39,953 nt of DNA, taken from Aequitasia blattaphilus (GTDB lineage Bacteria > Bacillota > Clostridia > Lachnospirales > Lachnospiraceae). This document shows, piece by piece, positions 1-39,953 of the stretch. The translations under genes and the position numbers were made by a program. Within the stretch, counting starts at the first letter, position 1. Every line of letters starts with the position of its first letter. Where the stretch lies: NCBI RefSeq assembly GCF_024721305.1, contig NZ_JAMXOD010000024.1, forward strand, positions 1-39,953. Reading direction: 5' to 3'. The notes under the pieces were generated by a model that worked only from the letters and a program-made list of their open reading frames with translations, had not been told where the DNA came from and searched no databases.

Positions 1-53
1 AGAGCACCTGCCTTACAAGCAGGGGGTCATAGGTTCGAGCCCTATTGGTCCCA
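1..53 (+). tRNA. tRNA-Val (TAC), 5' part outside the window
   Basis: The 3' two thirds of a tRNA are visible: anticodon arm with loop CTTACAA giving anticodon TAC, T arm ATAGG-TTCGAGC-CCTAT, acceptor strand TGGTCCC and discriminator A at 53. CCA is not encoded. The D arm is partly cut off by the window edge. First of a run of six tRNAs. Confidence 0.93.
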
Positions 54-83
54 TTCACAAAGAAATGTGAACATATATATTAT

Positions 84-165
84 GGATGGGTTCCCGAGTG
101 GCCAAAGGGGGCAGACTGTAAATCTGTTGGCAACGCCTTCGAAGGTTCGAATCCTTCTCCATCCA
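84..165 (+). tRNA. tRNA-Tyr (GTA)
   Basis: Class II tRNA with a long variable arm. Acceptor GGATGGG (84-90) pairs with TCCATCC (158-164), with one G-U pair; anticodon GTA at 118-120; T arm GAAGG-TTCGAAT-CCTTC (141-157); discriminator A at 165. CCA is not encoded. Confidence 0.97.
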
Positions 166-198
166 CTCACACGAAAGTGTGTAAGCTGATTACGCAAT

Positions 199-271
199 GC
201 CGTTGTGGCTCAATTGGCAGAGCAGCTGATTTGTAATCAGCAGGTTACCGGTTCAAGTCCGGTCAACGGCT
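199..271 (+). tRNA. tRNA-Thr (TGT)
   Basis: Acceptor GCCGTTG (199-205) pairs with CAACGGC (264-270), discriminator T at 271. The anticodon arm GCTGA-TTTGTAA-TCAGC gives anticodon TGT (232-234). The T loop is TTCAAGT. CCA is not encoded. Confidence 0.97.
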
Positions 272-297
272 TTTATAAGCTAACAATTTGATAACGT

Positions 298-371
<74 letters not shown>

Positions 372-392
372 TTTTGTATGCTATGCATACTT

Positions 393-465
<73 letters not shown>

Positions 466-495
466 TTTTCATTACAAAAATTGAATAATTCTTAT

Positions 496-568
496 GGGTG
501 TGTAGCTCAGTTGGTAGAGCACTTGACTTTTAATCAAGTTGTCCGGAGTTCGAACCTCCGCACGCTCA
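496..568 (+). tRNA. tRNA-Lys (TTT)
   Basis: Acceptor GGGTGTG (496-502) pairs with CACGCTC (561-567) through two G-U pairs, discriminator A568. The anticodon arm CTTGA-CTTTTAA-TCAAG gives TTT at 529-531. T arm CGGAG-TTCGAAC-CTCCG. Last tRNA of the cluster. Confidence 0.97.
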
Positions 569-574
569 TTAACA

Positions 575-618
575 GAAAAAGTCGTTTTCCTTGATATTAA
601 AAGGAAAGCGGCTTTTTC
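575..618 (+). terminator. Rho-independent terminator of the tRNA operon
   Basis: A long inverted repeat: GAAAAAGTCGTTTTCCTT pairs with AAGGAAAGCGGCTTTTTC around an 8-base loop, with two G-U pairs. The right arm ends in a T run. It follows the tRNA-Lys gene by 7 nt and closes the tRNA cluster. Confidence 0.85.
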
Positions 619-728
619 TATGTCTTTTAAAGCATTTCCATCTCTCATCAAGGATAATACCCAAAAAAATCAGGTGATTTTATAAAAAATATTAAAATAT
701 TCAAAATATGTAAAAAAAGTGCCTAAGA

Positions 729-747
729 TATGATATTCTTATGATAT
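729..747 (+). promoter_or_regulatory. possible promoter of the giant surface protein gene
   Basis: The gap 619-782 is very AT rich. Two copies of TATGATAT lie 11 bp apart (729-736 and 740-747); each holds a -10-like TATGAT. Neither has a good -35 box 17 bp upstream, so the promoter call is weak and would need an activator or an unusual architecture. An inverted repeat AAATCAggTGATTT lies further upstream at about 668-681. Confidence 0.3.
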
Positions 748-782
748 ATGTGTGTAATAAGCGTTTTATGAAGGAGAAGAAT

Positions 783-3700
783 ATGAGGCTAAAGAGAGGA
801 ATTGCACTAATTCTTGCGATTATGCTATTGTTCCCATCAAACATGGGAAATATTTTTGCGCAAGAAAACGAGAGCGAAATAATTAGTGATCTTGATTACG
901 GGCAGGAAGAAACTGAGAAAAAGGAAGAATTTGTACAAGAGTACATAAGCATTAAGCTTGATATTTTATGGAAGGATGAAAATAATATTTTATCAAGCAG
1001 ACCAGACATTGGACAGGTCATAACTCTTTTACAAAATGGAAATGTTCTGGAAGAGAAAACTCTGGAGCTCGTAGAGGAATCTACGGTAGAAGGAGAAGAT
1101 ATAGGGGTATCAACCTACTATATTTATGATTTGCCAAAATACATAGAGGATACCCAGGAGGAGTTTATATATGAAGTCCAAACAACAACTCCAGAGGGGT
1201 ATCAATTATTAGGGGATGAAAGTGAGTATAGTACAAGTGAAGAGATCGTAAACCTAACACCTGATATAGAAGGTGTTCTTTGTGGAGATAAAAAAATCGG
1301 ATACTCATTGCCCTTATATTCTGTTAGTGGAATTGTTGAATGGGAAGGAAAAGCACCAATTACCATTGATGAATATTTTAATAACTCTTTCTCAATTATA
1401 GATGATAACGGAACCCCTTACCAAGCTTCAATAATCGATAAAGAAGTCTTGGAAAGTAGTGATAGCAAAGAAATATGGAGCTTTAGCCTTAGAGGACTTA
1501 AGAAACAAAAACAAGATGGGGGACAAGGGACATATTCTTTTGAATTCCTTGATATGGATGGATATCGTAATGAAATAAATACAATAACATTAAATGAAGA
1601 TAGAAACGATATTCATGTTTCCTACCTTAGGGAGGAAGAGGAAAAAGAAACGATTATAAATACACCAAATACTCTTTCTAGAAATGAAAGTAAAAAGATT
1701 GAGATTAGTGGTGATTGGGATGTGGCAATAACATCTGGAGTCTTTGACGCTCGTATTATCTGGCAGGATAATGAAGACAAGCTTGGTAAGAGACCAGAGA
1801 GTCTCCCTACAACCCTTTATTATCAAACAGATGAAATGGATGAAGCAGCACCATTGACAACAGAAGTATGGGATTTCTGGAAGCTTCCAACGGAAGATTA
1901 TCCTTTAGGAGAGGGAAAAGACAATCCAACACTAAGCAAAGAATCGGCGGAATGGATTAATCAGTATAAAAATCTGCCTACTGTCTTAGTATATACAGAT
2001 AAAGAGGCAGTGGATGAAAATGGAGATCCCCTTGTACGTGAGACGATAAATATACAGTATTCTTTTACACTGACAAGTGAGAGTGTCAATTATTACGATA
2101 TAAGCTATGAAAATGGCAATGCAATTTTAACCAGCACATTGCCGATTGATTATACAAAAGAAGACTATACCGTTAATGTAATCTGGAATGACAATGAAAA
2201 TTTTGCAAACACCAGACCAGAAAATCTACCGTTAGATCTTTACTATCAGATTGAAGGTATGGAAGAAAGTGAAAAGTTGACGGAAGAGATATGGATGTCC
2301 TGGGGATTTTCATCGGATACATTTCCATCAGCTGAGGTAGACAAAAATAGTGATGGATGGATATATACCTATTCTAATATTCCAGCAAGTCTGAAATATT
2401 TTGATGATGAAGGAAATGGAAAAGGAATAAGCTATGGATTTAAGCTTCAGGATGAAAGTCAATTGGAGGATGAATACACTCTCAATTATAGTGGAAATAA
2501 TACAGCAGTTTTATCAAGTAAAGCTCCTATTGTAACAGCAGCTGAAGATTATCAAGTAACTGTAAACTGGAATGATAATAAAAATGCATCAAAAGATAGA
2601 CCTTCAAGTGATGATTTTCAATTAACGGTATATTATACAGAAACCACTGGGGAAGGGACTACAGAAAAAAAAGAATTAACGAAAGAAATTTTGAAAGAGT
2701 GGGGGATTACAGTGGATGACTCCTGGCCTTCTATTGATGGAATAGATGGCGAGAATCAAGCAAACTGGATCTTCAAATATGGAGAGCTGCCAACGACAGT
2801 TGTAATGACAAGTACAGAAACCGGTGAGAATGAAGAACCTACAGCAGTATCATCGGAATCAACAATCGAATATTTCTTTGAGATATCCAAAAGTACAACG
2901 GAAGCTATCTCAGACAGCTATTTTATTGAGAAAGAAGAAGACTCTAATCGAGTAATGCTGACTCATAAGAAACAATTCAATGGGACAAAGGTGTGGATGG
3001 ATGGAAGTAATAAGTTTTCAACCCGCCGGACAGCGGAAGAACTGGCAGCAAATATTAAATTGTATCGCAGCCATACAAGTGGTACCAATACCGTAACAGA
3101 TGAAATCAGCTTAACAGGTGATGGGGAAACAGATGCCAAGCTGAATATTAAAGAGACTGCAAATGAATGGGGCATAGAAATTTCCAACCTTCCAGAGTAT
3201 GATGAAAATGGAAATGTCTATGTTTATTTCCTAAAGGAAGAAGGTTTACCGGAGAATAAGACGGGAATGCCTATTGCAGAGGGAAATAGCTTATCAGACA
3301 GCGAATCCGTTGTTTATACAGGAAGCTATGCAAATGAAGGAAATTATCTTGAGGATACATCTGCTTGTTATGACAAAGGAAGAATTATCAATACTTTAAC
3401 AGACAGTATAGAATATTCTGCGGAAAAGGAATGGCAGGATGATGGAAATCAAACCAGACCAAATGGAAGGTTAATCCTATATCGCTATCCGAATGTTTCA
3501 GGCAGGGATTATACTACGGCATCACCAGTTTCTGGTATGGAGCTGCCCCTTGATAAAGACACAACAAAGTATAGTATTGATTTTTCAAAGCTTGAAGGCT
3601 ATCCAAAAGAAGGACTGCCTCGTTTTGACAGTGAAGGGAACGAGTATATTTACTTTGTTCAGGAAATTCTAAGTGGAGAAGCTGCTGGTAACTACAAGAG

Positions 3701-6700
3701 ATATTATAAGGATAGTGAAGGGAATACAGGAGATTCCAAAAATGCTCTCTTTAACGGACAAACATTGCAAAACAGAAGAACTGGTACCGTAAATGTAAAT
3801 GTGACCAAGTCCTGGAAAGCAAATGCAAAACAGGATATGGAATCCTCCGTTGATTTAAAACTGGAGAGAAAGATAAAGGGATCTGAGGGAGATTACGAAG
3901 AAGTCAAGACAGAAACCCTTGGTGGTTTCCGTGCAGAAGAAATGACCAAGACCCATAGCTTTGAAAACCTGCCACAGTTTGATGAAGAAGGACTGGAATA
4001 TGAGTACCGTGTAACGGAAGTTGGAGGAACCATTGACGAAAAATCATTTGTAGTAGATGAAAATGGAAAATACACCGTTGATGGATATGCTTTTGAACTT
4101 GTTGCTTCATCCAATGGGGATGGGACCACAAGTCTTTCAAACCAACTGGTGGGAACGGCAGAGGTAAAAGTAAAAAAAGTATGGAATGGCTTGATAGAAG
4201 ATGGTCAAGTACAAGATGTTCACTTTAAAATTTATCGAGACGGCAAGCTGGTTGATGACACGGAGTATAAAATAGAGGCTGCTGATACGAATATTAAAGG
4301 TGAAGAATGGAATGGCAATTGGTATACAGTATCTGGTCTGCCTCGTTATGATGAAGACGGAAGAGAGTATGTATATACAGTAGTAGAGACACAACGTCCA
4401 GCAGGGTATCACGTGGGCTATAGTTATAATAGGACAGAGGTTGAGAGAGATTATACAAGGGTTAACCTTGTAGAAGCAACCATTACAAATACACCCGCAA
4501 CACCTGGAAGAGATATTTACGTCAGAAAAGTTTGGGCAGATGATGGGGATGAAAATTGTCGTGACAATGTCGTTGTTGATGTGTATATGAAGGATCAGAA
4601 AACAGGAACATTTCAGCATTATAAGTCTGCCACTTTAACAGAAAAAGGTGATTGGGAGGCTTGGATTGGTCTGCCAAACGTAAATAACTTGGAAGAAACC
4701 AGTGATTTGACAGAGGAAGAAAAAGAGAAACTTCAGCGGTACTATTGGGATTATTCTAATTACTATGTAAAAGAAAAAAGCGTTGCAGGAGCAGATGTAG
4801 AGTACCAAACGGAGTTTCCTATTTTAAGCCCAACAAAGACAATAGTTGGAGAAGTCACAACCCAGGAGCATCATTATGATACGTATGCCCAGGTAGCTTA
4901 TCGAAATGATACGGATAAGTATGGAACTCTCCAGCCCTCAAGCTATACCTTTACCAATGTGCGCAAAGGAACCGTAAACATTGAGATTCAGAAAGAATGG
5001 ATCGATCAGGATCACTATAAGACAACCGTAGAGAGTGCCACATTCCAAATTCAGCAGCGGTTGAATTACACAGAGGAATGGAAAGATTATAAGGAAGAGA
5101 TTGTTCTTACAGAGGAGAAAGAGTGGACACAGAGCATTAATGAATTACCGAAATACGATGGCAATGGAGTTCTGTATGATTATCGTGTGATTGAAAAGTT
5201 TGTAAAGGAAAAGAACGTTGAAGAGCCACACAAGGCATCTGGGGGAAGCTTCTCTCTTAGTGACGGACATGTTTATCGTGTGTATACAGATGAAAAACGG
5301 GAGTACGGAGAACATACAGAGGGAGAACTACGAGAGGATACGTATACTTATAATATAACCAACAAACGTGCAGAAACGAAAAATATGGACGTATACAAAG
5401 TCTGGAAGGATGTTACCCGTAAGGACGAGACCCGCAACCGTTCCGATATGTATTTTGAGCTCTATTGGTCTTACAATGAAAATGGTACCAATCTGAATCA
5501 GATGAAGGGCTATGACGATTACGTATGGACAACGACTGGTGACGGTGGATTTAATGACTATTACTGGAAATGTACATTCAATAATCTATCCCGGTATGAT
5601 GATAAAGGAAAAGAAAAATTCTACTTTGTCAAAGAGGTTATGCCTGTTACAGGAGAATACATAACGGAATACTATACCGGAAGTCCCAAGGAAGTTTCGA
5701 AAGAAAGTACAGATACAAGTATTGCAGGAGTTTATGCTATTTTAAAAGAGACCCTTGGAGAAAATGCAAAATTCTTTGATGCCACAGGAGAGAAAAAAAC
5801 AGGAGAAAATATTTATGCCAAAGATGGAGATACCATTGTCAATAAAAGAATTGGTGACCGCTATCTGACCGGGCAAAAGGTATGGGAGAACATGCCTGAG
5901 AATGTGGATACATCCGATTATCCTGGAATTACCCTGGAGCTAAAAATCTATCAATATGATGACAATGCCGGGGAATTTGTTTATTCAGAGGTAACTGGAT
6001 ATGCAACGGTTCAGCTGGATGGAGGAAAAAAGAATTTTGAATTCACGAAAGTTGGAGGAGACGGAACCACTGATAAGTTGGATAAGTATGATTCATACGG
6101 TGTTTTCGTTAAATATATAGCCCAGGAGGTCAGTGGACATACACCGGGATACTTTGATCCGGTATATGATGAGTATAACTTAACCGTTACCAATAAGTAC
6201 ATGCCGGAAGAACAGCAGAAGGAACACTTAAGTGTTACCGTAACGAAGACGTGGACAGGTATCCCAGAGGAAGTTGATCCATCCCTATATCCGGAGGTAT
6301 CCCTTAAGCTATACCGGGTCATGGTAGATGAGGATGGTAATGATACAAAAAATACAGCACCGGAACTTATTGATGATGCACAAAAATTGACTTGTGACGC
6401 TTCGAAATCCAGTACGGTTAAATATGAGAAGTTGACAAAATATGCTCCTAATGGCAGACCCTATCGTTATTATGTGGAAGAAGCTATGGACGGTTATGAG
6501 ACATCGAACGAAGATTTTGAGGATAAAAACTCTGTAGGTCTTTTGGAAAAAGAAGATGGGAACTTCACAAAAGAGATTTTTAAATATGATCTTACCAATA
6601 CTTACACAGGTGGACCACTATTATCTTTAGGTGGAAGCAAAACATGGGATGACAGTGAAGACTTGTATCAAACACGTCCAGCTGATTTGGAGTTAAAGGT

Positions 6701-9700
6701 ATACCGCGGACGTTTGGATACAAGTGGTTCGTTAATTAGTAGTTCAATCGAAAATATTACAGACAAGATTGAAATAGAATGGATCAAAAATGGCAGCATT
6801 TGGAATTATTCCGTTAAGGCAAAAAGTCCTTTGACTGGAAAAACCGAACTTTATGGGGAGATTCTTTCAAGTGAGTATACTTTATATCAATATGCTACCA
6901 ATGGACAGCCATATGTTTACTATGTAGAAGAAGTAAATCCGGATATGGGAAAGACAAATCAGCGGTATACAGCTCGTGTAACAATGAGTGAAAATGTACT
7001 TACTGTTGGCGACAGCACGGGCATTTTGGATTCTGGTGTAAATGTAGCAGCTCAAGCAAAACGAACAGAGGATACCCTTGTCGTTGATTTTAAGAATGAA
7101 TTGTCCAGAACGACAGCAAGCGGAAGAAAAGATTTCTATAAGTACACAGAGAATCAAAATACAGTTGTATTAACAAGTGCTGAATACAATATGATGCTGC
7201 CGGAGAAATTGACTTTTAAACTTCAATATTTTACAGACGGTAGTCAATGGAAAGATTATCAACAAAGGAAAGATGGTGCAACAGAAACCGTAACGAAGAC
7301 TTTATCAAAGGCTGATTTAAAGAAGAGTAATACAATTTCCTTTAGTATTGAAAAATTGCCTAAGTACGATGCAAGTGGAGCGGCAATACAATATCGTTTT
7401 GTTGAGACAAAAATAGGAGATATAACAATAACCAGCGAATATGCAGGAAGCTATAGCGTTACAAATAATCCTGGAGATGGTGCTTACAATATTACCAACA
7501 CCTTGGAGACGATTCCACTAAAAATCGAAAAGATTTGGGACGATAATAACAATCAAGATGGTGTTCGTCCAGGCAGTATTACCTTTACCATAGTCAGGGA
7601 TAGTGACACGACGAATGTATGCCTGGTTACGCTGACAGCAGCAAATCAGGAAGGTGAAAATACAAATAAATGGGCTACAACTGTCTATGTACCGAAATAT
7701 AAGTCTGACGATAGTGGGAAAAGCGAGGAAAGCACCTATTCCGTAACGGAAAATTTAGGAACAAATAAAAAATATTATACCCTTACAACAGGGAGTGCTC
7801 AAAATAATTGGACATTGCCAGCTGAAACATCTACGAACAGTGGCACAAAGATATTCACCTTTACCAATAAGCATGAGCCGGCAAAGATGAATCTTGCAGT
7901 ATCAAAAAACTGGAAAGACAGCCAGATTAATTCAATAGGTGAAGGGAATCGAAGTGATATTCGCTCGAATGAAATCACTCTGACCTTGATGAAATCAGTA
8001 GGAGGGGAGTCCCCAACTGCTGTGGGGGTTCCACCTATCACATTGAATGAAGGGAATGGATGGGGAGCACCTCCACTTGATGCAACTACGTGGAAGGATT
8101 TACCAGTCCGGGAAAACGGAAAGGACATCTATTACTCTGTTGTAGAAGAAAAGCAGCTCAATTATAAGGCGCCAACCTATGCTTATACCTTAGATTCCAG
8201 TGGAAGCAAAGGAAGCATAGTAAAAGGAACCTCAGTAGCGGGAAGCATTGAGGATAGTGGAACGAAAACCCATAAGGCCGAGGCAATCAATGAACTGGAG
8301 ACAACCCGTCTGACGGTAACGAAAATCTGGAATAACGGAAACGAAGGACTGAGTCAGGAAGCAGATGTAACCTTCCAGCTGTATTACAGTAAGGACAATG
8401 GAAGCACATGGACAGAGACAGATACAGAAGTTATTCTGAAAAAAGGAAATACCAGTATTAATTTCAATAACCTGCCAAAAACTTTTACGGACAATGGAGA
8501 AGAAAAATTCTATCAGTATAAGGCAGTTGAGACCTCTATTGGAGATGATGATGTTACAGATGGAAAGAATGAAAATGATGAAGATATTAGGACAGCTCAT
8601 GGATATGAAGTTGGTGAATTTGAAAGAACCAGTGGGAATGAAGGAACCCATAAAGGAACCATTACCAATCGGTTATTGCAGCGAGGAAAGATTACCATTA
8701 CCAAAGAATGGGATGATGCATCCAATCAGGATGGTATTCGTCCGGAATCCTTGGACTTTGAGTTGATTCAGTCAAATGGAGAATCCTCAAATCCTACAGA
8801 AACAAAAAAAATATATACTATGAAGGCATCTGAGAATAGTGGAGATGAATGGAGTTTGGAAATTCCGAATCTACCGAAATATCAACCAGATGGGAGTACA
8901 GAGTGGGTATATAAAGTACGGGAAATTACGGATCAAAAGATTACAGATAGTATAACGGGAAGTAAAAAAACGGGATTTTCCGATTATTACAGCACATCCT
9001 ATAAGGTTGACAACGCTTCTGAATATACAACGGGCACCACCTCTACACAGATTACAGACAGTGTAGTGTTTAAAAATACTTATGTGCCTCGAAAGATGGA
9101 TCTGAAGGCAACGAAAAATTGGAATCAGGATGATACTATTATCAATGCAGCCATTGGAAACAAGTTGGATGATATCCGTCCGGAGTCTATTACACTGCTG
9201 CTTTATAAGACAACAAATCCGGCTGGTGTGATAATTACAGATTCAACAGTGGAGGGAGCAACAGAGGTAGGAAGTAAAACAATAGGAGCTTCACAGAGTT
9301 GGACCCATACATGGAGTGGACTAGATCTTCGTGAACGAAAGGATGGGACATCAAAATGTATTTACTACTTTGTATTAGAAGAAAAGGAAAATGGCTACCT
9401 TGCCCCTGTCTATGACTACACTTTAAAAGGAAATGGAGATATTGTTAAAAGCGGCTCTGTGGAGAAAGCAATTACTGGAGACATTCACAATGGAACGGCG
9501 GTGAAAGAGAACCAGGTAACGGTAACGAATACCCTGGATAAAACATCTCTGGAGGTAACAAAGGATTGGGTGGACTACAATCTGTTTAATCAGCGTCCTG
9601 ATAATGTAACTTATCAGCTGCAGTACCGCTTGCAGACCGATCCAGAAAGCCAATGGAATAATACCACGAATGAGATTACTTTAACTGCTGATACCTGGAC

Positions 9701-12700
9701 CAATACCTTTTCCAATCTACCGAAGTATAATAAGGAGGGTGTTTCATACGAGTATCGTGGAATCGAAAAAGCAATTGGAGGGACAGCGGTAGACAGTGAG
9801 AGTAAAGCCTATGGATATTCATCCACTCAGACAAGTAATACAGAAATCACGAACAGTCTGATTACACGGGAGAAGACGATTACTGTTACCAAAGAATGGG
9901 ATGACGCATCCAATCAGGATGGCATCCGGCCTACCAGCGTCAAAATGAAATTGGAGCAGCTAAAGCAGGATGGAAACCCTAACAAAACGAATGTGATTAT
10001 ACTGTCTCAGAATAACAATTGGAGCTACACGTGGGAAAACCTTCCCAAATATCGGCCAGATAGATCAGAGTGGGAATATCGAGTGACGGAGGATACATCG
10101 GAATCAGATGGTAAGCCAGATTGGTATGCCGCTTCCTATAAAGTAGATAATGATGTCAGCTTTACAATGGGAAAGACATCTTCAAACATAGATGAAACAG
10201 TTACTTTTAAAAATAGCTATACTCCTCGTAAGATGAATCTGACTCTCACCAAAAAGTGGGAGGATGCAGCCATAGGAAGAACCATTGGTGGGGAAAACCT
10301 GCAGGAAATTCGTCCAGAGTCGATTACCTTTGAATTGTGGAAAACCACCAATAAAGATGGGGTAACCGATTTAACAAAGCTAGAGGAAGAAACCTACAAT
10401 AAAACCTTGACCAAACCATCAAGTGGTGATTGGAGTAACGCAACATGGGAAGATCTGCCTCTAAGAGAAGGTGGAAAAGACGTCTATTACGCTGTTGTTG
10501 AGCGTTCTGTAACGGGTTATAGCACGGTTGCGTACACGTATACAAAGGCAGAGAATAGCGAAGGGAAGATCGTAACAGGTAAAGCAATCACAGGTAGTAT
10601 ACTGGATGGAGCAAGTAGCAAAACACATTTTGCAACGGTTAAAAATACTCTAGATACAACAGACATGACGGTTCATAAAACGTGGGTTGATTACGATCTT
10701 TTTGCCCAGCGTCCGGATAACGTAACCTATCAGTTACAATACAGGTTAACAGGTGAAGAAGAGTGGATTGATACATCCTATACCATAGAGCTGACAGGCG
10801 AGAACACAACGAATACCTGGACCAATACTTTTCAAAATCTGCCGGTTCGAAACAAGAACAATGTGGCATACGAATACCAAGCAATTGAAACAAAGGTGGG
10901 AGATCAAGATGTCACGGAAGTGGATGATTTAAGGGAGGCTCATGGATACACAGTAGGAGACTTTAATTCGGATACAAATACCATTACGAATACCTTGATT
11001 GTCCGGGGAGATATTACCGTCACAAAGAATTGGCAGGATGGCAATAATCAGGATGGGATTCGCCCTACCAGCATCAAAATGACCCTGCAGCAGCTAAAGG
11101 AAGATGGGGAACCCGCTCGAAGTGATGAAATTACATTGCCACACAATGGAACGGAATGGAGCTATACATGGGAAGATTTGCCCAAATATCACGAGGATGG
11201 AGTAACAACCTGGGACTATAAGGTTGTAGAAACCATGACAAGTTCAGATGGTACGGATACGTGGTATACAACAACTTATAAGCTGGACGGGGGAGAGGCA
11301 AAGGCGAAATGTGAGACCATTACAGTTTCTCAGAGTGCCCAAAATGTTGCAGTAACCAATAGCTATACGCCTCGTAAGATGAATCTCTCTGTGGGAAAAA
11401 CATGGAATGATGGGGAGGCAAACAGTATTTTGAATCCAAATGGAATTGATGCTACCCGCCCAAGTGAGAAGCTAACTTATGTTCTATACAAGTCTGAAAA
11501 TGCTGATATGACAGATAGGACAGAGGTCGGCCGTAAAGAGACAACAAAAAGCAGTGGTTGGAAAACCATTCTTTTTGAAGGGTTAAATCTAAGGGAAGAT
11601 GGCACCGAGCTTTACTACTCCGTTGAAGAAGTTTCTATAGAGGGGTACACTGCCAGCTATCAATATTCCCTTGATGATTCGACGATAGCCAGCAAGGGAA
11701 CTGTAAATGGAACAACCGCCCTGAAGGGAAGTGTTTTTGACGGGGCAAATCCCAGAACCCATTCGGCTGCCGTAACCAATACGTTGAACAAAACAGCAAT
11801 TCAGGTGAAGAAAACCTGGAACCACAAGAGTACAATATTTCCACAAAATCCAGAAAGTGTAACCTATCAATTACAGTACAAATTGACGGGAGAAGAAGAG
11901 TGGAAAGATGCTGCCCTATCTCCATTCCAGCTCAGTTTAGAGGATAGCTGGGAGAAGGAAGTGAAGAACCTTCCTGTTGAGAACAATGCTGGCGTTTCAT
12001 ATGCATATCGGGTTAAGGAAATAAAGGTCGGAGATAATTCCTTTGATCAAAACAGCCAAGCCTCTGGGTATGAGGCAACTCAAACAAGTGATGTAGAGAT
12101 TACAAATACATTAAGTATTTATGAGAATGTAACCATAACCAAGATTTGGGATGATGGAGACAATCAGGATGGTATCCGTCCGGCGACGATTACTTTCAAG
12201 CTGACACAGATTGGTGGTGCACAAGGAGTAAAAGAACAGGAAGTCGATGTTCCGACAGACAATGATGGAAGTGTAAGCTATACGTGGACTAATTTACCGA
12301 AGTATAAACCAAACGGCGAGGTATGGACTTACAAAGTAGAGGAGGTTACTCCAGAAGAATATACAGCAACTTACCGTACAGGTGATGGGGAATTTAGTGA
12401 AGAGATTCCAACAATCAGCCAAAGTGGCACAACGGTCACGGTAAAAAATAGCTACAAGCCTAAGACTATGGATATTAAGTTTACAAAAGAGTGGGGAGAT
12501 GAAAATGAATTTGGTAATCGCCCAGAAAGTATCTCTGTAAATCTGTATCAATCAGAAACGCTAGTTGGTACTTATGAAATCAAAGCCTCTGAGAATTGGA
12601 CAAAAACGATTCAGGACTTACCTGTTATGGCAGCAGGAGAAATACTGTATTATTACGCTGAGGAAATCAGTGTGGAAGGCTATGTTAGTTCAACAATTAC

Positions 12701-15700
12701 CTATCAAAACGCAGAGGACAGTGCAGGTAATACGAGGAATAACACAGCTATTGAAGGAAGCATTGACGATCCAGACGGAACGGAGCATTTGATAAACATT
12801 TACAATACCTTGGAGACCACAGAATTCAATGTGACAAAGATATGGAGTGACGAAACGCCCTTCCCACAACGAGGAGATGAAGTGACTTTCCAGCTCTTTT
12901 ATCGAGTGGAACCTGATGGACAGTGGACTAAAAAGAGTGATAGAACCCAGACAGCAAAGGCAGAGAATAGCTGGACAGCAGTCTTTGAAAATCTTCCCGT
13001 TAAAAATGCAGCTGGACAGATTTTTGAGTATAAGGCAGAAGAAATAAAAATAGAGAATCAAGGAATTAAGGATCAGAAAGGGTATGGCTATGAAGTAGGG
13101 GATTTTGCTCTGTATGATTCAGAAGACTACAAGGGAAGTATCACGAATTCCTTGCTTCTGCGAAATTCCATTACGGTAGAGAAGATTTGGGATGATGGAG
13201 ACAATCAAGATGGTATCCGTCCAGCAGAAGTGACCATTCGACTGACTCAAGTTGGCAGCAGTAATGAACCTGTAGAGGTGGAGTTAAAGGAAGAAAATCA
13301 GTGGAAGTATACCTGGGATAACCTGCCGAAATATAAACCTGATGGAGAGACTCTGTGGACTTATAAGGTTGAAGAAGTCGTTGAGGATGACTCAGTGCTT
13401 GATACAGACTACAAAGCGGCCTCCTACAAAGTAGGTGACGGGGAGTATGATGAGGATGCTCCAATCATTACAGGAGAAGATGCACAGTCGGTATTGGTTA
13501 AGAACAGCTACAAGCCAAAAACAATGAATTTGAGCATCACCAAAAGCTGGAGGGATGAAAACAATCGTTTTGAAAGCAGGCCTGATTCGGTTCAGTTCCA
13601 ATTGTATAAAACCACGGATCCAGATGAGGCGTTATCCCATGATGATAGTCATAAAGTAAACAATCCATTGTCCATACAAAAAGACAGCTGGATGAACACG
13701 TGGGAAGATTTACCGATTATGGAAGACCAACAAGTTCTTTATTACTACATTAAAGAGATTGAAGTGCCCGGCTATACTTCATCCAGTTATACGTATCAAG
13801 TGACTGGCAATAATGGTACGCTGAACACAGAAGAGTCTGCTATTGCAGGAAGCTTAGCAGATGAGCGAGGTACAACACATAAAGCAACGATTGAAAATAG
13901 TATCAATACAACAGAGCTGGAGGTAGAGAAAAAGTGGGATGATGAAACCGACTATGTACAACGTCCGGAAAGTGTGGAATTCCAGCTGCAATACCGAAAA
14001 GTAACAGACCCGGAAAGCCAGTGGAAGGATGGGGCAGGAGATACTGCACAGCTGACACTGTCTGAGGAGGATGGAAACTGGAAGAAGAAATTTACGAGTT
14101 TACCAATTAAAGATGGGAATGGAAAAGATTACGAATACCGGGCCGTAGAAACGAAAGTTGGATCACATGAAATTGGAGAGAACGATACTCAGAGCATGGG
14201 ATATGCTCTTGGAGACTATAACGCTGAAACGAAGTCCATTACCAATCAGTTAATTACCCGGGGAAATATTACGGTATCGAAGCAGTGGGATGATGATGGT
14301 AACCGGGATGGAATTCGTCCAGATGAAGTCAAGGTAAAGTTAATTCAAGTTGGTACCGGAATATATGTTGAAAAAACACTAGACGCTGACAACGGTTGGT
14401 CTGCCACCTGGGAAAACCTTCCAAAGTATGACGGGGATGGTTCCCAGTGGATCTACAAGGTGGAAGAGACTGCGGTGAATTCGTACACAACAACGTATCA
14501 GTTGGAACAAGGTGAATTTGGAGAGAGCTGTGAAATTGAAACCTCAGACAATTCACAAAGGGTGACGATAAAAAACAGCTATACACCAAAGACCTTAAAG
14601 CTGGAAGTGACAAAATCCTGGGCGGATAACGATGATGTGTTTGGTACCCGGCCTGAAGAGGTGACCTTTACGATTATGAAAACCACAGAGCCAACGGATT
14701 TGGAAAGTGGTACAGCTGTGGGGACGATAACAATCAAGGAAGATGATTGGAAAGGTACGTCAGAAGAGCTGCCGATTATGGAACGGGTTGAAGAGGTGTC
14801 AAAGCAGGTATACTATTTTATAAAAGAGAAGGAAGTGGCGGGTTATACAAGCAGCTTCGTCCAATATGAAAAGAATAATGAAAGCAGTGGCTCAATTGCA
14901 AATGAGAGTGCAATAGCAGGAGCATTAAGTGATGCAACAGGGTTAATACACAAGGCTTCTCTTACGAATACACTTAAAACCGTTAAAGTCACTGTGACAA
15001 AGCAATGGGATGATGGAAACAATATCTATCAGTCAAGACCAGAAAATATTGCTTTTGCACTTCAACGCCGGAGTCAAGATCGGGAAGAGTTTACAGAGGT
15101 TGCAGACAAAACCGGTAAGAGAATCATTCAAAAAACAGCAAGTGCGGCAACGGATGAGACACAAACAATCCTTTTTGATGGTTTACCAAAATGTGATACC
15201 TCTGGCGGGGAATATACGTATCAAGTCGTGGAGATTGATCTCGCTGATGAGTATGAGTTTAAAGCAGAGACAACACGAACAAATTCCGGAGACTTTGAGG
15301 GAACTGTAATCAATCGATTAAAGCCTATGGAAATTCGTCTGGAAGGTTCAAAGATTTGGAAAGATCAAAATAATAAGTACAAACTGAGACCAGAATCCAT
15401 TCATCTTCGTGTATATCGGGAAAACCCTAAGTTTCCAAATCAATGGGAAGAGGTATCGGCTGATGAACTGAATATTCAGTGGAAAAAAAATGAGGAAAAA
15501 AATCTGTGGACCTACAAAATCACAGGATTGCCCCGTTACGTTGTCTGGAAAGAAATCACTCCGTGGAATTACGCCGTTTCAGAAGATGCTCCAAGGTATT
15601 ATGAACAAATAGGAGACTCCTATGTAAAAGGAAAGGTAGATAACCAATCCGGTAATATCACAGAGTTGAATGTGACAAATCAGTTGATACAGGATGGGAA

Positions 15701-17099
15701 GTTAACGGTAGAAAAAGCCTTTAACCGCGGACCGGATACGATGGAGTTTCAGTTTGTTGTCCGTATTAGTCCCAATAAGATAAATGAATTCAATCCAGGA
15801 GATATTTATACAGGTGGATATGAGATTTATAATGCATTGGATGATGTAAAAGCAAAACTTCCTATCAAGAGTAAGGAAACAGATAAGAAGGGCGTGATGA
15901 CAATCTGCGCTGGACAGAAAATCTGTTTAAATGACTTGCCAGATAACTGTTATTATATGGTTGAGGAGCTTCCCCATGATGACTACGACTTTGTTCCGGA
16001 AAAATCCAAGAATCTCAGTGGACAATTGGATGATGAATTAGTCAGCGAGGCATTGGTATATAATAAGACCAAGTCTGAAATTGGAATCAGTAATCATACA
16101 GTTAATGAAGGCATTGATATGGAAAGAGCTACGAATGCAGGTGGATTTATCACAGTTGGCTGGGGAGATCCAAATGAATGTAATGAGGCGCTCCATTGGA
16201 TTAATGAAAATGCAGTTACATGGAAGCCAGACCGCTTCTGGACCTATGGAGAGGAATTCAGTATCGTTTATAAGACCTTCTTTGACCCAGAAGAGAAAAC
16301 ACTGATTATCAGCGATTATCTCAATGAAGATGGAAGTGTAAAAGCATTGGCTGAATGCACAAGCAGCAGCAGAGAACTGCTGGAGGATCTTCTATGGAGA
16401 GGAGCAAGGCTTTTCAAGGGAGAGAATGGTGAGATTGTTTTAATTCTGGCAGATGATCTAAACGATATGCCCCGGGAAGCTTGCGTGTATGTGAAGTTTA
16501 AGCCAACGCTGGGTATCCAGAATATAACCGCAAACCATGAAGGTGGCATTGTGATGGTAGAAAGTGGACATGATGACACTTGTGCAGATGGAATACCATC
16601 TTTTGGCGGTTCACCTTATTGCCAGACGACTGCTTATGCAGAACCTTATTCCGGATATCGATTCAATCAAGAGAATATTGTGATTCGAAATCTTGATGAT
16701 TTAGATGGAGAAGGGGTAAAGCTGAACATTGCTGAAGACGGAACATTTACGGCGCAGCTCCATACCACCATTGCCAGAACCGAAACGGTGGTGCCAATTA
16801 CAGGACATATTGAAGCGATAAGTTCAACACGAAAGAAAATTGACTTTGATAATCTTCCGGTACCTCTTGAGGTAGATGTGGAGTTTGTAAAAGAAGTGAT
16901 TATTGAGGACAAAGGTGGCGAGAACCCATTGGAGGAAACCCGGATAGAAACTAAGATAGAAACTCCTGCAGAAGTAAGCAATACTGACAATCAAGTTCAG
17001 ACGGGAGACAATGGAAACATACTTTTCTATGGAGCTTTAATGATTCTAAGTGTGTTCAGTATGATAGGAATAGGCGTAAGAAAAAAGAAAAGAAAATAG
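783..17099 (+). CDS. giant cell-wall-anchored Cna-B repeat surface protein
   Basis: A 5438-residue secreted wall protein. The start at 783 is chosen because AAGGAG lies 6 nt upstream and a clean signal peptide follows (MRLKRG, hydrophobic core, likely cleavage after IFA26). Five N-terminal Cna-B-like domains are followed by about 33 more, each with a beta-strand start of the form V-T-K-x-W, a central Y-x-V-x-E and an end of the form I-T-N-T/S. In Cna-B domains these Lys, Glu and Asn form a self-catalysed isopeptide bond, giving stiff, protease-resistant rods. The C-terminus has a separate region (about 5110-5390), then VQTGD (5405-5409), a membrane segment (5412-5432) and RKKKRK, which is a sortase sorting signal. 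Role inferred: adhesin or long fibre at the cell surface. No ligand can be deduced. No sortase gene lies in this window. The length is far above usual Cna-B proteins. Confidence 0.95.
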   Translation: MRLKRGIALILAIMLLFPSNMGNIFAQENESEIISDLDYGQEETEKKEEFVQEYISIKLDILWKDENNILSSRPDIGQVITLLQNGNVLEEKTLELVEESTVEGEDIGVSTYYIYDLPKYIEDTQEEFIYEVQTTTPEGYQLLGDESEYSTSEEIVNLTPDIEGVLCGDKKIGYSLPLYSVSGIVEWEGKAPITIDEYFNNSFSIIDDNGTPYQASIIDKEVLESSDSKEIWSFSLRGLKKQKQDGGQGTYSFEFLDMDGYRNEINTITLNEDRNDIHVSYLREEEEKETIINTPNTLSRNESKKIEISGDWDVAITSGVFDARIIWQDNEDKLGKRPESLPTTLYYQTDEMDEAAPLTTEVWDFWKLPTEDYPLGEGKDNPTLSKESAEWINQYKNLPTVLVYTDKEAVDENGDPLVRETINIQYSFTLTSESVNYYDISYENGNAILTSTLPIDYTKEDYTVNVIWNDNENFANTRPENLPLDLYYQIEGMEESEKLTEEIWMSWGFSSDTFPSAEVDKNSDGWIYTYSNIPASLKYFDDEGNGKGISYGFKLQDESQLEDEYTLNYSGNNTAVLSSKAPIVTAAEDYQVTVNWNDNKNASKDRPSSDDFQLTVYYTETTGEGTTEKKELTKEILKEWGITVDDSWPSIDGIDGENQANWIFKYGELPTTVVMTSTETGENEEPTAVSSESTIEYFFEISKSTTEAISDSYFIEKEEDSNRVMLTHKKQFNGTKVWMDGSNKFSTRRTAEELAANIKLYRSHTSGTNTVTDEISLTGDGETDAKLNIKETANEWGIEISNLPEYDENGNVYVYFLKEEGLPENKTGMPIAEGNSLSDSESVVYTGSYANEGNYLEDTSACYDKGRIINTLTDSIEYSAEKEWQDDGNQTRPNGRLILYRYPNVSGRDYTTASPVSGMELPLDKDTTKYSIDFSKLEGYPKEGLPRFDSEGNEYIYFVQEILSGEAAGNYKRYYKDSEGNTGDSKNALFNGQTLQNRRTGTVNVNVTKSWKANAKQDMESSVDLKLERKIKGSEGDYEEVKTETLGGFRAEEMTKTHSFENLPQFDEEGLEYEYRVTEVGGTIDEKSFVVDENGKYTVDGYAFELVASSNGDGTTSLSNQLVGTAEVKVKKVWNGLIEDGQVQDVHFKIYRDGKLVDDTEYKIEAADTNIKGEEWNGNWYTVSGLPRYDEDGREYVYTVVETQRPAGYHVGYSYNRTEVERDYTRVNLVEATITNTPATPGRDIYVRKVWADDGDENCRDNVVVDVYMKDQKTGTFQHYKSATLTEKGDWEAWIGLPNVNNLEETSDLTEEEKEKLQRYYWDYSNYYVKEKSVAGADVEYQTEFPILSPTKTIVGEVTTQEHHYDTYAQVAYRNDTDKYGTLQPSSYTFTNVRKGTVNIEIQKEWIDQDHYKTTVESATFQIQQRLNYTEEWKDYKEEIVLTEEKEWTQSINELPKYDGNGVLYDYRVIEKFVKEKNVEEPHKASGGSFSLSDGHVYRVYTDEKREYGEHTEGELREDTYTYNITNKRAETKNMDVYKVWKDVTRKDETRNRSDMYFELYWSYNENGTNLNQMKGYDDYVWTTTGDGGFNDYYWKCTFNNLSRYDDKGKEKFYFVKEVMPVTGEYITEYYTGSPKEVSKESTDTSIAGVYAILKETLGENAKFFDATGEKKTGENIYAKDGDTIVNKRIGDRYLTGQKVWENMPENVDTSDYPGITLELKIYQYDDNAGEFVYSEVTGYATVQLDGGKKNFEFTKVGGDGTTDKLDKYDSYGVFVKYIAQEVSGHTPGYFDPVYDEYNLTVTNKYMPEEQQKEHLSVTVTKTWTGIPEEVDPSLYPEVSLKLYRVMVDEDGNDTKNTAPELIDDAQKLTCDASKSSTVKYEKLTKYAPNGRPYRYYVEEAMDGYETSNEDFEDKNSVGLLEKEDGNFTKEIFKYDLTNTYTGGPLLSLGGSKTWDDSEDLYQTRPADLELKVYRGRLDTSGSLISSSIENITDKIEIEWIKNGSIWNYSVKAKSPLTGKTELYGEILSSEYTLYQYATNGQPYVYYVEEVNPDMGKTNQRYTARVTMSENVLTVGDSTGILDSGVNVAAQAKRTEDTLVVDFKNELSRTTASGRKDFYKYTENQNTVVLTSAEYNMMLPEKLTFKLQYFTDGSQWKDYQQRKDGATETVTKTLSKADLKKSNTISFSIEKLPKYDASGAAIQYRFVETKIGDITITSEYAGSYSVTNNPGDGAYNITNTLETIPLKIEKIWDDNNNQDGVRPGSITFTIVRDSDTTNVCLVTLTAANQEGENTNKWATTVYVPKYKSDDSGKSEESTYSVTENLGTNKKYYTLTTGSAQNNWTLPAETSTNSGTKIFTFTNKHEPAKMNLAVSKNWKDSQINSIGEGNRSDIRSNEITLTLMKSVGGESPTAVGVPPITLNEGNGWGAPPLDATTWKDLPVRENGKDIYYSVVEEKQLNYKAPTYAYTLDSSGSKGSIVKGTSVAGSIEDSGTKTHKAEAINELETTRLTVTKIWNNGNEGLSQEADVTFQLYYSKDNGSTWTETDTEVILKKGNTSINFNNLPKTFTDNGEEKFYQYKAVETSIGDDDVTDGKNENDEDIRTAHGYEVGEFERTSGNEGTHKGTITNRLLQRGKITITKEWDDASNQDGIRPESLDFELIQSNGESSNPTETKKIYTMKASENSGDEWSLEIPNLPKYQPDGSTEWVYKVREITDQKITDSITGSKKTGFSDYYSTSYKVDNASEYTTGTTSTQITDSVVFKNTYVPRKMDLKATKNWNQDDTIINAAIGNKLDDIRPESITLLLYKTTNPAGVIITDSTVEGATEVGSKTIGASQSWTHTWSGLDLRERKDGTSKCIYYFVLEEKENGYLAPVYDYTLKGNGDIVKSGSVEKAITGDIHNGTAVKENQVTVTNTLDKTSLEVTKDWVDYNLFNQRPDNVTYQLQYRLQTDPESQWNNTTNEITLTADTWTNTFSNLPKYNKEGVSYEYRGIEKAIGGTAVDSESKAYGYSSTQTSNTEITNSLITREKTITVTKEWDDASNQDGIRPTSVKMKLEQLKQDGNPNKTNVIILSQNNNWSYTWENLPKYRPDRSEWEYRVTEDTSESDGKPDWYAASYKVDNDVSFTMGKTSSNIDETVTFKNSYTPRKMNLTLTKKWEDAAIGRTIGGENLQEIRPESITFELWKTTNKDGVTDLTKLEEETYNKTLTKPSSGDWSNATWEDLPLREGGKDVYYAVVERSVTGYSTVAYTYTKAENSEGKIVTGKAITGSILDGASSKTHFATVKNTLDTTDMTVHKTWVDYDLFAQRPDNVTYQLQYRLTGEEEWIDTSYTIELTGENTTNTWTNTFQNLPVRNKNNVAYEYQAIETKVGDQDVTEVDDLREAHGYTVGDFNSDTNTITNTLIVRGDITVTKNWQDGNNQDGIRPTSIKMTLQQLKEDGEPARSDEITLPHNGTEWSYTWEDLPKYHEDGVTTWDYKVVETMTSSDGTDTWYTTTYKLDGGEAKAKCETITVSQSAQNVAVTNSYTPRKMNLSVGKTWNDGEANSILNPNGIDATRPSEKLTYVLYKSENADMTDRTEVGRKETTKSSGWKTILFEGLNLREDGTELYYSVEEVSIEGYTASYQYSLDDSTIASKGTVNGTTALKGSVFDGANPRTHSAAVTNTLNKTAIQVKKTWNHKSTIFPQNPESVTYQLQYKLTGEEEWKDAALSPFQLSLEDSWEKEVKNLPVENNAGVSYAYRVKEIKVGDNSFDQNSQASGYEATQTSDVEITNTLSIYENVTITKIWDDGDNQDGIRPATITFKLTQIGGAQGVKEQEVDVPTDNDGSVSYTWTNLPKYKPNGEVWTYKVEEVTPEEYTATYRTGDGEFSEEIPTISQSGTTVTVKNSYKPKTMDIKFTKEWGDENEFGNRPESISVNLYQSETLVGTYEIKASENWTKTIQDLPVMAAGEILYYYAEEISVEGYVSSTITYQNAEDSAGNTRNNTAIEGSIDDPDGTEHLINIYNTLETTEFNVTKIWSDETPFPQRGDEVTFQLFYRVEPDGQWTKKSDRTQTAKAENSWTAVFENLPVKNAAGQIFEYKAEEIKIENQGIKDQKGYGYEVGDFALYDSEDYKGSITNSLLLRNSITVEKIWDDGDNQDGIRPAEVTIRLTQVGSSNEPVEVELKEENQWKYTWDNLPKYKPDGETLWTYKVEEVVEDDSVLDTDYKAASYKVGDGEYDEDAPIITGEDAQSVLVKNSYKPKTMNLSITKSWRDENNRFESRPDSVQFQLYKTTDPDEALSHDDSHKVNNPLSIQKDSWMNTWEDLPIMEDQQVLYYYIKEIEVPGYTSSSYTYQVTGNNGTLNTEESAIAGSLADERGTTHKATIENSINTTELEVEKKWDDETDYVQRPESVEFQLQYRKVTDPESQWKDGAGDTAQLTLSEEDGNWKKKFTSLPIKDGNGKDYEYRAVETKVGSHEIGENDTQSMGYALGDYNAETKSITNQLITRGNITVSKQWDDDGNRDGIRPDEVKVKLIQVGTGIYVEKTLDADNGWSATWENLPKYDGDGSQWIYKVEETAVNSYTTTYQLEQGEFGESCEIETSDNSQRVTIKNSYTPKTLKLEVTKSWADNDDVFGTRPEEVTFTIMKTTEPTDLESGTAVGTITIKEDDWKGTSEELPIMERVEEVSKQVYYFIKEKEVAGYTSSFVQYEKNNESSGSIANESAIAGALSDATGLIHKASLTNTLKTVKVTVTKQWDDGNNIYQSRPENIAFALQRRSQDREEFTEVADKTGKRIIQKTASAATDETQTILFDGLPKCDTSGGEYTYQVVEIDLADEYEFKAETTRTNSGDFEGTVINRLKPMEIRLEGSKIWKDQNNKYKLRPESIHLRVYRENPKFPNQWEEVSADELNIQWKKNEEKNLWTYKITGLPRYVVWKEITPWNYAVSEDAPRYYEQIGDSYVKGKVDNQSGNITELNVTNQLIQDGKLTVEKAFNRGPDTMEFQFVVRISPNKINEFNPGDIYTGGYEIYNALDDVKAKLPIKSKETDKKGVMTICAGQKICLNDLPDNCYYMVEELPHDDYDFVPEKSKNLSGQLDDELVSEALVYNKTKSEIGISNHTVNEGIDMERATNAGGFITVGWGDPNECNEALHWINENAVTWKPDRFWTYGEEFSIVYKTFFDPEEKTLIISDYLNEDGSVKALAECTSSSRELLEDLLWRGARLFKGENGEIVLILADDLNDMPREACVYVKFKPTLGIQNITANHEGGIVMVESGHDDTCADGIPSFGGSPYCQTTAYAEPYSGYRFNQENIVIRNLDDLDGEGVKLNIAEDGTFTAQLHTTIARTETVVPITGHIEAISSTRKKIDFDNLPVPLEVDVEFVKEVIIEDKGGENPLEETRIETKIETPAEVSNTDNQVQTGDNGNILFYGALMILSVFSMIGIGVRKKKRK
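1717..2967 (+). repeat. three N-terminal Cna-B-like repeats without the isopeptide lysine
   Basis: Three related repeats have conserved tryptophans at residues 327, 468 and 596 in the contexts IIWQDNED, VIWNDNEN and VNWNDNKN, each followed by an R-P motif and a YYQ or YYT segment and then a charged stretch with E-x-W. The residue two before W is I or V instead of K, and the repeat ends lack the I-T-N-T motif. Domain 1 (W63, DILWKD) and the next region also lack the lysine. Confidence 0.75.
2968..7508 (+). repeat. block of about 11 diverged Cna-B domains
   Basis: Starting with the domain at lysine 736 (TKVWMDG), successive domains begin near 3409, 3784, 4150, 4507, 4969, 5380, 5850, 6221, 6615 and 7110. 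Most carry K-x-W, a Y-x-V/F-x-E segment and an N-rich end such as ITNTP or VTNKY. They are diverged from one another and show no regular super-period. The one at 7110 has KYTENQN instead of the K-x-W motif. Confidence 0.75.
7509..15329 (+). repeat. seven tandem copies of a three-domain (A-B-C) Cna-B super-repeat
   Basis: Domains occur in fixed order. Type A starts like TVTKEWDDASNQDGIRP and ends in KNSYTPRKM. Type B starts like MNLTLTKKW, carries ENL..IRPESIT and a GSI.D....TH.A stretch and ends in VTNTL. Type C starts like LEVTKDWVDY, carries QRPDNVTYQLQYRL and a VGD....GY stretch and ends in ITNSL. The type A start lysines are at residues 2250, 2641, 3037, 3415, 3787, 4134 and 4500; the next domain starts at 4857. 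The spacings are 391, 396, 378, 372, 347, 366 and 357 residues. Positions were read by eye. Confidence 0.85.
15693..17099 (+). other. C-terminal non-repeat region and sorting signal of the giant protein
   Basis: After the last full Cna-B domain (K4857) a shorter domain starts with LTVEKAFNRGP. It is followed by about 280 residues that I do not recognise, starting near GGFITVGWGDPNEC and containing several cysteines and aromatic residues. A short linker with E and T leads to VQTGD, the membrane segment and the basic tail. This segment is encoded last and would lie closest to the wall. Confidence 0.6.
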
Positions 17100-17115
17100 T
17101 TTACACAAATTTAAC

Positions 17116-17144
17116 TTGACTTTTCCTAGGAACTTTAATACGAT
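17116..17144 (+). promoter_or_regulatory. promoter of the manganese riboswitch transcript
   Basis: TTGACT (17116-17121) and TACGAT (17139-17144) are separated by exactly 17 bp. Transcription would start near 17151, directly before the aptamer. It lies only 17 nt after the stop codon of the giant gene, which has no separate terminator. Confidence 0.75.
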
Positions 17145-17153
17145 ATTTGTGTT

Positions 17154-17257
17154 AATAAAAGGGAGTAACTTGCGCAAATACTTGAATATGCGTTTACGAT
17201 GTCGTCAAGTCGATGCAGCCGCATCCGGTGTCGTGATGAAATAGTGAGACTTTTATT
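17154..17257 (+). ncRNA. yybP-ykoY manganese riboswitch aptamer
   Basis: The closing helix P1 pairs AATAAAAG (17154-17161) with CTTTTATT (17250-17257). The left side holds the GGGAGTAAC loop, matching the family's GGGGAGUA element. The right side has GTCGTCAAGTCG, a GATGC-AGCC-GCATC hairpin and CCGGTGTCGT, matching the conserved GUCGUCAA.UCG...CCGG arrangement. This RNA class binds Mn2+ (with Mg2+) and normally precedes manganese exporters and P-type ATPases, as here. Read by eye, not by covariance model. Confidence 0.9.
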
Positions 17258-17291
17258 GTGTATTAAGTTATGCAATAAAAGTCTCTTTTTT
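17246..17291 (+). terminator. riboswitch expression-platform terminator
   Basis: GAGACTTTTATTG (17246-17258) pairs perfectly with CAATAAAAGTCTC (17273-17285) and is followed by six T. Its left arm is also the right strand of riboswitch helix P1, so the two folds exclude each other: Mn2+-stabilised P1 prevents termination (ON switch). It may also end read-through from the giant gene. Confidence 0.88.
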
Positions 17292-17315
17292 AATGTGAAC
17301 AGGAGGTAAAGTGTT

Positions 17316-19859
17316 ATGTTGTCAAATGAACAGGCCAAAATAAACCAGGAAAAATACGGTTATAATGAGTTGGTGGAAGGGAAAAAGAAAAGTCTGATTC
17401 AGATCTTTTTAGAACAGTATAAGGACTTTCTGGTTATTATCCTTATTGTTGCAGCGATTGCTTCAGGATTTTTGGGAGATATTGAAAGTGCCATTGTAAT
17501 CTTCGTTGTCATTACGATAAACGCCATATTAGGAACGGTGCAGACTTTAAAAGCGGAGCAATCTCTCAATAGCTTAAAGCAGTTATCCGCACCGGAAGCA
17601 AAGGTAGTAAGGGATGGTGTTCTTTTACAAATTCCGGCAAGAGAGGTTACGGTAGGAGATCACGTCGTGTTGGAAGCAGGAGACAGCGTGCCGGCAGATG
17701 GAAATATCATTGAGTGTGCATCTCTTAAGGTAGATGAAAGCGCACTGACAGGAGAAAGCCTTGCAGTTGAAAAATCTTTAGATGAGGTAGAGCCTGGGGC
17801 AGCCCTTGGAGATCAGACCAACCGGGTATTCTCAAGCAGCTTTGTTACCTATGGTCGTGCGGCTTATAAGGTAACGGAAATTGGAATGGAGACTGAGGTT
17901 GGTAAAATAGCTAAGCTAATCCATTCAGCAGAAGAAAAAAGAACACCTTTACAGGTGAATTTGGACGATTTTGGGAAAAAGCTTTCCATTATTATATTAA
18001 TATTCTGTGGCATTTTATTGGGAGTAAGCGTGTTTAAAGGAGAAGGGATAATTGATGCATTCTTATTTGCAGTGGCATTAGCAGTTGCAGCGATTCCGGA
18101 GGCTCTCAGTTCAATTGTTACTATTGTATTGTCCTTTGGAACACAGAAGATGGCAAAAGAAAATGCGATTATCCGAAAGCTTCAAGCAGTGGAAGGTCTG
18201 GGAAGTGTATCGATTGTCTGTTCTGACAAAACCGGTACGTTGACACAGAATAAAATGACAGTGGAAGATTATTATGTAGATGAGAAAAGAATTCGAGTGG
18301 ATCAAATCAACATTGCAAAGGATAGTGAAAAGTTTTTGATGCATTGTAGTATGCTTTGTAATGATTCTACAAATGTGAATGGACAGGAGATTGGAGACCC
18401 TACAGAAACTGCTTTGATTAATCTGGGCAGCAATTTTGGAATTGAGGCAATGGATCTTCGGGCAAAATACAGCAGAAAGGCTGAAATACCTTTTGACAGT
18501 GACAGAAAGTTAATGGCAACAGCCCATTATCTGAGACACGGATATGCGATGGTTGTAAAGGGAGCTGTTGATGTAATTCTTAAACGTGTTACCAAAATAC
18601 GTATTGACGGTGTGGAGCGGGAGATTACAAAAGAAGACATTGTCAATATTGAAAATCAGAACATGGAATTTTCAAGAGACGGGCTAAGAGTTTTAGGCTT
18701 TGCATATAAAGATTTGCCAGAGGAAAGAGACATCACTTTTGAGGATGAATATGATCTTATTTTTCTGGGTCTGATTTCTATGATGGATCCACCGCGAGTG
18801 GAATCAAAGCAGGCAGTTACAGAGTGTATTGAAGCAGGAATCAAGCCAATTATGATTACAGGAGATCACAAGATTACAGCAGCAGCAATTGCCAAGAGGA
18901 TTGGAATCTTAAAAGATGACAGCGAAGCAGTAGAAGGTGCAGTAATTGAAAATATGTCAGACGAGGAACTACAGGACTACGTTCCAAAAGTATCTGTATA
19001 TGCCAGAGTATCGCCAGAGCATAAGATACGTATTGTAAAGGCTTGGCAGGATCGGGGAAATATTGTTGCTATGACAGGAGATGGTGTAAACGATGCACCA
19101 GCACTGAAGCAGGCAGACATTGGGGTTGCAATGGGAATAACTGGAACGGAAGTATCGAAAGATGCCGCATCAATGGTTTTAACAGATGATAACTTTGCAA
19201 CGATTATTAAGGCTGTAAAAAATGGACGTAACGTTTATCAGAACATCAAGAATGCAATACAGTTTTTATTGTCTGGAAACTTTGGAGGAATTTTATCGGT
19301 TCTATATGCATCCATTGCAGGGCTTCCAGTGCCTTTTGCACCGGTTCACCTATTGTTTATCAATTTGTTAACAGACAGTCTTCCAGCCATTGCCCTTGGA
19401 CTGGAGCCTCATAGTGATGATGTAATGAAGGAAAAGCCAAGGAAGAAAAACGAATCCATTTTAACGAGAAGTTTCTTGCTGAATATAGGATTGGAAGGAT
19501 TTGTTATTGGGCTGATGACAATGCTTGCATTCACGATTGGATACAAATCAGGAGGAACATTGTTAGCCCAGACAATGGCTTTTGGAACACTTTGTACCGG
19601 AAGGCTTTTCCATGGATTTAACTGCAAAGCGAACAAGCCAACAATATTTACAAAGCGTTTCTTTAACAATATATACTTAGTTGGAGCTTTTTTATTAGGA
19701 CTTGCGCTTATTGTCTCCGTATTAGTAATACCTGGGCTGCATACGGTATTTAAAGTACAGAGTTTAAATCTTACACAGCTGTTTATTGTGATTGGGCTAT
19801 CTTTCCTTAATCTGCCAATCATACAGTTATTGAAGAGAATTCGTCATGGAAGAAGCTAA
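17316..19859 (+). CDS. P-type cation-exporting ATPase, probably Mn2+ (or Ca2+) efflux
   Basis: An 847-residue P2-type ATPase of the membrane. Visible motifs: actuator TGES at 145-148, phosphorylation DKTGT with Asp304, nucleotide-domain VVKGA, hinge GDGVND with Asp589, and the membrane motif AAIPEALSS in place of the AIPEGLP common in Ca2+ pumps. Four N-terminal and about six C-terminal membrane segments are visible. The start ATG has AGGAGG at 17301-17306. Family knowledge: related ATPases behind yybP-ykoY riboswitches (for example Lactococcus YoaB and Streptococcus MgtA) export manganese and possibly calcium. The riboswitch directly upstream makes Mn2+ export the best inference; ion specificity is not provable from sequence. 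It appears to be a single-gene unit, with a terminator downstream. Confidence 0.93.
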   Translation: MLSNEQAKINQEKYGYNELVEGKKKSLIQIFLEQYKDFLVIILIVAAIASGFLGDIESAIVIFVVITINAILGTVQTLKAEQSLNSLKQLSAPEAKVVRDGVLLQIPAREVTVGDHVVLEAGDSVPADGNIIECASLKVDESALTGESLAVEKSLDEVEPGAALGDQTNRVFSSSFVTYGRAAYKVTEIGMETEVGKIAKLIHSAEEKRTPLQVNLDDFGKKLSIIILIFCGILLGVSVFKGEGIIDAFLFAVALAVAAIPEALSSIVTIVLSFGTQKMAKENAIIRKLQAVEGLGSVSIVCSDKTGTLTQNKMTVEDYYVDEKRIRVDQINIAKDSEKFLMHCSMLCNDSTNVNGQEIGDPTETALINLGSNFGIEAMDLRAKYSRKAEIPFDSDRKLMATAHYLRHGYAMVVKGAVDVILKRVTKIRIDGVEREITKEDIVNIENQNMEFSRDGLRVLGFAYKDLPEERDITFEDEYDLIFLGLISMMDPPRVESKQAVTECIEAGIKPIMITGDHKITAAAIAKRIGILKDDSEAVEGAVIENMSDEELQDYVPKVSVYARVSPEHKIRIVKAWQDRGNIVAMTGDGVNDAPALKQADIGVAMGITGTEVSKDAASMVLTDDNFATIIKAVKNGRNVYQNIKNAIQFLLSGNFGGILSVLYASIAGLPVPFAPVHLLFINLLTDSLPAIALGLEPHSDDVMKEKPRKKNESILTRSFLLNIGLEGFVIGLMTMLAFTIGYKSGGTLLAQTMAFGTLCTGRLFHGFNCKANKPTIFTKRFFNNIYLVGAFLLGLALIVSVLVIPGLHTVFKVQSLNLTQLFIVIGLSFLNLPIIQLLKRIRHGRS

Positions 19860-19910
19860 AATAAGGAATTAAATCAGAAGAATATGAAATGGTAAGAAAA
19901 TCAGAGTTCT

Positions 19911-19954
19911 CAAGGGGCTTGTGTGACAATAATTGCACAAACCCCTTGTTTTGT
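19911..19954 (+). terminator. terminator after the P-type ATPase gene
   Basis: CAAGGGG-c-TTGTG pairs with CACAA-a-CCCCTTG (stem arms about 19911-19924 and 19936-19949), followed by TTTTGTGTT. The right arm overlaps the promoter of metG. Confidence 0.8.
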
Positions 19955-19962
19955 GTTATAAT
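19933..19962 (+). promoter_or_regulatory. promoter of the metG operon
   Basis: TTGCAC (19933-19938), an 18-bp spacer and a perfect TATAAT (19957-19962). The -35 box lies inside the right arm of the preceding terminator hairpin. Start of transcription near 19969, giving a short leader of about 30 nt. Confidence 0.7.
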
Positions 19963-19997
19963 CTAGGATACGTATTTTGAGAAAAGGATTGATAAAG

Positions 19998-21896
19998 ATG
20001 AATAAAGAAAAGTATTATATCACAACAGCAATTGCATATACGTCAGGAAAACCCCATATTGGAAATACTTATGAGATTATTTTAGCGGATGCAATTGCAC
20101 GGTATAAAAGGAATAAGGGATACGAGGTGTTCTTTCAAACAGGAACCGATGAACATGGACAGAAAATTGAGATGAAAGCAAAGGAAGCCGGTGTGACACC
20201 GAAGGAATTTGTGGATGATGTAGCAAAAGAAGTTCGTGGTATTTGGGATTTAATGAATACATCTTACGATAATTTCATACGCACAACAGATGAATACCAT
20301 GAAAAACAAGTACAAAAGATATTTGATCAACTTCATACTCAGGGAGATATCTATAAAGATTACTATGAAGGTATGTACTGCACTGCCTGTGAGTCCTTTT
20401 TTACAGAGGCTCAATTAGCAGATGGCAAGTGTCCAGATTGTGGCGGTCCTGTATATCCCGCCAAAGAGGAGGCTTATTTCTTTAAGATGAGCAAGTATGC
20501 AGATCGTTTAATCGAGCATATTAATACACATCCGGAATTTATTCAGCCGGTATCCAGAAAAAATGAGATGATGAATAATTTTCTAATTCCGGGACTACAG
20601 GATTTGTGTGTTTCCAGAACCTCCTTTTCCTGGGGAATTCCGGTGGATTTCGCACCAAAACATGTTGTTTATGTATGGCTTGATGCATTAACAAATTACA
20701 TCACTGGAATTGGATATGATAACGACGGTGATGATTCAGAGCTATTTCGCAAGATGTGGCCTGCAGATTTACACTTGATTGGAAAGGATATTATCCGGTT
20801 CCATACGATTTACTGGCCCATATTTTTAATGGCTCTTGATCTTCCTTTGCCAAAGCAAATATTTGGACATCCTTGGCTTTTACAAGGAGAAGGAAAGATG
20901 AGTAAGTCAAAAGGAAACGTCTTGTATGCGGATGAATTAGTAGATTTCTTTGGAGTAGATGCAGTACGTTACTTTGTACTTCATGAAATGCCTTTTGATA
21001 ATGATGGTGTAATTACCTGGGAGCTTATGGTAGAGCGTATGAATTCGGAGCTTGCAAATACCTTGGGTAATCTGGTAAACCGGACGATTTCCATGACGAA
21101 TAAATATTTCGGAGGAACAGTGAGTGATTTAGGTGTTTCGGAAGAAGTAGATGGTGATTTAAAGGCTGTTGTGGAAGAAGTTGGGAAAAAGGTAGACGAA
21201 AAGATGGATGAGCTTCGGGTTGCAGAGGCGATAACAGAAATCTTTTCTATCTTCAAAAGATGTAACAAATACATTGATGAGACGATGCCTTGGGCGTTAG
21301 CTAAGGATGAGGCAAAGCAGGATCGTTTAGAAACAGTGCTTTCAAATTTGATTTCTAGTATAAAAGTAGGAGCAAAGCTATTAGAGCCCTTTATGCCAGA
21401 GACATCACAAAAGATTTTGGATCAGCTTGGAGAAGATAAGGTAACAGAGACACCGGAAATCTTATTCGCAAGGCTGGATTTGGAAGAGGTACTTAAAAAA
21501 GTAGAAGAGCTTCATCCGACTGTTCCAGAAGAAAAGGAAGAGGAAGCAGGAATAGATATCGAAGATAAAAAAGAAATTAGTTTTGAGGATTTTGGAAGTA
21601 TGCAATTCCAGGTGGGAGAGATTCTATCATGTGAGGCAGTGCCAAAGTCTAAGAAGCTCCTTTGCTCACAGGTAAAAGTTGGAAGTAAAAAAATGCAGAT
21701 TGTATCTGGTATTAAAGCAAACTACACACCGGAAGAGATGGTAGGGAAAAAGGTAATGGTACTGGTAAACTTAAAACCTGCAAAACTGGCAGGACTTTTG
21801 TCAGAAGGTATGCTTTTATGTGCAGAAAATGAGGCAGGAGAATTATCCTTAATGGTACCGGAGAAGGATATGCCATCGGGAGCAGAGATTAATTAG
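19998..21896 (+). CDS. metG: methionyl-tRNA synthetase
   Basis: A 632-residue cytoplasmic class I aminoacyl-tRNA synthetase that charges tRNA-Met. The HIGH-type motif is PHIGN at 19-23; KMSKSKGN starts at Lys300; a zinc knuckle is formed by Cys128, Cys131, Cys145 and Cys148. The C-terminal 110 residues, from about DFGSMQFQVG, form the tRNA-binding OB fold fused to the enzyme in many Firmicutes. I chose ATG 19998 over the in-frame TTG at 19977, because the homologous region starts at MNKEKYYITTAIAY and AAGGA lies about 9 nt upstream. It is followed after 9 nt by tatD, so the two are co-transcribed. Confidence 0.98.
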   Translation: MNKEKYYITTAIAYTSGKPHIGNTYEIILADAIARYKRNKGYEVFFQTGTDEHGQKIEMKAKEAGVTPKEFVDDVAKEVRGIWDLMNTSYDNFIRTTDEYHEKQVQKIFDQLHTQGDIYKDYYEGMYCTACESFFTEAQLADGKCPDCGGPVYPAKEEAYFFKMSKYADRLIEHINTHPEFIQPVSRKNEMMNNFLIPGLQDLCVSRTSFSWGIPVDFAPKHVVYVWLDALTNYITGIGYDNDGDDSELFRKMWPADLHLIGKDIIRFHTIYWPIFLMALDLPLPKQIFGHPWLLQGEGKMSKSKGNVLYADELVDFFGVDAVRYFVLHEMPFDNDGVITWELMVERMNSELANTLGNLVNRTISMTNKYFGGTVSDLGVSEEVDGDLKAVVEEVGKKVDEKMDELRVAEAITEIFSIFKRCNKYIDETMPWALAKDEAKQDRLETVLSNLISSIKVGAKLLEPFMPETSQKILDQLGEDKVTETPEILFARLDLEEVLKKVEELHPTVPEEKEEEAGIDIEDKKEISFEDFGSMQFQVGEILSCEAVPKSKKLLCSQVKVGSKKMQIVSGIKANYTPEEMVGKKVMVLVNLKPAKLAGLLSEGMLLCAENEAGELSLMVPEKDMPSGAEIN

Positions 21897-21905
21897 GAGA
21901 AGAGA

Positions 21906-22676
21906 ATGATATTTGATACCCATGCTCATTATGACGATGAACAGTTTGATACAGACAGGGAAGAGCTTTTAAATTCAATGGAAGATGAGGGCGTAGGGCA
22001 TATTATAAATGCTGCTTCGTCCTATGCTTCCGTAAAGCGTTGTGTAGAACTGGGAAGAAAATATTCTTTTGTTTATGGGTCTGTTGGAATTCATCCAGAT
22101 GAGTTAGAAGGATTAACGGAGGAAACTTATCAACAGCTGTATCCGTACTTTGAGGATGAGAAGATTGTAGCCGTAGGTGAAATCGGATTAGACTACTATT
22201 GGGATACAATGCCAAGAGATGTTCAGAAGAAATGGTTTATACGACAGCTGGATGAGGCGAGAAAAAGAAATCTTCCGGTTTTGATCCATAGCAGAGATGC
22301 AGCAGAAGATACTTTGCAGGTAATCAAGGAGCATGGAAGAGGACTTAAGGGAGTTATGCACAGCTTTTCCTACTCAAAGGAAATGGCAAGAGAATATGTA
22401 AAACTCGGGTTTTTTCTTGGGATAGGTGGAGTTGTGACTTTTAAAAATGGCAAGAAAATGAAAGAAGTTGTTGTGGATACTCCAATCGAGCATCTTTTGT
22501 TGGAAACTGATGCACCCTATTTAACTCCGGAGCCTTTTCGAGGAAAACGAAACTCTTCTGTTTACCTAAAGTACGTAGTCCAGGAAATTGCAAGTTTAAA
22601 GGGCTTAAGCTGTGAAGAGGTGATTCGCATTACAGAGGAAAATGCCAGGAAGTTAATTGGGAGAGAGAATGAATAA
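21906..22676 (+). CDS. tatD: TatD-family metal-dependent hydrolase (DNase)
   Basis: A 256-residue TIM-barrel hydrolase of the TatD family, cytoplasmic, with 3'-5' exonuclease or DNA-repair activity in studied members. Metal ligands expected in the family are visible: His6 and His8 (THAHYDD), Glu92 (GEIGLDYYWD), His128 (IHSRDA), His152 (MHSFS) and Asp202 (LLETDAPYL). Length is usual for the family. AGGAGA lies just upstream of the ATG. The stop overlaps the rsmA start by 8 nt, so the genes are translationally coupled. The natural substrate is not clear for most members. Confidence 0.95.
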   Translation: MIFDTHAHYDDEQFDTDREELLNSMEDEGVGHIINAASSYASVKRCVELGRKYSFVYGSVGIHPDELEGLTEETYQQLYPYFEDEKIVAVGEIGLDYYWDTMPRDVQKKWFIRQLDEARKRNLPVLIHSRDAAEDTLQVIKEHGRGLKGVMHSFSYSKEMAREYVKLGFFLGIGGVVTFKNGKKMKEVVVDTPIEHLLLETDAPYLTPEPFRGKRNSSVYLKYVVQEIASLKGLSCEEVIRITEENARKLIGRENE

Positions 22677-23556
22677 AAAACCATTGGGAAATCCCCAAAA
22701 TACCATAGAAGTTCTGCAAAAATATGATTTTGTGTTTCAAAAGAAATTTGGACAGAATTTTCTAATCGATACACATGTGCTGGATAAAATTGTAGATGGC
22801 GCTGAGATTACGGAAGAAGATGTAGTATTAGAGATTGGACCGGGAATAGGAACGTTAACACAGCACCTTGCAGAGCGTGCCAAAAAAGTAATAGCAGTTG
22901 AGATTGATAAAAAGCTTATTCCTATACTAGAAGATACACTAAACGACTATAATAATGTTACGATTCTAAATGACGATATTCTTAAAGTAGACATAAATAA
23001 ACTGGTAGAAGAAGAAAACGCAGGCCAACCTATTAAGGTGGTTGCAAATCTTCCTTACTACATAACAACTCCCATAATCATGGGCTTATTCGAAGATAAG
23101 ATTCCAATTAAAAGTATAACCGTAATGGTACAAAAAGAAGTAGCAGAGAGGATGAAAAGTGGTCCGGGAAGTAAGGATTACGGAGCTCTTTCTTTGGCGG
23201 TTCAATATTATGCAACGCCTTATATTGTGGCGAATGTACCGCCGAACTGTTTTATGCCAAGACCAAAGATTGGATCCAGTGTGATTCGCTTAACGAAATA
23301 CCAGAATCCCCCGATTTATGTGGTAAACGAAAAACTGCTTTTTGCAATTATAAGGGCATCTTTTAACCAAAGAAGAAAAACCCTGATTAATGGTTTAAAT
23401 AATGCTGCAGTGGTTCCTCTTTCAAAAGAAGAGCTGCTTCTCTCGATTAAGAGTTTAGGAAGAGGTGAGAGTATAAGGGGAGAAGCTTTGACATTAGAAG
23501 AATTTGCATCTTTAAGTAATGACATAGATGAAAGAATAAAGACGAAAGGAAGGTAG
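22669..23556 (+). CDS. rsmA: 16S rRNA dimethyladenosine transferase RsmA/KsgA
   Basis: A 295-residue S-adenosylmethionine-dependent methyltransferase that dimethylates two adjacent adenines in the 3' hairpin of 16S rRNA during 30S assembly. Visible: FGQNFLID (27-34), the SAM-binding loop LEIGPGIGTLT (54-64), acidic Glu78 (AVEID), DD at 102-103 and the NLPYY motif at 127-131. Loss of this gene gives kasugamycin resistance in studied bacteria. ATG 22669 is chosen over TTG 22657; GGGAGAG precedes it, inside the end of tatD. The RNase M5 gene (rnmV), which often stands between tatD and rsmA in Firmicutes, is not present. Confidence 0.97.
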   Translation: MNKKPLGNPQNTIEVLQKYDFVFQKKFGQNFLIDTHVLDKIVDGAEITEEDVVLEIGPGIGTLTQHLAERAKKVIAVEIDKKLIPILEDTLNDYNNVTILNDDILKVDINKLVEEENAGQPIKVVANLPYYITTPIIMGLFEDKIPIKSITVMVQKEVAERMKSGPGSKDYGALSLAVQYYATPYIVANVPPNCFMPRPKIGSSVIRLTKYQNPPIYVVNEKLLFAIIRASFNQRRKTLINGLNNAAVVPLSKEELLLSIKSLGRGESIRGEALTLEEFASLSNDIDERIKTKGR

Positions 23557-23561
23557 ATACT

Positions 23562-24929
23562 ATGGGAAATGTAGAAAACACATTATTTGATGTGACGGAC
23601 GAAATTCTCGAGTTAGCTGATTTGTGTGCAACAAATAATGCCATCGACAAGGAACTTTATACAAAGTATGAAGTAAAGAGAGGTCTGCGTGATGTAAATG
23701 GTAAGGGAGTTTTAGCGGGGCTTACCAGTATCTCAGATATTATTGCTACGAAAGTAGTAGATGGAGTAGAAGTACCTACAGCGGGAAGCCTTTATTACAG
23801 AGGATATAACATTAAGGATTTGGTAAATGGTTTTTTGAAGGCAAAACATTATGGCTTTGAAGAAATTACATATTTACTATTATTTGGAGATTTACCAACA
23901 GAAAAGCAGTTGGAAAACTTTCAAAACACTTTAACGGAGAGAAGATCTCTTCCACCTAATTTTGTAAGAGATGTGATTATGAAGGCTCCAAGCAGAGATA
24001 TGATGAATAGCCTTTCCAGATCTATTTTAAACCTGTATTCATATGATGCAAAGGCGGATGATACATCGATTCCAAATGTATTACGTCAAAGCTTGAACTT
24101 AATTAGCCAGTTCCCTATGATGATGGTATATGGATATCACGCATATAATTATCGTAAGGGAGAAGATTTGTTTATTTATGCTCCTAAACCGGGGCTATCT
24201 ACAGCAGAGAACATTCTTATGATGTTGCGTGAAAATAGAAAATACACAAAATTGGAAGCCAGGATTCTGGATATGGCATTAGTTCTTCATATGGATCATG
24301 GCGGTGGTAATAACTCTACCTTTACAACTCACGTAGTTACTTCTTCAGGAACGGACACATATTCTACTATGGCAGCAGCAATGGCATCCTTAAAGGGGCC
24401 AAAGCATGGCGGTGCAAACATTAAGGTTACGAATATGTTCGAGGACATGAAGACAGTGGTGAAGGATTGGGAAGATAAGGACGAGGTACGGAAGTACCTG
24501 GTAGATCTTTTAGAAAAGAAAGCTTTCGACAAATCTGGGCTGATATATGGAATGGGACATGCTATTTATTCCGTATCGGATCCCCGTGCAGAGTTCTTTA
24601 AAAAGTTTGTGAAGCAGCTCGCAAAGGAAAAGGGATTTGAAAAGGAATATAATCTGTATGAGACAGTAGAGATGATGGCTCCAGAGGTAATTGGAGAGAA
24701 GAGAAAAATTTATAAAGGTGTCAATGCGAATGTGGATTTTTACAGTGGATTAGTTTATCATATGTTGGATTTACCACCTGCATTATATACACCGATATTT
24801 GCAACCGCGAGAATTGTGGGCTGGAGTGCTCATCGCTTAGAAGAGCTCAAGAACGTTGATAAGATTATTCGTCCTGCATACAAAGCTCTCTGTCCACATA
24901 AAGATTATATAAAATTAGAAGATCGATAA
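23562..24929 (+). CDS. gltA: citrate synthase
   Basis: A 455-residue enzyme condensing acetyl-CoA and oxaloacetate to citrate. The catalytic triad expected in the family is present: His282 in GPKHGGAN, His333 in GMGHAIY and Asp392 in NVDFYSG; HMDHGGGNNSTF (243-254) is the conserved helix before the active site, and WSAHRLEE follows at 421-428. An N-terminal extension of about 50 residues is longer than in E. coli GltA. The ribosome site AGGAAGG overlaps the end of rsmA and the gap is 5 nt, so it is probably read through from the metG operon. It likely feeds glutamate synthesis in an incomplete TCA pathway, as in many anaerobes. 2-methylcitrate synthase activity cannot be excluded. Confidence 0.94.
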   Translation: MGNVENTLFDVTDEILELADLCATNNAIDKELYTKYEVKRGLRDVNGKGVLAGLTSISDIIATKVVDGVEVPTAGSLYYRGYNIKDLVNGFLKAKHYGFEEITYLLLFGDLPTEKQLENFQNTLTERRSLPPNFVRDVIMKAPSRDMMNSLSRSILNLYSYDAKADDTSIPNVLRQSLNLISQFPMMMVYGYHAYNYRKGEDLFIYAPKPGLSTAENILMMLRENRKYTKLEARILDMALVLHMDHGGGNNSTFTTHVVTSSGTDTYSTMAAAMASLKGPKHGGANIKVTNMFEDMKTVVKDWEDKDEVRKYLVDLLEKKAFDKSGLIYGMGHAIYSVSDPRAEFFKKFVKQLAKEKGFEKEYNLYETVEMMAPEVIGEKRKIYKGVNANVDFYSGLVYHMLDLPPALYTPIFATARIVGWSAHRLEELKNVDKIIRPAYKALCPHKDYIKLEDR

Positions 24930-24932
24930 GCC

Positions 24933-24969
24933 AAAAGCCGGAACTGTACATTTGCAGTTCCGGCTTTTT
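24933..24969. terminator. bidirectional terminator between citrate synthase and the Lrp gene
   Basis: AAAAGCCGGAACTG (24933-24946) pairs with CAGTTCCGGCTTTT (24955-24968) around an 8-base loop. A-run and T-run flank both sides, so it can stop transcription from both converging genes. Confidence 0.92.
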
Positions 24970-24976
24970 CGACTCT

Positions 24977-25462
24977 TTAATCTTTTTTCTTACGTGCTGA
25001 TTTCTTATCCCAATCTTCTTTTGGTAATGAGGTATAGATGTTTTTTACTGTTCGAAGAACATAATGGGTACGAGTTTTTCGAATGCCCGGCTGATCTTTA
25101 ATCCAACGATGGATTTCTTCAAGATGCTGGGAAGAGCGACAAGTTATTTTTAATGTATAGTCAAATTCTCCAGTCTGGTAATAACAGGCAATAATATTTG
25201 GATGTTCATTTATACTTTCGATAAAAGCATCTTCGTATTTGGGATGTTCAAGGCTTACTTCAATGATAACGGTTACGTCATTTCCCATGCAGGGTTCATC
25301 AATTAAGACGGTATAGCCTTTGATAACGCCACTTTGTTCCATTTTCTTTATTCTCTCAATCACTGTTGATACAGTAAGATGAACTTCTTTACTGATTTCA
25401 GAAGCACGTTCTCTTCCATTTTTCTTGAGAATCTCAAGAATTTGGTAGTCAATCTTATCCAT
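24977..25462 (-). CDS. Lrp/AsnC-family transcriptional regulator
   Basis: A 161-residue regulator. The N-terminal winged helix-turn-helix (about 1-60) reads MDKIDYQILEILKKNGR..., with the recognition helix near STVIERIKKME; the C-terminal part (about 65-140) is a RAM domain that binds amino acids or related ligands and drives oligomerisation. The end is basic (KKSARKKKD). AAGGAG precedes the ATG on the - strand. It faces citrate synthase across a shared terminator. Family members control amino-acid metabolism and respond to leucine, lysine or others; the ligand here is unknown. Confidence 0.93.
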   Translation of the reverse strand: MDKIDYQILEILKKNGRERASEISKEVHLTVSTVIERIKKMEQSGVIKGYTVLIDEPCMGNDVTVIIEVSLEHPKYEDAFIESINEHPNIIACYYQTGEFDYTLKITCRSSQHLEEIHRWIKDQPGIRKTRTHYVLRTVKNIYTSLPKEDWDKKSARKKKD

Positions 25463-25590
25463 AAGGAGACTCCTTTCTTTTGAATGGTATAGCCATTTTT
25501 ATTAAATCACATTATTCCATAAAGGTAAATGTTAATCATATTTATTTTATTTTACTTTAATGATTGGCAATAAATATGAATGAGCCGGAA

Positions 25591-28056
25591 TTAATCCAGC
25601 AACTGTCGCTGATATGCTTGAGCAATGGCTTCTCCACGATTTTTAGCGCCTAATTTATTATAGATATTAGAAATATGAGTTTTTGCTGTGGTAGCTTTTA
25701 TATACATGCGGGCAGCAATTTGTGCAATGGTAAAGCCTTTAGCAAGAAGAGCTAAAACCTCAGTTTCTTTTTTGGTAAGAGAAACGGCGGGTTTTGTTTT
25801 TGTGCTTGTATTCTTTTCAAAATATCTTAAATCAGAGAGTGATTGTCCCGCCTTATGAAGATGAATCATAAGGTGTTGAACCCTTCTTTTTGTAAAGAGT
25901 TCCTCGAAGTATTCAAAATGAGATTGAATTAAATTTCTCATATCATCTCCGTAAAGGAAAAGAGAAAACCAGGTCTTGCGTTCTGCTGTTAGTATCTTTA
26001 ATTGCTGGAGGGATAATTTTACCATATGGGGGCGCCCTGCTAAATTATTTGCAAGAGCTGAAATAATGTAATAGTGAAACTTTTCTTTAAAGGTGGTTGG
26101 AGAGATATGAGCCAACAGAAGAATGGATTCACAATACTTTTCTTCTTGTATCAAGCAATAGGCATAAAAAAGTTTCTCAAAATTGCTATTCGGCCTTTGA
26201 AAATCATACTGCTCCCGTATAAAGGAGACACCTTTCAAAGCCAGGTGGAGAAAGCATTTTGTTCGCATTAAAATATCCGGCGGCCCTCTTCGCCCATTAT
26301 AGGCGTGCTCGTTTGTATTGTATTTCTCACAGAGGGTCTGTATATGAGAAAGACCTGGATAATCACCCTCGAAAATATAGATTTGCGTGAGCAGAAAGTA
26401 GCAGTATAAGTGAATCAGTGTATCACTATGGCTGGCCTCTAGTAAGAGACCAAGAAGCACCTTTTTGGCATCGTCTATTTTCGCCTCATTTAAAAGCAGA
26501 CTGCCCTTTAAAAGCAGAAGCAGGTTTTGTGTTGTGCCTTTGCAAAGAGCATCCCAACGGGAGGTGAGCCGGGTAAGACGCAGAGAATAATCAGCAGAAA
26601 ACAAAGTTGAGTTCTCGATTACAAGAGCATATATTTTACCGAGATAAAAGGGGTTTTGATAAGCAATACGGCTTCCATTTGGCAGGAATTTCATTGCCTT
26701 TTCAAGGTAGAAAAGACTTTGGCTGGAATTTTCTTTTAAAAGTACAATGGACAAAAGAAGGTAAGATTCGCCCGGCAGCTCTCGGGAATCTGGAGAAGAG
26801 TCAGACTCCAGACAAGGAACCAGATTTAATAAGGCAGACTGTGTTCCAGAGGTGCTTGTATAAAACATTGAAAGAAAGGTATGAGAAAATGCGGCCTCGA
26901 TTTTCGTAAGAGAAAGATCATGTGGGCAAGCATCGATTAAATCGTAAACTTCTGTATAGGGTAGTGGAGAGCCATGAGTAAGAAGTAAAGGATAGATGCA
27001 AAGGAGTGCATTTTCATAATCCTTTGTCTGAGTGTAAACAGCAATTGCATCCTTGAAGTATTGGTTTGATTGATACCAATGTCCACAGTTTTGTAAAAAG
27101 GAGTGAAGGATGTTTTTGTCATAAATATTTTTTTGGCTTTGCAGATATTTTTGATAAAGAGGGTGGAAGCATATTTGTTCACCAAAGTCTTTCTTATATA
27201 TAAAATCCAGATTCAAAATTTCATTACAGTATTGGGAATGAATGTAAGGATCTGCAAGTTTAAGAAGCTCTAAATTAAAAAAAGAAAGGCAGGACAAAAA
27301 AGCAAGAAGCCTTTGCAAGTGGGGAGAGTAATTCTTAAAATGATACTTATAAAAAGCTTTCTCCATTGTAAAAAACACTTCATTGTCGCGATTTCTAATG
27401 TATTTCAGATAAATATAAAGAGGCCACCCCCGGGTTTCTGCCAAAATTTTTTGACATTCCTCTTCTGAAAGGGTTCGCTTGTAAAGGGAAAAAAGTTCAA
27501 GCACTTCAGAATGAGAAAAGGACAGGTCAGAGTCTGTTATGATACGGTAAGGAATTAAAGAGGATACGTTCAATGGAAGGGGTCTTCTGCTGATGACTAC
27601 AAAATGAAAATAATGCTCCGCTGAGCTGTTAATGTGTAAAAAGTGATTTAGAAAGTTTAAAATGTCAGGGTTATGAAGGCTCTCATATTGATCGAAAATA
27701 TAGTCTATTTTTCGCAAAGGAAAAAAGAACTCTTTTACCGTCTTTAAAAAACTTTTGATTTCAGCAGGGGATGCAGGAAAATCAGTTTGGCAAATGCGGG
27801 AATAAAAAGTGGGATACAATTCACGAAATCCGTGAATGTATTGACTCCAAAAAAGTTCTACATTATTATCGGTTTCATTTAAATCCAACCATATATAAGG
27901 GCGGTTGCCTTCTGAGTAGAAAGAGAATGCAGCCACTGTCTTGCCATATCCAAAGGAAGCGCACATCAGTGTAATATTCTCAGAGTGGCTTTCCTCTAAT
28001 AAATTATGAACACGAGAAGGGATGATAAATAAAGGATTTCCATTATCAAAAGACAT
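25591..28056 (-). CDS. large MalT-like LuxR-family regulator with NTPase domain
   Basis: An 821-residue STAND-type regulator. A P-loop ASFGYGKT is near residues 33-40 and WLDLNETDNN follows as in MalT-type NTPases. The middle (about 330-740) is helical, with many short repeats typical of TPR-like sensor regions. The C-terminus (about 757-821) is a LuxR helix-turn-helix: LTKKETEVLALLAKGFTIAQ then TAKTHISNIYNKLGAKNR. Family knowledge: such proteins are cytoplasmic, bind ATP and an inducer and activate promoters as oligomers. No obvious target stands beside it; the two-component operon starts divergently 170 nt away. The AGGGAG ribosome site before ATG supports the start. Ligand and target unknown. 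Confidence 0.9.
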   Translation of the reverse strand: MSFDNGNPLFIIPSRVHNLLEESHSENITLMCASFGYGKTVAAFSFYSEGNRPYIWLDLNETDNNVELFWSQYIHGFRELYPTFYSRICQTDFPASPAEIKSFLKTVKEFFFPLRKIDYIFDQYESLHNPDILNFLNHFLHINSSAEHYFHFVVISRRPLPLNVSSLIPYRIITDSDLSFSHSEVLELFSLYKRTLSEEECQKILAETRGWPLYIYLKYIRNRDNEVFFTMEKAFYKYHFKNYSPHLQRLLAFLSCLSFFNLELLKLADPYIHSQYCNEILNLDFIYKKDFGEQICFHPLYQKYLQSQKNIYDKNILHSFLQNCGHWYQSNQYFKDAIAVYTQTKDYENALLCIYPLLLTHGSPLPYTEVYDLIDACPHDLSLTKIEAAFSHTFLSMFYTSTSGTQSALLNLVPCLESDSSPDSRELPGESYLLLSIVLLKENSSQSLFYLEKAMKFLPNGSRIAYQNPFYLGKIYALVIENSTLFSADYSLRLTRLTSRWDALCKGTTQNLLLLLKGSLLLNEAKIDDAKKVLLGLLLEASHSDTLIHLYCYFLLTQIYIFEGDYPGLSHIQTLCEKYNTNEHAYNGRRGPPDILMRTKCFLHLALKGVSFIREQYDFQRPNSNFEKLFYAYCLIQEEKYCESILLLAHISPTTFKEKFHYYIISALANNLAGRPHMVKLSLQQLKILTAERKTWFSLFLYGDDMRNLIQSHFEYFEELFTKRRVQHLMIHLHKAGQSLSDLRYFEKNTSTKTKPAVSLTKKETEVLALLAKGFTIAQIAARMYIKATTAKTHISNIYNKLGAKNRGEAIAQAYQRQLLD

Positions 28057-28097
28057 AAATAATCTCCCTTTAATTTAAAATAATTACATATTTAATA

Positions 28098-28126
28098 TAT
28101 TAACATATCGAAGGTGGGTTCATCAA
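28098..28126 (-). promoter_or_regulatory. candidate promoter of the LuxR-family regulator
   Basis: On the - strand, TTGATG (28121-28126) and TTAATA (28098-28103) are separated by 17 bp. The box scores are medium; the region is AT rich, so chance is possible. Confidence 0.45.
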
Positions 28127-28155
28127 GGGTTTTTATTTTTCTATGCGGATAAATC

Positions 28156-28184
28156 TTGACATTAAAGACAGTTGTTTCTACTAT
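28156..28184 (+). promoter_or_regulatory. promoter of the two-component/pseudo-ATPase operon
   Basis: A perfect TTGACA (28156-28161) with a 17-bp spacer to TACTAT (28179-28184). The predicted start near 28191 lies downstream of the in-frame ATG at 28143, which argues for the later start of the response regulator. Confidence 0.75.
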
Positions 28185-28229
28185 GAAAGGAGAACATTAG
28201 CAGACCGTATCAAAGAAGAGAGGAAAATG

Positions 28230-29837
28230 ATGTTAAAAGTAGTTATTGCCGATGATGAAGAAAGAGTGTGTAGACTGATTGAGTTTCTGATTGACTGGAA
28301 GTCGATGGGGATGGAGGTAGTGTCGATTGTCCATAATGGGACAGATGCCTTATCAGCTGTCGAAAAGTATAGGCCCAACATAATCATTACAGATATTAAG
28401 ATGCCGGGGGTAAGTGGTTTAGAACTAATTGAGGAATCAAAGAAATTAAATCCGAAAATGGAATACATTGTGATTAGCGGATATAAGTCATTTGAATATG
28501 CGAAAAAGGCGATTCAATTTGGTGTTTCAAATTATTTACTTAAGCCAATTGACCAAGAGGAATTAAAGCGAACCCTGGAAGAAATTAGGGAAACTGTTTA
28601 TGAGAGAAGAGAGCAATTATCAAAGGGAAAGAAACTAGAAGTTTATGAGAAGGAGTATTTGATAAGCAAACGTAAAGAACTGATGGAGAGCATCATATTT
28701 GGTAATAAGGAACCGGAGAGTAACTATAGCATTGAAGAGCTTAACAAAAAGTTTTGTTATAACTTTCGGCCTGGTCTTTTTCAAACAGTAGTGATTAAAA
28801 TCGATGGACTGCACGAACAAACCCAAGAAAATAAACAGTATGTAGAAAATACGGTAGAACGAGAGGTTCGCAAGGAGTTAAGTGATTGTTTCGAATTAGG
28901 TTCTATGGTTTATGAAGAAATATTTTGTTTTACCCTCAACTATCCAAAAGAAGACTACGATATTGAGGAGAGAATGAAGGAGATTTTGAGAAATTTACTG
29001 ATTCAAAAAGATATTCTCAAAGATTTTCAAGTTACAATTGGTTTGGGGGAGGCAAGGGAAAAACCGATTGCTTTGTTTGAGGGAATTAAGTCGGCAAAAA
29101 GAGCAATTGACCAACGTCTGATTTTAGGAACCAATCGCGTTGTTCAAGGAGAATCGAAACATGCAAAAGACTTCATCAACACGGAATTGGTAACCACCTT
29201 TAACCATGATTTCTCCGAGGCAATAGAGGTTCAGAATTTAGAACTCATGATACAGACAATCAATCAGCTGGAAGAGGGAATCTTAGCAGATAAATCTGTG
29301 ACGGGATATATTATTTATCAGATATGTAAAGAGGTTGTTAATGTCTATCTATTTGCCCTAAAGAAATTTGATTTTCCAACTCAAATTATTGATACGTTGT
29401 TTCATCAATTTCATGTAGAGATTCATAATTATGGTTCAGCGCGAGAAACCTTTGAGTATTTAAAAGAAGTCATTCGCAATACTTTTGAAGTGCTAAAGAA
29501 GGAAAAAGATTCTCAAGATAAAAAACCGATTAAACAGGCCAAGAAGTTTATTATAGAAAATCTGGATCAACCAATCTCTTTGGAAATTGTCAGTGATAAG
29601 GTGGGTTTTAACACTGCTTATTTTAGCACCTTATTTAAGAGGGAAACTGGGGATACGTTTTCTGAATATTTAACAAATTGCCGAATGGAAAAGGCGAAGG
29701 AATTTCTTCGGGACACAAGTATCCCAATTGCAGTTATCTGTCAGAAAGTAGGATACAATGATGTAAAACACTTTACAAAGAAGTTTACGAAATACGCAAG
29801 CTTGAAACCAAACGAATACCGTAAGCTTTATTCATAG
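28230..29837 (+). CDS. AraC-type response regulator (YesN family)
   Basis: A 535-residue cytoplasmic response regulator. The receiver domain (1-about 120) has acidic residues Asp8 and Asp9, phosphoacceptor Asp55 (IIITDIKMPG), Ser83 and Lys105 (LLKPID). A middle region of about 300 residues is charged and helical. The C-terminus (about 435-535) holds two helix-turn-helix motifs of the AraC type: SLEIVSDKVGFNTAYFSTLF and AVICQKVGYNDVKHFTKKFT. ATG 28230 is chosen since GAGAGG lies 6 nt upstream and the strong promoter starts transcription after the earlier ATG. It is 8 nt from the kinase gene. YesN-type regulators usually control adjacent carbohydrate ABC transporters, which fits the mgl-like genes downstream. 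Confidence 0.95.
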   Translation: MLKVVIADDEERVCRLIEFLIDWKSMGMEVVSIVHNGTDALSAVEKYRPNIIITDIKMPGVSGLELIEESKKLNPKMEYIVISGYKSFEYAKKAIQFGVSNYLLKPIDQEELKRTLEEIRETVYERREQLSKGKKLEVYEKEYLISKRKELMESIIFGNKEPESNYSIEELNKKFCYNFRPGLFQTVVIKIDGLHEQTQENKQYVENTVEREVRKELSDCFELGSMVYEEIFCFTLNYPKEDYDIEERMKEILRNLLIQKDILKDFQVTIGLGEAREKPIALFEGIKSAKRAIDQRLILGTNRVVQGESKHAKDFINTELVTTFNHDFSEAIEVQNLELMIQTINQLEEGILADKSVTGYIIYQICKEVVNVYLFALKKFDFPTQIIDTLFHQFHVEIHNYGSARETFEYLKEVIRNTFEVLKKEKDSQDKKPIKQAKKFIIENLDQPISLEIVSDKVGFNTAYFSTLFKRETGDTFSEYLTNCRMEKAKEFLRDTSIPIAVICQKVGYNDVKHFTKKFTKYASLKPNEYRKLYS

Positions 29838-29845
29838 GAGCAGCC

Positions 29846-30853
29846 ATGAAAAAGAAATATTTATTTCAGTATCTAAATATTGGTCTGATTATCCAAACAA
29901 TAGTTACGATTGTTTTATTCAGTATCTTGTTTTTTGTTGAAAATACGGTTGTGATTAAGGTGATTGCAATTAGTGGAATTTTGGAGTGGATTATTTTTTT
30001 GTTCATTCTTATGCGGCAGGTATGGAGGCCGCTCACAAGTCTGAATAAAGCATTTCAGGCCTTTGCAGAAGGATACATTGGATATGATGTGTTTGAGATG
30101 AAAAGTGAATTAAGCGAAGAGCATGGAAATATGATGGCTTTGATGAAAGAGTTATTGGATCGAAAAGAACTTCTACAGCTATATAAAAAACAATCCGAAT
30201 ATTTGGCTTTGCAAAATCAGATTAATCCTCATTTTTTATACAATACCTTAGAGGGAATCAGAAGCGAAGCCTTAATTGGAGGCCTTCCAGTTGTAGGAGA
30301 GATGGCAGAAGTATTGGCAAAGTTTTTTCGATACACAATTTCAAATATTAGTTCATTCGTGTCCGTTGAAGACGAAATTAGCAATGTTTTACATTACTAT
30401 CAAATTCAAAAATTTCGTTTTGGAGAACGGATTAATCTTAACATTAGTTTTGATGAGAATGAGGAGAAAGACATTAAAGAGTGCCATATGCCTAAGCTTA
30501 TTTTACAGCCCATTGTAGAAAATGCAATTAAACATGGGATTGAGCCAATGATGGAAGATGGTATTATTGGAATTCGGTTTCAGCACATTTCCAATCGATT
30601 GATTATCGTTATTTCAGATAACGGAGTTGGAATGGAGCAAAAGGAATTAGATGCACTGAATGATAAGCTTGGAAAAATCCAGTTAAATGATGCAGATGCT
30701 TTGAATCAATTACAAGGCGTTGCGATGTTTAACGTCAGTAATCGAATCAAGCTGCTTTATGGGGAAGAATATGGAATTCATTTTTACAGCGAACCAGGAG
30801 TTGGAACGGATGTGGAGGTTTCTTTACCCTTTAACAAAAAAGAAGATAAATAG
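29846..30853 (+). CDS. sensor histidine kinase (YesM/LytS family) with minimal extracellular part
   Basis: A 335-residue membrane kinase. Two membrane segments (about 11-31 and 36-57) are joined by only about five residues, so no extracellular sensor domain exists. A short linker leads to the His_kinase domain with phosphoacceptor His129 in QINPHFLYNT, the N box QPIVENAIKHG with Asn226 and the G box DNGVGM at 258-263. It is half the size of typical YesM proteins, which carry a large extracellular sensor. It lies between the response regulator and the pseudo-ATPase, 8 nt from each. The input signal must come from another protein or the membrane. Confidence 0.93.
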   Translation: MKKKYLFQYLNIGLIIQTIVTIVLFSILFFVENTVVIKVIAISGILEWIIFLFILMRQVWRPLTSLNKAFQAFAEGYIGYDVFEMKSELSEEHGNMMALMKELLDRKELLQLYKKQSEYLALQNQINPHFLYNTLEGIRSEALIGGLPVVGEMAEVLAKFFRYTISNISSFVSVEDEISNVLHYYQIQKFRFGERINLNISFDENEEKDIKECHMPKLILQPIVENAIKHGIEPMMEDGIIGIRFQHISNRLIIVISDNGVGMEQKELDALNDKLGKIQLNDADALNQLQGVAMFNVSNRIKLLYGEEYGIHFYSEPGVGTDVEVSLPFNKKEDK

Positions 30854-30861
30854 GTAAGCGG

Positions 30862-32238
30862 ATGAAGCAGGAACTATTAAGAATTGAACATGTAAGTTTG
30901 AATAAATCAAAAATAGATTATCTGAGAAACCTTAGTATGTGGATTGAAAAAGCCGAGATCTTAGGTTTAATCAGTCTGAATTACCATGGCTTAGAGGAGC
31001 TGATTGACTTGATTATAAATAACGCGCCGATTCAGCAGGGAAAGGTTTACTATGACGGAAATAGTGTAAACAGCTATTTAGGAAAAGTTAAAAAAGAGAA
31101 TAAAGTATGTATCATTGACCGCCAAAGCCGATTAGCCCCAGACTTAACTGTTGCAGATAATATTTTTGTTCTGAGAAAAGGTTTTAAAAAGTACTTCATT
31201 AATAGTAGTATTTTAGAGAAGGAGGTTGCACGAACGCTTACAGAGTCACAGATAGAAATTGAGCCGAACATCCTGGCAGGTCTTTTGACAGAGGGACAAC
31301 GCTATCAAGTTGAGTTAATCAAAGCAGTGTCATTTGGTGCGAAATTAGTGATTGTACAAAACGTTGGCGAGCTCCTAAGCTTCAATGATCTATCGAAATT
31401 TCATGAGTTAATGAAATGCTTTGCAAAACAAGGAGTTTCATTTTTATATGTTAGTAATGACTATCGAGAGGTCTTTGATATTAGTGACCGAGCGTTATTA
31501 TACAAAAATGGACAGATTAAGAAAGTTTTATACAAAGATGAAATGCATGAGAGAACGGTTTTGCCATACCTACAACCAATCAAGGACTTAAGGGCACGTG
31601 AGAATATGGAGAGAAGGAGTGTCTTACAGGTTAAAGACCTGTATTATGATGCTGCTAATAAAGTTTCTTTTCTCATTCATCAAGGAGAATGTATTACCAT
31701 TTTGGATAAGGAAAAGGTACTGATTCATCATTCAATAATGGAGCTCATGACACTGGGGATTCAAAAAGGAAATATCTTTTTTAATGGGGATAAATTTGTG
31801 GAAGAGGTTTTGCTGATTCCGGAAAATCCGATAAGCAGTACGCTTTTTTTGGATCAAAGTTATCTTTATAATCTTTTGTTTTTAATCGATAAGAAAATTG
31901 ATAGGAGCGTTATTCCGACGAAGGTAATTGAGAGTGTAAAAAAAGAGTGGGGAAAGAAGATTGGAAGAGTAATGGATTGTTCCAGTATTCGAGACTTAAG
32001 CATTCGGGAGAAATATCAATTGATTTACTACAAAGCCATTTTGTACCGTCCCAAATTAGTTATTGTTATGCAGCCCTTTGCAGTAGCGGATTTTAATTTG
32101 AGAGAAGAAATTATTAAGTTGGTAGCAGAATTGAAGCAAAGTAATATAGCAGTATTATTGCTGTCATCTTATGCAATTGATATTAAATCCGTATCGGATC
32201 AATACATTGTTTTGGGTGAAGAAAGCGAAATCCAATAA
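30862..32238 (+). CDS. catalytically dead duplicated ABC ATPase homologue (MglA/RbsA-like)
   Basis: A 458-residue protein in the fold of a sugar-transporter ATPase with two nucleotide-binding halves, aligned by eye with the intact protein encoded next. In half 1 the Walker A segment GENGAGKST becomes SLNYHGLEE (38-46), the signature region reads LLTEGQRYQ (141-149), and the Walker B DEPT is QNVG (166-169); the switch His is Asn (YVSND). In half 2 the P-loop region is LDKEKVLIHH, the signature LSGGNQQK is LSIREKYQ and Walker B DEP is MQP (403-405). All ATP-binding and hydrolysis residues are lost in both halves, while the surrounding strands stay recognisable. It lies in the operon of the two-component genes. 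Role inferred: a scaffold that binds the transporter or the kinase and couples transport to signalling. It could also be a decaying gene, but the frame is intact. Confidence 0.85.
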   Translation: MKQELLRIEHVSLNKSKIDYLRNLSMWIEKAEILGLISLNYHGLEELIDLIINNAPIQQGKVYYDGNSVNSYLGKVKKENKVCIIDRQSRLAPDLTVADNIFVLRKGFKKYFINSSILEKEVARTLTESQIEIEPNILAGLLTEGQRYQVELIKAVSFGAKLVIVQNVGELLSFNDLSKFHELMKCFAKQGVSFLYVSNDYREVFDISDRALLYKNGQIKKVLYKDEMHERTVLPYLQPIKDLRARENMERRSVLQVKDLYYDAANKVSFLIHQGECITILDKEKVLIHHSIMELMTLGIQKGNIFFNGDKFVEEVLLIPENPISSTLFLDQSYLYNLLFLIDKKIDRSVIPTKVIESVKKEWGKKIGRVMDCSSIRDLSIREKYQLIYYKAILYRPKLVIVMQPFAVADFNLREEIIKLVAELKQSNIAVLLLSSYAIDIKSVSDQYIVLGEESEIQ

Positions 32239-32240
32239 AT

Positions 32241-32297
32241 ACCCCCCTTTATCAAATGAAGCACCCCTATTCTGGGAAAGAGTAAGGGTGCTATACT
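32241..32297 (+). promoter_or_regulatory. candidate activator sites, hairpin and -10 box before the ABC transporter operon
   Basis: The 90-nt gap between the dead ATPase and the transporter genes holds two C-rich repeats, ACCCCCCTTTAT (32241) and ACCCCTATTCT (32263), about two helical turns apart. The second lies in an inverted repeat, AGCACCC...GGGTGCT, that can form a 14-bp stem with one mismatch and a GGGAA loop (about 32260-32292). TATACT (32292-32297) is a good -10 box, but the -35 position (TTCTGG) is poor. This pattern suits an activator-dependent promoter. The hairpin lacks a T run, so it is not an ordinary terminator. Confidence 0.45.
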
Positions 32298-32328
32298 TGT
32301 GTAAGAATAAAGAACAAGAGGGATGATT

Positions 32329-33861
32329 ATGGAAGAATATATTGTTCAAATGAAAAACATAAGTAAGGAGTTCCCAGGAGTAAAGGCGCTCGATGATGTA
32401 CAGCTCAATCTGAAAAAAGGAGAAGTGCTGGCCTTTCTTGGTGAAAACGGGGCAGGTAAATCAACACTGATGAAGATTTTAAGTGGGATATATCAAAAGG
32501 ACACAGGAGAGATTATCGTTGATGGTCAGGTGATTGAGCATATGAACCCGGCAAAAGCCCGGGAATTGGGAATTGCCATTATTCATCAGGAATTGAATAT
32601 GTGCTCTCATTTAACGGTTGCAGAGAATATTTTTCTTGGACGTGAAAAAACGAAATCCGGGGTTCTATCAGAGAAAGAAATGAGGAAAGAGGCTAAGAAG
32701 GTATTAAACCGGTTAAAGATAGATATTGATCCGGATACTCTTGTAGGTGACTTGGCTGTATCCAAACAGCAGATGGTAGAAATTGGAAAAGCACTCTCTG
32801 TGAATGCGAGAATCTTGATTATGGATGAGCCCACATCGGCGCTTACATCTGCCGAAATCGATGAGCTGTTCCGAATCATTAATCAATTAAAGTCTGAAGG
32901 ATGTGGAATTATTTATATCTCTCACAGGTTAGAAGAGTTAAAGCATATTACAGACAGGGTTATCGTTTTAAGAGACGGAAAGTATATTGATACAAAAGAG
33001 TTTGAAGGACTTAGCATGGATGAAGTTGTTTCCTTAATGGTTGGCCGGGAGATTAAGAACAAGTTTCCGAGAGTTGAGTGTCAAAAAGGCGATAAGATTT
33101 TGGAAATTAAAAACTTAAATGCAGGTAAAATGGTCCGCAATATTAATTTAGAGCTTTATAAGGGAGAAATTGTTGGAATTGCAGGACTTATGGGAGCTGG
33201 GCGAACGGAAACGACTCGGGCAATTTTCGGTGTTGATCCAAAGGACAGTGGTGAAATAATACTGGAAGGACAGCCTGTTACCATTCATAAGCCAGAAGAT
33301 GCTATTCGGGCAGGAATTGTTTTGGCTCCTGAGGATCGGAAGAAGGATGGGTTGTGCACAAAACTTAGTGTTGGTGACAATATTGCCCTGCCAAATCTTG
33401 ATATTATTTGTAATAAGGCAGGAGTTATTAATAGTAAGAAGCAGGAGCAGATGGTTGAAAAGGCGGTAAAGGATCTTCAAATTAAGTTGGCAAACGACAA
33501 TGTTGATGCAGGAAGCCTTTCTGGTGGAAATCAGCAAAAAATTGTGGTTGGAAAATGGTTGGCAAGAGATTCTAAAGTGGTTATTTTTGATGAACCGACA
33601 AGAGGGATTGATGTTGCGGCAAAAGTAGAAATCTATAACTTGATGAATGCGCTTAAAAAGAATGGTATTGGCGTTCTGTTTGTTTCCTCAGAAATGCCAG
33701 AGGTAATGGGAATCAGTGATCGAATCATTATTATGTGTGACGGGCGAATTACTGGAGAACTCAATACAAGTGAAGCAACACAGGAACAGATTCTAAAATA
33801 TGCAACAAAGTTCGAAGACAAGAGCGGTGAAAATAAAGGAGAGAGTGAAAATGGAAACTAA
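32329..33861 (+). CDS. sugar-type ABC transporter ATP-binding protein (MglA/RbsA family)
   Basis: A 510-residue cytoplasmic ATPase with two ABC halves. Half 1 has a canonical Walker A, GENGAGKST (38-46), and Walker B ILIMDEPTSALT; its signature is the reduced LAVSKQQ. Half 2 has the family's degenerate P-loop GLMGAGRTE, a full signature LSGGNQQK and Walker B VVIFDEPTRGID. This pairing of one full and one degenerate P-loop is normal in MglA/RbsA/XylG. ATG 32329 is preferred over ATG 32323 because GAGGG then lies 6 nt upstream. It overlaps the permease gene by 11 nt. It powers uptake of a sugar or a related small polar ligand; the substrate is not determinable. Confidence 0.95.
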   Translation: MEEYIVQMKNISKEFPGVKALDDVQLNLKKGEVLAFLGENGAGKSTLMKILSGIYQKDTGEIIVDGQVIEHMNPAKARELGIAIIHQELNMCSHLTVAENIFLGREKTKSGVLSEKEMRKEAKKVLNRLKIDIDPDTLVGDLAVSKQQMVEIGKALSVNARILIMDEPTSALTSAEIDELFRIINQLKSEGCGIIYISHRLEELKHITDRVIVLRDGKYIDTKEFEGLSMDEVVSLMVGREIKNKFPRVECQKGDKILEIKNLNAGKMVRNINLELYKGEIVGIAGLMGAGRTETTRAIFGVDPKDSGEIILEGQPVTIHKPEDAIRAGIVLAPEDRKKDGLCTKLSVGDNIALPNLDIICNKAGVINSKKQEQMVEKAVKDLQIKLANDNVDAGSLSGGNQQKIVVGKWLARDSKVVIFDEPTRGIDVAAKVEIYNLMNALKKNGIGVLFVSSEMPEVMGISDRIIIMCDGRITGELNTSEATQEQILKYATKFEDKSGENKGESENGN

Positions 33862-34849
33862 CAAAAAGGGAATCAGAAAAATACTTGCTATTAGAGGGAT
33901 GGGTCAAGTATTAACGGTAACCGTTGGGTTAATTATATTGTGTATTGTTTTTGGAGTTTTAAATCCCACCTTTTTTTCCAATAAAAATCTGGGCAATCTT
34001 TTAAGACAAATTGCACCGATACTTCTAATTGGGATTGGACAATCCTACGTGTTGATAACAGGGAATATAGATTTATCAATTGGCTCAGTTTTAGGAATGA
34101 GCTGTATGATTTCTGCAACATTAATGACAAAAGGAATCAGCCCTATCGCCGCAATACTCATTACATTTGTGGCATGTATGGCTGTGGGATTTTTAAATGG
34201 ACATTTAGTATCTACCTGTTCTTTACCTCCATTTATTGCAACGCTTGGTACAATGACGATTGGTAGAGGTATTGCTCAGATTGTAAATGGAAATTACAAC
34301 ACTGATTCAATTGGGGCAGCAGGGAAGAAGTTTCGTGAGTTTTTCTATTATGGCAAAACCTTTGGCATATACAATACAATTTTAATTGCAATCATAGTAT
34401 GGATTGTATTTAACTTCATTCTTAGCCGGACACGAACTGGGAGACATATTTATGCGATTGGATCAAATGTTGATGCTGCAAAGTTATCTGGCGTATCGGT
34501 AGTGGGAACAACGGTTAAAGTTTATTTAGTAAGTGCATTTTGCTCATTCTTAGTCGGAATTATTACTTGTGCAACGGCAGGTATGGGAACCATGGATTCA
34601 GGAACATCATATGAGATGTATGCAGTTGCGGCATCTGTTATTGGCGGAGTATCTACATTAGGAGGACAGGGGATTCTGTTAGGTACTGTGGTTGGTGCAG
34701 CAATTTGGGGTGTTTTGCAAAATGGATTGCAGTTTGCAGGAGCTCCCGTTGCCATTCGAAATATAGTGATTGGTGTGATTGTAGTTGTCTCAGTACTATT
34801 GGACGTAATTGTAAGAACAGGAAGCTTTAAACGCAAGAAAAAAGCATAG
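33851..34849 (+). CDS. sugar-type ABC transporter permease (MglC/RbsC family)
   Basis: A 332-residue inner-membrane permease, with about eight to ten hydrophobic segments from residue 18 on. The conserved stretch ITGNIDLSIGSVLG and the later VIGGVSTLGGQGILLGTVVG are typical of the BPD_transp_2 family and mark the contacts with the ATPase. I use ATG 33851 (METNKKG), because AGGAGA lies about 8 nt upstream and the longer N-terminus in the frame is poor. The 11-nt overlap with the ATPase gene suggests coupled translation. The functional transporter would contain two copies. Confidence 0.95.
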   Translation: METNKKGIRKILAIRGMGQVLTVTVGLIILCIVFGVLNPTFFSNKNLGNLLRQIAPILLIGIGQSYVLITGNIDLSIGSVLGMSCMISATLMTKGISPIAAILITFVACMAVGFLNGHLVSTCSLPPFIATLGTMTIGRGIAQIVNGNYNTDSIGAAGKKFREFFYYGKTFGIYNTILIAIIVWIVFNFILSRTRTGRHIYAIGSNVDAAKLSGVSVVGTTVKVYLVSAFCSFLVGIITCATAGMGTMDSGTSYEMYAVAASVIGGVSTLGGQGILLGTVVGAAIWGVLQNGLQFAGAPVAIRNIVIGVIVVVSVLLDVIVRTGSFKRKKKA

Positions 34850-34855
34850 GAAATT

Positions 34856-34873
34856 AAAGACCAAAAGGTTTTT
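34856..34873 (+). terminator. weak terminator-like hairpin before the binding-protein gene
   Basis: AAAGACC (34856-34862) and GGTTTTT (34867-34873) form a 7-bp stem with one G-U pair and an AAAA loop, ending in T residues. Too weak for a firm call. It lies in the 50-nt gap before the binding-protein gene and could trim or partly stop the transcript. Confidence 0.3.
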
Positions 34874-34899
34874 AAGATAAAAAAAGAGGAGGATTTAAA

Positions 34900-35865
34900 A
34901 TGAAGAGGAAATTTCTAGGGTTATTATTATGTGCAGCAATGGTTGGAACCTTGGCAATGGGGTGCAGCAACAAAGCAGACTCGGGAGAAAGTGCAAGTGG
35001 AGATAAAGAGGATGCAGCCAGTGGAGGTGGAACGAAAAAAGTTGTGTTAATTACCATGGATCAAATGGATCAGCATTGGAAAAATGTGGATAAGGGATGC
35101 CAGGAAGCGGTGAAGGCGTTAGGAGATATTGACTATTCTTGGTCTGCACCAGATGTGAAAGACGATGCAAAGCAAATAGAGTGTATTAATAATGCAGTAG
35201 CAGGTGGTGCGGAAGCAATTTTGTTGGCCGCAAATGGTCCAGATGCAGTAACAGCAGCTCTTGAAGAAGCTGCAGCGGAAGGGGTTAAAATTATCTATGT
35301 TGACTCAGCAGCAAATTTTGACGGGGAAGCAACATTTTCTACAGATAATGAAGCGGCTGGTGTAACAGCAGGAGAAACAATGTTGGAAGAGTTTGAAGCA
35401 CAAGGTGTAACAAGTGGTAAAATCGGAATTGTGAATGTGAATTCTGCAACAGCTTCTTGCGTAGCTCGTGAGGAAGGATTTCGAAAAGCATTTGAAGGAA
35501 CAGACTTTGAATTATTAGAAACACAGTACAGTGAAGGAGATGCAGCGAAGTCACAAGACATTGCAAGTGGTTATATCACACAAGGTGTTGTTGGTATGTT
35601 CGGTGCAAATGAAGGTTCTACAGTAGGTATCGGGAATGCAATACAGGAAGAGAGTGGAAGCAAAATTGTAGGTGTTGGATTTGATAAGTCCGATACAATC
35701 GGTGAGTTGGTTGAAAATGGATACCTACTTGCAACAATGGCACAAAATCCTGACCAAATGGGTAAATTAGGAATCGAAGCAGCCGATAAACTATTAAAAG
35801 GTGAAAGCCTTGATCAAACAGACGTAGACACCGGTGTATCTGTTCTTAAGAAGGGTGATTTTTAA
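34900..35865 (+). CDS. sugar-type ABC transporter substrate-binding lipoprotein (RbsB/MglB-like)
   Basis: A 321-residue lipoprotein of the periplasmic-binding-protein type 4 fold. The signal peptide has lipobox LAMGC with Cys22, where a lipid anchors it outside the membrane; a low-complexity linker follows (to about 45). The fold shows DQHWKNVDKGC, DSAANFDGEATFSTDN, AREEGFRKAF, GANEGST and VGFDKSD, which align with ligand-contact loops of RbsB. A strong GAGGAGG site stands before the ATG. It is the last gene of the operon (ATPase, permease, binding protein), while in many sugar operons it comes first. The ligand is unknown; ribose, galactose, AI-2-like or inositol-like molecules are all possible. 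Confidence 0.94.
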   Translation: MKRKFLGLLLCAAMVGTLAMGCSNKADSGESASGDKEDAASGGGTKKVVLITMDQMDQHWKNVDKGCQEAVKALGDIDYSWSAPDVKDDAKQIECINNAVAGGAEAILLAANGPDAVTAALEEAAAEGVKIIYVDSAANFDGEATFSTDNEAAGVTAGETMLEEFEAQGVTSGKIGIVNVNSATASCVAREEGFRKAFEGTDFELLETQYSEGDAAKSQDIASGYITQGVVGMFGANEGSTVGIGNAIQEESGSKIVGVGFDKSDTIGELVENGYLLATMAQNPDQMGKLGIEAADKLLKGESLDQTDVDTGVSVLKKGDF

Positions 35866-35877
35866 GAGGAGCTTATA

Positions 35878-35895
35878 ATGAGTATCCTACAGTAA
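35878..35895 (+). other. possible five-codon minigene after the binding-protein gene
   Basis: GAGGAG (35867-35872) lies 5 nt upstream of an ATG (35878) that opens a frame reading MSILQ then TAA. It has a proper ribosome site but no known role. It may be the remnant of a lost downstream gene or chance. Confidence 0.3.
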
Positions 35896-35915
35896 AGTAA
35901 AAGTAGAAAGTAAAG

Positions 35916-35955
35916 CAAAAACCCGCGAGCCATGTGGCCAGCGGGTTTTTGTTAT
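35916..35955 (+). terminator. terminator of the ABC transporter operon
   Basis: AAAAACCCGC (35917-35926) pairs with GCGGGTTTTT (35941-35950), followed by a T-rich tract. It ends the transport operon 50 nt after the binding-protein stop. Confidence 0.92.
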
Positions 35956-35983
35956 TTTTATAGTTATCTAAAGGAATGAGAGT

Positions 35984-36044
35984 AAAGTGTACATCTTGCG
36001 ATGTAACTTTATGAGGGGGGTGATAGATGTGTTATTCATCTATC
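35984..36044 (+). other. non-coding stretch with two perfect or near-perfect stem-loops
   Basis: In the 321-nt gap 35866-36186, stem 1 pairs AAAGT-g-TACATC (35984-35995) with GATGTA-ACTTT (36000-36010) around a TTGC loop. Stem 2 pairs GATAGATG (36022-36029) with CATCTATC (36037-36044). Between them is a G-rich GAGGGGGG. No open frame of note is seen. Beyond it, 36045-36127 shows only AT-rich sequence with a weak TTCTTAA/TTAAGAA repeat. Confidence 0.5.
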
Positions 36045-36127
36045 TGAGTATCAGTATAAAGGGTAAATATGTCTAAAGTTTGTTCTTAATCTTAAAGAAA
36101 ACGAAAGTTCCTTAAGAAAAGCTTATG

Positions 36128-36156
36128 TGGACAGAGAGAGGTCAGAATGGTATAAT
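36128..36156 (+). promoter_or_regulatory. promoter of the small-protein/nuclease operon
   Basis: TGGACA (36128-36133), a 17-bp spacer and a perfect TATAAT (36151-36156) with an extended -10 element (TGG before it). The start of transcription would be near 36163, about 24 nt before the ATG. One of the best promoters in the window. Confidence 0.85.
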
Positions 36157-36186
36157 CCCCAGTAGTAAAAGCAAAGGAAGACGAAG

Positions 36187-36603
36187 ATGATTGTTATTGC
36201 ATGTGTAGATGATGCTCTCGGAATGATGTTTAATAAAAGAAGACAAAGCAAAGATAAAGTTCTTCAAAAAGAAATAATGGAAGCAACGGCAGGGAAAAAG
36301 CTCTGGATGAATCAATACTCGCTGAATCAATTTCAGGAGGAATTTCCAGAGAGCCATATTCTTTGTGATGAAGATTTTTTAAATAAGGCAGCAGAGGGAG
36401 ACTATTGTTTTGTTGAAAACATTAGTCTGAAATCTTATGAAGAGAAGATTGAAAAAATCATTTTGTATAAATGGAACAGAAAATATCCTGCAGATTTTTT
36501 CTTTGATATTTCCATAAATGAAAATGGTTGGAAGATCATTGAGTCGGAAGAATTTCCGGGATATTCCCATGAAAAAATCACAAAGGAAGTGTATGGTAAA
36601 TGA
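36187..36603 (+). CDS. conserved protein of unknown function, coupled to a nuclease
   Basis: A 138-residue soluble protein without signal peptide or membrane segment. It opens with VIACVDDALGMMFNKRRQSKD, then LWMNQYSLNQF, and near the end carries EKIILYKWNRKYPAD and EEFPGYSHEKITKEVYG. The strong conservation look of these blocks recalls a small family I have seen in Lachnospiraceae (sometimes labelled ribonuclease Z in databases, without support), but I cannot assign a function. AAAGGAAG is the ribosome site. Its TGA overlaps the ATG of the next gene by 4 nt (ATGA), so the two proteins are made together. Possible roles are inhibitor or partner of the nuclease; both are inference. Confidence 0.85.
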   Translation: MIVIACVDDALGMMFNKRRQSKDKVLQKEIMEATAGKKLWMNQYSLNQFQEEFPESHILCDEDFLNKAAEGDYCFVENISLKSYEEKIEKIILYKWNRKYPADFFFDISINENGWKIIESEEFPGYSHEKITKEVYGK

Positions 36604-37517
36604 GAAGAATTTGTAAAATTAAGTCACGATTCCTTCTGATTGTACTTTGCTTTTTTCTAAGCGGATGCAGTATGGTTCCAGAGAAGTCACAGGAAGAATC
36701 GACCCAATATGTCAGTAATATAGAAAGTGTTCCGGAGTTTTCTGGAGAACCTTATGTGGTTGTGAATGAAAATGAACCCTTTTTTGAAGAGGAAGATTAT
36801 ACCGAAGAGGCATTTGAAGAATATAGCGATTTGGATTCATTAGGTCGGTGTGGCGTTGCTTATGCAAATATCGGACAAGAGATTATGCCCACTGAAAAAC
36901 GAGGAGATATTGGCAGTGTAAAGCCTACGGGCTGGCATTCGATTCAGTATGATAATGTAGAGGGAAAATCCCTCTATAATAGATGTCATTTGGTTGGGTT
37001 TCAACTTTCGGGAGAAAATGCTAACGAACAGAATCTTATTACGGGAACCCGCTATTTTAATGTAGAAGGAATGCTTCCTTTTGAAAACATGGTAGCAGAT
37101 TATGTAAAGGAAACGGAAGACCATGTTCTCTATCGGGTGACGCCTGTTTTTGAAGGGGATAATCTTGTTGCTTCTGGTGTGTTGATGGAAGCAAAATCGG
37201 TAGAGGACGAAGGGGATGGAGTTACCTTTTGTGTTTATGTATATAATAATCAGCCAGATATTGAAATTGATTATGCTACCGGAGAGAGTGGGTTAGAGTC
37301 AGAAAGTGAAGTGACAAAGAGTGATGTATCGAAAGAGGCTCAAGATAGTGAATATGAGGCAGGAACGTATATCTTAAATAAGAATTCCAAAAAATTTCAT
37401 CGTATGGATTGTTCCGGTGCGTCAAGTATAAAGGAAAAAAATAAAGAAGAATTTACTGGAAACAGAGAGGAGCTCGTTAATCAGGGCTATGCTCCTTGTC
37501 AGCAGTGTAATCCGTAG
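36600..37517 (+). CDS. secreted lipoprotein DNA/RNA non-specific endonuclease
   Basis: A 305-residue exported lipoprotein. The signal peptide has a basic start and lipobox LSGC with Cys23. The nuclease domain (about 75-220) shows GWHSIQYDNVEG, then NRCHLVGFQLSGENANEQNL, in the position of the catalytic DRGH motif of NucA/EndA nucleases (Asp replaced by Asn, Gly by Cys, the general-base His kept), and NLITGTRYFN. The C-terminus (about 257-305) is a small cysteine domain, YILNKNSKKFHRMDCS...PCQQCNP, like a metal-binding knuckle of Ada type. Acidic, disordered linkers lie between the parts. The enzyme probably degrades extracellular DNA at the cell surface. A good terminator follows. Confidence 0.9.
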   Translation: MRRICKIKSRFLLIVLCFFLSGCSMVPEKSQEESTQYVSNIESVPEFSGEPYVVVNENEPFFEEEDYTEEAFEEYSDLDSLGRCGVAYANIGQEIMPTEKRGDIGSVKPTGWHSIQYDNVEGKSLYNRCHLVGFQLSGENANEQNLITGTRYFNVEGMLPFENMVADYVKETEDHVLYRVTPVFEGDNLVASGVLMEAKSVEDEGDGVTFCVYVYNNQPDIEIDYATGESGLESESEVTKSDVSKEAQDSEYEAGTYILNKNSKKFHRMDCSGASSIKEKNKEEFTGNREELVNQGYAPCQQCNP

Positions 37518-37522
37518 GAAGT

Positions 37523-37556
37523 ACCTCCTTGCCATGTGTGGCGGGAGGTTTTTTTA
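37523..37556 (+). terminator. terminator after the nuclease gene
   Basis: ACCTCCTTGCCA pairs with TGGCGGGAGGT around a TGTG loop, followed by seven T (ending 37555). It separates the nuclease operon from the converging acetyltransferase pseudogene. Confidence 0.88.
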
Positions 37557-37576
37557 AGCCTCAAGAAGTATTCTTC

Positions 37577-38214
37577 CTACAAAAAAGAGTTTGTTGCTTT
37601 TTCAAATACCTGCTGTGACGGCATCACTTTCTTCTCCTTTGCAGGGAACAGGCTGTCATACGCCGCCGCTTTCTGTGTATCCACATTGTAGACACTACTT
37701 TCGACCGCCTTGCCCGAAATGTCAGTCAGGCTGTCTGGGGTCAATTCCAACACCAAATGTGCGGCAGGATATTTACCCTCCAGATTGCTGATGCCATATT
37801 CTTTAGCGTGGCGAAAGCCAAAGCGCTGATAGTAGCCCTCATAGCCATAGATGAGGATAGCCGCGTAGCCAAGTTCTTTTGCAACCTCGATTGCCTGGGT
37901 GATTAGCTTGGTACCGATTCCCTTGTTATGCAGTTGGGGCAGAACACTCACCGGGCCAAAGGTAATGGTGTCGTGCTTTGTACCTTGCTTGTCCCTTACA
38001 TAAGATTTTGTAAAAAGATGCTGCCCACAATCTTACTGTCCAGCTCGGCTATAAAGGCCAACTCTGGGATGAAATCTGGGGATTTGCGGAGGATGTGTAC
38101 CAGATAGTGTTCATTTCCGCCGGGTACGTATAGATTCCAAAAAGCATCTCGGGTGACCAATTCCACTGCATGGTAATCGTCCTCCCTCTCATTGCGAATG
38201 ATTAGATTGTTCAT
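37577..38214 (-). pseudogene. GNAT-family N-acetyltransferase broken by a frameshift
   Basis: Two - strand frames join into one protein. The N-terminal part starts at MNNLIIRNEREDDYHAVELV (AAGGAG 7 nt upstream, ATG at 38214) and stops at 37996 after GSIFLQNLM. The C-terminal part carries the acetyl-CoA binding motif LHNKGIGTKLI and IYGYEGYYQRFGF. Adding one T to the run of five T (38012-38016 on the + strand as A) restores GSIFFTKSYVRDKQGTKHDT and the conserved ITFGPVSVLPQLHNKG junction. So a one-base loss in a homopolymer broke the gene, or the sequence has an error there. GNAT enzymes transfer acetyl groups to amines; the substrate is unknown. It follows the flavodoxin gene on the same strand. 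Confidence 0.85.
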
Positions 38215-38271
38215 CTCTGTTCTCCTTACCATGTACTTAGATTCTTGTGCCCATCCTGACTAGCAATTGCT

Positions 38272-38697
38272 TCATGACCTTGAAATATGTGTTACATCCC
38301 GGAAGCCGACAAGTGTGCAGCTCTTTTCGGATAGCATCGTCTGGACTCTTTTTTGGGTATCGCCGGAATTTCCGCTGCCGGAGGTTATGATGATTTCAAT
38401 TTGTTTGCCACTTGGCAACGCCGGGATAATATTATTAAAGGCCGGGGCTGGGAATCCTGCCCATAGTGGCATAGCAATAATAATCTTTTCGTAGGCCGAA
38501 AAATCAGCCTGAAAGGGTTGCAGTTTTGCTTGCTTTTGCCGCATTGCTGACAGTGAACCCACAACATAAGCGCCAATGGTAGATGGCCGCTTTTGATCTT
38601 TCAGTTCAATAATATCTGCCGACTCTTTAGTAGCCAAAGTCTGGGCCAATTCTCTTGTCTTTCCTGTATAAGAATAAAAAATAATAAGTGTTTTCAT
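38272..38697 (-). CDS. flavodoxin-like protein
   Basis: A 141-residue FMN-binding flavodoxin-type protein. The N-terminus MKTLIIFYSYTGKTRELA holds the phosphate-binding loop (SYTGKT) right after the first beta strand; the segments IIIAMPLWAGFPAPAFNN and ITSGSGNSGDT follow as flavin-contact loops. The start at 38697 is chosen because AAGGA lies about 9 nt upstream; upstream in-frame residues are not flavodoxin-like. Function: single-electron carrier or flavin reductase partner, cytoplasmic. Next gene on the strand is the broken acetyltransferase, 57 nt away. The specific redox partner is not known. Confidence 0.9.
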   Translation of the reverse strand: MKTLIIFYSYTGKTRELAQTLATKESADIIELKDQKRPSTIGAYVVGSLSAMRQKQAKLQPFQADFSAYEKIIIAMPLWAGFPAPAFNNIIPALPSGKQIEIIITSGSGNSGDTQKRVQTMLSEKSCTLVGFRDVTHISRS

Positions 38698-38719
38698 GTA
38701 AGATATCCTTTCCAATATG

Positions 38720-38734
38720 GTTAATACGATTAAC
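38720..38734 (-). promoter_or_regulatory. palindromic operator over the start of the flavodoxin transcript
   Basis: GTTAATACGATTAAC has perfect 6-bp arms with a 3-base centre. It lies right after the -10 box of the flavodoxin promoter on the - strand and covers the predicted start point, a position suited to a repressor. No matching regulator gene is certain. Confidence 0.55.
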
Positions 38735-38737
38735 TGT

Positions 38738-38766
38738 ATTTTATACGATGTAGATGCAAGCGTCAA
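38738..38766 (-). promoter_or_regulatory. promoter of the flavodoxin/acetyltransferase unit
   Basis: On the - strand, TTGACG (38761-38766) and TAAAAT (38738-38743) are separated by exactly 17 bp. Its start overlaps the palindrome at 38720-38734. Confidence 0.7.
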
Positions 38767-38853
38767 GAGAGGTTTATCCTTTTGGAAAAAGGCAGCTCTA
38801 CAGCTCCAGAATTGCCGGCGGTATTTCTATTTAGAAGAATATCGAAATAGTTA

Positions 38854-38882
38854 TTGACGAACAACAAAAACAGTGTTACCAT
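38854..38882 (+). promoter_or_regulatory. promoter of the SdpR/SdpI operon
   Basis: TTGACG (38854-38859), a 17-bp spacer and TACCAT (38877-38882). The -10 box touches the first arm of the ATCTAATTAG operator, so a bound repressor would block RNA polymerase. Confidence 0.65.
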
Positions 38883-38908
38883 CTAATTAGAAATTTATCT
38901 AATTAGAT
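38881..38908 (+). promoter_or_regulatory. ArsR-type autoregulatory operator
   Basis: ATCTAATTAG occurs at 38881-38890 and again at 38897-38906; each holds the palindrome CTAATTAG. The two copies are 16 bp apart, start to start, and the outer sequence is itself dyad symmetric. Family knowledge: SdpR-like repressors bind such sites and shut off their own operon. Confidence 0.7.
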
Positions 38909-38921
38909 GGGGGTGATTCTT

Positions 38922-39206
38922 ATGGGATTTCCAGAAACATTCAAGGCGTTGTCTGACCCTGTACGTAGAGAAATCCTTGTGATGCTGAAAGAAGGGCGCA
39001 TGTCTGCCGGAGATATAGCGAAGCACTTTGATATGACAAGCGCAACAATCTCCTATCATTTATCTCAGCTTAAAAAAGCAGACTTGGTCTTTGAAACGAA
39101 ATACAAGAACTTTATCTACTATGAACTGAATCTGTCTGTGTTTGAAGAAATTATGATGTGGATTTCGCAGTTCAAAAAAGACGAGGGAGGAGCAAACCAT
39201 GAATAA
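38922..39206 (+). CDS. sdpR: ArsR-family repressor, SdpR-like
   Basis: A 94-residue winged-helix repressor: FKALSDPVRREILVMLKEG (helix 1-2), SAGDIAKHFDMTSATISYHL (recognition helix) and a basic wing with FIYYELN. No metal-binding cysteine pair (CVC of ArsR) is visible, in line with SdpR, which is released by its membrane partner rather than by metals. ATG 38922 is preferred over 38907 because GGGGGTG lies 7 nt upstream. Its end overlaps sdpI by 8 nt. Family knowledge: in Bacillus, SdpR represses sdpRI until toxin-bound SdpI captures it at the membrane. Distinguishing it from other ArsR types rests on the neighbour. Confidence 0.88.
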   Translation: MGFPETFKALSDPVRREILVMLKEGRMSAGDIAKHFDMTSATISYHLSQLKKADLVFETKYKNFIYYELNLSVFEEIMMWISQFKKDEGGANHE

Positions 39207-39846
39207 AAAAACTTTACTATGGATCACTTCACTACTTTGCCTGTTGCCGATTATCTTTTCGGTTGTGGTATATTCTTCACTGCCAGAGCAGATTGCTATT
39301 CACTGGAACGGTGCAGGCATGCCGGATAATTATGCCCATAAAGCGGTTGCTGCCTTTGGGCTCCCTGTTGTATTTCTGGCTATCAACTTGTTTTCGAAAG
39401 CACGTTTATTAAACGATCCAAAAGAAGCAGGACAATCACAAGCAATCAGACAAGTTGGCATTTGGCTGATACCGATTTTATCCATCGTGCTTGTGCCGGT
39501 CACACTTTCCATTGCAATGGGAGCAAACATTCCAATCGTCTTGCTTTGCACTTTGGTTGTAGGAATACTGCTGATTATTATCGGAAACTATCTGCCTAAA
39601 AGCAGGCAGAACCACACCATTGGCATCAAGCTGCCGTGGACATTGGCTAATGCGGATAATTGGAACAAAACTCATCGACTGGCGGGGTATCTGTATATCG
39701 CCGGGGGCACATTGCTAATCGGGAGTAACTTCCTGTTATCCAATGCTGTTGCTCAAATATTGGTCACTGCTATGATAGTAGTGGTGCTTGTCGTGATACC
39801 CATAATCTATTCCTATACACAATACACTCACGGAAAAGCAAAGTAA
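39199..39846 (+). CDS. sdpI: SdpI-like membrane immunity protein
   Basis: A 215-residue integral membrane protein with six predicted membrane segments. The first part is a DUF1648 unit (SLPEQIAIHWNGAGMPDNY) and the second the SdpI unit (IIGNYLPKSRQNHTIGIKLPWTL). This two-part form matches Bacillus SdpI, which protects cells from the SDP cannibalism toxin and doubles as sensor for SdpR. A GGGAGGAG ribosome site lies inside the end of sdpR; the overlap implies coupled translation. No sdpC toxin gene is seen in the window. It may defend against toxins of other strains. Confidence 0.92.
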   Translation: MNKKTLLWITSLLCLLPIIFSVVVYSSLPEQIAIHWNGAGMPDNYAHKAVAAFGLPVVFLAINLFSKARLLNDPKEAGQSQAIRQVGIWLIPILSIVLVPVTLSIAMGANIPIVLLCTLVVGILLIIIGNYLPKSRQNHTIGIKLPWTLANADNWNKTHRLAGYLYIAGGTLLIGSNFLLSNAVAQILVTAMIVVVLVVIPIIYSYTQYTHGKAK

Positions 39847-39850
39847 GGAT

Positions 39851-39900
39851 ATCCCATTTACAAGCAAGTTTTTCAATTTGCTTTGTGATGGGATTTCTTT
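39851..39900 (+). terminator. probable terminator of the sdpRI operon
   Basis: ATCCCAT (39851-39857) pairs with ATGGGAT (39888-39894), with a second inner stem AAGCAA/TTGCTT, followed by the T-rich TTCTTT. It ends the operon just after the sdpI stop. Confidence 0.55.
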
Positions 39901-39917
39901 GTATCGGCGATAAAATA

Positions 39918-39940
39918 AACCACTTGCTATGCGAGTGGTT
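39918..39940. repeat. perfect hairpin at the right window edge
   Basis: AACCACTTGC (39918-39927) pairs with GCGAGTGGTT (39931-39940), 10 bp with one T-G pair and a TAT loop, followed by CCCCTCC. No T run follows. The shape recalls subterminal hairpins of IS200/IS605 elements, but no transposase is in the window, so it is only a suspicion. Confidence 0.4.
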
Positions 39941-39953
39941 CCCCTCCTGCTTT

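Follow-up and report, generated by a model that had tools for sequence, protein, structure and literature searches.

A catalytically degenerate tandem ABC ATPase adjoins sensorless histidine kinases in Clostridia and may couple them to a permease

The closest described systems connect transporters, or parts of them, with histidine kinases in different ways. According to the consulted parts of the sources, the BceAB-BceS flux-sensing module contains an active peptide transporter, and its use of ATP is part of the signalling (PMC10314905, PMC6978683). In the PstSCAB-PhoU-PhoR system, PhoU links to the active ATPase PstB, and the consulted part of the source does not describe PhoU as a relative of ATPases (PMC6978683). 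Likewise as presented in consulted parts, a binding protein docks on the extracellular domain of the kinase in CuaDSR and XylFII-LytS (PMC10384115), and the S-component-like 5TMR kinases carry a fused membrane fold (PMC11109136). In the open-licence PMC literature, we found no description of a degenerate ABC ATPase as a partner of a histidine kinase.

The window, which is the whole stretch of 39,953 nucleotides of Aequitasia blattaphilus DNA that was analysed, corresponds to contig C17 of a 3.2-Mb genome that is split into 60 contigs. Its forward strand carries, in this order, a response regulator (RR), a histidine kinase (HK), PSI, mglA, mglC, and a substrate-binding protein (SBP), with PSI being the name that we use for a family of degenerate tandem ATPases that includes the protein of this window:

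28143 to 29837, + strand: YesN-type response regulator with receiver and AraC-type HTH (Pfam Response_reg, HTH_18); start likelier at a Met-Met at about 28227, as read from the translation
29846 to 30853, + strand: YesM/LytS-type histidine kinase, 335 aa, two helices, without extracytoplasmic domain (Pfam His_kinase, HATPase_c; hydropathy)
30862 to 32238, + strand: PSI, catalytically degenerate tandem ABC protein (Pfam, NCBIfam, residue check, conservation, neighbourhood scan)
32244 to 32268, + strand: direct repeat CCCCT-N4-CAAA-N7-CCCCT, candidate regulator site (pattern matches)
32292 to 32297, + strand: -10-like TATACT of the transporter operon (reading of the upstream region)
32323 to 33861, + strand: active tandem ATPase of the MglA type, 9/9 catalytic residues (Pfam, NCBIfam, residue check)
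33800 to 34849, + strand: permease of the MglC type (Pfam BPD_transp_2); start likelier at an internal Met near 33851
34900 to 35865, + strand: substrate-binding protein (Pfam Peripla_BP_4)

RR and HK are separated by 8 nt, as are the kinase stop at 30853 and the PSI start, and 84 nt lie between the end of PSI and mglA at 32323. Besides PSI, the transporter genes are an importer-type MglA/MglC/SBP set and not an exporter-like BceAB. Elsewhere in the window, a Cna_B-rich frame of 5452 aa (741-17099, +; 8 and 18 matched stretches in two scanned pieces) probably encodes a very large surface protein, a MalT-like LuxR regulator of 821 aa (25591-28056, -) is divergent from the RR gene, and a putative secreted DNA/RNA non-specific endonuclease is encoded at 36600-37517 (+).

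The PSI frame encodes 458 aa from an ATG start and has no internal stops. Pfam ABC_tran matched half 1 only, with 29.5 bits at a cut-off of 25; the other Pfam match was a sub-threshold one to DUF2529, and there was none to PhoU. The ten top NCBIfam models were all MglA/RbsA/XylG-type tandem ATPases with 60-101 bits versus cut-offs of 586-850, and PSI missed every curated MglA/RbsA-type family cut-off (maximally 101 bits versus at least 586). Together with the alignment, these matches revealed two ABC halves and full-length homology to MglA/RbsA-type transport ATPases, and the two-half architecture proposed by the sequence-only reading is thus kept at profile level. We then scored nine catalytic positions, namely Walker A Lys, Q-loop Gln, Walker B Asp, Glu, and switch His in half 1, and Walker A Arg, signature Ser-Gly, Walker B Asp, and Glu in half 2. 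The window PSI retains none of the nine, whereas 63 of 66 active MglA-type proteins, chosen by profile score among the fetched loci, retain all nine and the other three retain eight. The sequence-only reading had described an intact frame, degenerate in both halves and 8 nt past the kinase, and this was confirmed; its statement that the switch His is lost in both halves is loose for half 2, where intact MglA proteins also lack this His. As the window PSI is only 22% identical to the adjoining MglA and falls on a separate tree branch, we rejected the idea of a recent mglA duplicate.

A search of 299 genomes of the family with the window PSI (E <= 1e-40) yielded 19 proteins in 18 genomes, its own included. 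The protein follows a kinase in 19/19 of these loci (the L039 kinase is split over two frames, and the L053 contig stretch starts at the kinase), and an active tandem ATPase lies within the fetched stretch in 18/19. A single-protein scan of genome contigs gave no match. Another PSI of this genome (L077) is divergent, with 21% identity to the window PSI; at its locus, SBP-MglA-MglC point away, and next come RR, a kinase of 260 aa that lacks membrane helices, and PSI. When used as a query (E <= 1e-30) in the 299 family genomes with five candidates scored per genome, the L077 PSI found only itself among the matches listed.

A GTDB scan with eight aligned PSIs detected 78 loci. Full-length matches were present in 72; 5 of these are active ATPases, with 7 or 9 of the 9 residues, and 67 are degenerate proteins. 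The partial generic ABC hits L295-L300 and the matches that keep 7 or 9 of 9 residues (L285, L286, L287, L288, and L293) were left out before counting neighbours. A kinase is encoded immediately upstream in 61/67 degenerate loci of this PSI-only scan, of which 57 came from the neighbourhood listing and L241, L247, L267, and L289 from a closer look, with L241 and L247 checked by tblastn. The exceptions are L249 at a contig edge, L242, L245, and L246 with RR-HK 2.5-2.8 kb downstream, and L233 and L290, for which no kinase was found within the fetched stretch. About a fifth of the loci in this count had already turned up before. The L233 PSI (8001-9455) is 49% identical to the query in a stretch of 17 kb, and L290 (8001-9488) is a tandem ABC with 1/9 catalytic residues and with permease and ATPase genes nearby. 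The expectation that homologues accompany a two-component pair was thus borne out, but homologues do not always lie between the kinase and an MglABC set: in five loci, the gene order differs or no kinase was found. In 66 degenerate proteins, 0, 1, 2, 3, and 4 residues are kept in 18, 16, 25, 5, and 2 cases, respectively. Named holders of PSI include Mobilisporobacter, Anaerocolumna, Caproiciproducens, Ruminiclostridium cellobioparum, Robinsoniella, Kineothrix, Blautia schinkii, and one Spirochaetales MAG. It should be noted that the gene caller loses genes beneath longer opposite-strand frames (L124, L167, L211, L241, and L247 among others); L124 was entered by hand, the L167 kinase stays uncalled, and the L211 ATPase was counted as not found.

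The association was also approached from the kinase. With the helix-less L077 kinase as query in the 299 family genomes, mostly short kinases with frames of about 260-410 aa outranked YesM kinases of the usual length (about 480-670 aa) among the matches listed, and 57 short-kinase loci (40 + 17) were picked by frame length from these matches and fetched. A tandem ABC lies immediately downstream of the short kinase in 37/40 and 17/17 of them, the one of L185, among the 17, being largely intact. In L116, L131, and L134, the degenerate ABC protein is encoded upstream of RR-HK instead, in two cases as a single half; these single-half proteins next to RR-HK (L116, 1608-2372; L131, 4471-5226) are a reduced PSI form. 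Altogether, 74 kinase-adjacent ABCs were compared (19 from the first search, L077, 37, and 17): no catalytic residue is kept in 13, one in 29, two in 18, three in 10, four in 2, and five in 1, and seven are kept in L185, with L133 keeping 5/9.

As a control, we analyzed 20 loci with long kinases that ranked lower among the same matches, and PSI was found within three genes of the kinase in 0/20 (in L167, the gene caller missed the kinase frame, and the L157 locus runs into the contig end). Several of them have the order RR-HK(long)-SBP-MglA-MglC. The residues between the outer helices number 144-279 in the 19 called long kinases but at most about 28 in the short ones, and this contrast in loop length and PSI presence indicates that PSI occurs where the sensor region of the kinase is missing. 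The control strengthens the idea that a dead ATPase stands in place of the missing sensor and, together with the kinase linkage in the PSI scan, led us to reject PSI as a chance neighbour. All short kinases were retrieved with a single query, by similarity, and most of them cluster, so that they represent one association rather than 57 independent ones; a quick kinase-core tree (88 short, 17 long) needs three changes and would fit either one or several origins of the short kinases. The window kinase also served as query across the class (291 genomes). Of 16 loci outside the family that were chosen from this search, PSI follows the kinase in 13 and is convergent in L217. In L219 (3800-5470) and L221 (3450-4943), partly degenerate tandem ABCs precede RR-HK and may be an independent form or an earlier one.

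By a simple hydropathy rule, most short kinases have two helices, a few have three, and some have one. The helices of the window kinase are predicted at residues 6-22 and 30-46, in agreement with the earlier view that it has no sensor domain of its own. Seven kinases with an adjoining PSI (L077, L109, L110, L111, L116, L117, and L147) have no membrane helix at all, and their N-termini agree; the L134 kinase also scores zero, with an unsure start. A kinase that is not in the membrane has no access of its own to outside signals, so that its input either comes via PSI or arises within the cell.

At some loci, PSI has a permease of its own instead of an MglABC set, a further departure from the arrangement that the sequence-only reading asked about. 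In L110, L111, L117, and L126, a permease is encoded right after PSI or one binding-protein gene later, and L116 and L134 have the order PSI-SBP-permease-RR-HK. None of these six own-permease stretches (10-16 kb) contains an active MglA-type ATPase; other, single-half ABC genes are present in those of L110, L111, and L126, and an ATPase encoded elsewhere could serve the six permeases. In L135 and L136, PSI is followed by an extra divergent permease (9367-10293 and 9280-10188, respectively) and then by a full transporter operon.

We consider it rather probable that PSI takes the place of the sensor domain as a transporter-derived, ATP-independent coupling or receptor subunit that links a permease to a sensorless kinase. 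In ABC importers, the segments around and behind the Q-loops line the groove for the coupling helices of the permease. With segment limits set by eye, conservation in the window subfamily (20 sequences) reaches the 99th and 91st percentile in the Q-loop and presumed docking segments but only the 30th and 13th in the P-loops, with the half-1 switch segment at the 95th and the half-2 Walker B at the 82nd; the value of the switch segment shows that conservation is not confined to the docking groove. These data bear on the main alternative, namely that PSI senses a cytosolic ligand on behalf of the kinase, with an altered pocket that binds an internal metabolite and without any permease. The seven kinases without membrane helix and a nucleotide pocket that is free to change agree with such a role, but conservation is among the highest in the docking segments and among the lowest in the P-loops, and several loci encode permeases in the same operon, which makes this alternative unlikely.

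Still less likely, in our opinion, PSI could replace MglA on the permease and thereby throttle transport, with the kinase sensing via its own helices and PSI being merely co-regulated. The two-helix, tiny-loop kinases do resemble intramembrane-sensing kinases as characterized in the consulted part of the source (PMC10314905), and the conserved docking surface would fit, but PSI also accompanies helix-less kinases, and the six own-permease stretches contain no MglA-type ATPase to compete with. It is very improbable that the role of PSI is confined to tethering the kinase to the membrane or stabilizing it, with no signal carried: helix-less kinases would need a route to a membrane complex if they act there, but the two-helix kinases, which are membrane-bound already, also retain PSI.

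Twelve pairs were used for dN/dS analyses, of which six gave a finite PSI dS, five were saturated, and L052/L053 remained without a value. PSI dN/dS was 0.114, 0.128, and 0.115 in three species pairs of one genus, which are not independent, and 0.073, 0.177, and 0.099 in further pairs, the last with a dS of 1.4 near saturation; kinase values in the same pairs were 0.02-0.10. PSI is therefore under purifying selection, with values of 0.07-0.18 being far below one, as anticipated from the intact frame. A decaying pseudogene, for which one might cite the lost catalytic motifs and the broken frame in L267 (one of 67 scanned loci), is rejected on this dN/dS and also contradicted by the locus scan, with conserved blocks and gene order over many genera.

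In a tree of the 74 kinase-adjacent ABCs and the 66 active ATPases, one branch splits the two sets (99%); L185 is nearest to the active set, and many PSI branches are very long. Distance rank correlations in 61 loci were 0.59 for RR-HK, 0.59 for RR-PSI, 0.45 for HK-PSI, 0.38 for PSI-ATPase, and 0.29 for PSI-permease, and none of the five was reached in 500 permutations. The 29 same-genome pairs were no closer than average. The co-divergence of PSI with kinase, ATPase, and permease may partly reflect the shared descent of neighbouring genes.

The candidate site before mglA follows a pattern read from the upstream regions of 20 loci. It has one match in its own 3.2-Mb genome (reversed control: 0; expected matches in the window: 0.02). 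In 29 loci, source loci included, we found 10 matches versus 0.35 expected, of which 8 precede the active ATPase gene, one precedes a different gene in L056, and one lies in L211 between PSI and the transporter genes, where the gene caller missed the ATPase frame. Of the 51 loci new in the GTDB scan, 16 have the site versus 0.80 expected, in 11 cases directly before the active ATPase gene. The strict form is absent in 19/29 loci and 35/51 new loci, and the site is thus not universal. A -35-like hexamer paired with the TATACT was looked for in this upstream region and not found. An inverted repeat AGCACCC...GGGTGCT (32260-32292) overlaps the second half-site; L044 and L047 have longer versions, and only in some loci does the repeat extend as far as the -10.

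If PSI is indeed a coupling subunit, a tandem MglA-type ATPase would have joined a YesMN-type operon and given up the binding and hydrolysis of ATP while keeping the surface that docks on permease coupling helices. We infer that PSI would sit on a permease, in some loci that of its own operon and in the window probably the neighbouring MglC, and that it would relay the state of this permease to the kinase that has no sensor domain. The model of the sequence-only reading, in which the dead ATPase would report transporter occupancy to the kinase, is thereby partly supported. The kinase would phosphorylate the YesN-type regulator, which may act on the direct repeat before mglA and switch on the transporter. 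This proposal is based on the kinase adjacency seen from both sides, the 0/20 control, the helix-less kinases beside PSI, the own permeases without an MglA-type ATPase, the purifying selection, the conservation of docking segments over P-loops, the distance correlations with the same-locus kinase, ATPase, and permease, and the recurring site before transporter genes. Against it speak L233 and L290 without a detected kinase, the three loci with a distant kinase, the switch-segment conservation, and the many loci without the strict site; moreover, PSI could be what allows soluble kinases to respond to a cytosolic ligand. More tentatively, the pseudo-ATPase and permease, with or without binding protein, might form a non-transporting complex that senses an outside nutrient and drives the kinase, as a class spread through Clostridia that replaces the usual YesM-type sensor domain and in whose extreme form the kinase would be entirely cytoplasmic.

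If true, this would be a new type of bacterial nutrient sensing, in which a dead transport motor is a signalling subunit that replaces a sensor domain, and a cell may use such a "dead" transporter piece to report an outside nutrient to its genes. It would also give a function to a large gene set that best matches sugar-transporter ATPases yet cannot encode motors. Kinases with 0, 1, and 2 helices, PSIs with and without their own permease, and the ABCs of L185 (7/9) and L133 (5/9) form a natural series for the change from transporter to receptor, and the candidate DNA site points to target genes.

With MglA/RbsA tandem transport ATPases, PSI shares the length, the two ABC halves, and an end-to-end alignment, but its catalytic residues are gone, and it is fixed to a kinase rather than being a transporter motor. 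For the signalling systems, likenesses are drawn from the consulted parts of the sources. As with BceAB-BceS, a kinase without extracellular sensor would receive its input from adjoining ABC transporter genes (PMC10314905, PMC6978683), and the window indeed has a kinase without extracytoplasmic sensor beside ABC genes. However, there is no active exporter-like BceAB in the window as signal source; what is encoded beside the kinase is a catalytically dead tandem sugar-type ATPase, and the kinases are of the His_kinase/YesM type, some without membrane helix. As in PstSCAB-PhoU-PhoR, a separate adaptor would stand between the transporter and a kinase without canonical periplasmic sensor (PMC6978683), but here the adaptor would itself be a degenerate ATPase, and PSI has no PhoU homology in Pfam. 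CuaDSR and XylFII-LytS have in common with this locus the YesN/AraC-type regulator, the sugar-binding protein, and, as proposed for this locus, control of a sugar transporter in Clostridia (PMC10384115), whereas the PSI-side kinase has no extracellular domain. The S-component-like 5TMR kinases also re-use a transporter part as a receptor part (PMC11109136), but in the present case it would be a cytoplasmic ATPase that is re-used, as a separate protein. What is new compared to BceAB-BceS, PstB-PhoU-PhoR, CuaDSR, and the S-component kinases is a dead ABC ATPase as a fixed third component.
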